64,000 nt of DNA. Origin: Pseudomonas sp. AL03 (GTDB lineage: Bacteria > Pseudomonadota > Gammaproteobacteria > Pseudomonadales > Pseudomonadaceae). Where the stretch lies: assembly GCF_029960815.1 (NCBI RefSeq), contig NZ_JASBRE010000003.1:186001-250000 (forward strand), written 5' to 3'. Shown here one piece after another: positions 1 through 64,000 of this stretch; the stretch's first letter is position 1, and each line of letters begins with the position of its first letter. Both the position numbers and the translations under genes were made by a program. The notes beneath the pieces were generated by a model. That model was not told where the DNA came from. It did not search any database and worked only from the letters and a program-made list of their open reading frames with translations.

Positions 1-2049
<2,049 letters not shown>

Positions 2050-2066
2050 TAGAGGCAACTCGGTCC

Positions 2067-2173
2067 GATCGTTCCCACGCTCTGCGTGGGAATGCAGCCC
2101 GGGACGCTCCGCGTCCCAAAAGCGGACGCAGAGCGTCCATTGAGGCGTTCCCACGCAGAGCGTGGGAACGATC
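2067..2173. repeat. REP-type inverted repeat cluster
   Basis: The outer arms read GATCGTTCCCACGC and its reverse complement at both ends (2067 and 2173). Inner GGGACGCTCCGCGTCCC and GGACGCAGAGCGTCC form further hairpins. The same core recurs at 24453-24483 and as a fragment at 35066-35077. It sits directly after metH and before the DUF2970 gene. Such elements are common intergenic repeats in Pseudomonas and may act as transcript ends or RNA stabilisers. Confidence 0.85.
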
Positions 2174-2227
2174 TATCGCTGCAATATTGTCTATGCTTAC
2201 GGCTCACACATACGTGACGAGGGGTTT

Positions 2228-2446
2228 ATGGACGATCCAGTCGACAACAAACCGCCGACGTTCTGGCAGATGCTGCACAGCATCATGGCCGCGGCGTTCG
2301 GGGTGCAAAGCGGGAAGAACCGGGCCCGGGACTTCACGCACGGCAAGCCGAGTCATTTTGTGATTCTGGGGATTTTGTTCACCGCAGTGTTTGCATTGAC
2401 GCTGTTCGGCATCGTGCAGCTGGTAGTGCACTTGGCCGGGGTTTAG
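2228..2446 (+). CDS. Small DUF2970 inner-membrane protein
   Basis: This is a 72-residue protein. I chose ATG 2228 because the family start MDDPVDNKPPTFWQ follows a GAGGGG-type site; an upstream in-frame ATG at 2162 lies inside the REP repeat and is unlikely. The N-terminal half has the pattern FWQMLHSIMAAAFGVQ, followed by a basic loop and one C-terminal transmembrane helix (about residues 46-68). This architecture matches DUF2970, whose function is unknown. Its TAG stop overlaps the TAA stop of the convergent gene. Confidence 0.8.
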   Translation: MDDPVDNKPPTFWQMLHSIMAAAFGVQSGKNRARDFTHGKPSHFVILGILFTAVFALTLFGIVQLVVHLAGV

Positions 2447-3516
2447 CGCATCAAGGTTTGCAGAGTGAACGGATAGCGATACGACGCCGGCTGGCCCTTG
2501 GCTGAAAGACGACGGAAGTTCACACCGTAATCCGGTGATGCACCCATGGCCAGCAATCGCTTGGCCTGTGCCTTGTCGATCAGTTGCAACAACGGGATCT
2601 GCCGGTCACGGCCGCCGTACTGGCTCAGGTCCACGCCCTGCTCAAGGTCATGCAACGCCACCAGTGCCCAGCCGCCCAACGTGAAGTGCCCGCCCAACAA
2701 CACGCTTATGCGTCCGTCGACCGTCGCCTGCAACGCTGCTGGCGAGGTGTTGACCGCACTGAACAACGCGTCCTTGCCGGGCATCCCGCCCATCTCCGAA
2801 TACGCCTGCATGGCGCCAAACGCCATTTCGTCATTGGCTGACCACACCAACGAGACCTTCGTGTAACGCCGGAACAGCAGTGTGGCCTGTTCATACGCCC
2901 GATCCCGGGTCCAGCCGCTGTAAACCAGCTGGCGCAAGCGCACTTCAGGGTGCTCGGCCAAGGCCCGCATCATGCCTTGCTCGCGCAGTTGCGCCGAAGG
3001 TGTGATCTTCAGGCCGGAAAACGCCAGCAACTCGATGACCTGACCGGGGGCCACGGGCGGATGCTGGCGAATCAGTTCCTTGAGCATCAGGTAGCCGCCC
3101 TCCTCATCGTTGGGCACCAGGCTGCCCAACCGATCAGCGCGATCCCCCAGCAGACTCAGCTGATTGGCCGTCAACGAAGCGTTGACCATAAACAACTTCA
3201 CCCCGCTGCCCTCGGCCAGACGCAGGATTTGCGGCGCGACGTACTGTTCGTTGACGAAAACCAGATAGTCCGGACGATTGTCACCCTGCAGCGCCAGGCG
3301 AGCTTGCGCCAGCGTGAGCTCGGGCATGCGCTGGGAATAAAGAATCTGTAGGTCAATGCCCAGATCCCTGGCCGCCGCCTGCATGAATTGCGAATAGCTG
3401 ACCCAGAAAGCTTCCTGAGTGGCTCCGGGATTCAGGAACAGCACTGATTCCGCCCGCGCACCGGGTCCGTAAACCGCGCCGCACATCAGCAGGAATGAGT
3501 AGAAAAACTTCAACAT
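2443..3516 (-). CDS. Periplasmic substrate-binding protein, sugar/LacI fold (orphan)
   Basis: This 357-residue protein has a clear signal peptide ending at GARA-ES (about residue 22). The body follows the type I periplasmic-binding-protein (Peripla_BP_4) pattern: an N-terminal beta strand ESVLFLNPG, YLVFVNEQYVAP, a mid-domain ELLAFSGLK and the typical SLVWSANDEMAFGAMQA strand-helix. No permease or ATPase gene is adjacent. It could supply a distant ABC transporter or act as the sensing domain of a regulator. The ligand cannot be deduced. It is convergent with the DUF2970 gene, with stop codons overlapping at 2443-2446. Confidence 0.75.
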   Translation of the reverse strand: MLKFFYSFLLMCGAVYGPGARAESVLFLNPGATQEAFWVSYSQFMQAAARDLGIDLQILYSQRMPELTLAQARLALQGDNRPDYLVFVNEQYVAPQILRLAEGSGVKLFMVNASLTANQLSLLGDRADRLGSLVPNDEEGGYLMLKELIRQHPPVAPGQVIELLAFSGLKITPSAQLREQGMMRALAEHPEVRLRQLVYSGWTRDRAYEQATLLFRRYTKVSLVWSANDEMAFGAMQAYSEMGGMPGKDALFSAVNTSPAALQATVDGRISVLLGGHFTLGGWALVALHDLEQGVDLSQYGGRDRQIPLLQLIDKAQAKRLLAMGASPDYGVNFRRLSAKGQPASYRYPFTLQTLMR

Positions 3517-3631
3517 TGATCGTCCGAGCCCCCGGCAATTCGCCGCGCATTATAGCCAGCGAAGTCCCGGAAAACGCTTTTATTCGGGTTATTGTCCGAC
3601 AATCGTCGGAATCGGGTCCGGACGGGGTCGG

Positions 3632-3745
3632 TTATTGATGGCTGACCCAGAATACCGCTGTGCCCACGACCAGAATGATCAAAAACAGAATGGCCCAAGC
3701 ATCGACCGTGCTGTCAGGCTTTGAAACTTTGGAAGGGTTGCTCAT
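3632..3745 (-). CDS. Small single-pass membrane protein, 37 residues
   Basis: The frame starts at ATG 3745 and reads MSNPSKVSKPDSTVDAW, followed by a hydrophobic helix AILFLIILVVGTAVFWV and a short tail SHQ. A GAGGCG-type site lies upstream of the start. A polar N-terminus followed by one transmembrane segment is typical of short conserved membrane proteins in Pseudomonas. It lies between the binding protein gene and cysI, on the opposite strand to cysI. Function unknown. Evidence is the coherent hydrophobicity pattern and plausible start. Confidence 0.55.
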   Translation of the reverse strand: MSNPSKVSKPDSTVDAWAILFLIILVVGTAVFWVSHQ

Positions 3746-4037
3746 TGCATCGCCTCTTGTCGGTTTGATCGGTGATTGCAGAAAGACTCGAGCACAGTTA
3801 AGACGATGATTGCCCGCACCACAAATGTGGGTTTTACCGTGTTGCTCCTCATTAGTCGTTTTGGTTCTTTACATATACTCAAACATCACTTTTGCGCATA
3901 ACTGCAAACTGGTATCTTGCCCCGGCTCCGTTGGGAGTGCGCGGCCGTGCGCGCAGAATTGCCGAGGCAGCATCGGAGACTTCTAGGCGAAAAACGCAAC
4001 TGGATCCGACCGGCCCAAGCCTGAGAACAGGACTTAT
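3746..4037 (+). promoter_or_regulatory. Upstream region of cysI
   Basis: This 292-base stretch has no convincing gene. It contains an AT-rich block at about 3850-3900 that is the likely promoter zone. The end carries AGGACTTAT directly before the cysI ATG as ribosome binding site. Sulfur-regulated control by CysB would be expected for this gene, but CysB sites are too degenerate to assign by eye. Confidence 0.4.
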
Positions 4038-5696
4038 ATGTACGTATACGACGAGTACGATCAGCGGATCATCGAGGACCGCGTCAAGCAGTTCCGTGAT
4101 CAGACCCGACGCTATCTGGCAGGCGAGCTGAGCGAAGAAGAATTCCGCCCCCTGCGCCTGCAAAATGGCCTTTATATCCAGCGCTTCGCGCCGATGTTGC
4201 GGGTGGCGGTGCCTTACGGCCAGCTCACTTCGCGCCAGACGCGAATGATGGCCAGGATTGCCCGTGACTATGACAAAGGCTATGCCCACATCAGCACCCG
4301 GCAGAACGTACAGTTCAACTGGCCGGCGCTGGAAGACATCCCGGACATCCTTGCCGAACTGGCGACCGTGCAGATGCACGCGATCCAGACCAGCGGCAAC
4401 TGCTTGCGCAACGTCACCACCGACCAGTTCGCCGGTGTCGCTGCCGACGAGTTGATCGATCCGCGCCCATGGTGTGAGATCGTCCGTCAGTGGACCACGT
4501 TCCACCCGGAATTCGCTTACTTGCCGCGCAAGTTCAAGATCGCCATTAACGGTTCGACGTCCGACCGTGCGGCCATCGAAGTCCATGACATCGGCCTTGA
4601 GCCGGTGCACAACGCTGCGGGCGAGCTAGGCTTCCGTGTGCTGGTGGGTGGCGGTCTCGGCCGTACCCCGGTGGTGGGCGCATTCATCAATGAATTCCTG
4701 CCGTGGAAAGACCTGTTGAGCTACCTCGACGCCATCCTGCGGGTCTACAACCGCTACGGCCGTCGTGACAACAAGTACAAAGCGCGGATCAAGATTCTGG
4801 TCAAGGCCCTGACACCTGAAGTCTTCGCGCAAAAAGTCGACGCAGAAATGGAACACCTTCGCGGTGGCCAGACCACGCTGACCGAAGCCGAAGTGCATCG
4901 CGTGACCAAACACTTCGTCGACCCGGACTATAAGGCTCTGGACAACCAGACCGCTGAACTGGCCGAGCTCGACAAACAGCACCCTGGCTTCGCTCGCTGG
5001 CGCTCCCGCAATACCCTGGCCCACAAGAAGCCAGGTTATGTGGCCGTGACACTGTCCCTGAAGCCAACCGGTGTTGCACCGGGCGACATCACCGACAAGC
5101 AGCTCGATGCCGTTGCCGACCTGGCCGATCGTTACAGCTTCGGTCAGCTGCGCACCTCTCACGAGCAGAACATCATTCTGGCCGACGTTGAACAAAGTCA
5201 GTTGTTCGCGATGTGGGGCGAGTTACGTGAACAGGGTTTCGCCACGCCGAACATCGGCTTGCTGACCGACATCATCTGCTGCCCGGGCGGCGACTTCTGT
5301 TCCCTGGCCAACGCCAAGTCGATCCCGATTGCCGAATCAATCCAGCGTCGCTTCGAAGACCTGGATTACCTATTCGATATCGGCGAACTGGACCTGAACA
5401 TTTCCGGTTGCATGAACGCCTGTGGTCACCACCACGTCGGCCACATCGGCATCCTCGGGGTGGACAAGAAAGGCGAAGAGTTCTACCAGGTTTCCCTGGG
5501 TGGCAGCGGAAGTCGCGACGCCAGCCTGGGTAAAATTCTCGGCCCGTCCTTTGCCCAGGACGTCATGCCTGATGTGATCGAAAAGCTGATCGACGTGTAC
5601 ATCGAACAACGTACCGAAGACGAGCGTTTCATCGACACTTATCAGCGTATTGGCATTGACCTCTTCAAGGAGCGCGTCTATGCAGCGAATCATTAA
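4038..5696 (+). CDS. cysI: Assimilatory sulfite reductase (siroheme, nitrite/sulfite reductase family)
   Basis: This 552-residue protein reduces sulfite to sulfide in cysteine biosynthesis using siroheme coupled to a [4Fe-4S] cluster. The cluster ligand motifs are visible: CCPGGDFC at about residues 414-421 and SGCMNACGHH at about 456-465. The N-terminal and central ferredoxin-like repeats are present (RQNVQFNW, QTSGNCLRN, SHEQNIILAD). The single-chain, ferredoxin-type form is the usual Pseudomonas arrangement, without a CysJ flavoprotein partner nearby. The ATG follows AGGACTTAT. It overlaps the DUF934 gene by 17 bases, indicating translational coupling. Confidence 0.95.
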   Translation: MYVYDEYDQRIIEDRVKQFRDQTRRYLAGELSEEEFRPLRLQNGLYIQRFAPMLRVAVPYGQLTSRQTRMMARIARDYDKGYAHISTRQNVQFNWPALEDIPDILAELATVQMHAIQTSGNCLRNVTTDQFAGVAADELIDPRPWCEIVRQWTTFHPEFAYLPRKFKIAINGSTSDRAAIEVHDIGLEPVHNAAGELGFRVLVGGGLGRTPVVGAFINEFLPWKDLLSYLDAILRVYNRYGRRDNKYKARIKILVKALTPEVFAQKVDAEMEHLRGGQTTLTEAEVHRVTKHFVDPDYKALDNQTAELAELDKQHPGFARWRSRNTLAHKKPGYVAVTLSLKPTGVAPGDITDKQLDAVADLADRYSFGQLRTSHEQNIILADVEQSQLFAMWGELREQGFATPNIGLLTDIICCPGGDFCSLANAKSIPIAESIQRRFEDLDYLFDIGELDLNISGCMNACGHHHVGHIGILGVDKKGEEFYQVSLGGSGSRDASLGKILGPSFAQDVMPDVIEKLIDVYIEQRTEDERFIDTYQRIGIDLFKERVYAANH

Positions 5697-6174
5697 GAAC
5701 AACGAAGTCGTCGACGAAACCTGGCACCTGTTGCCCAAGGATTTCAACATCGACGAAATCACCAATTGCGACGACTACATTGTCCCGCTACAGCTGTGGC
5801 GCGAACACAGCCGTATGCTCAAGGCCCGCGACGGCGGGTTGGGTGTGTGGCTGGACGCTGACGAAGAAGCCGAAGAAATCGGTGAAGACGTGGCAGACTT
5901 CAAGGTGATCGCCTTGAATTTCCCTGCCTTCACCGACGGCCGCAACTATTCCAACGCCCGTTTGCTGCGCGACCGTTACGGTTTCAAAGGCGAGCTGCGG
6001 GCGATTGGCGATGTGCTGCGCGACCAGCTGTTTTACCTGCATCGCTGCGGTTTCGACGCGTTTGCCATTCGCGCCGATAAAGACCCGTACGAAGCCCTTG
6101 AAGGTCTCAAGGACTTCTCGGTGACCTATCAGGCCGCCACAGACGAACCGCTGCCGCTGTTCCGTCGCCGTTGA
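5680..6174 (+). CDS. DUF934 protein, sulfite reductase partner
   Basis: This 164-residue protein starts at ATG 5680 inside the 3' end of cysI (17-base overlap), preceded by AAGGAGCGCG in cysI. The sequence contains VIALNFPAFTDGRNYSNARLLRDR and ELRAIGDVLRDQLFYLHRCGFDAF, which are hallmark blocks of DUF934. DUF934 genes follow cysI in many proteobacteria, often annotated as an oxidoreductase or electron-transfer accessory without biochemical proof. The overlap and shared direction suggest it works with CysI. Confidence 0.9.
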   Translation: MQRIIKNNEVVDETWHLLPKDFNIDEITNCDDYIVPLQLWREHSRMLKARDGGLGVWLDADEEAEEIGEDVADFKVIALNFPAFTDGRNYSNARLLRDRYGFKGELRAIGDVLRDQLFYLHRCGFDAFAIRADKDPYEALEGLKDFSVTYQAATDEPLPLFRRR

Positions 6175-6181
6175 TCGTGAT

Positions 6182-6211
6182 GCCTTGAACCTCCATCCGG
6201 AGGTTCAAGGC
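6182..6211. terminator. Hairpin terminator between cysI unit and the LRR toxin-like gene
   Basis: A perfect 13-base stem GCCTTGAACCTCC / GGAGGTTCAAGGC encloses the loop ATCC. A pyrimidine-rich tract follows on the plus strand (TTCTCCCCTCCC). The two flanking genes converge here, so it may serve both. Confidence 0.7.
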
Positions 6212-6225
6212 GTTCTCCCCTCCCG

Positions 6226-9200
6226 TCAAGGCACTGGATGCTCTCCTAGCGGAATTGGCCGTCCCATGGCTATCCAGTTGCTGTAAAGGCGCGCCCGATC
6301 TTCCAGCACGGTAAACAACCTGAACGGATTCTCCGCATCGGCGAGTGTCGTTTCGACACATTGCCGCAGCCAGCCCCACAACTCCTCTGAAGCATCCGCT
6401 TCACGCAGCAATCGCCATACCCGGGCTTGCAGCAACCAGTAACCAACGCGGAAATCCGCCGTCAGGCTTAACCCGTCCATGCCCCGCAGAAACGCAGCAC
6501 CCGAGGGTTTTGCCGCGAACCGCTGCCAGATCTCCTGCCGGGATGTCCGCAATAGCTCGTCACCTTCCTCCAGCCACGGTATCGCGCTGCCATAATCAAC
6601 GCCCGGCTCGCTCAGCCAGAGATTGATGCCGGTGCGCTCCCGATGTTCGACCAGTCGTATCAGCGTATCCTCATCCGTGAGCGGGTTGCCCCAAAGCCGT
6701 ATCCGATCCTTGGCGACAGCCTGATTCAGTATCGCGTCGGGAACCCGAGTGATCCGGTTGTCGCGCAAATCCAGCGAAGTCAAATACGGGTCATTGGCAA
6801 TGCCCACCGGGCATCGGGTAATACCGGTGTTTCTCAGGTTCAGAACGCGCAATTCGTTCAAGCCCAGCACCACAGGCGGGACGGCCAACGGATTATCACT
6901 CAGGTCCAGCGTTTGCAAACTGAGCAGATCGCAAAAATGCCCGGCGGTGTCTTCTTTGAACGCTAGAAACGTGGCGTTGAGATTCAGTGTTTCGAGCCGG
7001 TTCATTTGCCGAATCGTCGAGGGCAGCTCACCCTCCAGCACGCCAGCGGCGTTGAGGCGGCGCAGGTCGACATTTTTCAGATTCAGGGAATGCAGGTTCG
7101 GGAAACTCTCCAGAAACGCATTCAGGCTCTCGCGCTCGAGCAGGTGCAATCCGTGCATCGACAGTTCGATGACCTCGTCGAAACGAACGTTCATCGCCGG
7201 CAAACGGTGATAGTCCTCAAAATCCAGATTGAGTTTGTAACCGGCAACCCCTTCGCCAGAAAGGACGCGATCGGTGTCAGCCGAACGCTTTTGCCAGATG
7301 GCGATCAATTCGTCGGCCAGTTCGTTGCGGGTTTGGCGTTCGTAGTCGATCACGTGCTGCAACATTTCAACATTGTGCGCCGCCACCTGTTGAGCGTTCA
7401 TGCCTGCAGCGTCTTCATCGCCCAGCGTGAGGAAGTCCAGATCCATATCATCGACATCCAGCAACGACTGATCGACCCAGTAGCGCAGATCAATGCTCAA
7501 TTGCTGCAACTGTAACTTCAGACTGTCCAGAAGCGCTTGAGCCCCAACGCCCGCCGCTCGAAGCAGTTCATCAGCTTGGGCGTTGGTGAAATCCGGATAA
7601 AGATCCTTGACCTGCAGCCGCATCATTTCATGGGTCAGCGCCGCAGCTTGCGGGGTGTGCGGAAATCCGCCGCCGCGCAAACCCTGGGATTCAAAAGGCA
7701 ATCCGCTATCCATTCGATTCAACCCGAGCATCAGCTCGGAACGTGTGATCGCCTGCTCACCGAGGCGAAGCCGTAATTCGCCGGCCTGATCCAGCGAGCG
7801 CAAGGACAACGCCTCGCGCTCCTCGGCAGACAACGCACCGAGTAGCGCGCAAAACAAATCCGACTTTGCGGTGGCGGTATCCGCCGCTGCAGAATTTCGA
7901 TAGCGGTTACCGGTCTTGATCAACCGACGGCAGTCCGGCGAATCGAGCGGGCCGCAGCGATCCAGTACCCGGCCACTGATCGAACCCTCAAGCACTTCGA
8001 TTCGCAAGCGCCTGGGCCAACCGGGTAAGCGCCCAAGTGAATGCAGGGCGAGGATATCGGATTCGGGGTGATCGATCGAGTGCAAGTAAAGACTCTCATA
8101 GGCGCGATTGAGCCTTACGTGGCCTTGATACTGTCGGGCCTTGCCGTCCAGGCGCTTGAACACCTGAAGCGCCTCGACAGCATCGACCGGCCGCACGATT
8201 TCGACGCCCGAGCGGTCCAGGATCTGCTCCACGACGGCTTTCGGCAAACCGGGATACTCCCGTTGAAACAACCGAACCCATTCGTGCTCCGACTGCTGGA
8301 GTGCCTGATAACGCGTATTGAACAATTGCGCTCGCGCTGCCGGGTCGACAATCGCTTCAAGCGCCTGATCGAGCTTGAATCGGCTGATGGTGTCGACCAG
8401 CAGCGGAGTCGGCGCACGCCCGACCTGCATCAGGCGCAACATGTCGTCGACGGTACTGATTCTGGCGATTTGGCCCAGCACCTCATCACTGAACGAAGCA
8501 AACGGGGCGCACACACCACGGATCAGCTCCAACCGTGTCAGCACCGACGGTGGCGCTTGCCCGGGTGTGAGGAGAGCCGTCGCGTCGGGCAGAAGCTCGG
8601 TGCTCGGTTCGCTGACGGGCTCCGAGGACTCGTGGAGTGTTTCAGCCACTCTGCCCGCGCTTGCGCCTTCGCCCTTGAGAGCCGCGACAGCCCCGGCCAA
8701 CGGTAGCGCATTGAGCAAGCCGAACACGGTGCGCGTCACGCCTTCGGAACGTTTTTCGGCGGTTTGGCCGTTGACTGCCTGATTGATGCCGTAGCCGGCA
8801 TCGATGAGCCCGGCCAGCGCCAACAACCCTTCGCCACCGGGAACAAACAGTGCCAACGGACCAAACTGGTTGATCCACCGCACCAGCGGTTCAACTACCG
8901 CACTCAGATTGTCTCGATTGACCTGAGCATCGTCACGGATGGATTTGACGCTGGCCATGGCCGCCCGCTTCATGGTCAACACCAGTTGCGCAAACGGATC
9001 GACTGCGGCAGACGCACGCTCAACGTCGATGTAGTCCTGCGGCTCCCAATAGCCGTCATCGTTGAAGAAACCGGCGTTCTTTGTCAGCCTGTGCTTTCTC
9101 GGGTAGATCGCCATCCCCTCCAATGCAGTCAAGACACCCGCATGAAAGGTGCCGTCCTCACGGTCATCATCATCAAAGTGCGCGGCCAGGGCTTGTTTTG

Positions 9201-10146
9201 TGTCAGCCCCCTTTGCTTGCGCCACGACCCATTCGCGCAAGTGGTGGACGTCGACAAACTCATGCAACGGCGAAGAGTTCGCCGGGATGTACAACAAGAT
9301 CCTGGTGCCCGCGCGTTGGCGAAAGCACCAGATATCAGTCGAGGTGTGGCGATAGATCGTCAGGCGACTGGCCTCGACTTGCGCACTGACGCGGGTCGGG
9401 GTTTGCAGGTCGGTGGTGGTCAACGTGCTCCAGGCTTGATCCGCCGGCAATCCGCTTGCCTGCATCGCCAGCGCCAGGCCCTCATGGCTCAGACTGCCTT
9501 CCTGATATTGCAGGCAGGCACTCATGATAAACGCTGCCTTGACCGACGTTCTCAGCGCGTACGGTTCGGCCCGCACGATCCGCTCATCAGCGGGCCAGGC
9601 AAGATCGAGATAATCCTGAAAGTGAGTCTGCAGATCCAATGTCCACACCCACCGCTTGAAATCGGCTGGTCTGAGGGCGATTTGCGTGGTGGGGCCGAAG
9701 GCTTGTGGCACCGTCTGACGGTAGATGCCTTCGTAGGTTTCGTGGTTGCCGCTGCCGTGGTAGGCAAACTCATCGACATTGGCCACGATGTGGACGCAAG
9801 GGCCGATGTCGGGCGGCGTGTACAGGCCGAATGCGGTTTCGCCGAAACGACCGTCGCCGACGGTTTGATAGTTGGACAGCAGCGCCTGTAACAGTGTCTG
9901 CGAGTTTACCACCCGACCTTGCTGGCTACCGTCCTGATAGGGATGCCCATGGTAGTTGTAGTCGAGCGTTACCAACAAAGTCGTCTGCGGCTCAATGCCC
10001 GGCCCCCATTTCTCCTTGATCAACTGTGCGCCGAACTGTTCGGGAGATTGCGGCAGCGCTGTGTTCACTGTCGACCTCAGTTCTTCACCCATCGGCAGGA
10101 CGGGCGAACTCGGCACACTAACGTTGTCACGCAGATGGTCATTCAT
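6226..10146 (-). CDS. DUF6543 (dermonecrotic-toxin-like) protein with leucine-rich repeats and partial NEL-like C-terminus
   Basis: From ATG 10146 the protein has 1306 residues; GGA lies six bases before this ATG, whereas the in-frame ATG at 10152 has no usable site. The frame stays open to 10311 without a good start. Roughly residues 20-500 show the large toxin-like region seen in Pseudomonas DUF6543 proteins (DYNYHGHPYQDGSQQGRVV, HIVANVDEFAYHGSGNHETY), with hydrophobic stretches near 440-540. About residues 1000-1150 hold leucine-rich repeats (LHSLNLKNVDL, LETLNLNATFL, LQTLDLSDNPLAVPP, LRVLNLRNTGI, LTSLDLRDNRI). The last 110 residues resemble the start of a NEL ubiquitin-ligase region (WQRFAAKPSGAAFLRGMDGL, YWLLQARVWRLLREADASEE) with one Cys in LRQCVETTL. 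The chain then ends where a canonical NEL domain would continue for some 200 residues. No chaperone or type III genes are adjacent. Role likely in host or competitor interaction (inference). Confidence 0.8.
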   Translation of the reverse strand: MNDHLRDNVSVPSSPVLPMGEELRSTVNTALPQSPEQFGAQLIKEKWGPGIEPQTTLLVTLDYNYHGHPYQDGSQQGRVVNSQTLLQALLSNYQTVGDGRFGETAFGLYTPPDIGPCVHIVANVDEFAYHGSGNHETYEGIYRQTVPQAFGPTTQIALRPADFKRWVWTLDLQTHFQDYLDLAWPADERIVRAEPYALRTSVKAAFIMSACLQYQEGSLSHEGLALAMQASGLPADQAWSTLTTTDLQTPTRVSAQVEASRLTIYRHTSTDIWCFRQRAGTRILLYIPANSSPLHEFVDVHHLREWVVAQAKGADTKQALAAHFDDDDREDGTFHAGVLTALEGMAIYPRKHRLTKNAGFFNDDGYWEPQDYIDVERASAAVDPFAQLVLTMKRAAMASVKSIRDDAQVNRDNLSAVVEPLVRWINQFGPLALFVPGGEGLLALAGLIDAGYGINQAVNGQTAEKRSEGVTRTVFGLLNALPLAGAVAALKGEGASAGRVAETLHESSEPVSEPSTELLPDATALLTPGQAPPSVLTRLELIRGVCAPFASFSDEVLGQIARISTVDDMLRLMQVGRAPTPLLVDTISRFKLDQALEAIVDPAARAQLFNTRYQALQQSEHEWVRLFQREYPGLPKAVVEQILDRSGVEIVRPVDAVEALQVFKRLDGKARQYQGHVRLNRAYESLYLHSIDHPESDILALHSLGRLPGWPRRLRIEVLEGSISGRVLDRCGPLDSPDCRRLIKTGNRYRNSAAADTATAKSDLFCALLGALSAEEREALSLRSLDQAGELRLRLGEQAITRSELMLGLNRMDSGLPFESQGLRGGGFPHTPQAAALTHEMMRLQVKDLYPDFTNAQADELLRAAGVGAQALLDSLKLQLQQLSIDLRYWVDQSLLDVDDMDLDFLTLGDEDAAGMNAQQVAAHNVEMLQHVIDYERQTRNELADELIAIWQKRSADTDRVLSGEGVAGYKLNLDFEDYHRLPAMNVRFDEVIELSMHGLHLLERESLNAFLESFPNLHSLNLKNVDLRRLNAAGVLEGELPSTIRQMNRLETLNLNATFLAFKEDTAGHFCDLLSLQTLDLSDNPLAVPPVVLGLNELRVLNLRNTGITRCPVGIANDPYLTSLDLRDNRITRVPDAILNQAVAKDRIRLWGNPLTDEDTLIRLVEHRERTGINLWLSEPGVDYGSAIPWLEEGDELLRTSRQEIWQRFAAKPSGAAFLRGMDGLSLTADFRVGYWLLQARVWRLLREADASEELWGWLRQCVETTLADAENPFRLFTVLEDRARLYSNWIAMGRPIPLGEHPVP

Positions 10147-10280
10147 ATGCATTCCATTGCAAACATAAGGAATAGCACCATAAGCCGCTATTTTTGGATC
10201 GGCAGCAGGAAGGATCGTCTGCGCACTTAGGAGAATTCGCTGATGGTTGAGGGCAGGGGGTAATTCGAAGATGACAGGAC

Positions 10281-10308
10281 AAAAAAACCGCGGCGCACGC
10301 CACGGTTT
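10281..10308 (-). terminator. Rho-independent terminator of sohB
   Basis: Read on the minus strand, the stem AAACCGTGGCG / CGCCGCGGTTT (one G-U type mismatch) is followed by a run of seven T. It lies about 30 bases after the sohB stop. Confidence 0.8.
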
Positions 10309-10336
10309 CATTTGTTTACGGACGCGCAGTGAAGCT

Positions 10337-11359
10337 TTACCAGAAGCGTTGTTGAGTCAATCGACTCCACCCGCTCAGCAGCACGCGATCCACCGAGCCA
10401 CTGGCCGCCATGCCGATGCGCTCTTGCAAGCTTTTGCGTTCGGCGTAGTGCAGGTGATAAAGCTCGGATTTTTTCGCCCGTTCGGCGAGGTACTCATCGC
10501 TGGTCTTGAGTTCGTCCACCAATTGCTTGTCCAGCGCCGCGACACCGAGCCAGATTTCACCGGTGGCCACTTCGTCGATGGCCAGTTGCGGGCGATAGCG
10601 GGAAACGAAGTTCTTGAACAATTGGTGAGTAATGTCCAGGTCTTCCTGGAACTTCTCGCGGCCCTTCTCGGTGTTTTCGCCAAACACCGTCAGGGTGCGC
10701 TTGTATTCGCCGGCGGTCAGCACTTCGAAGTCGATGTCGTGCTTCTTCAGCAGGCGGTTGACGTTAGGCAACTGCGCAACGACACCGATCGAGCCGAGGA
10801 TTGCGAACGGCGCACTGATGATCTTCTCGCCGATGCACGCCATCATGTAGCCGCCGCTGGCCGCGACCTTGTCGATGCACACGGTCAACGGCACGCCGGC
10901 ATCACGGATGCGCGCCAGTTGCGAGGAGGCCAGGCCGTAGCTGTGAACCATGCCGCCGCCGCTTTCCAGGCGCAGCACCACTTCATCCTTGGGCGTGGCG
11001 AGGGTCAGCAGCGCGGTGATTTCATGACGCAGGCTTTCAGTAGCGGATGCCCTGATATCGCCGTCGAAATCCAGCACGAACACCCGAGGTTTGGCTTCAG
11101 GTTTTTTCTTTTGCTTTTTCTCGGATTTAGCCTCGACCTTGCGCAGCGCCTTGAGCTGGTCCTTGTCGAGCAAGGTTTGCTCCAGGCGTTCGCGCAGCCC
11201 TTTGTAGAAATCATTGAGTTTGCTGACTTGCAACTGGCCGACCGACTTGCGCCGACCTTTGCTGCGCAACGCCGCGAAACTGGCCAGGACCACCAGAATG
11301 GCGATCACCAGTGTCACGGTCTTAGCCAGAAAAACTGCGTACTCGGCAAAAAACTCCAC
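10337..11359 (-). CDS. sohB: Inner-membrane peptidase SohB (S49 family)
   Basis: This 340-residue protein starts at GTG 11359, preceded by AAAGGAGT with a four-base gap; the longer open frame has no site. It has an N-terminal transmembrane helix (FLAKTVTLVIAILVVLASF), a charged Lys/Glu-rich linker (about residues 85-110), then a SppA/SohB-type serine protease domain. The nucleophile Ser is in VAASGGYMM (about residue 168) and the general-base Lys in AGEYKRTLT (about 219). It is predicted to face the periplasm and degrade membrane or exported peptides. It is divergent from the histidine phosphatase gene. Confidence 0.93.
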   Translation of the reverse strand: MEFFAEYAVFLAKTVTLVIAILVVLASFAALRSKGRRKSVGQLQVSKLNDFYKGLRERLEQTLLDKDQLKALRKVEAKSEKKQKKKPEAKPRVFVLDFDGDIRASATESLRHEITALLTLATPKDEVVLRLESGGGMVHSYGLASSQLARIRDAGVPLTVCIDKVAASGGYMMACIGEKIISAPFAILGSIGVVAQLPNVNRLLKKHDIDFEVLTAGEYKRTLTVFGENTEKGREKFQEDLDITHQLFKNFVSRYRPQLAIDEVATGEIWLGVAALDKQLVDELKTSDEYLAERAKKSELYHLHYAERKSLQERIGMAASGSVDRVLLSGWSRLTQQRFW

Positions 11360-11563
11360 AGGGACTCCTTTAATACGATGCGCTGCAAAAACGCGCGCGG
11401 GATTACCTCCAGCATACCCATGCACCGGCTCGGCGGCCAGCCGTGAAACCTCTGGCAACATGCCTGTAACGGGCATTTCAAACAAGCGTATGTTTTTTCA
11501 TTGACAGCTCACCGTCATCCTCATAACCTCGCCGAACCTTCAACGTACCGGGATGACGCGGAC

Positions 11564-12274
11564 GTGGGCAGTATCTATTTGATTCGACATGGCCAGGCCT
11601 CCTTTGGTGCAGACGACTATGACGTCCTGTCGCCGACCGGTATTCGCCAGGCAGAAGTCCTCGGCCAGCACCTCGCTGAGCTGGGTATCAGCTTCGATCG
11701 CTGCCTTTCGGGCGACCTGCGCCGCCAGCAGCACACGGCCAACAGCGCACTTGAACAGTTCGCTGCCGCAGGCCTGCCGGTTCCAGCCCTGGAAATCGAT
11801 TCCGCTTTCAATGAGTTCGACGCCGACGCGGTGATCCGCGCACTGCTGCCGGCCCTGTTACCGGACGAACCCGAAGCGCTGCACATCCTGCGCAATGCCG
11901 CGCAAAACCGCGGTGAGTTCCAGCGCATCTTCGCCCTGATCATCGAGCGCTGGCTCGCCGGCACCTATGACACACAGGGGCTGGAAAGCTGGCTGGGCTT
12001 CGTCGAGAGAGTGCAAGCCGGTCTGCAGAGAGTCCTCGAAAGCGCCGACAACACCCAGAAAATCGCCGTGTTCACTTCCGGCGGCACCATCACGGCCCTG
12101 CTCCACCTCATTACACAAATGCCAGCAAAGCAGGCGTTTGAACTGAACTGGCAAATCGTCAACACCTCGCTCAACCTGCTGAAGTTTCGTGGTCGCGAGG
12201 TGGCTCTGTCTTCTTTCAACAGTCATGCGCACCTGCAACTGTTGAAGACCCCGGAACTCATCACGTTTCGCTGA
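11564..12274 (+). CDS. Histidine phosphatase family protein
   Basis: This protein of about 236 residues has the phosphoglycerate-mutase-like motif LIRHGQASFGADDYD at its start. The catalytic His is in RHG, and a second His is probable late in the fold. I chose GTG 11564, which gives MGSIYLIRHGQ, the usual beginning of the family; an ATG at 11501 would add 21 unusual residues. The substrate is unknown: these proteins range from phosphoglycerate mutase to broad phosphatases. It is followed 64 bases later by an SCP2 protein gene in the same direction, possibly cotranscribed. Confidence 0.85.
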   Translation: MGSIYLIRHGQASFGADDYDVLSPTGIRQAEVLGQHLAELGISFDRCLSGDLRRQQHTANSALEQFAAAGLPVPALEIDSAFNEFDADAVIRALLPALLPDEPEALHILRNAAQNRGEFQRIFALIIERWLAGTYDTQGLESWLGFVERVQAGLQRVLESADNTQKIAVFTSGGTITALLHLITQMPAKQAFELNWQIVNTSLNLLKFRGREVALSSFNSHAHLQLLKTPELITFR

Positions 12275-12338
12275 GTCCGGACTATTGTGACCCTGGCTGT
12301 ATTCACCCAGCTCTAATTACCCAAGAAAGGATCGAACC

Positions 12339-12653
12339 ATGACCTCCGTAGCTGATGCCGTACAAGCAATGAAAGCCAAGTTCAACCCAGCCGCTGCTGC
12401 CGGTCTGGACCTGGTATTCGGTTTCCGCATCGACGACACCCAGAACTTCTCGCTGATCATCAAAGACAGCACCTGCGAGCTCAAGGAAGGCGAAAACCCG
12501 GACGCCCAAGTCACTCTGGTGATGGACGGCGAAACCCTGAAAGGCATCGTCGACGGTTCGACCGACGGCATGCAAGCGTTCATGGGCGGCAAACTGCGCG
12601 CTGAAGGCGACATGATGCTGGCCATGAAACTGTCCGAGCTGTTCCCGGCCTAA
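12339..12653 (+). CDS. SCP2 sterol-binding domain protein
   Basis: This 104-residue protein starts at ATG 12339 after AAAGGATCGAACC. It is a single SCP2 domain: an N-terminal helix VADAVQAMKAKFNPAAA, strand FGFRIDDTQNFSLIIKD, and the conserved LVMDGETLKGIVDGSTDGMQAF followed by LRAEGDMMLAMKL. SCP2 domains bind lipids or acyl chains in a hydrophobic tunnel. A strong terminator follows the gene. Confidence 0.92.
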   Translation: MTSVADAVQAMKAKFNPAAAAGLDLVFGFRIDDTQNFSLIIKDSTCELKEGENPDAQVTLVMDGETLKGIVDGSTDGMQAFMGGKLRAEGDMMLAMKLSELFPA

Positions 12654-12694
12654 GCGCGCCGCTCCCGGCCTTCGGGGGCACGTCTGGCTGCAAA

Positions 12695-12730
12695 CGAATC
12701 CCGCCTCTCGAGGCGGGATTCGTCGTTTTT
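12695..12730 (+). terminator. Rho-independent terminator after SCP2 gene
   Basis: A perfect stem CGAATCCCGCCT / AGGCGGGATTCG closes over CTCG and is followed by GTCGTTTTT. Confidence 0.9.
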
Positions 12731-12850
12731 CGGTCTCGGAAAACAGCTACCTGTGGATTTGCCGTCTATATTCCTTCTGGCCGCCTGCGTCAGACATCGG
12801 CTGTTTGCCCTCGCTTCTTTTGTGAAGAGCCTTTGCGCGGAGCACTGCCC

Positions 12851-14809
12851 ATGAGCCCACCTGACGACCACGACGGAATTAATCGCCGACGTGTATTGCA
12901 AGGCCTTTCGGCAGGTGCCGTCGGTGCCTGGATCAGCCCGCTACCTGCAGGGAGTAAAACCATGCCCGACGCCCCCGCCGACCTCATCCTGTACAACGGA
13001 CGCCTGCACACCGTCGACCGCAAAAAACCTCAGGCCAGTGCCGTCGCGATCAAAGACGGACGCTTCGTGGTGGTCGGCAGCGATGCCCAGGCCATGGCCC
13101 TGCAGGGCCCTGGCACACAGATTATCGACCTGCACGGTCGCACGGTGATTCCCGGCCTTAACGACTCGCACCTGCACCTGATCCGTGGTGGCCTCAACTA
13201 CAACCTCGAACTGCGCTGGGAAGGCGTTCCCTCACTGGTCGATGCGCTGCGCATGCTCAAGGACCAAGCCGATCGCACACCCACACCGCAATGGGTGCGG
13301 GTGGTCGGTGGCTGGAACGAATTCCAGTTCGCCGAAAGACGCCTGCCGACCCTCGACGAACTGAACAAGGCTGCGCCGGATACCCCGGTGTTCGTCCTGC
13401 ACCTCTACGACCGTGCCCTGCTCAACCGTGCGGCGTTGAAAGTGGTCGGGTATACCCGCGACACGCCGAACCCGCCGGGTGGCGAAATCCAGCGCGATGC
13501 CAATGGCGACCCGACGGGCATGCTGATCGCCCGCCCTAACGCGATGATTCTCTACTCGACCCTGGCCAAAGGGCCGAAACTGCCGCTGGAATATCAGGTC
13601 AACTCGACCCGCCAATTCATGCGTGAACTCAATCGCCTCGGTGTCACCAGCGCCATCGATGCCGGCGGCGGATATCAGCATTATCCGGACGACTATCAAG
13701 TCATCCAGCAACTGGCTAAAGACCAACAGCTCACGGTGCGCATTGCCTACAACCTGTTCACGCAGAAACCCAAGGAAGAGCTGACCGACTTCAAAAACTG
13801 GACCAGCACCTCCCACTACGGTCAGGGCGATGACTTTCTACGGCACAATGGTGCCGGGGAAATGCTGGTGTTCTCGGCGGCAGATTTCGAGGACTTCCTC
13901 GAGCCACGCCCCGACCTGCCGCAAACCATGGAGCAGGAACTGGAACCGGTGGTCCGCCATCTGGTGGAACAGCGCTGGCCGTTCCGTTTGCACGCCACGT
14001 ACAACGAATCCATCAGTCGCATGCTCGACGTGTTCGAGAAGGTCAACAGCGACATTCCGTTCGATGGTTTGCCGTGGTTCTTCGACCACGCCGAAACCAT
14101 CACCCCACAGAACATCGAACGGGTGAAAGCCCTCGGCGGCGGCATCGCGATACAGGATCGCATGGCATTTCAGGGCGAATACTTCGTCGAACGTTACGGC
14201 GCCAAGGCTGCCGAAGCCACGCCGCCCATCGCTCGTATGCTCGCCGAAGGTATACCGGTCGGCGCCGGCACCGATGCCACGCGTGTGTCCAGCTACAACC
14301 CCTGGACCTCGTTGTACTGGCTGGTCAGCGGCCGCACCGTCGGTGGTCTGGCGCTGTACCCGCAAGGCTTGAGCCGCGATACGGCGCTGGAACTCTTCAC
14401 CCACGGCAGCGCCTGGTTTTCCTCCGAGCAAGGCAAAAAAGGCCAGATCAAGGTCGGACAACTGGCGGACCTGATTGCGTTGTCGGCGGACTACTTCCAC
14501 ATCGAGGATGAAGCCGTCAAATGGATCGAATCGGTACTGACAATCGTCGACGGAAAGATCGTCTACGGCAGCGTCGAGTTTGAAAAACTCGGGCCGCCTC
14601 CAATCCCAGTGGTGCCTGAGTGGTCGCCAGTGACCAAAGTACCAGGCCATTGGAAACCACTGGCGCCGCTGACGGCGCAGGTTCATCAATGTGTCGGGGC
14701 TTGCGCGGTGCATGCCCATCGCCATGAACGGGCGCGGTTGTCGTCGGCGCCGGTCAGTGACTTCGCCGGGTTCTGGGGGGCCTTTGGCTGTTCGTGTTTT
14801 GCGTTTTGA
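12851..14809 (+). CDS. YtcJ-type amidohydrolase with Tat-like signal
   Basis: From ATG 12851 (GGAG site eight bases upstream) the protein has 652 residues. The N-terminus carries a twin-arginine motif INRRRVLQGLSAGAVGAW, predicting export by Tat. The body is an Amidohydro_3/YtcJ metal-dependent hydrolase: PGLNDSHLHLIRGG supplies the HxH pair, FFDHAETI a later His and AGTDATRVSSYNPW the terminal Asp. The tail after residue 610 is unusual, with Cys and His clusters (CVGACAVHAHRHE, FGCSCF) that could bind metal. Substrate unknown; these enzymes cleave amides or formamides or act as deaminases. A divergent or tandem partner is not evident; a LysR gene follows after a repeat. Confidence 0.88.
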   Translation: MSPPDDHDGINRRRVLQGLSAGAVGAWISPLPAGSKTMPDAPADLILYNGRLHTVDRKKPQASAVAIKDGRFVVVGSDAQAMALQGPGTQIIDLHGRTVIPGLNDSHLHLIRGGLNYNLELRWEGVPSLVDALRMLKDQADRTPTPQWVRVVGGWNEFQFAERRLPTLDELNKAAPDTPVFVLHLYDRALLNRAALKVVGYTRDTPNPPGGEIQRDANGDPTGMLIARPNAMILYSTLAKGPKLPLEYQVNSTRQFMRELNRLGVTSAIDAGGGYQHYPDDYQVIQQLAKDQQLTVRIAYNLFTQKPKEELTDFKNWTSTSHYGQGDDFLRHNGAGEMLVFSAADFEDFLEPRPDLPQTMEQELEPVVRHLVEQRWPFRLHATYNESISRMLDVFEKVNSDIPFDGLPWFFDHAETITPQNIERVKALGGGIAIQDRMAFQGEYFVERYGAKAAEATPPIARMLAEGIPVGAGTDATRVSSYNPWTSLYWLVSGRTVGGLALYPQGLSRDTALELFTHGSAWFSSEQGKKGQIKVGQLADLIALSADYFHIEDEAVKWIESVLTIVDGKIVYGSVEFEKLGPPPIPVVPEWSPVTKVPGHWKPLAPLTAQVHQCVGACAVHAHRHERARLSSAPVSDFAGFWGAFGCSCFAF

Positions 14810-14855
14810 ACTGAGCCGCTAAAAGATCGTAGCCTGCGGCAGCTCCTCGATCCCT

Positions 14856-14985
14856 GTAGCAGCTGGCGAAGCCTGCGTTCGGCTGCGTAGCAGTCGTAAA
14901 ATCGGCACATGCGGTGTGTCAGGAAGACCGTGCAGCAGGATTCACGACTGCTGCGCAGCCGAACGCAGGCTTCGCCAGCTGCTAC
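14856..14985. repeat. REP-type long inverted repeat (42-base arms)
   Basis: The arm at 14856-14897 begins GTAGCAGCTGGCGAAGCC, and the arm at 14944-14985 is its reverse complement with one mismatch. A 46-base spacer lies between. A degenerate relative occurs at 44701-44840. It separates the YtcJ gene from the LysR gene. Confidence 0.9.
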
Positions 14986-15043
14986 ATGAACTGATCCGGC
15001 GGTATCCGTTTACAATGCCTGCACTTCCCCCTCCGGCCGCCCC

Positions 15044-15907
15044 ATGGACATCGACCTCGCCCGCACCTTTCTGGAAATCGTCCGCCACGGCAGCCTTGCC
15101 GCCGCCGCCGAAAAACTCCACGTCACCCAGACCGCGATCACAGCGCGCGTGCAGAAACTCGAGAGTCAACTGGGCAGCACGCTGTTCGTGCGTAATCGGG
15201 CCGGCGCCCGTCTGACGCCTAACGGTGAAGCCTTCGTGGTCTACGCCAATCAACTGGTCGAAACCTGGGAAGCGGCGCGACGGGACTTGCCGTTGCCCGA
15301 GGGTTACCGCGACGTGTTGCACATCGGTGGCGAAGTCAGTCTGTGCAACCCGCTGATGCTCAGCTGGGCTGGCGAGTTGCGCGAGAAGATTCCCAGCCAC
15401 GCACTACGGATGGAAATCCGTGACGGTGAAAACCTGCTGCGTCAACTGGAACTGGGGGTTCTGGATGCGGCGCTGGTCTACCAGCCCGAGTATTGGCCGC
15501 GCCTGCAAGTCGAGCAGGTACTGGAAGAAAAACTCGTCCTCGTCCGGCTGGCCGCACGTCCCGATCCCTACGTGTACATCGACTGGGGCCCGGACTTCCG
15601 CCGCCAGCACGATGCGGCCCTGCCGGAAAAAGCCAAAGCTGCGTTGAGCTTCAACCTCGGCCCACTGGGCTTGCAGTACATTCTGGAAAACGGCGGCAGC
15701 GGCTACTTCCGCACCCGGGTGGTCCAGAGTTATCTAGAAAGTGGTGTGCTGGAGCAAGTGCCCAAAGCCCCGGAATTCAGCTACCCGACCTATCTGGTTT
15801 ACTCCCGCGACCGCGATTCGGCGACCCTGCAACGAGCCTTCGACTTGCTGCGAGAAGTGATCAAGTCCGACGATGACTGGTCGCAGCGCTGGAACCCGCT
15901 GACCTGA
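15044..15907 (+). CDS. LysR family transcriptional regulator
   Basis: This 287-residue protein has an N-terminal winged helix-turn-helix (FLEIVRHGSLAAAAEKLHVT, QTAITARVQKLESQLG) and a C-terminal ligand-binding domain from about residue 90. The start at ATG 15044 gives the canonical MDIDLARTFLEIV. The target is not clear: it lies after the YtcJ gene and before the hydroxylase-SRPBCC gene, all in the same direction, so it could control either. The LysR fold is certain; the effector is unknown. Confidence 0.93.
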   Translation: MDIDLARTFLEIVRHGSLAAAAEKLHVTQTAITARVQKLESQLGSTLFVRNRAGARLTPNGEAFVVYANQLVETWEAARRDLPLPEGYRDVLHIGGEVSLCNPLMLSWAGELREKIPSHALRMEIRDGENLLRQLELGVLDAALVYQPEYWPRLQVEQVLEEKLVLVRLAARPDPYVYIDWGPDFRRQHDAALPEKAKAALSFNLGPLGLQYILENGGSGYFRTRVVQSYLESGVLEQVPKAPEFSYPTYLVYSRDRDSATLQRAFDLLREVIKSDDDWSQRWNPLT

Positions 15908-16014
15908 GTCCGGTTTGCACCGGATCATGGCGCTTGCGACCTGCTGGTTCAGCCCGCCTGAAACGTCGGGATCGTCTAATCTGCTGGAGATAACAATAAC
16001 CACAGGTGAACGCA

Positions 16015-17160
16015 GTGAGGCAGACCACCGAAGCATTCCGCGCTCGCTACCGCGCAGACATTCATCCGCTTTACAACCCATGGCTACACGGCGCCTTTGT
16101 GCTGCTGTTCGGGTTGCTGGCCATTGGTGGATTCTGGAGCACCGTGCATCAAGTTCAGCCATTGCAATGGCTGGCAATGCCGCTGGCCCTGCTGTTCTTC
16201 AACTTTGGCGTTTACAGCGTGCATCGGCACCTTGGGCATCACAAAAAAAGTTTCGCGCGGATGTTCTACGCCCGCCACGCGGGCGACCACCACAGTTTTT
16301 TCGCCCCCGGCCACATGACCTACGACAACGCCAGGGACTGGCGGGTAATTCTGTTTCCGGCCTGGCTGATCGTATTGCACACGGTTGTCATCACCCTGCC
16401 CATCTGGTGGCTGCTTAAGCAGTTCGACGCCAACGTCGCCGGAATGTTCGGCGGCTGCCTGGTCCTCGGATACCTGACCTATGAAGTGTTCCACGCCTGC
16501 GAGCACTTGCCACCCGCGAACCCCGTCACACGTTTACCGTGGATCCGCCAGATGCGCCGCCTGCACGAACTGCATCACCGTCGTGAGCTGATGCAGGAAC
16601 GCAATTTCAACATCGTTTTTCCGCTGATGGACTACCTGTTCGGCACCCTCTATTGGGAACCGGAGCCGACCGACCTGCACTTGACGAGAACGCCCATGAC
16701 GCGCATGCAGCATCAGATCGACATCGCTGGAAACCCGATTGACGTGCTCGCCTACGCCAGCACCGTGACCCGTTGGCCGGAGTGGCATCCATCGTCGCTC
16801 AAGGTTGATGGCCAGAACGGTCCGCTGCATGCCGGGGCGCGGTTTGAGGAAGACATCAAGGCTGGCGGGCGTGAGGGACACTTGATCTGGGAGGTTAACG
16901 AATACCTGCCAGGACGCCGCTGGAGTGCCTGGGCCCGAGGCGATCACGGGTTGTCTTTAGTGGTGACTTACGAGTGCGAAGCCTTGGGCGACAGCACACG
17001 TTTTGTCCGCACCCTGGAGTATCAGTTCAGCGGCCTGGCGATGCGCCTTGCCAACCGACTGCTGCTCAAGCGGCGTATCGATCGTGAGTCGGCAGCGTCG
17101 ATGCTGGCGTTGCGCGAAATGGCGCAAAAACAGTGGGCCCCGGCAGGAGTCAGCGCGTGA
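16015..17160 (+). CDS. Membrane fatty-acid-hydroxylase/sterol-desaturase domain fused to SRPBCC domain
   Basis: GTG 16015 is preferred because AGGTGA lies five bases upstream; GTG 16006 would add three residues. The product has 381 residues. The N-terminal half has transmembrane segments and the three His clusters of the integral-membrane di-iron hydroxylase/desaturase superfamily: HRHLGHH (about 69-75), HAGDHH (about 88-93) and HELHHRR (about 184-190), plus HACEH near 161. From about residue 235 the sequence changes to a START/SRPBCC-like pattern (TVTRWPEWHPSSL, GHLIWEVNEYLPGRRW, FVRTLEYQFSGLAMRL), which normally makes a lipid-binding cavity. The fusion suggests oxidation of a lipid-like compound presented by the same chain (inference). 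Its TGA overlaps the next GTG, so the two genes are coupled. Confidence 0.8.
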   Translation: MRQTTEAFRARYRADIHPLYNPWLHGAFVLLFGLLAIGGFWSTVHQVQPLQWLAMPLALLFFNFGVYSVHRHLGHHKKSFARMFYARHAGDHHSFFAPGHMTYDNARDWRVILFPAWLIVLHTVVITLPIWWLLKQFDANVAGMFGGCLVLGYLTYEVFHACEHLPPANPVTRLPWIRQMRRLHELHHRRELMQERNFNIVFPLMDYLFGTLYWEPEPTDLHLTRTPMTRMQHQIDIAGNPIDVLAYASTVTRWPEWHPSSLKVDGQNGPLHAGARFEEDIKAGGREGHLIWEVNEYLPGRRWSAWARGDHGLSLVVTYECEALGDSTRFVRTLEYQFSGLAMRLANRLLLKRRIDRESAASMLALREMAQKQWAPAGVSA

Positions 17161-18245
17161 GTCGAACCGTCAAGTTTCGCCATGTGGTGTTGCTGGTGAT
17201 CGTTGCCATCGGTGCCTTTCTGCTGCTGATGCCGACCAAGGTTCAACCGGTGGCCTGGGCCCCGCCGCCGGCGCCCTCCCTCACCAGCGGAATCTACGCC
17301 GACAATCAGCGACTCAAAGGTGTGGAGCGCGTCGGCGCTACGGATATCGACGGGCCGGAAGCGTTGCTGCTGGAGGAAAACGTCCTCATCACGGGTTTGC
17401 ATGACGGCCGACTAATACGTACAAGCCTCGACGGCAAGGTCACCAAGGTCCTGGCCGATACGGGCGGCAGACCCTTGGGCCTGGCCCGTCACCCCAACGG
17501 TCTGCTGGTAATTGCAGATGGGGTCAAGGGCTTGCTGTCACTGGACGCTCAGGGCCGATTGATTCCATTGACCACGACAGCCAATGGTGTGCCTTTCGGT
17601 TTCACCGACGACGTGGCCATCGACAAGTCTGGGCACTATGCCTATTTCAGTGATGCTTCCAGCCGCTTTGGCTATGGCAGGGACGGAGAGGCGATCATCG
17701 AGCACGGCGGTGACGGCCGCTTGCTGCGTTATGACTTCCAGACCGGCAAGACGGCGGTCTTGCTGGATAGGCTGGAGTTCGCCAACGGCGTGACCCTGGG
17801 ACCGGACGATGCCTTTGTGCTGGTCAACGAAACGGGTGCCTATCGCATCAGTCGTTACTGGCTGAGCGGGCCGAAAACCGGCACCCACGATCTGTTCATC
17901 GACAACCTGCCAGGGTTGCCGGACAACCTCGCGTTCAATGGCCGCGACCGCTTCTGGGTGGCGCTTTATGCACCACGCAACGCACTGCTCGATGCCACCG
18001 CGCCGCATCCATTCGTGCGCAAGATGATCGTGCGAGCAATGACTGTCCTGCCTGAACCGGTGGAGAAACGCGCCTTCGCGTTGGGCCTGGATCTGGACGG
18101 TAAAGTGATCGCCAACTTGCAGGACGGCAGCCGCGACAACTATTCGCCGATCACTACTGTTCGCGAGTATGGGGAGTGGTTGTATTTCGGGTCGTTGAAG
18201 ACCAAACATATGGCGCGATTGCCGTTGAGCAAGGCATTGCAATAA
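17157..18245 (+). CDS. Membrane-anchored SMP-30/strictosidine-synthase-like propeller protein
   Basis: GTG 17157 overlaps the previous stop (GTGA) and has AGGAG eight bases upstream; 362 residues. An N-terminal transmembrane helix (VVLLVIVAIGAFLLLMP) is followed by a six-bladed beta-propeller pattern: GPEALLLEENVLITG, RPLGLARHPNGLLVIAD, GFTDDVAIDKSGHYAYFSDAS and FANGVTLGPDDAFVLVNET. This resembles the plant strictosidine synthase and mammalian APMAP group (lactonase/arylesterase-like). Coupling to the hydroxylase-SRPBCC gene suggests a shared pathway, perhaps hydrolysis of an oxidised lipid or lactone (inference). The region antisense to its 3' end has an open frame that I do not accept as a gene. 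Confidence 0.82.
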   Translation: MSRTVKFRHVVLLVIVAIGAFLLLMPTKVQPVAWAPPPAPSLTSGIYADNQRLKGVERVGATDIDGPEALLLEENVLITGLHDGRLIRTSLDGKVTKVLADTGGRPLGLARHPNGLLVIADGVKGLLSLDAQGRLIPLTTTANGVPFGFTDDVAIDKSGHYAYFSDASSRFGYGRDGEAIIEHGGDGRLLRYDFQTGKTAVLLDRLEFANGVTLGPDDAFVLVNETGAYRISRYWLSGPKTGTHDLFIDNLPGLPDNLAFNGRDRFWVALYAPRNALLDATAPHPFVRKMIVRAMTVLPEPVEKRAFALGLDLDGKVIANLQDGSRDNYSPITTVREYGEWLYFGSLKTKHMARLPLSKALQ

Positions 18246-18444
18246 ATGCAGGAGCGAGCGATTGCCATTACCGCGAATCCACCCTGCTCTTCACTGGAGA
18301 ACTTTTCTTTGCCGGGGATGAGTGGATCGGTCATGGGGCACCTCGCATGGAGCCGTAAATTCGGACTCTGAACATTCGAGGTGCCGGTATTTATCGCCGT
18401 TCCAATTGTTCAGTCACCGATCGTCGGTGACCAGACAGGGCGCG

Positions 18445-18687
18445 TCAGGACGGCGTCTGGAGCCGATCAACGATCTGTTGCTTAACCAGCACGCGCTTCT
18501 CCTTGAGTTTCTTCAGTGCGTCATCGCTGGGCGCATCCGATTGGGCGGTTTCGCCCTTTACGACCTCGGCGTCCGCCTGCGAATACTTGTTGATCAGTGA
18601 ATCCAGTAACGGATCCTTGGTGCGTTTTTGCTGGATATCTTCCTTTGAAAGTTTGAGATCCTGATAAAGGTCGTGTGGCACCGGCAT
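18445..18687 (-). CDS. YdcH/DUF465-like small protein
   Basis: This 80-residue protein starts at ATG 18687 with GGAGGTG four bases upstream. It is rich in charged residues, with a helical pattern LLDSLINKYSQADAEVV and a C-terminal DDALKKLKEKRVLVKQQIVD, typical of DUF465 coiled-coil proteins. Function unknown. A weak hairpin (stem GTCACCGA / TCGGTGAC, 18413-18431) lies just after the stop but lacks a T run. Confidence 0.8.
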   Translation of the reverse strand: MPVPHDLYQDLKLSKEDIQQKRTKDPLLDSLINKYSQADAEVVKGETAQSDAPSDDALKKLKEKRVLVKQQIVDRLQTPS

Positions 18688-18904
18688 GGAACACCTCCGT
18701 TTGTTGATCGGAGGCAAACGCGATCAATGGCGTTCACCAACCATCAGAATGGCCTTGGTTAGCGGGTTCTGTCGACCGCCTATCAGACCAGCGGTGCCCG
18801 TTCGTCGCCCTACCGCAAACGCAATAAAACCTTTGCCCACTCGTCGGCCTCCACAGATTAACGATCACTCGATCACCCATGAAAACCTGTGTGGAGAATA
18901 ACCA

Positions 18905-19426
18905 ATGGACGGATTTACCCTGCGCCACCTCACGTTGGCCGTTGCCTTGAGTACCAGCATGGGCACGGCTTTCGCTGCCACTTCCAATGACTTCGTCGAC
19001 AGCGCGGCCGCGGGCGGTATCGCGGAAATCGAAACGAGCCGATTGGCCCTGGAAAAAAGTTCATCGGCGGACATCAAGAAATTCGCCAACATGATGATCA
19101 CCGACCATTCCAAGGCCAACGATGAACTGGCGGCGCTGGCAAAAAAAAATGACATCGAAGTGCCGGACAACACCACGCTGGTCAAGCAGGCGAAAGAGAA
19201 AATCCTCGACATGCGCGATGAATCCTTCGATGCGGCGTACGCCAACAATCAGGTGAAGGCTCACGAAGACACCATCGAGCTATTCAAGAAAGAAGCCAAT
19301 ACGGTGACAGACGACAAAACCAAAGGCGCCACGGAGCTGAAAGGTTTCGCGCAAAAAATGCTGCCGGCGCTGGAGAAGCATCTGGATATGGCGAAAAAGC
19401 TCCAGGCTGCGCACCCCAGCAAATAA
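18905..19426 (+). CDS. DUF4142 periplasmic protein
   Basis: This 173-residue protein starts at ATG 18905 after GGAGAATAACC. The signal peptide ends around AFAA-TS (residue 25). The mature part is a helical bundle with the DUF4142 signature FVDSAAAGGIAEIETSRLAL, KKFANMMITDHSKANDEL and DTIELFKKEA. The family resembles ferritin-like four-helix proteins and is often stress induced, but no activity is established. A strong terminator follows. Confidence 0.92.
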   Translation: MDGFTLRHLTLAVALSTSMGTAFAATSNDFVDSAAAGGIAEIETSRLALEKSSSADIKKFANMMITDHSKANDELAALAKKNDIEVPDNTTLVKQAKEKILDMRDESFDAAYANNQVKAHEDTIELFKKEANTVTDDKTKGATELKGFAQKMLPALEKHLDMAKKLQAAHPSK

Positions 19427-19437
19427 CGCACCCACAA

Positions 19438-19467
19438 AAAAGGCCGCATCGTTTGATGCGGCCTTTT
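19438..19467. terminator. Bidirectional rho-independent terminator
   Basis: The stem AAAAGGCCGCATC / GATGCGGCCTTTT closes over GTTT and gives a T run in both directions. It lies between convergent genes. Confidence 0.93.
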
Positions 19468-19478
19468 CAATGGCTTGA

Positions 19479-19667
19479 CTAGCCGCCATCAGTGTCGATA
19501 TCGGCATCGGTCTCATCCCCAGATTTTGGCCGATCGGGACTCGGCTTGAAACCCGGACTGAACTCATTATCGTTATCCGTGTGGATATTCTTCTGGTCAA
19601 CCGCTTTGTCTGCGCTTTCGGGTTCGGCGGTTTTTGCGTCTTCTTCAAGACCACGGTCATCGTTCAT
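19479..19667 (-). CDS. Small acidic hypothetical protein
   Basis: This 62-residue protein starts at ATG 19667 with GAGG six bases upstream. It is highly acidic and probably disordered (MNDDRGLEEDAKTAEPE; ends DETDADIDTDGG), with no hydrophobic segment. I do not recognise a family. Good ribosome binding site, its own share of a bidirectional terminator and biased composition support a real gene. Confidence 0.65.
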   Translation of the reverse strand: MNDDRGLEEDAKTAEPESADKAVDQKNIHTDNDNEFSPGFKPSPDRPKSGDETDADIDTDGG

Positions 19668-19841
19668 AAGTACCTCATTCGTCACTGCAAATGCGCGGCT
19701 GAAACAGTCGCGCTTTGTAGATTCGAAACCTCCCCGGGGACAGGGTTCCATCGCAAAGGAAATTCAAGGTCAAAAGCCGCAACCCTTTGACTATGCTCAA
19801 GTGACGGACACTGACTGATCATCTCACCCTGGAGCCCGTCG

Positions 19842-21785
19842 ATGAAGCGTGACATCCGTTTGCTGATCGTCGACAACAACGTCGCTACGCGCTACGCCCT
19901 GCGCCGGCGCCTGGAGCGCTACGGCTATGAAGTGCTCGAAGCCGGCACGGGTAGCGAAGGCCTGGAGCTGATCGAAAGCGTAGCGATCGACGCGCTGATC
20001 CTCGACGTCAATCTGCCGGACATGAGCGGTTTCGACATCGTGCGCAAACTGCGCGCCGAACCCGCCACCGCCCTGCTACCGGTGATTCACGTATCGGCGG
20101 CCTCGATCCAGACCGGCGACATCATCACCGGCCTGGACGCGGGTGCCGATGCCTACCTGATCCACCCGGTGGATGCGGATGTACTGCTCGCGACCTTGCG
20201 CACCTTGCTGCGGGTGCGTGAAACCGAAAATGCCCTGCGCGAAAGCGAGGCGCGGTTTCGTGAAATCTTTGTCAATGTGTCGGCGCCCATCGCGGTGCTG
20301 GACGCTGAGTTAAAGGTGCACGAATGCAACCATGCCTTCACGCAGCTGATTCAGGACAACCTCAACCCGGACGCCCTGCGCGAGTGCTTTGCCGAAGACC
20401 AGGACGCCGTCATCGAGGAACTGCGTCTGCGTCTGGCCTATGGCGAGCGCTGGAAAGGCACGCTGAGCATGCGGGTCCACGGCGAGGCTCGCGAAACCGA
20501 GTGGCAAATTTCGCCGTACCGCACGCCGGAACTGAGCCTGGTGTTTGTCGAGGATGTCACTGAACACCGTCACCGCGAACGCTCGCACCTGGCCCGGCTT
20601 GACGACGCCACCACCCAGTTGGCCAAAGAAGTCGCCGAGCGGGCGCGAACCGAAGCTCAGCTGCTGCAAGTGCAGAAAATGGATGCACTGGGCAAGCTGA
20701 CCGGGGGCATCGCTCACGACTTCAATAACTTGCTGACCGGCATCATCACCAGCCTGGAATTGATTCTGAAACGGATCGCCGCCTCACGCACCGACAAGGT
20801 TCAGTTTTACGCCGAAGCCGCCTTGAACTCGGCCATGAGTGCCGCGTCCCTGACCCATCGCCTGCTCGCCTTCGCTCGCCAACAGCCACTCGATACCCGG
20901 CCCGTGGACATCAACGAGCACGTGCGTTCCCTTGAGGAACTGCTGGTGCGCACCATCGGCGAGCGCATTGCCCTGAAACTCGAATTGACCTCTAAACCCG
21001 CCATCGCCCTGGTCGACCCCATTCAGCTCGAAAGCGCGATGCTCAATCTGGTGATCAACGCTCGCGATGCCTTGCCCCAGGGCGGCAACATTTGGGTCAG
21101 CACCTATGCCGCCTATTCCCATGGCGACCCCAATCTGGCCGACGGTGCGTATGTCGCGTTTTCTGTGCGCGATGACGGTACCGGTATCGAACACAGCGTG
21201 ATCGACAAAGTGTTCGACCCGTTTTTCACCACCAAGCCGCTGGGCCAGGGCACAGGACTGGGGTTGTCGACCCTCTACGGTTTCGCCCGGCAATCGGGTG
21301 GCGATGCGCACATCCGCAGCGTCGCCCGGCGCGGCACCGAAGTCACCCTCATGCTGCCGGCCAGTTCCGACTTCACGGCCGACGACGCCGAGTCAACCAC
21401 CGTCGATCATCAGGGTGACGGCCAACATGTGTTGATCGTCGAGGACACGCCGTCGGTGCGCATGTTTGTGGCCGAAGTGTTGGTGGATGCCGGTTACCGT
21501 TGCACGCAGGTGGGCGACATCGAAAGTGCCCTCGAACGCCTGCAACACGACGACTCCATCGACCTGTTGCTGACCGACGTCGGTTTGCCACGCATGAGCG
21601 GCCGCGAGTTGGCCGATGTGGCACGGGGCTGGCGCGAAAAGCTGCCGATCCTGTTCATGACCGGTTATGCCGAAACCGCGATCAACCGTCAGGTGTTCCT
21701 CGGCAATGGCATGGAAATGCTGATCAAGCCGTTCCAGATCAATGAACTGCTGGACAAGGTTCGACGCACGCTGGACGGTTCGTGA
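19842..21785 (+). CDS. Hybrid sensor histidine kinase, REC-PAS-HK-REC
   Basis: This 647-residue soluble protein starts at ATG 19842 after GGAGCCCGTCG. Domains: receiver 1 (about 4-120, phospho-acceptor Asp about 55 in ALILDVNLPDMSG), PAS (about 135-250), HisKA with His about 292 in GGIAHDFNNLL, HATPase (NLVINARDA, GTGLGLSTLYGFARQSGG) and C-terminal receiver 2 (Asp about 579 in LLLTDVGLPRMSG). No transmembrane segment is visible, so it senses a cytoplasmic signal or receives phosphate from another kinase through receiver 1. It converges on uvrA2, with seven bases between the stops. A second kinase of related build lies on the far side of uvrA2. Confidence 0.93.
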   Translation: MKRDIRLLIVDNNVATRYALRRRLERYGYEVLEAGTGSEGLELIESVAIDALILDVNLPDMSGFDIVRKLRAEPATALLPVIHVSAASIQTGDIITGLDAGADAYLIHPVDADVLLATLRTLLRVRETENALRESEARFREIFVNVSAPIAVLDAELKVHECNHAFTQLIQDNLNPDALRECFAEDQDAVIEELRLRLAYGERWKGTLSMRVHGEARETEWQISPYRTPELSLVFVEDVTEHRHRERSHLARLDDATTQLAKEVAERARTEAQLLQVQKMDALGKLTGGIAHDFNNLLTGIITSLELILKRIAASRTDKVQFYAEAALNSAMSAASLTHRLLAFARQQPLDTRPVDINEHVRSLEELLVRTIGERIALKLELTSKPAIALVDPIQLESAMLNLVINARDALPQGGNIWVSTYAAYSHGDPNLADGAYVAFSVRDDGTGIEHSVIDKVFDPFFTTKPLGQGTGLGLSTLYGFARQSGGDAHIRSVARRGTEVTLMLPASSDFTADDAESTTVDHQGDGQHVLIVEDTPSVRMFVAEVLVDAGYRCTQVGDIESALERLQHDDSIDLLLTDVGLPRMSGRELADVARGWREKLPILFMTGYAETAINRQVFLGNGMEMLIKPFQINELLDKVRRTLDGS

Positions 21786-21792
21786 CCGATCA

Positions 21793-24411
21793 TCAACCGA
21801 GGGTTCTGGCCAAAAACGGTGCGGTCCGGCTCTTCTTGCTTTTGGCGACTTTCTGCGGCGTGCCTGCAATAACAATCTTCCCGCCCTGATCCCCCGCCCC
21901 CGGGCCAATGTCGATCACCCAGTCACTCTGCGCAACCACGCGCATTTCATGTTCGACGACGATCACCGTATGCCCCGCCGTCACCAGCGTATTCAACTGT
22001 TCGAGCAAGCGATCGACATCCCTTGGGTGCAATCCGGTGGTGGGCTCGTCGAGCACATACAGCGTGGCCCCACGCTGGTTGCGTTGCAGCTCGGTGGCCA
22101 GTTTGATCCGTTGGGCTTCGCCGCCCGACAGCTCGGTCGCCGGCTGACCGAGGCGCAAGTAACCCAGGCCGATATCGCGCAGCACCTCCAGCGAGCGGTG
22201 AATACCCGGTTGTTCGGCGAATACCGTAACCGCTTCATCCACCGTCAACTGCAACACCTGGGCGATGTTCAAGCCTTGCCAGACGATCGCCAGCGTCTCG
22301 GGGTTGTAGCGCGCGCCGTGGCAGGTCGAGCATGGCGCATAGACGCTGGGCATGAACAGCAACTCGACGCTGACAAAGCCCTCACCTTCGCACGTCGAGC
22401 AACGGCCCTTGGCAACGTTGAAGGAGAACTGACCGGCGTCGTAACCCTCGGCCTGCGCCTCGGGAGTGGCGGCGTACAGTTTGCGCACGTTGTCAAACAG
22501 CCCGGTGTAAGTCGCCAGGTTTGAGCGCGGTGTGCGGCCGATGGGTTTCTGATCGACTTGCACCAGACGCTTGATCGATTCCAGCCCCGTCGTGACCTGA
22601 CCGCCGCTGACTTGCGGTGCGTCGTCCTCAAGGCTCAACGCTTGCGGCTCGCTGTCACTTGCCGCGCGCCCGAGATGAGCGCCCACCAGCTCCAGCAACG
22701 CCTGGCTGACCAAGCTCGATTTACCGGAACCCGAGACGCCCGTCACCGCGGTAAAACAGCCCAGCGGAAACTCGACGCTGAGGTTGTTCAGGTTGTTGCG
22801 GGTGATGCCTTCCAGCCGCAGCCATTCGGTCGCCTGGCGGCTGGCTCGGGGCCGGGTGGCCTGCTCGGCGAACAGATAAGCACGTGTCTGCGAGTTCGTC
22901 ACATCAGCCAAGCCTGGCGGCGGTCCGCTGTACAGGATCCGGCCGCCATGCTCGCCAGCCGCCGGGCCCACATCGATCAACCAGTCGGCGCGGCGCATGG
23001 TTTCCAGGTCATGCTCGACCACGAACAAGGTGTTGCCAGCGGCTTTCAAGCGTTGCAGGGCTTCGAACAGTGCCTCGCCATCCGCCGGGTGCAGACCGGC
23101 CGACGGTTCATCCAGCACGTAAATCACCCCAAACAACTGCGAACCCAATTGCGTCGCCAGGCGCAGACGCTGCAACTCACCGGACGACAGCGTCGGTGTG
23201 CTGCGGTCCAGCGCCAGGTAACCGAGCCCCAGATCAGTTAACGTACTGACCCGCTCCAACAAGTCTTGAGCGATCCGTTGCGCGGCCAGGCGTTTCTCCA
23301 CAGACAGATTCGGTGTGTGGCGCACATCCGGCGCGTTGGCGTGGCCACTGGCGCCGTGGGCGACTCGCTGCTCACGGGCCTCGCGGGTCTGGCTGTGCGT
23401 CAACACCTCGCCCGCCTCGTCGGCCTGTTCGAGGTAACTGTGAGCGGCCACCGGCTTCAGCACTTGCGCCACTTGCAGCAACGGCATCTGCGACAATTCG
23501 CCGATGTCGTAACCGGCAAACGTCACCGACAACGCCTCGCGCTTGAGCCGTTTGCCGTCGCACAGCGGGCACGGGCTGCCGAGCATGAATTGAGAGACGC
23601 GCTTCTTCATCAGCGCGCTTTGCGAATGGCTGAAGGTGTGCAGGATGTAGCGCCGGGCGCCGGTGAACGTGCCCTGGTAACTCGGCTCCATCTTGCGTTT
23701 GAGCGCGACGTTGGTTTCTTCGGGGGTGAGCCCGGCGTACACCGGCACCGTCGGTGTTTCTTCGGTGAAGAGAATCCAGTCGCGCTGCTTTTTCGGCAGA
23801 TCGCGCCAGGGTTTGTCGACGTCGTAACCCAGGGTCACCAGAATGTCGCGCAGGTTTTGTCCCTGCCAGGCGGTGGGCCAGGAGGCGACCGCGCGCTGGC
23901 GAATGGTCAGGCTCGGGTCCGGGACCATCAGGGCTTCGGTGACTTCATAAACCCGTCCCAACCCATGGCATTCCAGACACGCGCCCTGGGGCGTATTGGG
24001 CGAAAAGTCTTCGGCATACAGCATCGGCTGCCCCGGCGGATAACTGCCGGCCCGGGAGTAAAGCATGCGGATCAGGCTCGACAACGTCGTCACGCTGCCC
24101 ACCGAAGACCGCGTGCTCGGTGTGCCCCGTTGTTGTTGCAGGGCCACCGCCGGCGGCAAGCCTTCGATGGAGTCGACGTCCGGCACCCCGACCTGATCGA
24201 TCAGTCGCCGCGCATAAGGCGCCACGGATTCGAAATAGCGGCGTTGCGCTTCGGCGTAGAGGGTCGAGAACGCCAGTGACGACTTCCCCGAACCGGACAC
24301 GCCGGTGAACACCACCAGGGCATCCCGGGGAATGTCGACATCGACGTTTTTGAGATTGTGTTCCCGGGCGCCGCGCACCCTGACCATGCCTGAGGGAGGG
24401 TTGGAAGTCAT
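21793..24411 (-). CDS. uvrA2: UvrA-like excinuclease subunit, class II (UvrA2)
   Basis: From ATG 24411 the protein has 872 residues, shorter than housekeeping UvrA (about 940), consistent with class II UvrA that lacks the UvrB-binding insertion. Both ABC halves are complete: [11 protein letters not shown] (about 35-45) with [14 protein letters not shown], and a second [12 protein letters not shown] with [15 protein letters not shown] and [13 protein letters not shown] zinc-finger pattern CSTCEGEG ... CSTCHGAR is in the second half. Class II UvrA proteins are linked to damage tolerance and drug resistance rather than core repair (family knowledge). The in-frame upstream ATG at 24492 lies in a repeat and is rejected. 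Confidence 0.9.
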
Positions 24412-24452
24412 GGACCTGCCTTGGTTAAATAGCGGAAAGAACTCTGACGTTT

Positions 24453-24483
24453 GATCGTTCCCACGCTCCGCGTGGGAACGATC
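24453..24483. repeat. REP hairpin, GATCGTTCCCACGC core
   Basis: A perfect stem GATCGTTCCCACG / CGTGGGAACGATC shares its core with the repeat at 2067-2173. It lies between the second hybrid kinase gene and uvrA2, both on the minus strand. Confidence 0.88.
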
Positions 24484-24498
24484 AACGATCAAATCGGG

Positions 24499-26610
24499 TT
24501 AGCCATTGAGCACCGTGCGGACCATCTGTGTGAGCGCCTCGGGACCATAGGGTTTGCTCAGCAGCCAGGTGTCGGGGCTGAGTTGGTGATTGCGCGAAAT
24601 AATGTCACGGGTGTGGCCCGAGGTGAACAGCACGGCCACCGGCGGCGTCTGCACCTTGGCCCAGGCGGCCAGGTCCGAGCTTTTGATCAGGCCGGGCATG
24701 ACCACGTCGGTGAAAATCAGGTCCACTGCCGCGCCCTCCAGCAACATCTGCATGGCGACGTCACCGTTGGCAGCCGTCAGGACTTGATAACCTGCTTCGC
24801 TCAGTAATTCCACCGCAGCGCTGCGCACCGCCTCGTTGTCCTCGACCACCAGAATGGTTTCGTGTCCGCCTCGTTGTTGCGGATCGTGAAGTGTCGTTTC
24901 GCTCTGCATCGGACGCAGGCTGCGAGGGAAATACAGTTGCACCCGAGTGCCCTGCCCGACCACGCTGGAAATCTCGATATGCCCGCCACTCTGCTTGACG
25001 AAACCGAACACCATGCTCAATCCAAGCCCCGTGCCCTGGCCGTCGGCCTTGGTGGTAAAAAACGGTTCGAAAGCCTGTGCGAGTACCTGCGGCGACATGC
25101 CGACACCCGTGTCAGCCACCGCTGCACAAACATAGTCACCGGCGACGATGCCCTTGCCTGCACAAAACTTGCTATCCAGGACAATGTTCTCGGCGCTCAG
25201 GTTAATGGTCCCCTCGCCTTTCATGGCGTCCCGGGCATTGATCGCCAGATTGAGGATGGCGTTTTCCAGTTGATTGCGGTCCACGTAGATGTGCCAAAGG
25301 GCTTCATCTGCGCAGACATTGATCTGGAGGGTTTCCCCCAGCGCTCGCTGCAACAATTCACCGAGTCCGTCAAAGACCTGCCGCAGATCGCAGACTGCTG
25401 GCGACAAGGGCTGACGACGGGCGAACGCGAGCAATTGCGAAGACAGTTTGGCGCCGCGCTCGACCGCGGCAATCGACGCACTGACCCGGCGCTGCACGTT
25501 GGCGTTGTCCGGTTCATGCCGCGCCAGCAAGTGCAGGTTGCCGGCGATCACCTGCAAGAGGTTGTTGAAGTCATGGGCCACGCCGCCGGTGAGGCCGCCG
25601 ATGGCTTCGAGTTTCTGGGATTGACGCAGTTGTTCTTCAGCGGCCAGCCGCGCTTCGACTTCGTCGGCAACGCGTTGCTCCAGGTTGCGGGTGAACTTGA
25701 GCAAGGATTCTTCGGCGGTCTTGCGTTCGTGGATGTCGATCAACACCCCGGGAAAACGGAACGGTTCGCCCTGTTTATTGAACTCGCAGCCACCACTCGC
25801 TTGCACCCACAGATAACTGCCACCAGGGCGCTGGACCCGATACTCGGCGTTAAAGGGTTCGCCGGTTTCCACTGATTGATTGATCTGTTCCTGCACCCAA
25901 CTGCGGTCATCGGGATGGATCTGTGCTTCGGCGATGTCCGTTGGCAAGTCGGTCAGGTTTTGCTCGGGCGGGTAAGAAAAGGTGCGGGCGAAACGCTCAT
26001 CGCCGGAGAGCACATTACCCTTGATGTCCCAGACGAACGAGCCGAGCAAAGCCCCGGCATTGAGCGCCAGGCGCACCCGTTCGTTGTCGGCGTGATAGGC
26101 GTCCTCGGCGGCCTGACGACGGCGTTCGGAAATCACATGCTCGGTGGTCTCGACCACCATCGCCATGACCCCGGCCGGTTTCCCCTCATCATCAGCCACC
26201 GGGCTGTAATAGAGGTCCAGCCAGACGTCTTCGGGTATGCCGTCCCTCAAAAGCACAAACTCTTTATTGCGATAGGACAATGTGCCGCCGGCCAGGCAGG
26301 TGTCGACCACATGCCGATTGAACTCGGCGACTTCCGGCCAGCCCAGTTCCACCGGGGAGCCCAACAGGTAAGGATGTCGGCCACCGGCAAACGTCGAGTA
26401 CGCATCGTTATAGATCATGTAACCCGCACGACCCCACAGCATCACCATCGGCAGTGGGGACGCGAGCATCAACTGCACCGCGCTGCACAGGCTTGCGGGC
26501 CAGGTGTCCATGCCCCCCAACTCAGTCACGCTCCAGTCGAACGCGCAGATACGCCTGGCCATTTCACCGTTCCAGCCGGCACACCTGTGGCTATCGTCTA
26601 GAAACTGCAT
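24499..26610 (-). CDS. Hybrid sensor histidine kinase, PAS-PAS-HK-REC
   Basis: This 703-residue soluble protein has an N-terminal PAS-like/GAF-like region (about 25-170, GYMIYNDAYSTFAGGRHP), a PAS-PAC (about 190-305, IHPDDRSWVQEQI), a coiled-coil linker, then HisKA with His 346 in GGVAHDFNNLL. HATPase motifs follow (NLAINARDAM, GTGLGLSMVFGFVKQSGG) and a C-terminal receiver has Asp near 635 (DLIFTDVVMPG). The first PAS resembles bacterial photoreceptor-associated kinases, but no LOV cysteine motif is seen. It is upstream of uvrA2 on the same strand with an 87-base gap containing a REP hairpin, so they may be cotranscribed. Confidence 0.92.
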   Translation of the reverse strand: MQFLDDSHRCAGWNGEMARRICAFDWSVTELGGMDTWPASLCSAVQLMLASPLPMVMLWGRAGYMIYNDAYSTFAGGRHPYLLGSPVELGWPEVAEFNRHVVDTCLAGGTLSYRNKEFVLLRDGIPEDVWLDLYYSPVADDEGKPAGVMAMVVETTEHVISERRRQAAEDAYHADNERVRLALNAGALLGSFVWDIKGNVLSGDERFARTFSYPPEQNLTDLPTDIAEAQIHPDDRSWVQEQINQSVETGEPFNAEYRVQRPGGSYLWVQASGGCEFNKQGEPFRFPGVLIDIHERKTAEESLLKFTRNLEQRVADEVEARLAAEEQLRQSQKLEAIGGLTGGVAHDFNNLLQVIAGNLHLLARHEPDNANVQRRVSASIAAVERGAKLSSQLLAFARRQPLSPAVCDLRQVFDGLGELLQRALGETLQINVCADEALWHIYVDRNQLENAILNLAINARDAMKGEGTINLSAENIVLDSKFCAGKGIVAGDYVCAAVADTGVGMSPQVLAQAFEPFFTTKADGQGTGLGLSMVFGFVKQSGGHIEISSVVGQGTRVQLYFPRSLRPMQSETTLHDPQQRGGHETILVVEDNEAVRSAAVELLSEAGYQVLTAANGDVAMQMLLEGAAVDLIFTDVVMPGLIKSSDLAAWAKVQTPPVAVLFTSGHTRDIISRNHQLSPDTWLLSKPYGPEALTQMVRTVLNG

Positions 26611-26773
26611 CGACTGATTGTGTATCCCTGTAGATGAGCTGGCTTGAGGGATTGCAACGGCATGTGGACGGTGCGTGCCCGTTTGTTTCGAGCATTGCGG
26701 TCGCCAATGGTTTCATAGAGGTTAGCTGATTCTTCACCAGCAGATTTTTGTGGATTTTCCTGAGGAAAACCCT

Positions 26774-26832
26774 GTAGCAGCTGCCGAGCCTGCGAGGCTG
26801 CGTTCGCAGCCTCGAGGCTCGGCAGCTGCTAC
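26774..26832. repeat. REP-type hairpin
   Basis: The arms GTAGCAGCTGCCGAGCCT / AGGCTCGGCAGCTGCTAC enclose a second nested stem (GCGAGGCTGCG with TTCG). It lies just downstream of the GntR gene and may terminate it. Confidence 0.88.
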
Positions 26833-26843
26833 GGATCCCACCC

Positions 26844-27533
26844 TCACACCTCGATCAGGTGCTTGAGCGGGTGGTAGCCGGTTTTCAACGTGGCGGCGAC
26901 GTCGAGGATCGCTTTCTCAATGCCATTCAAATGCATGCAAGTCAGTTCGATCGCGGCACTTTGATTGCCCGCTTCGATGAACTCGATCAGCCGCAAATGT
27001 TCATCGTCGCGGCAGGCTTCATGGCTGTCGTCATCCAGCGCGGCGGCGTACAGCGAGGCGCGGGATATCAGCTTGCGGAACCAGTCCAGCAGCACCGGGT
27101 TATTCAGGCTTTGCGCGAGTTTGATGTGGAACTCGCCGAGCAGATGAATCAGCCGCTCATGGTCGCCACTGCGGTGCGCTTCATCCTCCAGCAGCAAGTG
27201 ATCACGCAAGTCCTGGGTCACGGCGGAATCACGCCGGCGGCAGAGTTCGGTGACGATGCCGATTTCGATCAGACGCCTGGTTTCGAACAACGAACGGATT
27301 TCTTCATCACTCGGCAACGACACCGACGCGCCTTTGTTGGGTTCGGTGGTGACCAGCCCGTCGGCCTCCAACTGTTTGAGTGCAGCACGAACCGACGTCC
27401 GGCTGACATTAAAAAGTTCGGCCAATGACGCTTCGCCAAGCTTCATGCCGGGACGCAATGAACGTTTGCTGATTGCCTCGTAAACCCCTTGGTAGACACG
27501 GTCGACCGTGGTCTCCAGTTTTTTCTCGGACAT
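26844..27533 (-). CDS. GntR family regulator, FadR/FCD subfamily
   Basis: From ATG 27533 (AGGAG with a seven-base gap) the protein has 229 residues. The N-terminal winged helix (MKLGEASLAELFNVSRTSVR, LKQLEADGLV) is followed by an all-helical FCD ligand domain with EFHIKLAQSLNNPVL, DDEHLRLIEFIEAG and MHLNGIE, including likely metal-binding Asp and His residues. It is divergent from the ABC importer operon with 140 bases between, and is the probable repressor of that operon, relieved by the imported substrate or a metabolite (inference). Confidence 0.92.
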   Translation of the reverse strand: MSEKKLETTVDRVYQGVYEAISKRSLRPGMKLGEASLAELFNVSRTSVRAALKQLEADGLVTTEPNKGASVSLPSDEEIRSLFETRRLIEIGIVTELCRRRDSAVTQDLRDHLLLEDEAHRSGDHERLIHLLGEFHIKLAQSLNNPVLLDWFRKLISRASLYAAALDDDSHEACRDDEHLRLIEFIEAGNQSAAIELTCMHLNGIEKAILDVAATLKTGYHPLKHLIEV

Positions 27534-27628
27534 CTGAACACTCCTATTGCGCGAAACAACCGCCCCCTGGCGATGAGCAGCCATTGAAAAAGGGGGTTGC
27601 GCGAGCAGGTTAATCCGGGTATTTCTAA

Positions 27629-27653
27629 ATTGCATCCAGATATTGCATACAAT
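27629..27653 (+). promoter_or_regulatory. Putative GntR operator/promoter of the importer-amidohydrolase operon
   Basis: The 25-base stretch holds two direct copies of ATTGCAT (27629-27635 and 27642-27648). The second is part of the near-palindrome ATTGCATACAAT, close to the TGTATACA-type sites bound by FCD regulators. The end TACAAT resembles a -10 box. It lies 20 bases before the ATPase start, in the divergent gap. Confidence 0.5.
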
Positions 27654-27673
27654 AATTAGAGGAATGCACCATT

Positions 27674-28759
27674 ATGGGTCGTCCAGTCGCAATCGAAGTG
27701 CGTAATGTATCTAAACGGTATTCCGACGATCCGGGGTTGGCTCCAGCCCTCGACAACGTTTCAGTCGACATTACCGACAACGAATTCTTCACCCTGCTCG
27801 GCCCTTCCGGCTGCGGTAAAACTACCTTGTTACGCACCATCGCCGGTTTCGAACAGGTCAGCGAGGGCGAGATTCGTCTGGCCGGCGAACCGGTCAATGA
27901 CTTGCCGCCGTTCAAGCGCCGGGTCAACACAGTGTTCCAGAGCTACGCGCTGTTTCCGCACATGAGTGTCGCGCAGAATATCGCCTTCGGCCTCGAGATG
28001 CAGGGTCTTGATCGCAAGCTCATCGCGCAACGGGTCGATGAGATGCTGGCACTGGTACAAATGCAACACCTGGCCAAGCGCACACCGGCCGAGTTGTCCG
28101 GTGGCCAGCAGCAGCGCGTGGCGCTGGCTCGGGCCCTGGCGCCGAAACCCAAAGTGCTGTTGCTGGATGAACCGCTGTCGGCGCTGGACTTGAAGCTGCG
28201 CAAGGAAATGCAGGTCGAACTCAAGCGCGTGCAGAAGGAAGCCGGGATCACCTTCATTTTCGTCACCCACGATCAGGAAGAAGCCCTGACCCTGTCTGAT
28301 CGCATTGCCGTGATGTCCGCCGGCAAGATCCTGCAGATCGGTACGCCCAACGACATTTACGAACGCCCGCAGCATCAGTTTGTCGCCCAGTTCATTGGCG
28401 ACATCAACTTTCTCCCCGGCCATCTCAAGCGCGGTCAGCAGAACGAAAAGCTCTTCGTGCCCAATGGCATGCCGGTGGAAATCCCCTGCCCGGCCCAAGG
28501 CTTCGACGGCGCGGCCGTGCAATTGGCCTTCCGCCCGGAGCGTTCGCAACTGGTCGACCCTACGCAACCGCATCACCTGCGCGGCGTGATTGAAGCGGTG
28601 TTGTATGTCGGCACCGCGACCCTTTACCAATGCCGATTGAACAACGACATCAAAGTCATGCTGCGCGAGAACAACGAAGGCCTGAACCGCGGCCGGGTGG
28701 TCGGTGATCGCGTCGCGGTCAACCTGCCGCCCCACGCCTGCCTGTTGATGGAGGCCTGA
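27674..28759 (+). CDS. ABC importer ATPase, PotA-type
   Basis: This 361-residue protein energises the importer from the cytoplasmic face. Visible motifs are Walker [12 protein letters not shown] (about 43-53), Q-loop, signature [15 protein letters not shown] (about 142-156), Walker [13 protein letters not shown] and the H-loop FVTHDQEEA. The C-terminal third is a TOBE-type regulatory domain ([13 protein letters not shown]). It is most similar to PotA/PotG of polyamine importers, but the actual ligand of this group cannot be fixed. The ATG has GAGG 10 bases upstream. First gene of the operon. Confidence 0.93.
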
Positions 28760-28760
28760 G

Positions 28761-29678
28761 ATGAGCGTCAGCAGCACTTCTCCCGCCCTTAACCGTGCGC
28801 TGTTGCTCAGCCCGGTGGTTTTGACTTTGCTGGCGCTGATTGCCATTCCGCTCGGCATCATGGGCTACATCAGCCTATTGCCACGCAACGTTTACGGTGG
28901 CGTCGACTGGCAGGCCAACTGGCAATTGCAAAGCTACGTGCAGCTGTTTTTCCAGGAAGGTTTCGACGGTGAACTGGAACTGAACTGGGTCTACGCCCAG
29001 GCGCTGTTGCGCTCGGTGTTCCAGGCCGGTGGCACCACGTTGCTGTGTTTTCTGTTTGGCTTCCCGGTCGCCTTGTGGATGTCGAGCCTGACCCCGCGCC
29101 GGCGCAACCTCATGGTGTTGCTGATCACCATTCCGTTCTGGACCAACCTGCTGATCCGCAATTACGCCTGGCTGATCATCCTGCGCGAACACGGCTGGGT
29201 CGCCCAAAGCATTAATGCACTGTTCCCCCAGGCCGGTGGCATCACCCTGCTCTACAACGACTTCGCCGTCAGCGTCGGGCTGGTCTACAGCTTCCTGCCG
29301 TTCATGATTTTGCCGATCTACTCGACCCTGGAGAAACTCGACTGGCGTCTGGTGGAAGCGGCTTACGACCTTGGCGCCAACCGCTGGCACGCGTTGCGGC
29401 GGATCATTCTGCCGCTGTCGATGCCCGGCGTGATTGCCGGTGCGCTGCTGGTGTTCGTACCGAGCCTCGGCGCCTTCATCACCCCGGCGATTCTCGGCGG
29501 AGGCAAGACGCTGATGATCGGCAACCTGATCCAGCAACAGTTCGGCACCGCGCGCAACTGGCCGCTGGGCAGTTCGTTGTCGTTCCTGCTGCTGGGGATT
29601 CTGCTGCTGTCCCTGGTGCTTTACGCCCTCTATAGCCGCAAGGCCGCCAAGAACCTGCGTCGGGGAGCCACCGCATGA
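28761..29678 (+). CDS. ABC importer permease, PotB-type
   Basis: This 305-residue protein starts one base after the ATPase stop. Six hydrophobic segments are visible, starting with LLLSPVVLTLLALIAIPLGI. The EAA loop LVEAAYDLGANRWHALRRIILPLSMPG contacts the ATPase. The pattern matches the first permease of spermidine/putrescine importers. Confidence 0.93.
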   Translation: MSVSSTSPALNRALLLSPVVLTLLALIAIPLGIMGYISLLPRNVYGGVDWQANWQLQSYVQLFFQEGFDGELELNWVYAQALLRSVFQAGGTTLLCFLFGFPVALWMSSLTPRRRNLMVLLITIPFWTNLLIRNYAWLIILREHGWVAQSINALFPQAGGITLLYNDFAVSVGLVYSFLPFMILPIYSTLEKLDWRLVEAAYDLGANRWHALRRIILPLSMPGVIAGALLVFVPSLGAFITPAILGGGKTLMIGNLIQQQFGTARNWPLGSSLSFLLLGILLLSLVLYALYSRKAAKNLRRGATA

Positions 29679-30463
29679 TCGCCCTGCACTTGAAAAAACT
29701 GCCACTGACCCGTGAATTCAGCCTGTTGATCCTGGCCTACCTGTACGTGCCGATCTTTGTGCTGATCGCCTACAGCTTCAACGCCAACCGCTCGGCAACG
29801 GTGTGGACCGAGTTCTCCTTCGCCTGGTACGGACGGATTCTGGCGAACCCGTCGATCCAGACCGCCGCGTTGAATTCGATCATCGTCGCCAGCATCGCCA
29901 CGGTCTGCGCCACGGCCATTGCGTTGCTCGCAGCGCTGGCGACCTATCGGCCGTTTTACGGACAGAAGATGATCGAGGGCGGGATCAACCTGCCACTGAT
30001 CCTGCCGGAGATCGTCACCGCCGTGGCCACCCTGCTGCTGTTCATGGCGCTGGGGATCAAGCTCGGTTTGCTGACGGTGATTGTCGCGCACATCGGCTTC
30101 TGCATTCCCTTCGCGTACCTGCCGATCCGCGCGCGGCTCAATGACCTGGACAAGAGCTTGCTGGAGGCGGCGAACGATTTGTACGCCAACCCGTGGCAGG
30201 TGTTTCGCCGGGTCACCTTGCCGCTGCTGTGGCCAGCGGTGTTGTCCGGGTCGGTGTTGGCGTTCGTGGTCAGCCTCGACGATTTCATCATGACCTTCTT
30301 CGTCGCCGGCCCCGGTTCGACAACGTTGCCGGTGTACATCTTCTCGGCGATCAAGTCCGGTGTCACGCCGGAGATCAACGCGATCTCGACCCTGATGCTG
30401 GTGATTTCCATCGTGCTGGTGGTGCTGGCCTTCTGGCTGGGACAGCGCGGCAAAAACCAATGA
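29675..30463 (+). CDS. ABC importer permease, PotC-type
   Basis: This 262-residue protein overlaps the previous gene by four bases (ATGA). It has six predicted transmembrane segments and the EAA loop SLLEAANDLYANPWQVFRRV followed by TLPLLWPAVLSG. SFNANRSATVWTEFSFAWY near the N-terminus is characteristic of PotC-type permeases. It pairs with the PotB-type permease. Confidence 0.93.
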   Translation: MIALHLKKLPLTREFSLLILAYLYVPIFVLIAYSFNANRSATVWTEFSFAWYGRILANPSIQTAALNSIIVASIATVCATAIALLAALATYRPFYGQKMIEGGINLPLILPEIVTAVATLLLFMALGIKLGLLTVIVAHIGFCIPFAYLPIRARLNDLDKSLLEAANDLYANPWQVFRRVTLPLLWPAVLSGSVLAFVVSLDDFIMTFFVAGPGSTTLPVYIFSAIKSGVTPEINAISTLMLVISIVLVVLAFWLGQRGKNQ

Positions 30464-30480
30464 GTCTGGAGCCTGCTGTT

Positions 30481-31548
30481 ATGAATAGAAAGCCTATGAA
30501 ACTGAAAAGCATGCGTTACGGCGTCGCCGGTCTGGCCCTCAGTTGCTTCACCGTTTTCACCGCACTGGCCGCCGAGCCCAAGCAATTGTTCTTCTACAAC
30601 TGGACCGACTACTACCCGGTGGAACTGCTGGCCAAGTTCGAAAAGGAGACCGGGATCAAGGTCACCATGGACGGCTACGACAGCAATGAAACCTTGCTGG
30701 CCAAGTTACAGGCCGGTGGCGCGGCGTACGACGTGATCGTGCCGTCGCAGTCGATCATGCGCACGTTGATCAACCAGGACCTGCTGCTGGAAATCGACGC
30801 CGCGTCCCTGCCCAACTTCCAGTACGTCAAACCGGCGTTCCGCAACCCGAGTTTCGACCCGGGCCGCAAATTCTCCGCACCGTACCTGTGGGGCACCACC
30901 GGGTTTTCCTATGACAGTGCGCGGGTGCCCGGCGGCAGGCTGGACGATTCGTGGAAAGAATTCTTCGAACCGCGCAAGGAACTCAAAGGCCAACTCGCCG
31001 CACTCGACACCTCCAGCAGTGTGATCAACGCGGCCAGTCATTACCTGAACGTCGACGAATGCAGCGAAAACCCGCAGGACGCCAAGCGCATTCTGGAGCT
31101 GCTGCAAAAACAGAAACCGCACTTGAAGATGTACAGCTCGGACAACACCGTCGACCGCATGGCTTCCGGTGAGGTGATCATGATGCAGAACTGGAACGGC
31201 TCTACCGCCCGGGCCACGTTGCAAAAAAGCACCATCAAGTACGTGTACCCGCGCGAAGGCCTGGCCATGTTCCAGGACAACTTCGCCGTGCCGAAAAGCG
31301 CCCCGCACCCTGGCAACGCGAAGATCTTCATCGACTGGATGATGAAGCCGGAAAACGCCGCGGCCGTGTCCAACGCCATCGCCTACGACAACGGCATTCA
31401 AAGCGACAAGTTGATCGACGCCAAATGGCGGGTCATGGACGCCATCAACATGCCCGACGAGTTTGCCTCGCGCCTGCGCCCGGAAAAAGAGTGCAGCAAC
31501 AAGGCGCGTGAGCTGCAGGATCGGATCTGGTCGAAGCTCAAGGGTTGA
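30481..31548 (+). CDS. ABC importer periplasmic binding protein, PotD/PotF-type
   Basis: ATG 30481 has GGAG nine bases upstream; an ATG at 30460 overlaps the previous stop and would add seven residues. The 355-residue product has a signal peptide ending about ALA-AEPKQ. The mature protein has PotD/PotF hallmarks: LFFYNWTDYYPVELL, YDVIVPSQSIM, MMQNWNGSTARA. The aromatic NWTDYY box supports a cationic or amine-bearing ligand, but the downstream amidohydrolases point to a nitrogen compound other than plain polyamines (inference). Confidence 0.92.
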   Translation: MNRKPMKLKSMRYGVAGLALSCFTVFTALAAEPKQLFFYNWTDYYPVELLAKFEKETGIKVTMDGYDSNETLLAKLQAGGAAYDVIVPSQSIMRTLINQDLLLEIDAASLPNFQYVKPAFRNPSFDPGRKFSAPYLWGTTGFSYDSARVPGGRLDDSWKEFFEPRKELKGQLAALDTSSSVINAASHYLNVDECSENPQDAKRILELLQKQKPHLKMYSSDNTVDRMASGEVIMMQNWNGSTARATLQKSTIKYVYPREGLAMFQDNFAVPKSAPHPGNAKIFIDWMMKPENAAAVSNAIAYDNGIQSDKLIDAKWRVMDAINMPDEFASRLRPEKECSNKARELQDRIWSKLKG

Positions 31549-31575
31549 TTGACTGGCTTGAGACCGAGTCGCGGC

Positions 31576-31667
31576 CTTCGCGGGCAAGCCTCGCTCCTAC
31601 GGGATTCGGGTTGAATCACAACGTTGTGATCGACAACGAACTGTAGGAGCGAGGCTTGCCCGCGAAG
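31576..31667. repeat. Inverted repeat (25-base arms) with internal palindrome
   Basis: The arms 31576-31600 and 31643-31667 are perfect reverse complements (CTTCGCGGGCAAGCCTCGCT onward). The spacer contains a perfect 16-base palindrome ATCACAACGTTGTGAT at 31614-31629. It is of REP type, found between the binding protein gene and the first amidohydrolase gene of the same operon. Confidence 0.9.
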
Positions 31668-31703
31668 AGGCCAGCGAATACACCACCCAATTTGAGGCTT
31701 GAT

Positions 31704-32900
31704 ATGACCCAACCCCGCTGGCTGCGCAATGTGCGGCCCTACGGTTCAACCGCCAAAGACCTGCTGATCGAAAACGGCCTGTTCAAGCAACACCGCCCGG
31801 CATCGACTGCGGTCCTCACCGCCACCGACATCGACGGCCAAAACCAGCTCCTCACCCCTGCCCTGGTTGAAAGCCACATCCACCTGGACAAAACCCTCTG
31901 GGGCCAACCCTGGCGTGCGAACAGCGCCGGGCCGACGCTCAAGGATTACATCGCCAACGAGCGCCGCGTGCTGCGTGAAGTCGACGCGCCCATCGCTCAA
32001 CGCGCCGGCGCGCTGCTGGAAAACTGCATCGCCCGTGGCTCGCTGACGATGCGTTGTCACGTCGATATCGACCCGGAATTCGGCCTGCGCCATGTCGAGG
32101 CCATGCAGCAACTGCGCGAAAGTTACCGCGACCTGATCGACCTGCAACTGGTGGTGTTCCCGCAAACCGGCCTGATCAGCCGCCCCGGCACCGCCGAACT
32201 GATGCGCGAAGCCATGGCCCTGGGCGTTGAAAACGTCGGTGGCCTCGACCCTTGCGGCATCGACAACGACCCGATCGCGCAGCTCGACTTCGTGTTCAAA
32301 CTGGCCAGCGAATTCGAGCGTGGCGTCGACATTCACCTGCACGACAAGGGAGAACTGGGCCTGTGGCAGATCGCGCGGATCGCCGATTACACCGAGCGCT
32401 TCGGGTGTCAGGGTCGGGTGATGATCAGCCACGCCTACTGCCTTGGGATGTTGCCGTGGAGCCAGGTTAAACCGGTGGCCGAGCGTCTGGCGGCACTGAA
32501 CATCTCGTTGATGAGCTCGGCGCCGGCCGATTGTGCGGTGCCGCCGTTCCTCGCCCTGCGCGAGGCCGGGGTGAATGTCTGTCTGGGTTCGGACGGCATT
32601 CGCGATGCCTGGTCGCCCATGGGTAACGGCGACATGCTGGAACGGGCGATGTTGTTGGCGTTCCGGTTCGACTTGAACAAGGACGATGAACTGGCGGCGG
32701 CGTTCGAAGCGGCGACGGTGAATGGTGCTCGGGCGTTGGGTTGTGAAGGGTATGGGGTGGAGATCGGCCAGCCGGCGGACTTTTTGCTGATGCCGGTGCA
32801 AACGCTGGGTGAGGCGGTGGTGTCGCGGCCGGTGCGCCAGGTTTATCGCGGCGGCGAGCTGATCGCTTCCGGCGGCCAACTGCTGGACAGTCGCTTGTGA
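31704..32900 (+). CDS. Cytosine-deaminase-like amidohydrolase
   Basis: From ATG 31704 (GAGGCTTGAT upstream) the protein has 398 residues. The metal motif is ESHIHLDKTLWGQPW (HxH about 58-60). Further ligands are in DIHLHDKGELGLW (about 209-219), ISHAYCLG and LGSDGIRDAWSPMGNGDML, the last two closely matching CodA-type deaminases. The family deaminates cytosine, isocytosine, creatinine-like or s-triazine-derived rings. The exact substrate is not known. It lies in the importer operon and its stop overlaps the next start, so the two hydrolases are translationally coupled. Confidence 0.85.
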   Translation: MTQPRWLRNVRPYGSTAKDLLIENGLFKQHRPASTAVLTATDIDGQNQLLTPALVESHIHLDKTLWGQPWRANSAGPTLKDYIANERRVLREVDAPIAQRAGALLENCIARGSLTMRCHVDIDPEFGLRHVEAMQQLRESYRDLIDLQLVVFPQTGLISRPGTAELMREAMALGVENVGGLDPCGIDNDPIAQLDFVFKLASEFERGVDIHLHDKGELGLWQIARIADYTERFGCQGRVMISHAYCLGMLPWSQVKPVAERLAALNISLMSSAPADCAVPPFLALREAGVNVCLGSDGIRDAWSPMGNGDMLERAMLLAFRFDLNKDDELAAAFEAATVNGARALGCEGYGVEIGQPADFLLMPVQTLGEAVVSRPVRQVYRGGELIASGGQLLDSRL

Positions 32901-34384
32901 AACGGATTGCTTTGAAAGCCCGCTGCGTGGTCGGGTTCGACGGCACACAGCATGTGCTGTGGCGCGACGGCGAAGTGGTGTTCGAAGGTTCGCACATCGT
33001 GTTTGTCGGTCGTGATTATCCGGGCCCGGTGGATCAGTGGATTGATTACGGCAACGCGTTGATCGGTCCGGGTTTTATCGATCTGGATGCGCTCGGGGAT
33101 CTTGATTCGACGGTGCTGACGCTGGACAACGGCGATGAACGCGACATGGGTCGGATGTGGTCCGAGGACTATCTGGCGAGCGGTCCGCGGGAGAGTTACA
33201 CCGCGGATGAAGAAGTCTTCAAGTACCGCTATGCCTTCACTCAGTTGATCCGCAACGGCATCACCACCGCCATGCCGATCACCTCGATGTACTACCGCGA
33301 GTGGGCCGAGACTTACGACGAGTTTTCTGCGGTGGCCGGTGTCGCTGCCGAGTTGGGGCTGCGAACTTACCTCGGTCCCTGCTACATGAGCGGCATGAGT
33401 TACTGGCGCGCTGACGGAACCTTGGGGCACCACTGGGACGAAGCGCGTGGAATGGCCGGGCTCGATGCGGCTGTTCGGTTTTTCCATGACTTCGACGGTG
33501 CTCACGAGGGTTTGATTCGCGGCGCGCTGCTGCCGGACCGCATCCAGACCTGCACCCCGGCCCTGCTGCAACGCACCGCTGCGTTGAGTCGGGAACTGAA
33601 CGCGCCGATGCGTTTGCATTGCTGCCAGGGGCTCGGTGAAGTGGCGATGGTCGAGCAACTGCGCGGCGTATCGCCCCTGACCTGGTTGCAGCAACTGGAC
33701 CTGTTGACCCCGCGCAGTCTGTTACCCCACGGCATCTACACCTCTGGTGATGACGATCTGCAACGCGTGGTGGATGGCGGCGCGAGTCTGGTGCATTGCC
33801 CAGTGGTGTTTGCCCGTGACGGCGAGGCGCTGAACTCTTTCGGTCGCTATCGGGCCAAGGGCGTCAACTTCGCCTTGGGCACTGACACTTGGCCGGCGGA
33901 CCTGCTGGAGAACATGCGCCAGGGTCTGAACATCGCGCGATTGATGGAGGGCGATGGTGCTTTGACCAGTACGTTGGACTTTTACAACGCCGCCACGCTC
34001 GGTGGCGCCAAAGCCTTGGGCCGAGACGATCTCGGCCGTCTGGCGCCGGGGGCCAAAGCCGACATCACGGTGTTCAGCCTTTGCGGCCTGCATTTGGGGC
34101 CGCTGTTCGACCCACTGAAAAACCTGGTATTGGCCGGGCGCGGTGACGATTGCATCGCCAGCTACATCGACGGCCGCTGCGTCATGCAAAACGGTCAGGT
34201 TCAAGGCGTCGACTACCCCGCCCTGCAACGCCAGGCCCAACAACAATTCGAAAAACTGATGCGCAGCCACAGCGACCGGGCCTTCGGCCAACCGGACTGG
34301 AAAGGCCTGTTCAAACCGGCCATCCCGTTCGCTGATGACTACAGCGCACACGCGCCGCTGAGCGCGATTGATCCACTTCTTTAG
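32897..34384 (+). CDS. Amidohydrolase-superfamily protein lacking the canonical HxH
   Basis: This 495-residue protein starts at GTG 32897, overlapping the previous TGA by four bases. Overall it follows the TRZ/ATZ-chlorohydrolase layout: GPGFIDLD at the barrel start, ALGTDTWPADLLENM as the late Asp motif, then LGRLAPGAKADITVF. The strand-1 motif, normally PGFVDxHxH, reads GFIDLDALGDLD (about 60-70), so both first histidines are absent. Later ligands are present: LHCCQG (about 240), LLPHGIY (about 277) and Asp in GTDTW (about 330). This may bind metal differently or have lost hydrolase activity. Confidence 0.82.
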   Translation: MKRIALKARCVVGFDGTQHVLWRDGEVVFEGSHIVFVGRDYPGPVDQWIDYGNALIGPGFIDLDALGDLDSTVLTLDNGDERDMGRMWSEDYLASGPRESYTADEEVFKYRYAFTQLIRNGITTAMPITSMYYREWAETYDEFSAVAGVAAELGLRTYLGPCYMSGMSYWRADGTLGHHWDEARGMAGLDAAVRFFHDFDGAHEGLIRGALLPDRIQTCTPALLQRTAALSRELNAPMRLHCCQGLGEVAMVEQLRGVSPLTWLQQLDLLTPRSLLPHGIYTSGDDDLQRVVDGGASLVHCPVVFARDGEALNSFGRYRAKGVNFALGTDTWPADLLENMRQGLNIARLMEGDGALTSTLDFYNAATLGGAKALGRDDLGRLAPGAKADITVFSLCGLHLGPLFDPLKNLVLAGRGDDCIASYIDGRCVMQNGQVQGVDYPALQRQAQQQFEKLMRSHSDRAFGQPDWKGLFKPAIPFADDYSAHAPLSAIDPLL

Positions 34385-34396
34385 AGAGTTCTGCCC

Positions 34397-35059
34397 ATGC
34401 AAAGCTTCGACTTCAGCCAATTGAGTCCGCGAGACAAGTACAAGATTCTGATCGGCAGCGTGGTGCCACGGCCGATTGCCCTGGTCACCACCATCGACGG
34501 TGAGGGTCGGATCAACGCCGCGCCCTTCAGCTTCTTCAACGCCCTCTCGGCCGACCCGCCGATCCTCGCGCTAGGCGTGGAAAACTACGGAGACCAAAGT
34601 CCCAAGGACACCACTCGCAATATCCAGCTCAACCAGGAATTCACCGTAAACATCGTCAGCGATGCCCTGGTGGAAGCCATGAATGTCTGCGCCGTGCCGT
34701 TTGCCCCCGGTTTCGACGAGCTGACTGCCGCCGGCCTTACCGCCATTCCCGGCACCACGGTCAAATGCCCACGAATCGGCGAAGCACCGGTGGCTCTGGA
34801 GTGTCGGCGGATGATGGCGCTGTCCATCGGGCAGTCGCGGGAGATTATCTTTGGCGAAGTGCTGATGGCCCATGTGCGGGATGAATTGATCGACCCGAAA
34901 ACCCTGTATATCGATCAGCTGGGGCTGGATGCGATTGGGCGGATGGGTGGGCATGGGTATGCGCGTACTCGGGATTATTTTGACTTGCCGACACGGTCGT
35001 TGCAGGCGTGGACGGATGCCCCGGGGGGTGGGGAGCGGTTTTGGCCTTTGGGTAAATGA
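34397..35059 (+). CDS. Flavin reductase-like FMN-binding protein
   Basis: This 220-residue protein starts at ATG 34397 after AGAGAGTTCTGCCC. It has the split-barrel flavin reductase pattern: VVPRPIALVTTIDGEGRINA, APFSFFNALSADPPILALG, and KDTTRNIQLNQEFTVNIVS. Such proteins reduce FMN/FAD for a two-component monooxygenase, or are flavoredoxin-like or oxygenases themselves. No separate monooxygenase is present in the operon. It is the last gene of the unit and converges with imuC. Confidence 0.9.
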   Translation: MQSFDFSQLSPRDKYKILIGSVVPRPIALVTTIDGEGRINAAPFSFFNALSADPPILALGVENYGDQSPKDTTRNIQLNQEFTVNIVSDALVEAMNVCAVPFAPGFDELTAAGLTAIPGTTVKCPRIGEAPVALECRRMMALSIGQSREIIFGEVLMAHVRDELIDPKTLYIDQLGLDAIGRMGGHGYARTRDYFDLPTRSLQAWTDAPGGGERFWPLGK

Positions 35060-35079
35060 GGGCGTGATCGTTCCCACGG

Positions 35080-38000
35080 CTAACGAAAATCCCGGCTGCG
35101 CACACTGATGCCGTCGAGCAATGGACTCAGGTCGCTCAACCGTCCGGCAATCAAATGCCGCACCTCGCCTTCCTTTTCCCAGCGCCCATCAACCTTGAGC
35201 AATTGCGAGCCGACCAACACCTGGCGCTGCCGGTCGGCCAAGTCGCGCCAGACCACCACGTTGACGTTGCCGAACTCATCTTCAAGGGTGACAAAGGTCA
35301 CGCCACTGGCGGTACCCGGCCGTTGCCGACCGGTCACCAGCCCGGCGACGCTGACCGGTCTTCCATGCTCGACATCCAGCAGCTCCTTCGAACTGCGGCA
35401 ACGCCGGGCCTTCAATTCACCCCGCAACAACGCCAGCGGATGCGGACCGAGCGTGGTGCCGACACTGGTGTAATCGGCTAGCAGGTCCTCGCCCACGGTG
35501 GGTTTGGGTAACGACACCGCGCCCTCCTCCTGACTCGGCAGACCGGTAAACAAGCCGAGCTGTTTCTGTACACCCGCCACTTCCCAGCGCGCCCGATGAC
35601 GGTCGCCGGCCAGCCCACGCAGCGCACCGGCATCGGCCAGTTGCTCCTGGGCGCGGGCATCGAGTCGTGCCCGCTCGCCGAGGTCGGCAATGTCGACAAA
35701 CGTCCCCTTCGACCTCGCCGTTTCGATGCGCCGGGCATCGTCCTCGCGAAAACCCTTGATCATCCGCAACCCCATGCGAATCGCCGGCTGGGCACCGGTG
35801 ATCGGTTCGAGGCTGCAATCCCAGTCACTGGCGCGCACGTCCACCGGGCGAATCTGCAAATGATGCCGGCGCGCGTCCTGCAGAATCTGGTCCGGGCTGT
35901 AGAAACCCATGGGCCAGCTGTTGATCAGCGCACAGGCGAAGGCCGCCGGCTCGTGGCATTTCAACCAGCAACTGGCGTAAGTCAGCAAGGCGAAACTGGC
36001 GGCGTGTGACTCGGGAAAACCGTAGCTGCCGAAGCCTTTGATCTGCTCGAAGATCTGCGCGGAAAATTCTGCCGTGTAGCCGTTTTTCTTCATCCCGGCG
36101 GCCAGGCGATCCTTGTGCGGTTCGAGCCCGCCGTGGCGTTTCCAGGCCGCCATGGAGCGGCGCAACTGATCGGCCTCGCCGGGGCTGTAGTCGGCGGCGA
36201 CAATCGCAATCTGCATGACCTGTTCCTGAAACAGCGGCACACCCAGCGTGCGCTTGAGCACGGTTTCCAGTGCCGGTGACGGATAGACCTCGGGTTCTTC
36301 CTTGTTCCGGCGTCGCAGGTACGGATGCACCATCCCGCCCTGAATCGGCCCCGGACGGACGATCGCCACCTCGATCACCAGGTCATAGAAGGTCCGGGGT
36401 TTGAGCCTCGGCAGCATCGACATCTGCGCCCGGGACTCGATCTGGAACACGCCGATGGTGTCGGCACGACCGATCATGTCGTAGGTTTGCGGGTCTTCGG
36501 CCGGGATCGTCGCCAGGCTCAGGTCCCGATGGCGATGGCGGCGCAACAGATCGAAACAGCGGCGGATCGCACTGAGCATGCCCAACGCCAGAATATCCAC
36601 CTTGAGCAGCCCGACCGCGTCGAGGTCATCCTTGTCCCACTGAATGATGGTGCGCTCGGCCATGGCGGCGTTTTCCACCGGGACCAGGCTGTCCAGAGGC
36701 TGCTCGGAAATCACGAAACCGCCGGGGTGCTGGGACAGGTGTCGAGGGAAACCGATCAGCTGCCCCGTCAGGCTCAGCACCCGGCGCAATACCGGGCTCT
36801 CGGGATCGAACCCGCCTTCAAGCAGGCGTTCCACGGGCGGTGTTGCATCACTCCAGTGGCCACAGCAATCGGCCAGGGCGTTGATCTGATCCGGCGGCAA
36901 CCCCAAGGCCTTGGCCACATCACGCACCGCGCCGGCCGCGTGATACGTGCTGACCACCGCCGTGAGCGCCGCGCGGGTCCGGCCATAACGCTGGAACACG
37001 TACTGCAAGACTTCTTCGCGACGCTCATGTTCGAAATCGACGTCGATGTCCGGCGGCTCGTTGCGTTCCCTGGAGAGAAAGCGCTCGAACAACAGCGTGG
37101 TGCGATCCGGATCGATTTCCGTGATCCCCAAGGCAAAACACACCGCCGAGTTGGCCGCCGAACCACGGCCCTGACACAGGATTTTTTGCTCACGGGCGAA
37201 ACGCACAATGTCGTGAACCGTCAGGAAATAGCTTTCGTAGCCCAGCTCGGCGATCAGCTCCAGTTCCTTGTCGATCTGCGTCAGCACCTTGGCCTGCGGG
37301 CCTTTTGACCAACGCCACGCGATGCCCTCTTCGGTCAAATGACGCAGCCAGGACGTGGCAGTCTGGCCTTGCGGTACCAACTCCCGGGGATATTGATAAC
37401 GCAACTGACCGAGGTCGAAGGTGCAGCGTCGGGCGATGTTCAGCGTTTCGTCGAGCAGTGTTTGCGGATAGATCGATTGCAGCGCATCGAGACTGCGCAC
37501 ATGCCGCTCGCCATTGGGATGAAGACGCAACCCGGCCTCCGCCACCGGCACGTGATGACGGATCGCAGTCATGGTGTCCTGCAAGGCGCGCCGGCCGCGA
37601 GCGTGCATGTGCACATCGCCGCTGGCCACTGCCGGGATTCGCAGTTCGCCCGCCAGGGTCAGCAGCGCAGCCAGCCGTCGTGTATCGTCCTGGCCGCGAT
37701 GTAGCTGGACGGCCAGCCACAGGCGTTCGGCGAAGGTCTGCTTCAGCCAGTGGCCCTGTTCAACGTCATCGACAGCGTCCGGCACCCACAACGCCAACAG
37801 CCCCGGCAGGGGTTCGCTGAAGTCTTCCCGCAGCACTTGATACTGGCCTTTCTGCGTTCGGCGTCGGGCTCGGGTAATCAGTCGGCACAGGGTTTGGTAA
37901 CCCTCGAGGTTTTCCACCAGCAGCACCAGTTTCGGGCCGTTCTCGATCCGCACTTCGCTGCCGATGATCAACGGCAGCTCCACGGATTTGGCCGCTTGCC

Positions 38001-38157
38001 AGGCGCGGACGATACCGGCCAGGGTGCATTCATCGGTGATTGCCAAGGCCTGATAGCCCTGTTTTTTCGCCCGCTGAAACAGTTCGAGGGCACTGGAAGC
38101 ACCGCGCTGGAAACTGAAGTTCGACAGGCAGTGCAGTTCGGCATAGTCGATGCTCAT
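35080..38157 (-). CDS. imuC: Error-prone DNA polymerase ImuC/DnaE2
   Basis: From ATG 38157 the protein has 1025 residues; an upstream in-frame ATG at 38178 would lie within imuB. An N-terminal PHP domain ([16 protein letters not shown]) is followed by the C-family polymerase core with the catalytic Asp motif [14 protein letters not shown] (about 367-380), helix-hairpin-helix and a C-terminal OB fold ([16 protein letters not shown]). It performs mutagenic translesion synthesis with ImuA and ImuB after DNA damage. The ATG overlaps the imuB stop (ATGA). Confidence 0.96.
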
Positions 38158-39569
38158 GCGAACCACCCCTGCAGCCACAACCGGCCGTCCTCACCGACCG
38201 CACGATAGGCCCAGCCCTGCTGGCCGGAGCGGGTTTCAATCAGGAAATAATCGCGGCGCACATCGTCACCGTCCCACCACCCGGACTCGATGCGTTCCGG
38301 CCCCATCAGGATGCGTGTCGAACCTTCGTGCACCGCCAGCGGTTCAGTCAGCAGCCAGCCCGGTCGTTGCACTGCAGGCAGCCCGCCACAGCGCTGACTG
38401 TCGACACTGGCCTGCCACGCGCATTCCGGCCGGTGATCGGCCTGGAACCGCAAACCCTGCACCGCGCCATCTCCCAACCGCGCCCGCAAGCGTTCGCGCA
38501 GTTGCTCCCAGGGCAAGGACTGCTGCGGACGGTCGTCGAACAGCTCCTGATACTGGGGAACGAAGGCCGGCAAGTCTTCGGCGCGCAGACGAAAACCGCG
38601 CACCGGGGCCTCGACCTGAACCTGTTCCAGCCGCCCTCGGGCCAGTTCGAAGAGCATCGCCGGATCACGTTCGGCGCTGAGCAGGCCGACCTTGATGAGG
38701 GTGTCCGGCAACCCGGCATGCTCCAGGTGCAGGTCGAAACGCTGCACGCCGCTGTCCCGCCCGCAAAGAAACGCCGACAGGTCACCGGTCAATCGGCGTA
38801 ACGGAAACAGCAGCGCCTGATGGGACTGCACATCGAAGTTGAGCTCGATGCGCACATCGAAGCGGTCCGGCGGCAGATAGAACGCCAGCGCCAGCTGCCG
38901 TAACCCGAGCAAGGTGTCCAGATGCTTGAGCACCTGGGCCTCGAAACGCCGGGCCAGACTATGGCGAGGCAACGCCTGAACCTGACTCAAAGTGCGCAGC
39001 CCCATGCGCGACAACGCCGTGGCGACGCTGGTCTCCAGCCCGATCCGGTCGATGGGCAACTGCCCAAGATGATGGTGCAAGGCTTGATCGTCGGGCACCA
39101 CCAGACCGTCATACGCGTTGGCCAGCACCCGCGCGGCCGCCGGGTTGGGCGCGGCAACAATCCGATGGCGAAACCCCAGTTCGCCGAGCTCGGTCCGTAA
39201 CCGCGCCTCGAATTGCGGCCAGGCGCCGAACAATCCCAGGCTGGACTCGATTTCAAACACCACCGCACGCGGGTAATGCACGCTGACCTGAGCGCTGAAG
39301 CGGTAGGCCCATGCAGCCAGAAACTGCTGCCAGTGTTCGATCTCGGCGGCATCGTATTCGGCCGTGGCAAACCCTTTGCTCAGCGCCTGCGCGGCGGTCA
39401 TCGACTGGCCGGGACGCAAGCCCAGCGCCCGCGCCGAACCGTTGACCGCCTGCAACACCCGACGCTGGGCCGGGCCGGTCAACAGCGCCAGCGGCGCATC
39501 GGGATCGGAGCGCTGACGCAGTACCGCGTCCAGCGCCAATTGCGGGAAAAGAATGCAGACCCAGCGCAT
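38154..39569 (-). CDS. imuB: ImuB, Y-family polymerase-like mutagenesis protein
   Basis: ATG 39569 gives [20 protein letters not shown], the usual start, and 471 residues; a far longer open frame upstream overlaps imuA and is not coding. The protein has the Y-family little-finger architecture ([35 protein letters not shown]). ImuB proteins lack a complete catalytic acidic triad and act as the hub linking ImuA, ImuC and the beta clamp (family knowledge). It overlaps imuC by four bases. Confidence 0.94.
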
Positions 39570-39576
39570 GGCAACC

Positions 39577-40194
39577 TCAATGCCCCACGGGAAAGGCAAT
39601 CGGCGCCGAGCGCGCCAACCCGCCCCGGCACTTGAGCACTCGCAATTGCGCAGGCCTGGCGTCGATGGCGATGCGCAAAGCGGCTGGCGAAGGGTTGATG
39701 GCTTCATTGATCGAGCGATAGGCGAACGCCAGGGTCGAGCCGGTTTCCGCCGCCACCTGCAAGCGCCGCAGCGCCCGGTCATCAGCCTTGTGCGGCCAGC
39801 ACAACACCGCACCGCAACTGCCCGAACGCAGGCATTGTTCGGCCGCCCACAGCGCATCGCGCTCGCTGGCCTGGATGATCGACAACTGGCGCAGATCGAC
39901 CCCGGCGTTCTGCCAGGCCTGGGGATACGGCACGTAAGGCGGTGCCACCAGCACGATGCGCTCGCCCGCGGCCGACAACCGCGCCAACGCCGGCCACACC
40001 AGTTGCAATTCACCGACGCCCTGCCCGGCCAAAAGGATTTCGGTCAGCGCCGCTTCCGGCCAACCGCCAGTAGGCAACGCCGCATCCAGCGCGGCATGCC
40101 CGGTGGGTTGCGGGCTGACGGCCGGTGGCGCAGGCCGGCCCTTCCAGACCTGGCCGCCATTGAACAGCGTATCCAGCGCAACGACGGCGCCCAT
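39577..40194 (-). CDS. imuA: ImuA, SulA/RecA-like mutagenesis protein
   Basis: This 205-residue protein starts at ATG 40194, directly at the lexA2 stop (GTGATG overlap), with AAGGG just upstream. It contains TGHAALDAALPTGGWPEAAL, the RecA/SulA-like signature, and an ERIVLVAPPYVPYPQAW strand. It partners ImuB in damage-induced mutagenesis. The imuB start is seven bases after its stop. Confidence 0.92.
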   Translation of the reverse strand: MGAVVALDTLFNGGQVWKGRPAPPAVSPQPTGHAALDAALPTGGWPEAALTEILLAGQGVGELQLVWPALARLSAAGERIVLVAPPYVPYPQAWQNAGVDLRQLSIIQASERDALWAAEQCLRSGSCGAVLCWPHKADDRALRRLQVAAETGSTLAFAYRSINEAINPSPAALRIAIDARPAQLRVLKCRGGLARSAPIAFPVGH

Positions 40195-40811
40195 CACCCT
40201 TGCCTCACCAGGCCGCAGAACACCCCTTCGATGGCCAGGTCCTGATCGGCGTCGACGATGATCGGCTTATAGGCCGGGTTGCGCGGCAGCAGTCGGACAA
40301 CATCGCCGACTCGCTCGAAACGTTTGATGGTGACTTCGCCGTCGAGTCGCGCGACGACGATCTGGCCGTTGACCGCCTCGGGATTGCGGTGCACGCCCAC
40401 CAGATCGCCGTCGAGAATGCCGTCCTCGATCATCGAGTCGCCCTGGACCCGCAGCATGTAATCCGGCACCCGCGAGAAGATCGACGGGTCGAGCAGCAAG
40501 CGGCTGTGAACCTCGGCATCGGCACCGATCGGCGCACCCGCCGCCACCCGACCGAGTACCGGAATATCCAGCAGCTCGGGCCGCGCCGGTTGCCCGAGCA
40601 AACGAATGCCCCGGGCCTGATGCGCATTGACCTCGATGAAACCGGCTTCGGTCAGCGCCAGCACATGCTTGCGCGCCACGCTGCGGGAGGCAAAACCGAA
40701 CGCCTCGCTGATTTCAGCGAGGCTCGGGGACTGACCGTGTTCAGCGATTCGATCGCGGATAAACGTCAGGATGGCGGTACGGCGGGGAGTTAAAGTCGTC
40801 ATGGAGTACAT
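40194..40811 (-). CDS. lexA2: LexA2 repressor of the mutagenesis cassette
   Basis: From ATG 40811 (GAG five bases upstream) the protein has 205 residues; an alternative ATG at 40802 would give 202 and lacks a clear site. It has an N-terminal winged helix-turn-helix (QSPSLAEISEAFGFASRSVA), the Ala-Gly self-cleavage site in VAAGAPIGA (about 89-91), the catalytic Ser in GDSMIEDG (about 125) and Lys in GEVTIKRF (about 163). In pseudomonads with two LexA proteins, this copy controls imuA-imuB-imuC. All four genes overlap or nearly touch, so this is one transcript. Confidence 0.95.
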   Translation of the reverse strand: MYSMTTLTPRRTAILTFIRDRIAEHGQSPSLAEISEAFGFASRSVARKHVLALTEAGFIEVNAHQARGIRLLGQPARPELLDIPVLGRVAAGAPIGADAEVHSRLLLDPSIFSRVPDYMLRVQGDSMIEDGILDGDLVGVHRNPEAVNGQIVVARLDGEVTIKRFERVGDVVRLLPRNPAYKPIIVDADQDLAIEGVFCGLVRQG

Positions 40812-40819
40812 TTGTACTC
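40804..40819. promoter_or_regulatory. LexA2 operator
   Basis: A perfect palindrome GAGTAC-ATTT-GTACTC is present; the core GTAC-N4-GTAC at 40806-40817 fits the GTAC-N4-type site known for LexA2 proteins rather than the CTGT-N8-ACAG box. It spans the lexA2 ATG at 40811, so LexA2 binding would block initiation of the whole cassette. Confidence 0.85.
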
Positions 40820-40844
40820 TTTTGCTTTTTTCCTGACAAGGACT

Positions 40845-40945
40845 TGTAGGAGCTGTCGAGTGAAACGAGGCTGCGATCTTTTGATCTTGCCTTTAAAAAT
40901 CAAAGTCAAAAGATCGCAGCCTCGTTTCACTCGACAGCTCCTACA
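40845..40945. repeat. Perfect inverted repeat with 38-base arms
   Basis: The arms 40845-40882 (TGTAGGAGCTGTCGAGTGAA onward) and 40908-40945 are exact reverse complements with a 25-base AT-rich loop. It lies upstream of lexA2 and downstream of the LysR gene, both on the minus strand, so it can end the LysR transcript. Confidence 0.92.
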
Positions 40946-40957
40946 GGGGGAGCCAGG

Positions 40958-41899
40958 TCAGTGACGAGAGTGGCCGGCGTCATCATTCAAGTCACGAGAC
41001 GCCAGAAAACCTGCGATGTAATCGATGAAAGCCACCACTTTGGCGGTCGCCCGCCGATGGCTCGGGTACACCGCCAGAATGTGCGCGCCAAAGCTGTCCG
41101 GATCGATGTCGTAGTCGGCCATCACCCGCACCAGTCGACCGTCGGCCAGATACGGCGCGGCACTCCACAGCGGCGTGTGCAGCAACCCGCGCCCCGCCAG
41201 CGCATTGGCCAGCAGCAGGTCGTAATTGTCGCTGCGCAAGCGCGGCGCCTGCGGTTGCGGCAGGCTCAACCGCTGGCCGTCGCGCTCGGCCCACCAGAAT
41301 TCGCGGCTGAGCAACGGATGGCGATACAGCAACCATTCGTGGTCATCGAGGGTTTGCGGAGTCACCGGCAGCCCCTTGCGCGCCAGATAAGCCGGGCTGC
41401 CGCACAACGCCAGACGGTTACTGCCGACGACGCGGGCGATCAACCCCGGCAAGTCGTCATGACCTTCGCGCAACGCCAGGTCGTAGCCACTTTCCAGCAG
41501 ATTGACGAACTCATCGCACAGGTCCACTTGCAGATTGATCTGCGGGTATTGCTCCAGAAATCCACCACACACCTGATCAAGAAAGGCCTGCCCATAGGCC
41601 AGCGGCGCGGTGATTTTCAGACTGCCGCGCAGGCCATGCTGCATTTGCTCGATTTCCTCGCCGGCCTCCTCCAACCGTTGCAATACCTGACGCGCGGTTT
41701 CCAGGTAGAGCCGCCCCACTTCCGTCAGCAGAATTCGCCGGGTACTGCGCTCGAACAGCCGGGCGCCAAGCTCGGCTTCCAGGTGATTGACCGCTTTGGT
41801 CAGGGCCGAAGGCGTCTTGCCCAGTTGCTCGGCGGCGCGGCTGAAACTGCCCAGTTGCGCCGTGACCACGAACATTTTCAATGCACCCAACTTGTCCAT
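40958..41899 (-). CDS. LysR family regulator
   Basis: From ATG 41899 (GGAAAAAGA upstream) the protein has 313 residues; the open frame extends to 42127 without a good start. It has the LysR N-terminus (MFVVTAQLGSFSRAAEQLGK, SALTKAVNHLEAELGARLFE) and a substrate-binding domain of the CrgA-type (LKITAPLAYGQAFL, YDLALREGHDDLPGL). It is divergent from the secreted YtcJ amidohydrolase gene, 103 bases apart, and is its likely regulator. Confidence 0.93.
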   Translation of the reverse strand: MDKLGALKMFVVTAQLGSFSRAAEQLGKTPSALTKAVNHLEAELGARLFERSTRRILLTEVGRLYLETARQVLQRLEEAGEEIEQMQHGLRGSLKITAPLAYGQAFLDQVCGGFLEQYPQINLQVDLCDEFVNLLESGYDLALREGHDDLPGLIARVVGSNRLALCGSPAYLARKGLPVTPQTLDDHEWLLYRHPLLSREFWWAERDGQRLSLPQPQAPRLRSDNYDLLLANALAGRGLLHTPLWSAAPYLADGRLVRVMADYDIDPDSFGAHILAVYPSHRRATAKVVAFIDYIAGFLASRDLNDDAGHSRH

Positions 41900-42002
41900 T
41901 CTTTTTCCATTCAGGCAAAAACGTTTTTCGTGAGCGAGGCGTTCTGCTTGCCGTGACAAGCCACTAATCTGGCCATCAGACGCAATAACAAGGAAACATT
42001 CA

Positions 42003-43745
42003 ATGAAAAAATTCATCCCGAATCTATTGATGGTGGCAGTGTGTTTTGCCTCGTTGGAAGCCATGGCAGCGACCGATCTGGTGTTGCTGAACGGCAAGAT
42101 TTTCACCGCCGACCGCAGCCAGCCCAAGGTTCAGGCGTTGGCGGTGCAGGACGGCAAAGTGTTGCAGGTCGGCAGCGATGCGCAGATCAAGGCCTTGATC
42201 GAGTCGGGAACCAAAGTCATCGATCTGGGCGGCAAGACCCTGATGCCCGGCCTGATCGACAGCCATTCCCACGCGATTTTCGGCGGTCTGGAAATGGCCT
42301 CGGCCAACATGGGAGACGAGGTGGTCGACCTCGTTGAGCTGGAAAAACGCCTGCGCGCCTGGCGTGACGATGGCAAAGCGAAACAGGGCGATGTGCTGAG
42401 CGTGGCCGGCATGAGTTCCGCTTACTGGGCCCAGGCCGAGGCCTTCGGCAAGACATTCAACACAGGGGAATGGGCCGAAGTGCCCGTAGTGTTCACCGGC
42501 AGCGACCACCACACTGCGTGGGCCAACGACGTCATGCTCAAGCGCGCCGGCGTTGATGCGGCGCTGCTGAAAAACCTGCCGGACGCCGAAAAAGACACCA
42601 TCGGCAAGCGCGCCAATGGCAGCCCCAACGGGTTCCTGGTGGACGCCGGCTGGGATCGCGCCGCGTCAAAAATGCCCGTACCGAGCGCCGCCGACATGCT
42701 GAAGGCCGCGCAAACCGCGGTGCGCTACAACAACAGCCAGGGCATCACCGCGTGGATGGACCCCGCCGCCAACGCCGCCCCCGGCGAGCCGGTATTCGCC
42801 CTCACTCCCACGGAAAAAACCGTCGGCGTGCTGCCGGTGTACAAGGCGCTGTCGGAAACCGGTGGCATGACCGCTCACGTCGCCGCGCTGCTGGTGGCCA
42901 ATTCGAAAAGCGTACCGGCCGACCTCGACACCCTGGACAAAGTCCGCCAGCAATTTCAGGGCATCCCCAACCTGACCCTGCCCGGCATCAAGATCTTCGC
43001 CGACGGCGTGATCGAATACCCGGCCCAGAGCGCGGCGATGATCGATCCCTACACCAACTCGCACAAACAGGGCGAATTGCTGATCGATCCTAAGCATTTC
43101 GGCGAACTGGTCAGCGCCATCGATCAACGCGGCTGGCTGGTGCACATCCACGCCATCGGCGACCGCGCGGTGCGCGAATCGCTGAATGGCATCGCCCAGG
43201 CGTGCAAGGATCGCCAGAGCGGCGTGACGCATTCGATCACGCACCTGCAAATGGTCAACCCGAAAGAGTTTGCGCGGTTCAAACCGCTCAACGTCATCGC
43301 CTCGATGCAACTGCTGTGGGCCAGCGCCGACGAATACACCCTGGACATGATCAAGCCGTATGTCAGCGCACTCGCCTTCCGCTATCAGTACCCGGCGCAC
43401 TCCTTGCTCAAACAGGCCGCGACCATCGCGGGCGCCAGTGACTGGCCGGTGTCCTCGCCCAACCCGTGGAACGCCATGGCCCAGGCCATCACCCGCGACG
43501 GTCCGCTGGGTGTGCTGAACGCCGATGAACGCATCGACCGCGAAACGATGTTTTACGCCTACACCCTGAACGCCGCCCGTACCATCGGGTTAGAGAAGCA
43601 AATCGGTTCGTTGAGCCCCGGCAAGCAAGCTGATTTCATCGTGCTCGACCGTGACGTGTTCAGCGTCGACAACAAAGCCCTGCACGACACCCAAGTGCTG
43701 CAAACCTGGTTCGCCGGGCGCGAAGTTTACGCACCGACTTTCTAA
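42003..43745 (+). CDS. Periplasmic YtcJ-type amidohydrolase
   Basis: This 580-residue protein starts at ATG 42003 with AAGGAAAC upstream. A Sec signal peptide ends at AMA-ATD (about 23). The barrel motifs are complete: PGLIDSHSHAIFGG (HxH), IHAIGDRAVRESLNG, THLQMV and GASDWPVSSPNPW. It is a metal hydrolase of the Amidohydro_3 group with unknown substrate. Unlike the homologue at 12851 it uses a Sec signal. A porin-like gene follows in the same direction, suggesting uptake plus periplasmic processing of an external nitrogen compound (inference). Confidence 0.92.
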   Translation: MKKFIPNLLMVAVCFASLEAMAATDLVLLNGKIFTADRSQPKVQALAVQDGKVLQVGSDAQIKALIESGTKVIDLGGKTLMPGLIDSHSHAIFGGLEMASANMGDEVVDLVELEKRLRAWRDDGKAKQGDVLSVAGMSSAYWAQAEAFGKTFNTGEWAEVPVVFTGSDHHTAWANDVMLKRAGVDAALLKNLPDAEKDTIGKRANGSPNGFLVDAGWDRAASKMPVPSAADMLKAAQTAVRYNNSQGITAWMDPAANAAPGEPVFALTPTEKTVGVLPVYKALSETGGMTAHVAALLVANSKSVPADLDTLDKVRQQFQGIPNLTLPGIKIFADGVIEYPAQSAAMIDPYTNSHKQGELLIDPKHFGELVSAIDQRGWLVHIHAIGDRAVRESLNGIAQACKDRQSGVTHSITHLQMVNPKEFARFKPLNVIASMQLLWASADEYTLDMIKPYVSALAFRYQYPAHSLLKQAATIAGASDWPVSSPNPWNAMAQAITRDGPLGVLNADERIDRETMFYAYTLNAARTIGLEKQIGSLSPGKQADFIVLDRDVFSVDNKALHDTQVLQTWFAGREVYAPTF

Positions 43746-43850
43746 GAACAATCACCTGAAACCACTGCCCGCCCCGCGCTCATCGCCGGGGCTCGGCAAG
43801 CCTTGCCCAAAAAAACTGCCCATAACAATCACAATAACGGGACGCACCCC

Positions 43851-44588
43851 ATGAAAGCTTTCACCCTGTTCGCCCTCGGTTCTTTGAGTTTGCTGCCTTT
43901 GAGCAGCCAGGCGATGCCCTTGAATGACGATTTCTCCGTGCTGGTCGACCTGACTCTCGCCAGCGACTACCGCACCCGCGGCATTTCGCAAACTCAGAAC
44001 GACCCCGCCGTGCAAGCCGGCGTAACCCTGGCCCACAGCACTGGCTTGTACCTGGGCGCATGGAGTTCAAACGTCGACTTCGGTGGCGGCCTGAAAACCC
44101 GGCAGGAAATCGACTACTACGCCGGTTGGCTCTGGCAAGCCACCGACGCCGTCAGCCTGGACGTCGGCTACCTCAAATATGCCTACTCAAAAGAAGGCCA
44201 GTTCAACCAGAGCGAGGTCTACGGCATTCTCAACGTCTATGGCGTGAAACTCGCGGCCTATTACTCCGCTGATGCGCCCGGTATCGACAGCAAACAGAGT
44301 TCGCTCTACCGCTACGTCGGTTATGAAACTGAATTGCCCTATGGGCTGGGCCTGAAACTGCGTTACGGCGAAATGGATTTCAAAGACCCGCGCCTGTACT
44401 CGTCAAACGGTCACGCCGAGGACGCGTACCACGAATGGGAGGCGAAATTGACTCATGATTTGGCCGGCGTGTTGGTGGGCCTCAGTTACATCGATACCGA
44501 TTTGTCGAAAAGCCAATGCATCAGCAACTACGGGTTCGGCGACGTCTGCACCGCGACGGTGGTGGCGAGTATCAGCAAATCCTTCTGA
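43851..44588 (+). CDS. TorF family outer-membrane porin-like protein
   Basis: From ATG 43851 the protein has 245 residues with a Sec signal ending at SSQA-MPL (about 21). The motif DLTLASDYRTRGISQTQNDP at the mature N-terminus is the hallmark of the TorF/Gcw_chp family. Alternating aromatic strands (YYAGWLWQ, YAYSKEGQFNQSEVYG) and a final Phe (SISKSF) fit an outer membrane barrel. It follows the amidohydrolase gene by 105 bases and may share its transcript. Substrate selectivity is unknown. Confidence 0.9.
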   Translation: MKAFTLFALGSLSLLPLSSQAMPLNDDFSVLVDLTLASDYRTRGISQTQNDPAVQAGVTLAHSTGLYLGAWSSNVDFGGGLKTRQEIDYYAGWLWQATDAVSLDVGYLKYAYSKEGQFNQSEVYGILNVYGVKLAAYYSADAPGIDSKQSSLYRYVGYETELPYGLGLKLRYGEMDFKDPRLYSSNGHAEDAYHEWEAKLTHDLAGVLVGLSYIDTDLSKSQCISNYGFGDVCTATVVASISKSF

Positions 44589-44700
44589 CGACCACTAACC
44601 ATTGTGGGAGCGGCGATGCGGCGATCCGGTCCCACTGGATGAGCAGGCGTCTCTGGTTTTGATCAACGCATCGAGGGCCGGGACGTAACGCAAACGACCG

Positions 44701-44840
44701 AGGCTGCGGGTGGCTGCGCCAGCAGTCGTATACCCTGCATGCAAAGTTACCCTGACACACCGCACTACCTGATTTCACAACTGCTGCGTCCGAACGCAGC
44801 CCGAGCCGAACGCAGCCTCGCGGGCTCGGCAGCTGCTACA
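44701..44840. repeat. Degenerate REP-type repeat
   Basis: The region shares blocks with the inverted repeat at 14856-14985: CAGCAGTCGT, a CTGACAC-type spacer, then CAACTGCTGCG and CCGAACGCAG, ending GGCAGCTGCTAC. Extra CCGAGCC/GGCTCGG hairpins are inserted. It lies between the convergent porin and oxidoreductase genes. Confidence 0.75.
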
Positions 44841-44863
44841 TCGGCGGGGCATTCAGCCATGCG

Positions 44864-45832
44864 TTAATCGCGCTTGAGGATCTGGTCCATCACCCAATCG
44901 GTTTTCAATGCCTGTTCGGCCACGGCCGGATGCTGCGCTTCACCCCGAATGTGCGCGTTCATGCCCAACACGTGATGCCACTGAATGTGCGGGTGATTGT
45001 CGATGTGCAGGCTGAGTTTTTCATCGGCTTCAAGCTGAACCGGATGTTCATCGAATACGGAAAAGGTAATCCGGCCTTTGCTACCGATCAGTTCGACCCG
45101 ATCTTCGCGGCGATCTGCAACAAAAATCCAGCAGCCCATACCCAAGGCCCCGCCAGCAAAACGCCAACTGGCGCTGACGGCGTCTTCAGCGGCATACAAA
45201 CCGGCTTGCCGAGCGGTAAATCCGGCGACTTCGACGATGTCACCGAGCAAGTACTGGAACAGGTCGAAGCCATGGCTGGCCAGGTCGGCGAAATAACCAC
45301 CACCAGCAATTTCCGGGTCGGTACGCCAGTTATCGGTGCCATCCTGATCCGCCGCCGATGGCGCTTTCGTGAGCGTCCAGGTCAAGTGCCGGACCTCGCC
45401 GATCCGCCCCTCTTCCAGCCATTGCCGCACCTGCTGGAAGCGCGGCAGTGAGCGACGGTAGTAAGAAACAAACAGGTGCAGCCCGGCATCGGCAAAGACC
45501 TTTTGCATTTCACGGCTTTGCCCGGCATTCAGCGACATGGGTTTTTCGACGCAGCAATGTTTACCGGCGGCGGCCACCCGCAAGGCGTAAGCGTGATGAC
45601 TGTCAGGTGGTGTGGCGATGTACACCGCGTCCACTTCGGGATCGTTGATCAGCGCTTCGACATCGGTGTGGACCCGAGCGATGCCGTGGCGCGCGGCGTA
45701 ATCCGTCACCGCTTCCAGACGCCGGCCCATCACCGCCACCAGCGCCGAGCCAGGCACCTTGTAGAAAGCCGGCCCGCTCTTGCGTTCAGCGACGCTGCCA
45801 CAACCGATCATGCCCCAGCGCACCACGTTCAT
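44864..45832 (-). CDS. Gfo/Idh/MocA family oxidoreductase
   Basis: From ATG 45832 (GGGAG, six bases) the protein has 322 residues. The N-terminal Rossmann fold has WGMIGCGSVAERKSGPAF. The family motif CCVEKPMSLNAGQS (about 92-105) includes the catalytic Lys of EKP. The C-terminal domain has DLASHGFDLFQYLLG. It is a NAD(P)-dependent dehydrogenase of sugar-like substrates. Downstream of the DyP peroxidase gene on the same strand with a 16-base gap, so the two are probably cotranscribed, although a functional link is not obvious. Confidence 0.92.
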   Translation of the reverse strand: MNVVRWGMIGCGSVAERKSGPAFYKVPGSALVAVMGRRLEAVTDYAARHGIARVHTDVEALINDPEVDAVYIATPPDSHHAYALRVAAAGKHCCVEKPMSLNAGQSREMQKVFADAGLHLFVSYYRRSLPRFQQVRQWLEEGRIGEVRHLTWTLTKAPSAADQDGTDNWRTDPEIAGGGYFADLASHGFDLFQYLLGDIVEVAGFTARQAGLYAAEDAVSASWRFAGGALGMGCWIFVADRREDRVELIGSKGRITFSVFDEHPVQLEADEKLSLHIDNHPHIQWHHVLGMNAHIRGEAQHPAVAEQALKTDWVMDQILKRD

Positions 45833-45848
45833 ATTCACTCCCTGATGG

Positions 45849-46736
45849 TTAGCCGACGCCCAGTGCGCGCAGGTCAAGATGGCCGTCCTTGAGCGGCGGG
45901 CACCAGTAGTAGCCGCCGGTGATCGGTCGGCTGATGCGGTACAAACCGTCGGTGATGCCGTCTTCCAGACCGCTCATGCGCCGCAGTTGAGCTTCGAAGG
46001 CGTCGAGGGAGAAACCGAAGGCCAGGAACATCAGGCCGGCGCGGTCGCCTTCGATCCAGGGCATGGAACGGCGCACCACGAATGCCTCGGGGGCAAAGCT
46101 TTCCTGGGCGGTGCGTTTGACGTGCGCGGAGATCGGCGCGTCGTCGATCTCTTCGTTGTCGCTCAAACGACGGCCCATGATGTTGTCCTTCTCATGGGAC
46201 GGCATCGCGTGGAAGCCCTTCAGGTCGTGCTGCCACTGTTGGATCGCGGCGAAGCTGCCGCCGACCCTTCCGTCAGCGCCGTCACTTACCAGCGCGGCGG
46301 CGACCGCGGCTTCGTCGTGAGGGTTTTCGGTGCCATCTTCGTAACCGGTCAGGTCATGGCCGGTGAGGTGGCGGAAGGTTTCGTTCATCTCCACCAGGCG
46401 CAGGGCGGGTGCCAGCGCGGCTTCGATGGCGTTGCTGCGATTGAGCAATTCGCCACGGTCGACACCGTGCAACCAGCACCACAGGGCGTGCTGGGTCGAC
46501 GGGTTGTCAACGCCGACACCGGTCAACGCTGGAAAGGTGCGCAGGCCTTCGATTTGCCCTTTAAGGGCCTTGACCAGGGATTCACCGAAACCGGCCACTG
46601 CCGACTTCCCGTCTACCAGCCCCTGCAGATTTTCCAGCGCGGCCGGCAATGCAGCGGCGGATTGAAGTGCGAAGAACATATGACGGGCTTGAGGCGGTAC
46701 TGGGGTGGCGAGAATGCCCGGCTGGTAGTAACTCAT
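45849..46736 (-). CDS. DyP-type heme peroxidase
   Basis: From ATG 46736 (AAAGGAGTTCAT site) the protein has 295 residues. The DyP signature GYEDGTENP (distal Asp, about 130-138) is present. The likely proximal heme His is in ISAHVKRTAQESF (about 204), with the Arg in FVVRRSMPW. It resembles the cytoplasmic YfeX group and has no signal peptide. It oxidises dyes and porphyrins with hydrogen peroxide (family). It is first gene of a two-gene unit with the Gfo/Idh/MocA oxidoreductase. Confidence 0.95.
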   Translation of the reverse strand: MSYYQPGILATPVPPQARHMFFALQSAAALPAALENLQGLVDGKSAVAGFGESLVKALKGQIEGLRTFPALTGVGVDNPSTQHALWCWLHGVDRGELLNRSNAIEAALAPALRLVEMNETFRHLTGHDLTGYEDGTENPHDEAAVAAALVSDGADGRVGGSFAAIQQWQHDLKGFHAMPSHEKDNIMGRRLSDNEEIDDAPISAHVKRTAQESFAPEAFVVRRSMPWIEGDRAGLMFLAFGFSLDAFEAQLRRMSGLEDGITDGLYRISRPITGGYYWCPPLKDGHLDLRALGVG

Positions 46737-46915
46737 ATGAACTCCTTTAGAAAGAGCGCGAAGTTTAACCGCAGCATCAGCCGTTGTGTGTTTTAAGGCC
46801 CTGCCCAAATGCGCTAAATCCGCTAAACCGACCCAAGGGCAGGCGCAACACGGTCTAATCTGAGTGGAACACGACCACAAACACGCCTCTAGCCTCTTGA
46901 TAATGGGGAAATGGG

Positions 46916-47215
46916 ATGACCGGAAAAACAGCGCGCCAATGCTCGTCATGGTTCCTACCCTCCCTGCTCGCCATCAACCTGGCGCTGACAGCAGGATGTA
47001 CAGGCAAAGCTGCCACGACTCGCTATTTGGCCCCAAGCACAGGCTCAAGCTGCTTTGCAAAAGCGCTACCCACTGCTGGCGAGGGCGGCCTGGCTTGGGG
47101 CTCCACCTTGAACATGGCTCGCAAAAAATCCCTGGATAATTGCATACGCTACGCCGGCCGATCCGGCGGCACGCCGAATACCTGCAAAGTGGTGTTGGCG
47201 GAGTGCAGAAATTAG
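46916..47215 (+). CDS. Small putative lipoprotein with C-terminal Cys-rich domain
   Basis: This 99-residue protein starts at ATG 46916 preceded by GGGGAAATGGG. A lipobox-like LTAGC sits at about residues 24-28 after a hydrophobic stretch. The C-terminus has ALPTAGEGGLAWG and the block KSLDNCIRYAGRSGGTPNTC followed by KVVLAECRN, seen in small secreted Cys-rich proteins. I do not recognise a named function. The surrounding 46.8-47.5 kb appears lower in GC than the rest. Confidence 0.6.
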   Translation: MTGKTARQCSSWFLPSLLAINLALTAGCTGKAATTRYLAPSTGSSCFAKALPTAGEGGLAWGSTLNMARKKSLDNCIRYAGRSGGTPNTCKVVLAECRN

Positions 47216-47288
47216 TAGAGCGCCAGTGAGGCGGACGCCCACGTCAGGGAAAATCGAACACAAACGAGGAACAAAGTGGCCTTCGAAC

Positions 47289-47363
47289 CTATGCAAATCC
47301 GAGGAACGACAGGATAACCACGACGACCACAACTAAACCGACGATGTAGATGATGTTGTTCAT
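47289..47363 (-). CDS. 24-residue hydrophobic peptide
   Basis: The frame reads MNNIIYIVGLVVVVVVILSF followed by LGFA, a single transmembrane helix. AGGTGG precedes the ATG by about five to eight bases. Very short membrane peptides of this kind are conserved in Pseudomonas, but the function is unknown. It is close to the 3' end of the lipoprotein gene on the opposite strand. Confidence 0.6.
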   Translation of the reverse strand: MNNIIYIVGLVVVVVVILSFLGFA

Positions 47364-47560
47364 GAAATCCACCTTCCAACCAGAACAGGTTTGCGGCACG
47401 AGGGCGTTACAAATACAAAGTACTGCACCTTTGCTCGCAATTCCATACGGCAACACGCAGAGCCCCATTCCCTCATTCGCAATCTTCCCCAGGGCACAAA
47501 CCCTCAGATGTGTCTACGAATCTGAGGGCGATTCATATTGGCCCTCGCTTCGTCTCAGGC

Positions 47561-48256
47561 TCAAGCCAGCAGCTCGGTGATCCACCGGGCCTGTCGGGCG
47601 ACGTCCCGCACCTTCTCCTCGGGCACGGCCTGCCGTGCCCGGGCGAAGTGGGTCAGGGTCTGCTGCTTGTGGCGCAGCATGCGCTGCCACTTGACCAGGA
47701 ACGCCGGGCTGCGTGCCTGCATCTGCAGCGGGCCGAAGTACAGCTCCTCGGCGGTGTACATCACCGGCCCGGCGCGCTCGGCGACGATGATTTCGTAGTC
47801 GAAACGGTTTTCCCGCAGCACTTCCTCGCAGAGGATGCGGTAGCCATTTTCCATTAGCCATTGGCGCAGTGGCTGCTCGCCGCCGTTGGGCTGCAGAATC
47901 AGGCGCTCCTGGCCGCGCAGGTGCGCCTTGCCGCTGTCGAGGATGTCGCGGATCGTCTCGCCGCCCATGCCACAGATACTGATCGCCGTAATCCCGTCTC
48001 CCGGCTCGATCGCCGCCAGGCCATTGGCCAGGCGCACGGTGATCCGTGGGTCCAGGCCGTTCGCGCGCACGGTACGTTCGGCCGAGCGGAACGGCGTCAA
48101 TGCCACCTCGCCGGCCACCGCCGCCGCGATGGCGCCACGGCGCATCAACGCCACCGGCAGGTAGCCGTGATCCGAGCCGATATCGGCCAGGCGCGCACCT
48201 GCTGGCACATGCGCCACCACGCGCTCCAGGCGCATGGACAATGTCTGTTCGTTCAA
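47561..48256 (-). CDS. trmK: tRNA (adenine-N1)-methyltransferase TrmK-type
   Basis: TTG 48256 gives a 231-residue protein starting MNEQTLSMRLERV with AAGGAACGGCAG upstream; an ATG at 48283 has no ribosome binding site. The SAM-binding motif is ARLADIGSDHGYLPVALM, and the DUF633/TrmK block ICGMGGETIRDIL follows with LILQPNGGEQPLRQWL. It methylates A22 of tRNA in characterised relatives. Downstream lies only intergenic sequence. Confidence 0.9.
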   Translation of the reverse strand: MNEQTLSMRLERVVAHVPAGARLADIGSDHGYLPVALMRRGAIAAAVAGEVALTPFRSAERTVRANGLDPRITVRLANGLAAIEPGDGITAISICGMGGETIRDILDSGKAHLRGQERLILQPNGGEQPLRQWLMENGYRILCEEVLRENRFDYEIIVAERAGPVMYTAEELYFGPLQMQARSPAFLVKWQRMLRHKQQTLTHFARARQAVPEEKVRDVARQARWITELLA

Positions 48257-48698
48257 CTGCCGTTCCTTTTTCAGTGTCCACATCAGGTCAATATCAGCAG
48301 GTCGCGAAAGGCGCAAGCACGTACCCCAGCCGTAAGCGGACAGAGCGCGCCAGAACCGGCCTCCAATAACAACTTGAAGTTCCCTGTGATTTTGCCACGC
48401 CCACGTTAAGAGAAATCCCCCATAAATGGGCTGTATGACCCGCATCCTATTTCAACTTTTTTGCTGGAGCACTGGCCACAGAATCAGGCTGCCCCGCAAG
48501 CGGGGAATTATAGGCTGTTCAATTTTTTGGCATAGAGAATGCTGTGCGTTCACTAGCGCATTAATTGCGAGTTTGAAGCTGTTACCACTGGAAAAACAGC
48601 TTTCCTGGGGCACTCCTTGTACAGGCAACCGTTGCCTTGAAAAACACCTGCGCCGAAGATCAGGCGCGCATTGCTAGCCCTTCTGAGGAGTTACTTTC
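48257..48698. other. Intergenic region without a supported gene
   Basis: The stretch holds a short hairpin CCCCGC-AA-GCGGGG at 48492-48505 followed by AATTATAGG, and an 83-codon plus-strand frame with no typical start site or family feature. The promoter of trmK should lie in the left part. Confidence 0.5.
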
Positions 48699-48794
48699 AT
48701 GCGCATCGAGCCGCTAATCCTCACGCTGGTTCTCATTCTTTTCATTTTTTCGATAGGGGCAGCCTGGAGTCTTATCGGCTTGTTCAGCAGTTAA
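48699..48794 (+). CDS. 31-residue single-pass membrane peptide
   Basis: ATG 48699 has GAGGAG eight bases upstream. The product starts MRIEPL and continues as a helix ILTLVLILFIFSIGAAWSLI, ending GLFSS. The strong ribosome binding site supports translation. No family name known. It lies between trmK and the giant peroxidase terminator. Confidence 0.6.
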   Translation: MRIEPLILTLVLILFIFSIGAAWSLIGLFSS

Positions 48795-48856
48795 GAGTCA
48801 GTGGGAACCATTCATCACGTTTGGGTGACAGGCGGCGGGTGTGTCGAAAACCGATT

Positions 48857-48885
48857 AAAAAAAGGGAGGGCGTCCATGCCCTCCC
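48857..48885 (-). terminator. Rho-independent terminator of the giant peroxidase gene
   Basis: On the minus strand, stem GGGAGGGC / GCCCTCCC is followed by a run of seven T. It is about 40 bases after the stop. Confidence 0.85.
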
Positions 48886-48925
48886 CTCCGCTTTCCAAGC
48901 GTCTGCAACAGTACTGATCAGGACC

Positions 48926-51900
48926 TCAAGTGGCGAGAATGAAGTCTGCGGCAGTGACGGTTGTTGCATCGGCCACACCGACCAGGCGGATGGAGTCAGG
49001 TCCTGCGTAGCTGAGCAAGGTATCCGCACCGACATCGGTGATGATGACGCTGCCGGCAAAGGTCGCAGCAGTGACGCCGAACGCGGAAATATCGAGCCGG
49101 TCCTGGCCTCCCACCGCGTCGGCATCGAAGCCGATGATCTGATCGGTCCCGAAGCCCGCTGCGAACATGAAGATATCGTTGCCACTGCTGGCAACCATCA
49201 TGTCGTTGCCGGCACCGCCAGTGACCGTATCGTTGCCAGTACCGCCATCGATAAAGTCATTGCCAGTGCCACCGTTCAGGGTATCCGTGCCAATGCCACC
49301 GAACAGTTGGTCGTTGCCGCCGCCACCATTGAGGGTGTCATTACCCACCCCGCCGGTGATGACGTTGTTCAACCCGTTACCGTTACCGACGAAGTTGCCG
49401 ACTCCGGTGTAGGTCAGGTTCTCGACATTACCGCCCAGCGTGTGGCTGGCCAGCGAAGTCTGCACGGTGTCCGTACCGCCACCCGCCACCTCGACTACCA
49501 CGTCTAAGGCTGCATCGACGACGTAGGTATCGTTGCCGGCGCCCCCCAACATCCGGTCAGCACCTGCACCGCCATTGAGGAAGTCGTTACCCACCCCGCC
49601 GGTGATGGTGTTGGCCTGCGCGTTACCGGTACCGGTGAAGTTACCGGCGCCCGTATAGGTCAGGTTCTCGACGTTGGCACCGAGCTGGTAGCTCGTCAGG
49701 CTGGTTTGCACCAGATCGGTACCACCACCCAGCGCCTCGGTGACAAGGTCACCGACGTTGTCGACCACAAACGTGTCGTTGCCAGCACCGCCGTTCATGG
49801 CATCCGCGCCGAGCCCACCGTTGAGGGTGTCGTTGCCGTCCTCGCCATTGAGGACGTCGTTGTCGTCTCCGCCGTTGAGGATGTCGTTGCCAGTGCCGCC
49901 AAACAACTGGTCGATACCGGCGAGGCCATTCAGCGTATCGTTCCCGCCCAGGCCAAGCAGCACATCGTTTCCTGGGGTGCCGGTGAGGGTGTTCGCCAAC
50001 TCGTTGCCCTGCAGCACCACGCCCAGTGCCGCAACCGCCACCGTCGCCGCCGAGGTCACCGACTCCAGCGTACCGAAGCCATCGGTGTAGCGCACGATCA
50101 CTCGCAGTTGCAGATTGACCTGCGCCGCACCAGGGGTGAAGGTCGCAGCGGTGGCGCCGTTGATGTCGGTGAAGGACGCGCCGACACCTTGCTGCCACTG
50201 GAAGCTGAAGGTGCCCAGCCCATCCGGATCGGCAATCCCAGCCGTCAGCGCGGTCAGCACCTGCCCTTGATCCGGTGTCGTATCGCTGATCAGCAACGCG
50301 CCTGTCGGTGCATCGTTGACGTTGGCCACTGGCCCCAGGATGTTGGAGGAAACGCTTTCGGCCGCACCGAAGTCATCCACGTAACCGACCACCACGCGCA
50401 CTTCCTGCCCGACCTGAGTCTGGCCAAGCGCGAACGTGCTACCGGTAGCGCCGTCGATGTTGACGAAGCCAAGCCCGTTGCTCGCCTGCCACTGGTAGGT
50501 GAACTGCGGATTGCTCAGGCCATCAATGTCGATGATGCTCGCCGGGTCAGCGGTCAACAGCTGGTTCTGCACTGCAAGCCCAGTTACGGTTGGCCCTTCA
50601 GTCGGTGCATCGTTGACGTTGTCCACCGGCCCCAGAATGTTGGACGAAACGCTTTCGGCCACACCGAAGTCATCCACGTAACCCATCACCACGCGCACTT
50701 CCTGGCCGACCTGAGCCTGGCCAAGCGCGAACGTGCTAGCGGTAGCGCCGGCGATGTTGACGAAGCCAAGCCCGTCGTTCGCCTGCCATTGGTAGGTGAA
50801 CTGCGGATTGCTCAGGCCATCGAGGTCAATGATGCTCGTCGGGTCAGCGGTCAACAGTTGGTTTTGCACGGTAAGCCCGGTTATGGTCGGCCCTTCGGTC
50901 GGTGTACTGTTCCCAGACGAGTCGACGATCTCCAGCGTACCCTTGGCATCCTGGTACACCGCCCGAACGCGGATGTTCAGACCCGCCACATCGTCCGTCA
51001 CCCGGTAGGTGGTGCCGCTCGCCCGCGATGCCTCGCCAGCGGCGACGAAGGTGATGTCGTCATAGATGCCCGAGCCGGCAATGGTTTCGACCTGCCAGTA
51101 GTAAGCCACCCCACCGGTCACCGCGCCGGTCGGATTGGTCACGCTTTGGTTGTCCGCGTCGTGTACCGCCCGATCACTGACGCGCAACAACTGGCCAGCA
51201 ACCGGCGTTTCGTCACGCACACCGGTGGCAGCATCGAGGATTGCCAGATGACCCGAGGGGTCGTTGTTTTGCGCGGTCCCCACTCCGGACAACTGCGCAA
51301 CGTCAGCGAACTGCAGTCGCTCGATGCCCGTCAAGCGATCGACGCCATCACGCCCCGCCACCGAGTCGGTCACAATGACCGTGTCGCCATCGATCTCGAC
51401 GCTGTATTCCCCTGCATTACCGGAGAACAACGCAGTGTCGAAGCTGTCATTGCCGGTCAGAATCTCCCGCACGATGACCAACTGGCCCGGGTTGTAAGTA
51501 CCGTTCAGCATAAACGGCACCAGTGGCTCCATGCTGTTGAACGTGGCGATTTCCGCGCCAGTGCCGTCAGCGTTCGCCCGTACGCTGATGCGTACGTTCA
51601 GCCACTTGTCACCGTCAATAATGTCGTCACCACCGCGACCTTCGATCAGGTCGCTGCCGCTACCGCCGAGGATGATGTTGCCGCCGTCGAAGAACGTCGC
51701 TCCGGCGGGCAGCAAATCAGCCAGGCCGTCGATCAGGTCAATGTTGGTCAACACACTGCCGGTTGCACCCGCAGTGGGCAGCGAGGTGGCATCTTCGTTA
51801 TCACCGCGCAGGAAGTCACCGTGCGATGACCCCGACAGACCTTCCATGATGTCGAAACGCACCTGCGCCGAAGCACCCGAACCCGGTACCGGCGGAACAT

Positions 51901-54900
51901 TGAAAAAGCGGTCGGTGAAATCGATGGTCACGCCCTGGGCGAGCCCCTTGAAGGTTGCCCAGTCATAGCCGGAGCCGCCGATATAGCGGTCACCGAAGCC
52001 GAGACTGCCGACCATGATGTCGTCGCCGCCTTCGCCGTTGAACTTATCGTTCTCGTTACCGCCGATGAACACATCGTGGCCGATGACAGGGTCGTTGCCG
52101 AGCGGGTCGAAGTTGTCGCCAGGTGCACCGTCCGAGGTGCCCTTCTCGATCCAGTCGTCGCCTTCGTTGCCCATGTCCTGTTCGTTGGCTTTGCTGCCCA
52201 GAATGAAGTCGTTGCCGTGGCCACCAATGGCCTCGGAAGCGTCTTCACCGGTCACGATGAAGTCATTACCGAACCCGCCAATGATCAGGTTGACGCCATT
52301 GCCACCGTGCAGCACGTCGTTGCCGTCGCCACCCTGGATGTTATCGTCGCCACCGCGGTCGGTGATGATGTCGTCGCCGGCGCCACCGCGCAGTTGGTCG
52401 TTGCCGTCACCCCCTTCGATGCGATCGTTGCCGCCGTCACCCCAGACCGTGTCATCACCTTCACTCGAAACGAGGATGTCTGCGCCGTTGGTACCGCCTA
52501 GCACGATGTGCTCTTCACCCGAGTACCGGATGTAGTTGGCGTCCGGCCCCGCCGTCAGCGGGTTGTCGCGGAACACCACCTGCTCGCCATTCTCGCCAAG
52601 CGGATCGGCGTTGCCCAGGCCATCGTTGTACTGCTTGCTCTGGTCCCTTTCCAGATAGAACCCTGGGTCCGAGAACACCAGCCCCGGCAAGTGCGTGGCC
52701 GAGGTGTTGGCCATGATCAGCTTGGCGAACGAGTTGCTTTCCAGTTCGGCATTCATCGACAGGCCAGCGGTACGCTCCAGATAGTAGAAGCGGTCACCGT
52801 CCTGCAGTTTTTCCAACTGGTTCTCGAACACGAAGTTGAAGGTCGAGCCGAGCATGCCGCCGAACGGAGTTTTCTCTTCGGCCAGGCCGCCGATCCAGAG
52901 GTCGATGGCATCGACGCCCGTAACGGTCACACCTCTCAGATCGTCGGCAGTCCCCAGCACCCCATCCTTGCCGGCCCGCGTCACGTTGGCCCAAGTGCCA
53001 GTGCCGTTGAGGAAGTCCAGACGGTCAGCCGGCGCACCCGTACCACCCAATACCAGCGCCAGGGCTGCAGCGCGTTTGCCTTCCAGCGTGGTCGCCGCCG
53101 TGATCGTGTCATGAGTGCCATAGGCCGCGATGAAGTTGATCAACGACTCTGGGTGTTTGAGGTGCTGCACCAGGTCGACCCAGCTGGTGTACGGCTTGAG
53201 TTGGGTATCACCGGTTTGGCTGTAGATGTCGCGGCGGACCGCATTGAGCGAAGGAATCCCCACGTCGCGGCCACGGGCGATATTGATCGCCGGCAGGTCA
53301 AGCGGCAGGCCGAGCAGGTTACTGCGCAGCGCCTCGGTGACGAACTCGTCGATTTCGTTACCGGCTTGCCGAGTCATCCCACGCACGATCGCACTGGTCG
53401 CATCCTCGGGCGTTACGCCACTGGCGGCGTACGCCAACGGGTTGAGGAACGCCGCGATCAGGCCGAGTTGCTGATCAGGATTAGCACTGTTCGGATCACC
53501 GACCACGTTGAAATCGACGTCGAAGCGATCGACGGTCTCGGTCAGCATCGAGTGGCCAAACCGGTACACGGTGTGGGCGAACTCGGCGACGATCGAGGCA
53601 TCGAGGTCAACGTCATAGACCTGGGTCGGTGCAAAGAACAGGTCGACGTTAGGCTGGATGGTCCGGGCAAACTCCTCGAACACCAGATGCTGATACTGCA
53701 TCTCGGTGCCGAACTTGGCAGCCTGGAACAGGCGCTCGCCATTCCACACCAGCGCATCGATCTCCGTCTGGTTGGCGGGTAAACCGCTCACCGGGGTCAG
53801 CAGCCACTCGTTGAGGAAGGCCAGGTCACCCGAATCGAGCACGGTGTCCTTGGTCTGCGCGACCAGCCGATTGTGCTCGGAGTGGAAAATCGCATGGACC
53901 GCGGTCAGGCCAATGTTCTCGTTGACCCGGCCGTCGCCAGCGATGTAATGCGCATCGAGCAACTCGTTGTCGTAGGCCAGGTTGGCCCCGGTGTGCGGAT
54001 TGGCCGGCACTGCGTTGCCAATATCGGAATCCGCGTCAGGCACGAGCACGCCACTGCTGAACACCGGCGCTGCATTGTGGGCAATGTCGGCGAGGAACTG
54101 GTGACCGGTGCGCACCGCATTGGTCAGGCTAATGGGGGAAAGCGGATTGCCTTCGACCAGAACGTCATCAGCCGTGCCGCCCAGACCGTCAACCCCCTTC
54201 ATCACGACCATCGGGAAGCCGTTCGGCCCCTTGATGAAATTGCCATAGGCGTCGGTCGCCAACAGCGGCGAGTTATTGACGTCGGCATCGGTCAGGCGGA
54301 TACCCAGGATGTCGTTGGCCTGCGCCTTGACCACCTTCCAGGTCGCCATACCACCGATTTCGCTGTCGTCTGCAGTCCCAAACTTGCCATCCGCCCCCAG
54401 GTCACGGTTAGTGATCAGTCTGCCGGTCGCGATGGGGCCGTTGTCGGTCAGCTCATAACCGCGCAGGAACACCTGGTGCGACGGGTGCGAGCTGTAGGTC
54501 TGGTTTTGGTCCACGAATGGCGACGTGGTGTTGGTGTGTTCATGGATGTCGTCGGCCGTGCCGAGAACGCCGTCCGCCCCTGGCAGGTTGGTCGCGCGGG
54601 TCAGCACCATGAAGTTGGTGTGGCCACCTGGCACATACAGCGGATCATCCGGTTGCAGCGGGATGAAGATGGTGCCCGAACCGCCTTTGGTCAGCAGGTC
54701 CAGACCATGATCGAAGAACTGCCCGAAGAAGGTCATCCAGGCGTTGAACGGCGCGGACAACCCTGCATCCGCCGTGGTGTTCTCGAACAGGTACACATCG
54801 TGGTCGTCGGCAGTACCGAACTGACCATCCATGCCGGGGCTGGCGACTATCCGTGTGCCATCCTTGAGCACGTCGTCGTTATCCTCCGCGCCGAAGTTGA

Positions 54901-57900
54901 GCACACCGTCCGCACCCGGGTCGTAAGCCGTGGCGTAGGCCGCCGGGTTGTTCGACGTCTGGTCGACGATCAGATTACTGATGGTGCGCGGTTGCGAGTC
55001 AAACACGTAGCCGCTGGTCTGCTGATACGACGATCCCGGAATGGCCGGCGAGCCGGGGCCGAAGAAGCCGGCAGGCGCACCTTCCGCGGGATTGAAGACC
55101 GGATCGGTCACGCGCGGAAAGACGTTATCGGCGGCACCAAACTCGGTGTTGTTGATGCCGTTGAGGTTCATCAGGTTGTTGTTCGAGCCATCGACCGCAC
55201 GCAGGCCCAACGGCGCGCGGATATTCGGGATCAGCGAAAGGATGTCCTGACCCGCCGCGTTCGCCTCGGCAATCTTGATCTGATCAAGGATGAAGTTGAG
55301 GTCGGAGCGGACCATGTGAAGGCCCTCGCCGCCCTCGGTGGCGTTGACGACGGGTGTCTGGGCCGTCGGCACAACCGGCGCGCCGGGTTCCACCACGGCA
55401 GTCGGCTGCGAGAACAGCACTTCAGTCGTGCCATGACCATCCTGATAGATCGCCTTGACCCGCAGTGACAGCCCGGCAAGATCAGGCGAGACCTTGAAGG
55501 CGGTGCCGTCCGCGCTCTGGAATGCCAGGTCACCGGCAGGCAGCAGAATGATGTCTTCGAAAATGCCGGTGCCCGGGTCGGCTTCGAACTGCCAAAAGTA
55601 GGACACCGAGGCGTTGTTGATAAAACCCTGCAGATTACCCACCGCGATGTTGTTCGCATCGCGCACCCCGGCCACGTTCACCGTCAGCGTATCGCCCACT
55701 GTGATTGCGCCGCCGTTTGCATCCGTGACGGTTGGCCTGCCGAGCGGTTGTGCATTCAGCCCCGGCACCAGCACTTGCTGGGTATCGGCAAACTGCAGGC
55801 GTTCGATATGCAGCAAGGTATCGGTGCCGTCGCGACCCACTTCGGTATCGGTCACCGTCCAGACATCGTCCGCTACATCGGCCGTGCCGCGGGTGTCACG
55901 CGTCACCACATACTCGGATTGAAGCCCGGAGAAAATGGCGGTGTCGAAAGCCGCCCCGCCCGTCGAGCTGCCCGGCAGGATTTCCCGCACGGCCTTGAGC
56001 TGACCCGGGTTATACGTGCCATCGATCATGAACGGAATCATGTCGACCATGCTGTCGAAGGTGGCAATCTCGGGGCCGGTATGATTGACGTCACCGGCGT
56101 CATAGACCGCAATCCTGACGTTGAGCCATTTGTCGCCATCAATCAGATCATCACCACCGCGGCCCTCAATCAGGTCACTGCCATTGCCACCCAGGATGAT
56201 GTTGCCCGTGGCAAAGCCGGTGGTCGGCAAACCGGCGTCGGCCAGAAACTGCTCCAGTCCGCGGATCAACGCCACATTGGTCAGCGCACTGCCCGTGGTG
56301 CCACCGTGGTCGACGATAGTGACCGCATTAACATTATCGCCCTTGAGCACATCGCCGAATTGCGAACCAGACAAGCCTTCGACCTCGGCAAAACGGTCGA
56401 GGATCGAGGCCGGCGACGCGCCGACCGGGTTGAACGGCCCGTTGTTCTGGTTTGGCGCGTTGCCGTGTGGCTGCGCCAGCGCGGCCATGGTCAGGTCAAC
56501 GGTCACGCCGACCCTGTCATTTTTGTGGGTTACCCAGTCGAAACCGGACATGCCGTCCATATTGTCCTGGGCATCGCTGCCGACAAAGATGTCATCGCCA
56601 CCCTCGCCGATCATTTCGTCGAAGCCACCACCACCGACAAAGATATCGTTGCCGATCGTCTCGTCATTGAGCAACGGCGAGGCGTTATCGCCAGGTGCAC
56701 CGTCCTGGGTGCCCTTCTCGATCCAGTCATCTCCTTCGTTGCCGGTGGCTGGCAGGTTGGTCTTGGCGCCGAGGATGAAATCGTCACCCTGACCGCCGAA
56801 GGTGATGCTGACGTCTTCGGTGGTGATGATGAAGTCCTGGCCATCGCCCCCCAGGATGAGGTTGCCTCCCACCAGCATGCTACCGGCGACGATCACATCA
56901 TTACCGGCGTTGCCTTCCAGACGGTTGTCGCCGAACGAGTCGGTGATGATGTCATCGCCCGCGCCACCCAGTACCGCATCGTTCCCGGCGCCGCCTTCGA
57001 GGCGATCGTTGCCGCCGTCGCCGTAAAGGGTGTCATCGCCATCACCGGAGACAATGATGTCATTGCCGGCGGTGCCGCCCAGGACGACATGGTCTTCACC
57101 GGTGTATTGCAGATAATTACTGTCCGCACCCGCGGTGTTGGGGTTGTCGCGGATCACCAGCGGCACGATTTCCACGCCGTTAATCATCAAGCCGCCCGTC
57201 GGATCGGCTTTGCCGCCCGCGCCAAGGTTTGTGAACTGATTGGCCTGATTCACTTCCAGGGTGTACGTCGGCGTCAGGAACACGGTGTTCGACAAGTGAG
57301 TGACATCGGTGTTGAGCATGATCAGCTTGGCAAAGGAGTTGTTCTCCAGCTCGGTGCCGAAGTTCAGCCCCGCGACGCGCGACAGATAGTAGAAGCGGTC
57401 GCCGTTCTGCAACGCCTCCATCTGGGTCTCAAACACGAAGTTGAACGACGAGCCGAGCATCCCGCCGAACGGCATCTTCTGCTCGGCGAGGCCCCCGACC
57501 CAGAAGTCGATGTCGTCGACGCCCGTGATCGTTACACCCGTCAGGTCATCTGCGGTACCCAGTACCCCGTCCCTGCCGGCCTTCGTTACGTTGGCCCAGG
57601 CACCGCTGCCGTTGAGGAAGTCCAGGCGGTCAGCCGGCGAACCGGCACCACCGAATACCAGCGCCAGGGCAGCATCGCGTTTGCCTGCCAGCGTAGTCGC
57701 GGCCGTAATGGTGTCATGCGTGCCATAGGCCGCGATGAAGTTGACCAACGACTCGGGGTGTTTGAGGTTGTCCGCCCAGTCAGCCCAACTGATGTACGGC
57801 TTGAGTTGGCTGTCACCGGTTGATTGGTAGAACTCACGCCGCGCCTCATTTAACGTGGGGATGCCAGTGTCGCGACCACGCGCCAGGTTCAGGGCCGGCA

Positions 57901-59803
57901 AATCGAGGGGCAGACCGAGCAGATTGTTGCGCAACGCTTCGGTGACGAACTCGTCGATCTCGTTGCCGAGCTGGCGGGTCACACCGCGAATGATCGCGCC
58001 TGCCGCTTCGTCCGCGGTAGCCCCGCTGCCGGCGAACGCCAGCGGGTTGAGGAAGGCCGCGATCAGACCGAGTTGCGAGTCCGGGTTGTTCGGGTCCGTG
58101 AGGAGCGGATTGAATTCGGGGTCGAAGCGATCGACAGTCTCGGTCAACATCGAGTGACCGAAGCGGTACACCACGTGGGCGAATTCGGCGAGGATGGCCG
58201 GGTTGATCGAGGTGTCATACCCGTTGGGGGCAAGGAATTCGTCGATCTGCGGCTGAACGGTCCGCGCGAACTCCTCGAACACCAGATGCTGGTACTGCAT
58301 CTCGGTGCCGAACTTGGCGGCCTGGAACAGCCGTTCGCCGTCCCACACCAATGCTGCGATTTCGGCGGGTGTAGTCGGTATCGCGGCCACGTCGTCGACC
58401 AGCCACTCATTGAGAAACGCCAGATCGCCGGCGGCAAGGAGGGTGTCCTTGGATTGCTGGACCAGGCGGTTGTGCTCGGAGTGGAACACATGGTGCACGG
58501 CGGTCAGGCCGATGTTCTCGTTCGCCCGGCCATCGCCGGCAATGTAGTGAGCGTCGAGCAGTTCGTTGTCGTAGGTCAGGTTTTTACCGCCCGCGCCAAC
58601 GGGCTGCGCATTGCCGATATCGGCGTCGGCATCCGCCTGCAGAACCCCGCCGACGACTACCGGCGCGGCATTGTGGGCGATGTCGTCGAGGAAGCCGTGC
58701 CCGGTGCTCACGGCGCTGGCCAGACTGATCGGAGCATCCCGGTTGCCTTCGACCAGTTGCGTGACGTCATCAGCCGTCCCGGCGATACCGTCAGCGCCGT
58801 TACTGATGCGCATCACCACCTGCGGCATACCGCTCGAGCCCCGAATGAAGCTGCCATACGCATCGGTTGCCAGCAACGGCACGTTGTGCACATCGGCGTC
58901 GGTCAGGTTGATGCCGAGAATGTCACGGGCCTGGGCCTTGACCACTGCCCAGGTCGCCATGCCGCCATTTTCACCGTCGCCGTCGTCGGCAGTGCCAAAC
59001 CTGCCATCGGCGCCGAGATCGCGGTTGGTAATCAGGCGCCCCGTTGCAACAGGGTCACCGGCCGCGTTGAGGACGTACTCACGCAGGAACACCTGATGCG
59101 ACGGGTGAGAGCTGTAGGTTTGGCTTTGATCTACGAACGGCGAAGTGGTGTTGGGCTGGCCATCATCGGTAGTGCCGACAATTCCGTCCGCGCCAGCCGT
59201 ACGCACTGCCCGTGACAGCACCATGAAGTTGGTCGGGCTGCCCGGCACGAACAACGGATCGTCCGGCTGCAAAGGAATAAACACGACGTCGGTACTGCTC
59301 TTGCTGAGCAGGTCGAGGCCGTGGTCGAAGAACTGGCCAAAGAAGGTCATCCACGAGTTGAAGCCGGCGGTCAGACCAACGTCCGGCGACTGGTTGGGGA
59401 TGAAGAACACTTCCTTGTCGTCGGCCGTGCCGAACACACCATCGAAACCTGGGCTGATCACCGGGTCTGCACCGCCGTTCGCCGCAACCGCGGCCGGGTT
59501 GCTGGCGGTCTGATCATTGATCAGGTTACTGATAATCCGCGGCTGCGGGTCGATCACCGACCCGGTCCCGGCATAGGCCGCTCTGTAAGAGGCATCCAGC
59601 AGGCGCAGGAAAGAATTGTCCGCGGCGCCAAATTCGGTTTGCCCGGCGACCAGGTTGTTGTAGCTGCCATCGACGGTACGCAGGCCGAATGGCACCTGAC
59701 TGTTGGGTAGCAAATCACTGAGGCTGGCGCCGTCGGCATGCGCTTCTGCGATGAAGATTTGCTTGAGGATGAATTCCAGGTCCGACTTGTTGAAATTGGC
59801 CAT
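48926..59803 (-). CDS. Giant secreted RTX protein with two tandem heme-peroxidase units
   Basis: This 3625-residue protein lacks a Sec signal and is expected to be secreted by the type I system encoded divergently. Residues 1-1494 and 1495-2961 are two homologous units. Each has an animal-type heme peroxidase domain with distal motif FGQFFDHGLDLL (His about 161 and 1694), FHSEHNRLV (about 442 and 1972) and proximal VYRFGHSMLTE (about 548 and 2083), then a calcium-binding RTX block (GGTAGNDIIVSGDGDDTLYG) and a beta-rich linker. Residues 2961-3260 contain three roughly 100-residue repeats (FTYQWQ core). Residues 3265-3560 hold the C-terminal RTX nonapeptides, followed by the secretion region ending TAADFILAT. 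From memory, a protein of this size and make-up is known in P. putida (PP_2561 type) and linked to root colonisation; not checked here. Confidence 0.93.
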   Translation of the reverse strand: MANFNKSDLEFILKQIFIAEAHADGASLSDLLPNSQVPFGLRTVDGSYNNLVAGQTEFGAADNSFLRLLDASYRAAYAGTGSVIDPQPRIISNLINDQTASNPAAVAANGGADPVISPGFDGVFGTADDKEVFFIPNQSPDVGLTAGFNSWMTFFGQFFDHGLDLLSKSSTDVVFIPLQPDDPLFVPGSPTNFMVLSRAVRTAGADGIVGTTDDGQPNTTSPFVDQSQTYSSHPSHQVFLREYVLNAAGDPVATGRLITNRDLGADGRFGTADDGDGENGGMATWAVVKAQARDILGINLTDADVHNVPLLATDAYGSFIRGSSGMPQVVMRISNGADGIAGTADDVTQLVEGNRDAPISLASAVSTGHGFLDDIAHNAAPVVVGGVLQADADADIGNAQPVGAGGKNLTYDNELLDAHYIAGDGRANENIGLTAVHHVFHSEHNRLVQQSKDTLLAAGDLAFLNEWLVDDVAAIPTTPAEIAALVWDGERLFQAAKFGTEMQYQHLVFEEFARTVQPQIDEFLAPNGYDTSINPAILAEFAHVVYRFGHSMLTETVDRFDPEFNPLLTDPNNPDSQLGLIAAFLNPLAFAGSGATADEAAGAIIRGVTRQLGNEIDEFVTEALRNNLLGLPLDLPALNLARGRDTGIPTLNEARREFYQSTGDSQLKPYISWADWADNLKHPESLVNFIAAYGTHDTITAATTLAGKRDAALALVFGGAGSPADRLDFLNGSGAWANVTKAGRDGVLGTADDLTGVTITGVDDIDFWVGGLAEQKMPFGGMLGSSFNFVFETQMEALQNGDRFYYLSRVAGLNFGTELENNSFAKLIMLNTDVTHLSNTVFLTPTYTLEVNQANQFTNLGAGGKADPTGGLMINGVEIVPLVIRDNPNTAGADSNYLQYTGEDHVVLGGTAGNDIIVSGDGDDTLYGDGGNDRLEGGAGNDAVLGGAGDDIITDSFGDNRLEGNAGNDVIVAGSMLVGGNLILGGDGQDFIITTEDVSITFGGQGDDFILGAKTNLPATGNEGDDWIEKGTQDGAPGDNASPLLNDETIGNDIFVGGGGFDEMIGEGGDDIFVGSDAQDNMDGMSGFDWVTHKNDRVGVTVDLTMAALAQPHGNAPNQNNGPFNPVGASPASILDRFAEVEGLSGSQFGDVLKGDNVNAVTIVDHGGTTGSALTNVALIRGLEQFLADAGLPTTGFATGNIILGGNGSDLIEGRGGDDLIDGDKWLNVRIAVYDAGDVNHTGPEIATFDSMVDMIPFMIDGTYNPGQLKAVREILPGSSTGGAAFDTAIFSGLQSEYVVTRDTRGTADVADDVWTVTDTEVGRDGTDTLLHIERLQFADTQQVLVPGLNAQPLGRPTVTDANGGAITVGDTLTVNVAGVRDANNIAVGNLQGFINNASVSYFWQFEADPGTGIFEDIILLPAGDLAFQSADGTAFKVSPDLAGLSLRVKAIYQDGHGTTEVLFSQPTAVVEPGAPVVPTAQTPVVNATEGGEGLHMVRSDLNFILDQIKIAEANAAGQDILSLIPNIRAPLGLRAVDGSNNNLMNLNGINNTEFGAADNVFPRVTDPVFNPAEGAPAGFFGPGSPAIPGSSYQQTSGYVFDSQPRTISNLIVDQTSNNPAAYATAYDPGADGVLNFGAEDNDDVLKDGTRIVASPGMDGQFGTADDHDVYLFENTTADAGLSAPFNAWMTFFGQFFDHGLDLLTKGGSGTIFIPLQPDDPLYVPGGHTNFMVLTRATNLPGADGVLGTADDIHEHTNTTSPFVDQNQTYSSHPSHQVFLRGYELTDNGPIATGRLITNRDLGADGKFGTADDSEIGGMATWKVVKAQANDILGIRLTDADVNNSPLLATDAYGNFIKGPNGFPMVVMKGVDGLGGTADDVLVEGNPLSPISLTNAVRTGHQFLADIAHNAAPVFSSGVLVPDADSDIGNAVPANPHTGANLAYDNELLDAHYIAGDGRVNENIGLTAVHAIFHSEHNRLVAQTKDTVLDSGDLAFLNEWLLTPVSGLPANQTEIDALVWNGERLFQAAKFGTEMQYQHLVFEEFARTIQPNVDLFFAPTQVYDVDLDASIVAEFAHTVYRFGHSMLTETVDRFDVDFNVVGDPNSANPDQQLGLIAAFLNPLAYAASGVTPEDATSAIVRGMTRQAGNEIDEFVTEALRSNLLGLPLDLPAINIARGRDVGIPSLNAVRRDIYSQTGDTQLKPYTSWVDLVQHLKHPESLINFIAAYGTHDTITAATTLEGKRAAALALVLGGTGAPADRLDFLNGTGTWANVTRAGKDGVLGTADDLRGVTVTGVDAIDLWIGGLAEEKTPFGGMLGSTFNFVFENQLEKLQDGDRFYYLERTAGLSMNAELESNSFAKLIMANTSATHLPGLVFSDPGFYLERDQSKQYNDGLGNADPLGENGEQVVFRDNPLTAGPDANYIRYSGEEHIVLGGTNGADILVSSEGDDTVWGDGGNDRIEGGDGNDQLRGGAGDDIITDRGGDDNIQGGDGNDVLHGGNGVNLIIGGFGNDFIVTGEDASEAIGGHGNDFILGSKANEQDMGNEGDDWIEKGTSDGAPGDNFDPLGNDPVIGHDVFIGGNENDKFNGEGGDDIMVGSLGFGDRYIGGSGYDWATFKGLAQGVTIDFTDRFFNVPPVPGSGASAQVRFDIMEGLSGSSHGDFLRGDNEDATSLPTAGATGSVLTNIDLIDGLADLLPAGATFFDGGNIILGGSGSDLIEGRGGDDIIDGDKWLNVRISVRANADGTGAEIATFNSMEPLVPFMLNGTYNPGQLVIVREILTGNDSFDTALFSGNAGEYSVEIDGDTVIVTDSVAGRDGVDRLTGIERLQFADVAQLSGVGTAQNNDPSGHLAILDAATGVRDETPVAGQLLRVSDRAVHDADNQSVTNPTGAVTGGVAYYWQVETIAGSGIYDDITFVAAGEASRASGTTYRVTDDVAGLNIRVRAVYQDAKGTLEIVDSSGNSTPTEGPTITGLTVQNQLLTADPTSIIDLDGLSNPQFTYQWQANDGLGFVNIAGATASTFALGQAQVGQEVRVVMGYVDDFGVAESVSSNILGPVDNVNDAPTEGPTVTGLAVQNQLLTADPASIIDIDGLSNPQFTYQWQASNGLGFVNIDGATGSTFALGQTQVGQEVRVVVGYVDDFGAAESVSSNILGPVANVNDAPTGALLISDTTPDQGQVLTALTAGIADPDGLGTFSFQWQQGVGASFTDINGATAATFTPGAAQVNLQLRVIVRYTDGFGTLESVTSAATVAVAALGVVLQGNELANTLTGTPGNDVLLGLGGNDTLNGLAGIDQLFGGTGNDILNGGDDNDVLNGEDGNDTLNGGLGADAMNGGAGNDTFVVDNVGDLVTEALGGGTDLVQTSLTSYQLGANVENLTYTGAGNFTGTGNAQANTITGGVGNDFLNGGAGADRMLGGAGNDTYVVDAALDVVVEVAGGGTDTVQTSLASHTLGGNVENLTYTGVGNFVGNGNGLNNVITGGVGNDTLNGGGGNDQLFGGIGTDTLNGGTGNDFIDGGTGNDTVTGGAGNDMMVASSGNDIFMFAAGFGTDQIIGFDADAVGGQDRLDISAFGVTAATFAGSVIITDVGADTLLSYAGPDSIRLVGVADATTVTAADFILAT
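49120..50011 (-). repeat. C-terminal RTX nonapeptide array
   Basis: The stretch encodes runs of GGxGNDxLx-type repeats such as GGNDTLNGLAGIDQLFGG and GGTGNDFIDGGTGNDTVTGG. Two copies of the longer module (GNDTFVVDNVGDLV... and GNDTYVVDAALDVV..., each about 100 residues with ENLTYTG) are interleaved. They fold into calcium-bound beta rolls outside the cell. Confidence 0.9.
50012..50911 (-). repeat. Three tandem 300-base repeats (FTYQWQ modules)
   Basis: The units are about 50612-50911, 50312-50611 and 50012-50311. The first two are nearly identical at DNA level (same runs such as GAAGTCATCCACGTAACC in both), the third is diverged (FSFQWQQGVG). They lie between the second peroxidase unit and the C-terminal RTX array. 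Confidence 0.85.
50920..55319 (-). repeat. Second peroxidase-RTX unit of the giant protein
   Basis: It begins at HMVRSDLNFILDQIKIAEAN, which matches the protein start MANFNKSDLEFILKQIFIAEAH, and ends in a beta-rich linker like unit 1 (YYWQVETIAGSGIYDDI against YFWQFEADPGTGIFEDI). All peroxidase motifs are kept. Confidence 0.88.
55320..59803 (-). repeat. First peroxidase-RTX unit of the giant protein
   Basis: Residues 1-1494. It is homologous along its length to the second unit, including the order peroxidase, RTX block and linker. Confidence 0.88.
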
Positions 59804-60482
59804 TTAGATTGCCCTCGATCTCTGTGGGGAGGACACGGGACGATAAGAATCCTCCCGCGCCCAGCCAGGTGCTGGCTTGCGCAGTGTGTTGGTTGTTTTT
59901 TGGGCGAGCGCTGTCGCGGGAAGGCAAAGCCGTTACACGGCCCCCCGGGATGCGCGCCTGGAATTCGCGAAAGAATGGTTCGCTGAGCGATTAGGCAGAG
60001 CGAATCCGAGCCCTGGGTGGGCCATGGAAACTTGAAGAAAAGGCGAATTCCCGGAACAGCCCCTTCACTCTGCAGAAGAACGAAATAATCGACATGGTGT
60101 GCTCCCTCGGGAAAATCATCGCGCCTTGCGTTGCCAAAAAGTTGACAGGCTTCAGGCGGGTGGTTCCCTCAATGGATAAGACTAAAGGTGCATAGTGAAA
60201 AATTGTCAATTTTACGACGCGCAAACCAGACGATTGGTAATTGACCTCTCAACCAACTGTTTTTTAAAAACTTATAGGCAGTTAATTGCAGCATTAGAGC
60301 GAAATGTTATTTCAGATTGTGTCGCCGCCACCTACGCTGCTGCCTAGGAAAAGTTCCGCAGAGATTTGCAGGAGATTCGCCCTAGAGCGACCACCCTGCG
60401 TATCGATCAGCTGCCTGCGGATCTACATCTGTTAGCTGTTGCGCCGCAAGGGCAAACGGCTTTTCGAAGAGGGGTCACCCAA
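59804..60482. promoter_or_regulatory. Divergent control region of giant peroxidase and type I exporter
   Basis: About 680 bases separate the two starts. The centre (60190-60310) is AT-rich and contains AATTGTCAATT (60201-60211) and an inverted copy AATTGAC (60239-60245). A small ORF lies at 59991-60095. An exporter frame extends upstream to 60366 but without good start. The AT-rich core is the probable promoter pair. Confidence 0.5.
59991..60095 (-). CDS. 34-residue leader ORF upstream of the giant peroxidase
   Basis: ATG 60095 is preceded by GAGGGAG with a seven-base gap, a far better site than that of the giant gene itself. The product MSIISFFCRVKGLFREFAFS... is short, basic and hydrophobic at the start. 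It ends 187 bases before the giant gene. It may be a leader peptide, a small membrane-active peptide or a chance frame; composition alone cannot decide. Confidence 0.4.
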   Translation of the reverse strand: MSIISFFCRVKGLFREFAFSSSFHGPPRARIRSA

Positions 60483-62219
60483 ATGCACAAACAGTCGAGC
60501 AGTCGATCCGAACTGGCTGACGCGCTTTTTCGACTTCGCCGCAGTTTTTACTCGCTGGCAGGGTTCAGCGGCGTCATCAACGTCATGATGTTGACGCCTG
60601 CCGTGTACATGCTGCAGGTTTATGATCGGGCGTTGGTCAGTCGCAACGTCACAACGTTGACGATGTTGACCATTCTGGTGATAGGCCTGTTCTTGCTGAT
60701 GGCCACGCTGGAAATGTTCCGCACCCGCGTGCTGATCCGGGTCGGCAACTGCCTCGACATGGACCTCAATCGACGCATTTTCACCGCAGCATTCGAGCGC
60801 AACCTGAACCGCGCCGGAGGTAATCCGGCCCAGGCCCTGCAGGATCTCGCGCAGGTGCGTCAGTTCCTCACCGGCAATGGCCTGTTCGCTTTCTTTGATG
60901 CGCCATGGACGCCGATCTACCTGCTGGTCGCCTATCTGATCCACCCGCTGCTCGGACTGATCACGCTGATCGGCTCGCTGATTCTGGTGGGCCTGGCTTA
61001 TCTCACCGAGAAGGCGACGCAAAAGCCGCTGGCCGAAGCCAATCAGGCCGCCCTCTCCTCCGCCAGCTACGCCAACAACAACCTGCGCAACGCTGAAGTC
61101 ATCGAGGCCATGGGCATGCTGCCGTCGATCGGCAAACGCTGGTACCAAAGCCATTTGCGCATTCTGGAAATGCAGACCCTGGCCTCCGACCGTGCCGCCC
61201 TGATCAGCAGCACCGGGCGCTTCGTGCGTATCACATTGCAGTCGCTGATCCTCGGCGCCGGCGCGCTGCTGGCGATCGAAGGCAAGATCACCCCCGGGAT
61301 GATGATTGCTTGCTCGATCCTCACCGGCCGCGCGCTGGCCCCGGTGGAACAAGTCATCGCGTCGTGGAAGCAGCTGCTGGGTTGCCGTTCGGCTTGGGGC
61401 CGGTTGAACGAGATGCTGAACGAGTATCCGCGCCGGCCACCGAGCATGTCGCTGCAGCGGCCGCTGGGCATGCTGGCGGTGGAGAATGTATATGCCGGTG
61501 CCCCCGGCACCAGCAACACGATTCTGCGCGGGGTGAGCTTCAATCTTTCCCCCGGCGAAAGCCTTGGCATTATCGGTCCATCCGCCTCGGGCAAATCCAC
61601 CCTCGCCCGCCTGTTGGTCGGCGTCTGGCCGGCACAGGCCGGCAAGGTGCGCCTGGACGGTGCGGACGTATTCACCTGGAACAAGGGCGAACTTGGCCCC
61701 TGGCTCGGTTACCTGCCACAGGACGTGGAGCTGTTCGAGGGCACCATCGCCGACAACATAGCGCGCTTTGGCGAAGTGGACAGCGACGCGGTCATCCGGG
61801 CCGCCAGGACGACTGGAGTGCACGAGATGATCCTGCGTTTAGCGCAGGGTTATGAGACCCGTCTGGGCACCGATGGCAGCCCGCTTTCCGGTGGCCAGAA
61901 GCAACGCATCGCCTTGGCCCGCGCGCTGTATGGAGAACCCAATCTGATTGTGCTGGATGAGCCGAACGCCAACCTCGACGACGTCGGTGAAAAGGCCTTG
62001 GTCGATGCGTTGGCCCAACTCAAAAATCGCGGCGCCACCGTCATTCTGATTTCCCACCGTCCCAATGTGCTCTGCGCCGTCGATAAGGTGCTGATGCTGC
62101 GCGACGGCGGCGTGCAGATGCTCGGCACTCGCGACGAAGTATTCGCAGCGCTGCGCAAGGCCACTGTGATGCCTGCAGGCGCGTCGACTCCGCTGGCCTC
62201 CGTCAAAGCACGGGAGTGA
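60483..62219 (+). CDS. Type I secretion ABC permease/ATPase (PrtD-type)
   Basis: From ATG 60483 (AGGGGT upstream) the protein has 578 residues. Transmembrane segments lie at about 20-330 (AGFSGVINVMMLTPAVYMLQ, TMLTILVIGLFLLMATL). The ATPase domain has Walker A GPSASGKSTLARLL (about 363-376), signature LSGGQKQRIALARAL (about 467-481) and Walker B LIVLDEPNANLD. There is no N-terminal C39-like domain, fitting PrtD/AprD-type exporters of RTX proteins. It is divergent from its presumed substrate, the giant peroxidase. Confidence 0.95.
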   Translation: MHKQSSSRSELADALFRLRRSFYSLAGFSGVINVMMLTPAVYMLQVYDRALVSRNVTTLTMLTILVIGLFLLMATLEMFRTRVLIRVGNCLDMDLNRRIFTAAFERNLNRAGGNPAQALQDLAQVRQFLTGNGLFAFFDAPWTPIYLLVAYLIHPLLGLITLIGSLILVGLAYLTEKATQKPLAEANQAALSSASYANNNLRNAEVIEAMGMLPSIGKRWYQSHLRILEMQTLASDRAALISSTGRFVRITLQSLILGAGALLAIEGKITPGMMIACSILTGRALAPVEQVIASWKQLLGCRSAWGRLNEMLNEYPRRPPSMSLQRPLGMLAVENVYAGAPGTSNTILRGVSFNLSPGESLGIIGPSASGKSTLARLLVGVWPAQAGKVRLDGADVFTWNKGELGPWLGYLPQDVELFEGTIADNIARFGEVDSDAVIRAARTTGVHEMILRLAQGYETRLGTDGSPLSGGQKQRIALARALYGEPNLIVLDEPNANLDDVGEKALVDALAQLKNRGATVILISHRPNVLCAVDKVLMLRDGGVQMLGTRDEVFAALRKATVMPAGASTPLASVKARE

Positions 62220-62225
62220 CTGATC

Positions 62226-63566
62226 ATGCAAATGAGCCAACAAACCGAGATGATTCAGATCGATCCCAGGAACGAGGTGGATCTGGACGTCGGTAAACCC
62301 GTGCGCTGGGGCATGTTGCTGGTGCTCGCCGGCTTCGGCGGCTTCCTCCTGTGGTCCTGGCTGGCGCCGCTGGATGCCGGCGTGGTAGCGACCGGCACGG
62401 TCAAAGTCACCAGCAATCGCAAAGCCGTGCAGCATCTGAGCGGCGGCACCGTGGAGGCCATTCTTGTTCGCGAAGGCGATGCCGTGAAAAAAGGCCAGGA
62501 GGTGGTCCACCTCGACTCGCTGCGTGCCGTTGCCGAACAGGGTGCGGTCAGCGCCCAGTACATCGTCAGCAAGACGGTGGAAAACCGCCTGGAAGCGGAA
62601 CGTGACGGCCGGGATGTGGTGAACTACGATCCTGAATTGCTCAAGCGCTTCGGGAATGACCACCGCCTGGTGGCCGCCATGGATCTGCAACAACGCCTGC
62701 TGGACACCCGGCGCGCCGGCCTCGCTGGCGAAATCAGCATCCTGCAGGAAAACCTCGCGGCGTCGGCGGTGCAGCTCAAGGGACTGCAGCAGGTCTATGG
62801 CTCCCGCGCCTCGCAGATCAACTTCCTCAACCAGGAACTGAAAGGCACCCGCGTGCTGGCGGCCGAAGGCTATGTGCCGCGCAACCGCCTGCTTGAGCTG
62901 GAACGCAGCAATGCCGACCTCTCCGCCGGCCAGGCCGAGAACCTCAACAACATCGCTCGCGTACGTAGCCAGACCACCGAAATCAAGCTGCGCATCCTGC
63001 AGCGCCAACACGATTACCAAAAGGAAGTCGAATCGCAGCTCACCGACACCGCCAAGGAAAACACCACCCTGGCCGACCGCTTGCGTGCGCTGGACTATGA
63101 AGTGACCCACACGGTAATTCGCTCGCCGATCGATGGCATGGTCCAGTCCCTGAGCATTGCGACCATCGGCGGAATCATTCAGCCCGGCTTCAAGATCATG
63201 GAAATCGTTCCGGACAATGAACCGCTGCAGGTCGACGCGATGATTCCGGTGCAGGCGATCGACAAGATGGTCCCCGGCCTGGCCGTGGACATTGCCTTCC
63301 CGGCCTTCAACCATTCCCAGACGCCGAACATACCCGGCCGCGTGAAAACCGTTTCCGCCGACCGCCTGCTCGACGAGGAAAGCAAGGAACCGTTCTACCT
63401 GGCTCAGGTAGAAGTCACTCCCGATGGTATGAGCCTGCTTGGCAGCAATCACATTCGTCCCGGCATGCCCGCCAGCGTCACCATCAAGACGGGCGAGCGC
63501 AACCTGATGAGCTATCTCCTCAAACCAATGCTCGAACGTGTCGACAGCTCCTTCAAGGAACAATGA
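62226..63566 (+). CDS. Type I secretion membrane fusion protein, HlyD family
   Basis: This 446-residue protein begins six bases after the ATPase stop. It has a single N-terminal transmembrane helix (WGMLLVLAGFGGFLLWSWL, about 24-42), a lipoyl half-motif (VVATGTVKVTSNRKAVQHLS), a long coiled coil (about 95-290) and the C-terminal HlyD block (VIRSPIDGMVQSLSIATIGG, KVGERNLMSYL-like end). It bridges the ABC exporter and the TolC-like channel. Confidence 0.95.
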   Translation: MQMSQQTEMIQIDPRNEVDLDVGKPVRWGMLLVLAGFGGFLLWSWLAPLDAGVVATGTVKVTSNRKAVQHLSGGTVEAILVREGDAVKKGQEVVHLDSLRAVAEQGAVSAQYIVSKTVENRLEAERDGRDVVNYDPELLKRFGNDHRLVAAMDLQQRLLDTRRAGLAGEISILQENLAASAVQLKGLQQVYGSRASQINFLNQELKGTRVLAAEGYVPRNRLLELERSNADLSAGQAENLNNIARVRSQTTEIKLRILQRQHDYQKEVESQLTDTAKENTTLADRLRALDYEVTHTVIRSPIDGMVQSLSIATIGGIIQPGFKIMEIVPDNEPLQVDAMIPVQAIDKMVPGLAVDIAFPAFNHSQTPNIPGRVKTVSADRLLDEESKEPFYLAQVEVTPDGMSLLGSNHIRPGMPASVTIKTGERNLMSYLLKPMLERVDSSFKEQ

Positions 63567-63567
63567 A

Positions 63568-64000
63568 ATGGACCGTCATTGCCTGTTCTTCTGCCTGCTG
63601 GCGCTGTCCCTCCCGGCCAGCGCCATGGACCTCAAACAAGCCTGGGATCTGTTGCAGTACCAGGGCCCCGTCTACCGCGCCGCTGTGCATGAAAAAGACG
63701 CCGGCCTGGAAAACCGCGCCATCGGCCAGGCCGGCCTGCTACCGCAGATCAGTGCCTCGGCCTACGACAACAAGGTCAATGGTACCCAGCGCCAGAGCGG
63801 CGTCGAAAGGGATCTCGACTACGACTCCAAGGGCGCTAACGTGCGCTTGCGCCAGCCACTGTTCAACAAACAGAAAATGGCCGAGTACCGCCAGGGTAAA
63901 CAGCGTGCGGACTACAGCGTCGCGGTGTTCGATGCCAAGAGTCAGGACGCCGCGGTGCGCCTCGCCGAAAGCTATTTCGACGTGCTTTTGGCCAGCGAAA
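63568..64000 (+). CDS. TolC family outer-membrane protein of the type I system (5' part)
   Basis: ATG 63568 follows the HlyD stop by one base, with AAGGAACA upstream. The 144 visible residues begin with a signal peptide (LFFCLLALSLPASA-MDL) and continue with the TolC pattern DLKQAWDLLQYQGPVYRAAV, GLLPQISASAYDN and VRLRQPLFNKQKMAEY. The gene continues beyond the window. It should form the outer-membrane channel of the exporter. Confidence 0.93.
   Translation, partial: MDRHCLFFCLLALSLPASAMDLKQAWDLLQYQGPVYRAAVHEKDAGLENRAIGQAGLLPQISASAYDNKVNGTQRQSGVERDLDYDSKGANVRLRQPLFNKQKMAEYRQGKQRADYSVAVFDAKSQDAAVRLAESYFDVLLASE

Follow-up and report, generated by a model that had tools for sequence, protein, structure and literature searches.

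In the Rut uracil pathway a flavin reductase stands beside enzymes that degrade a pyrimidine ring, and importers of the Pot and Dpp types are characterized by a very broad substrate range. LigI is an enzyme of the amidohydrolase superfamily that works without a metal. Enzymes of family PF04909 without a cofactor are mentioned in an excerpt of PMC10811679, and an excerpt of PMC12828455 describes substrates of the CodA-cluster enzymes, including AtzC, as rings with a C-N-C-O linkage that are held by an active-site glutamine. Our analysis of a stretch of 64,000 nucleotides from Pseudomonas sp. AL03, referred to here as the window, revealed an operon of eight genes (26847-35059), and the open reading frames and domains agree with the importer, two amidohydrolases (A and B), flavin reductase-like protein (FR) and divergent GntR regulator described in an earlier note on this DNA. 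No published account of the operon was recognised in the literature searched, which took in few subscription journals. With a probability of roughly 55%, this conserved operon takes in a pyrimidine- or hydantoin-like nitrogen-ring compound with an amino substituent and degrades it stepwise as a source of nitrogen. The features of the locus are as follows:

26847-27533, minus strand: divergent GntR-family (FCD) transcriptional regulator (PF00392, 64.5 bits; PF07729, 58.2 bits)
27630-27652, plus strand: direct repeat TTGCATCCA / TTGCATACAA, 13 bases apart, conserved across 79 intergenic sequences
27674-28759, plus strand: ABC importer ATPase of the PotA type (TIGR01187, 381 bits, cut-off 355.6)
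28761-29678, plus strand: PotB-like ABC importer permease (PF00528; PotB equivalog 214.7, under the cut-off of 348)
29675-30463, plus strand: PotC-like ABC importer permease (PF00528; PotC equivalog 252.7, under the cut-off of 326)
30481-31548, plus strand: PotD/PotF-like periplasmic binding protein (PF13416; best PDB match 3ttl, 184 bits)
31576-31667, no strand: REP-type palindrome with perfect 25-bp inverted-repeat arms, inside the 155-base gap
31704-32900, plus strand: amidohydrolase A, AtzC-like, with a complete metal-ligand set (NF004636/PRK05985, 538, cut-off 408; 6nbo, 329 bits)
32897-34384, plus strand: amidohydrolase B, with DLDALGDLD (residues 62-70) in place of HxH (NF004801/PRK06151, 735, cut-off 416)
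34397-35059, plus strand: flavin-reductase-like split-barrel protein FR (PF01613, 89.6 bits; best PDB match 4z85, 149 bits)

The tight spacing of the genes, interrupted by one REP-containing gap of 155 bases, had been pointed out before and was reproduced by the measured junctions, which from 27674 to 35059 are, in order, a 1-base gap, a 4-base overlap, a 17-base gap, the 155-base gap, a 4-base overlap and a 12-base gap. The matching gap in other Pseudomonas ranges from about 56 to 648 bases. An arm of the palindrome has 252 copies in the genome at up to two mismatches, as against 0 for the reversed pattern, which identifies the palindrome as a dispersed repeat; it has no part in the function of the operon. 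The full eight-gene order was found in 77 of the 80 Pseudomonas loci fetched, far beyond chance; two of the three incomplete loci end at contig ends and one is without the flavin gene. The operon proteins are 75-100% identical across many Pseudomonas species, and the gene for B was present in 28 of 199 Pseudomonas genomes sampled. The scan for promoters and terminators, with 0 promoter sites versus 1.9 in shuffles, i.e., fewer than in the shuffles, carries no information either way.

Profile matches assign both a GntR and an FCD domain to the regulator, which accompanies every one of the 77 complete Pseudomonas loci and, outside the Pseudomonas family, 29 of 33 loci. The direct repeat TTGCATCCA / TTGCATACAA, whose conservation was followed in the 78 usable loci out of 80 together with the window, is the predicted operator of this regulator. 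On this reading, the regulator would sit on the TTGCATNCA repeats and let go when an intermediate appears.

Genes for A, B, FR and the GntR regulator recur in other Proteobacteria, the named examples being Alphaproteobacteria, and the core genes were seen in marine as well as soil members of this class, including rhizobia and roseobacters. Matches of B homologues include Rhodoferax, Polaromonas and Achromobacter; the locus counts leave out Burkholderiales neighbourhoods, and the class-wide genome sample consisted of the window's own genome only. Of the 33 loci outside the Pseudomonas family, 30 carry an importer of the Dpp type, two one of the Pot type and one none; thus the importer type has been exchanged between loci that share the core enzymes, and Pot-like ancestry tells little about the substrate. 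The hydrolases remain linked to an importer, so the unlinking named beforehand as an argument against import with stepwise breakdown of a nitrogen-ring compound was not found. That proposal is partly supported: the linkage and the neighbouring genes bear it out, and a reading of B as just one more ring hydrolase of the usual kind is not supported. A was present in all 116 loci examined jointly and FR in 108 of them, one of the eight loci without FR lying on a short contig. Counter-examples came from a set of nine additional plasmid loci. A Shinella plasmid locus has B and FR and is without A, which means that A and B need not work in series. In Arthrobacter, A and B are on opposite strands and about 6 kb apart, and in Sinorhizobium meliloti 1021 the match to B begins only at about residue 50, with neither A nor a Dpp importer in the 25 kb fetched.

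A gene of the hydantoin-racemase family (the reference copy matches PF01177) was found near 21 of the 33 loci outside the Pseudomonas family, a third amidohydrolase near 10 and a nucleoside-deaminase-like gene near seven, and in S. meliloti ml21 an allantoinase (TIGR03178, 526, cut-off 357.85) follows B. These neighbours fit a nitrogen-ring pathway. By domain calls, the Pseudomonas operon in the window itself contains no racemase and no hydantoinase or allantoinase. A racemase homologue is encoded in 28 of 28 Pseudomonas genomes with B and also in 115 of 171 without it, in a comparison where genomes were matched by eye and kinship confounds, so that its co-occurrence proves little.

The make-up of the importer raises the alternative of an operon for uptake of a polyamine or modified polyamine, with the enzymes trimming an acylated or cyclised form, which we regard as improbable. 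The ATPase lies above the cut-off of the polyamine model TIGR01187, the solved structures nearest to the binding protein are those of polyamine, putrescine and spermidine binders (3ttl being a polyamine transport protein), and the residues W41, D43, W238 and D266 of the operon's binding protein are kept in 84 of 84 orthologues; the same protein nevertheless falls far under the equivalog cut-offs for PotD (173.8 versus 582) and PotF (169.8 versus 636). Its position 180 is serine in 82 of the 84 orthologues and aligns with a glutamate that the five top PDB alignments all retain (two of these involve the same protein), presumably a ligand residue of polyamine binders; only the two most distant orthologues are acidic there, as polyamine binders are. 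Furthermore, Dpp-type importers serve the same enzyme set in the 30 loci mentioned above, and the genome encodes 11 more paralogues of the binding protein (28-34% identity), which also argue against this alternative. Plain polyamine uptake was rejected on the exchange of importer type and the low equivalog scores of the binding protein.

As to the enzymes, A had previously been called a CodA-like deaminase. It is nearer to the AtzC type, with 329 bits to 6nbo and 187 bits to AtzC compared to about 129 bits to CodA. Residues H58, H60, H211, H243, D297 and Q154 are unchanged in 116 of 116 loci, and the ligands align with those of AtzC. A thus carries the ligand set of subtype III deaminases, namely the HxH, strand-5 His, strand-6 His and strand-8 Asp, the strand numbers being those that we assume for its ligands. 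Q154 aligns with the FAQSGF segment of AtzC, and it may correspond to the glutamine after barrel strand 3 that PMC12828455 gives for the CodA/AtzC cluster.

The structure model of B (pLDDT 94) presents a clear deaminase/chlorohydrolase barrel; the folds nearest to it are those of adenosine and isocytosine deaminases and of a triazine hydrolase, and it also resembles AtzA/TrzN. B had been regarded as a second ring hydrolase. One of ordinary type finds no support, because HxH is lost in all 238 homologues examined (240 minus three not longer than 450 residues, plus the protein of the window), which carry the conserved acidic motif DLDAxxDxD instead. The HxH positions are taken by D64 and L66, or by D64 and D68 if an insertion of two residues is allowed. 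Residues D62, D64, D68, D70, R86, H241, Q244, E248, H278, D330 and D335 are invariant in 238 of 238, including the proton-relay Asp and His (D330 and H278, aligned with 4dyk), and Gln244, common to HxH-bearing relatives, occupies the position of the usual catalytic Glu. One such HxH-bearing relative, in Methylobacterium, adjoins a carbamoylase (TIGR01879, 241, cut-off 204), a dihydroorotase-type gene and an annotated racemase-family gene. Altogether, 2339 proteins match B at E <= 1e-60, and the names on the homologues listed, such as 'N-ethylammeline chlorohydrolase', 'cytosine deaminase' and '5'-deoxyadenosine deaminase', presuppose a metal site that is absent from the 238 examined.

Judged from sequence, the loss of the paired metal-holding histidines in the family of B predicts an unusual chemistry. 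Tentatively, B may found a catalytic class new to the amidohydrolase barrel, a widespread family in which the HxH clamp is swapped for the invariant DLDAxxDxD and the enzyme is metal-free or holds its metal by carboxylates. The pathway around it, undescribed so far, would use a stand-alone FMN protein and interchangeable importers and would convert a natural amino-heterocycle into fragments of the hydantoin type. If B is active, function assignment across the amidohydrolase superfamily changes. The very loss of HxH, along with the 4-base overlap of the A and B genes and their adjacency in most loci, could also be read as the mark of a non-catalytic pseudoenzyme that stabilises or regulates A. 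This is unlikely, as the polar residues of B are invariant, unlike those of a decaying site; the single exception among 184 fetched loci is one copy (L150) with Asn at 64 and the other catalytic positions kept, B occurs without A in Shinella, and some loci (L170 and L193) have two B genes. A xenobiotic s-triazine (melamine/ammelide-like) degradation operon, suggested by the AtzC-like A and by a B that falls into a 'chlorohydrolase' model with an AtzA/TrzN-like fold, is very unlikely, and a recent triazine pathway was rejected, since conservation across many Pseudomonas species and of the core in Alphaproteobacteria is too wide for a recent xenobiotic pathway, B is without the HxH that AtzA/TrzN-type enzymes use, and a cyanuric acid hydrolase did not stand out among the neighbours in the 33 loci, viewed without a profile search.

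The best solved relative of FR, 4z85, is the 2-nitrobenzoate nitroreductase NbaA. Among the matches listed, the luciferase family (PF00296) occurs within 10 kb of B in just 2 of 27 genomes; the scan was for this oxygenase family alone and covered 27 of the 28 B-bearing genomes, all but G730 with its short contig. As no luciferase-family oxygenase is consistently linked, FR may act without an oxygenase partner, although an oxygenase encoded elsewhere in the genome may yet partner it.

For degradation of a nitrogen-ring compound, we infer the following substrate, reaction order and chemistry of B. Like AtzC and cytosine deaminase, A would direct a metal-assisted attack of water at a C-N-C=O ring segment and so strip off an exocyclic amino or alkylamino group. 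Its product would pass to B, where an altered active site made of the acidic D62/D64/D68/D70 cluster together with H241, H278 and D330, working without a metal or with a metal held chiefly by carboxylates, most likely opens the ring or hydrolyses it further. FR probably reduces FMN first and after that the substrate itself or one of its N-O/C=N bonds, in the manner of NbaA, which reduces a nitro group. The ring fragments would feed a breakdown of the hydantoin/ureide type; in other bacteria a racemase-family gene, in some cases also an allantoinase, is kept by the operon for this purpose. Defining the substrate would assign a function to an operon with its B gene in 28 of the 199 Pseudomonas genomes sampled and its core in rhizobia and roseobacters, and would reveal a nitrogen-ring compound eaten by soil, plant and marine bacteria.

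Among known systems, the Rut uracil pathway shares the flavin reductase next to ring-degrading enzymes, but among the matches listed the luciferase-family genes of this genome (G000) lie on contigs C13, C41, C44 and C98, with no RutA-like gene on the operon contig C33; a Rut-like linked oxygenase was consequently rejected, given also the 2 of 27 genomes with PF00296 near B. FR aligns over about 190 residues with NbaA and component B of nitrilotriacetate monooxygenase (149 and 120 bits) and differs in being, as a rule and among the matches listed, without a linked luciferase-family oxygenase, its own activity being predicted from sequence. The four-part importer resembles PotABCD-type polyamine importers, with an ATPase above the TIGR01187 cut-off, whereas its permeases and binding protein are under the PotB, PotC, PotD and PotF equivalog cut-offs. 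A shares with the AtzC/CodA cluster (subtype III) the HxH, strand-5/6 His, strand-8 Asp and AtzC-aligned glutamine, although it is distant from AtzC and CodA by bit score. B differs from its NF004801/PRK06151 'chlorohydrolase family protein' model, which counts deaminases of adenosine, 8-oxoguanine and isocytosine among its relatives, by DLDAxxDxD for HxH and Gln244 for Glu. LigI belongs to the PF04909 branch, in contrast to PF01979/PF07969 for B, and it offers a precedent for metal-free catalysis within the superfamily of B.

ORF calls combined with domain and profile searches delineated an operon at 26847-35059, in which a GntR/FCD regulator diverges from the four genes of a Pot-type importer, two amidohydrolases (A and B) and a flavin-reductase-like protein (FR), all on the opposite strand. 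The operon described in the earlier note is thus confirmed, including its tight junctions and the single 155-base gap bearing a palindrome.

26847-27533, minus strand: GntR/FCD regulator
27630-27652: direct repeat, two copies of TTGCATNCA 13 bases apart, within the most conserved part of the regulator-importer intergenic region
31576-31667: REP-type element, perfect 25-bp palindrome inside the 155-base gap
31704-32900, plus strand: amidohydrolase A
32897-34384, plus strand: amidohydrolase B
34397-35059, plus strand: FR

The junctions measure 1 to 17 bases or are 4-base overlaps, the exception being the gap between the binding protein gene and A. The palindrome in this gap is a dispersed repeat, its arm occurring in 252 copies (at most 2 mismatches) in the genome of the window; in relatives the gap spans about 56 to 648 bases. 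Inspection of the ORF list by eye placed a histidine kinase-response regulator hybrid gene (24499-26610, minus strand) and a UvrA-like ATPase gene (21793-24492, minus strand) beyond the regulator. Genes at 35080-40013 (minus strand) converge on the operon and comprise what we take to be a dnaE2-like polymerase gene (35080-38178) and an imuB-like gene; dnaE2 was present in 65 of the 80 fetched Pseudomonas loci, several of the remaining loci being short contigs.

Most probably, the operon serves to take up an amino-substituted nitrogen ring and degrade it. A would take off an exocyclic group, B would work on the ring through an unusual active site and FR would contribute a reductive step. The import and stepwise nitrogen-ring breakdown proposed earlier is partly supported.

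Amidohydrolase A exceeded the PRK05985 cut-off in the profile search (538 over 408), and among solved structures its best match is 6nbo from Burkholderia, an AtzC-like protein (329 bits), followed by AtzC (187) and CodA (about 129). Residues H58, H60, K63, H119, Q154, H211, H213, H243 and D297 were invariant in 116/116 loci; in the alignment to AtzC, Q154 pairs with a glutamine and is presumably the strand-3 glutamine. PMC12828455 places AtzC in the CodA cluster and describes the members of this cluster as relying on a glutamine that follows strand 3 and as acting on rings that contain a C-N-C-O linkage. The invariant residues and the relation to the AtzC/CodA cluster support the prediction of A as a metal-dependent amino-heterocycle hydrolase, the substrate of which we infer at class level only.

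The family of B, devoid of HxH (the metal-binding histidine pair on strand 1 of its relatives, replaced by the acidic DLDAxxDxD), is the point of interest that our analysis adds. A divergent second copy (L150, G765:C30) carries Asn for Asp64 and retains the other catalytic positions looked at. Bosea (P0201/P0202) and Achromobacter (P0232/P0234) each have two B-type proteins among the listed homologues, the two being assigned to contigs of equal length, and S. meliloti pSymB (L193) has two B genes within one cluster. On a Methylobacterium plasmid (L200), the cluster around a B relative bearing HxH includes genes for a carbamoylase, a dihydroorotase-type protein and a racemase-family protein.

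Named genomes were scanned, giving 92 confirmed relatives, from which 80 Pseudomonas loci were kept. All eight genes stood in the same order in 77 of them; contig ends cut the operon in L068 and L088, and in L049 the flavin gene is gone and dnaE2 follows B. The gene order also holds in three more loci of the Pseudomonas family (L121-L123), of which one lacks the flavin gene. B was detected in 28/199 Pseudomonas genomes (E <= 1e-60), 9/398 genomes of the phylum sample, the window's own counted (1e-80), 22/244 genomes of the order of the distant match G280, and 1/229 genomes of the class sample, this one being the window's own. No description of this operon was recognised among the papers listed by our literature searches.

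Outside the Pseudomonas family, 33 loci were typed (5 from the phylum sample, 8 named alphaproteobacterial plasmids and 20 regions of 19 genomes). A and B occurred in all 33, FR in 27 and GntR in 29, and the importer genes were Dpp-type (dipeptide) in 30, Pot-type in two (L159, L167) and neither in one (L175). Since the importer class is exchanged between loci, the enzymes and the regulator, not the importer type, define the system. Accessory genes encoded the hydantoin-racemase family (21/33; reference copy PF01177), a third amidohydrolase (10/33) and a nucleoside-deaminase-like protein (7/33), and in S. meliloti ml21 (L153) an allantoinase follows B (TIGR03178, 526 over 357.85). Nine more plasmid loci were examined, with exceptions to the A, B and FR set among them. 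On a Shinella plasmid (L190) B adjoins FR and GntR without A; in Arthrobacter A lies about 6 kb from B on the opposite strand; FR was not found at the Qingshengfaniella locus. On pSymA of S. meliloti 1021 (L198) the B match, next to an allantoinase, starts only at about residue 50, and the fetched 25 kb held neither A nor a Dpp importer, both of which ml21 has. The window genome's own racemase homologue (L199, G000:C6, 7057-9469) adjoins an NCS1-type transporter scoring 294 bits to the NCS1 model and 280 to allantoin permease, both below cut-offs.

The closest solved relatives of the binding protein are polyamine, putrescine and spermidine binders (3ttl, 184 bits; 1pot, 158), and in the profile search it fell far under the polyamine equivalog cut-offs. 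A glutamate common to the five best PDB alignments shown (two of the same protein), which we assume to contact the ligand in polyamine binders, is Ser180 here. This serine is kept in 82/84 orthologues, with E in L159 and D in L167, and D266 in 84/84; the ligand may be cationic. Across 79 intergenic sequences between GntR and the importer, the 3' part beside the importer was most conserved, and the TTGCATNCA repeats within it are a predicted operator.

FR belongs to PF01613. Among the matches listed, a luciferase-family oxygenase lay within 10 kb of B in 2/27 genomes (G654, G705); of the four in the genome of the window, none lies on the contig that carries the operon. Because such an oxygenase is rarely linked to B, we prefer a stand-alone role for FR. 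Its best solved relative is the 2-nitrobenzoate nitroreductase NbaA at 149 bits, against 120 bits for component B of nitrilotriacetate monooxygenase.
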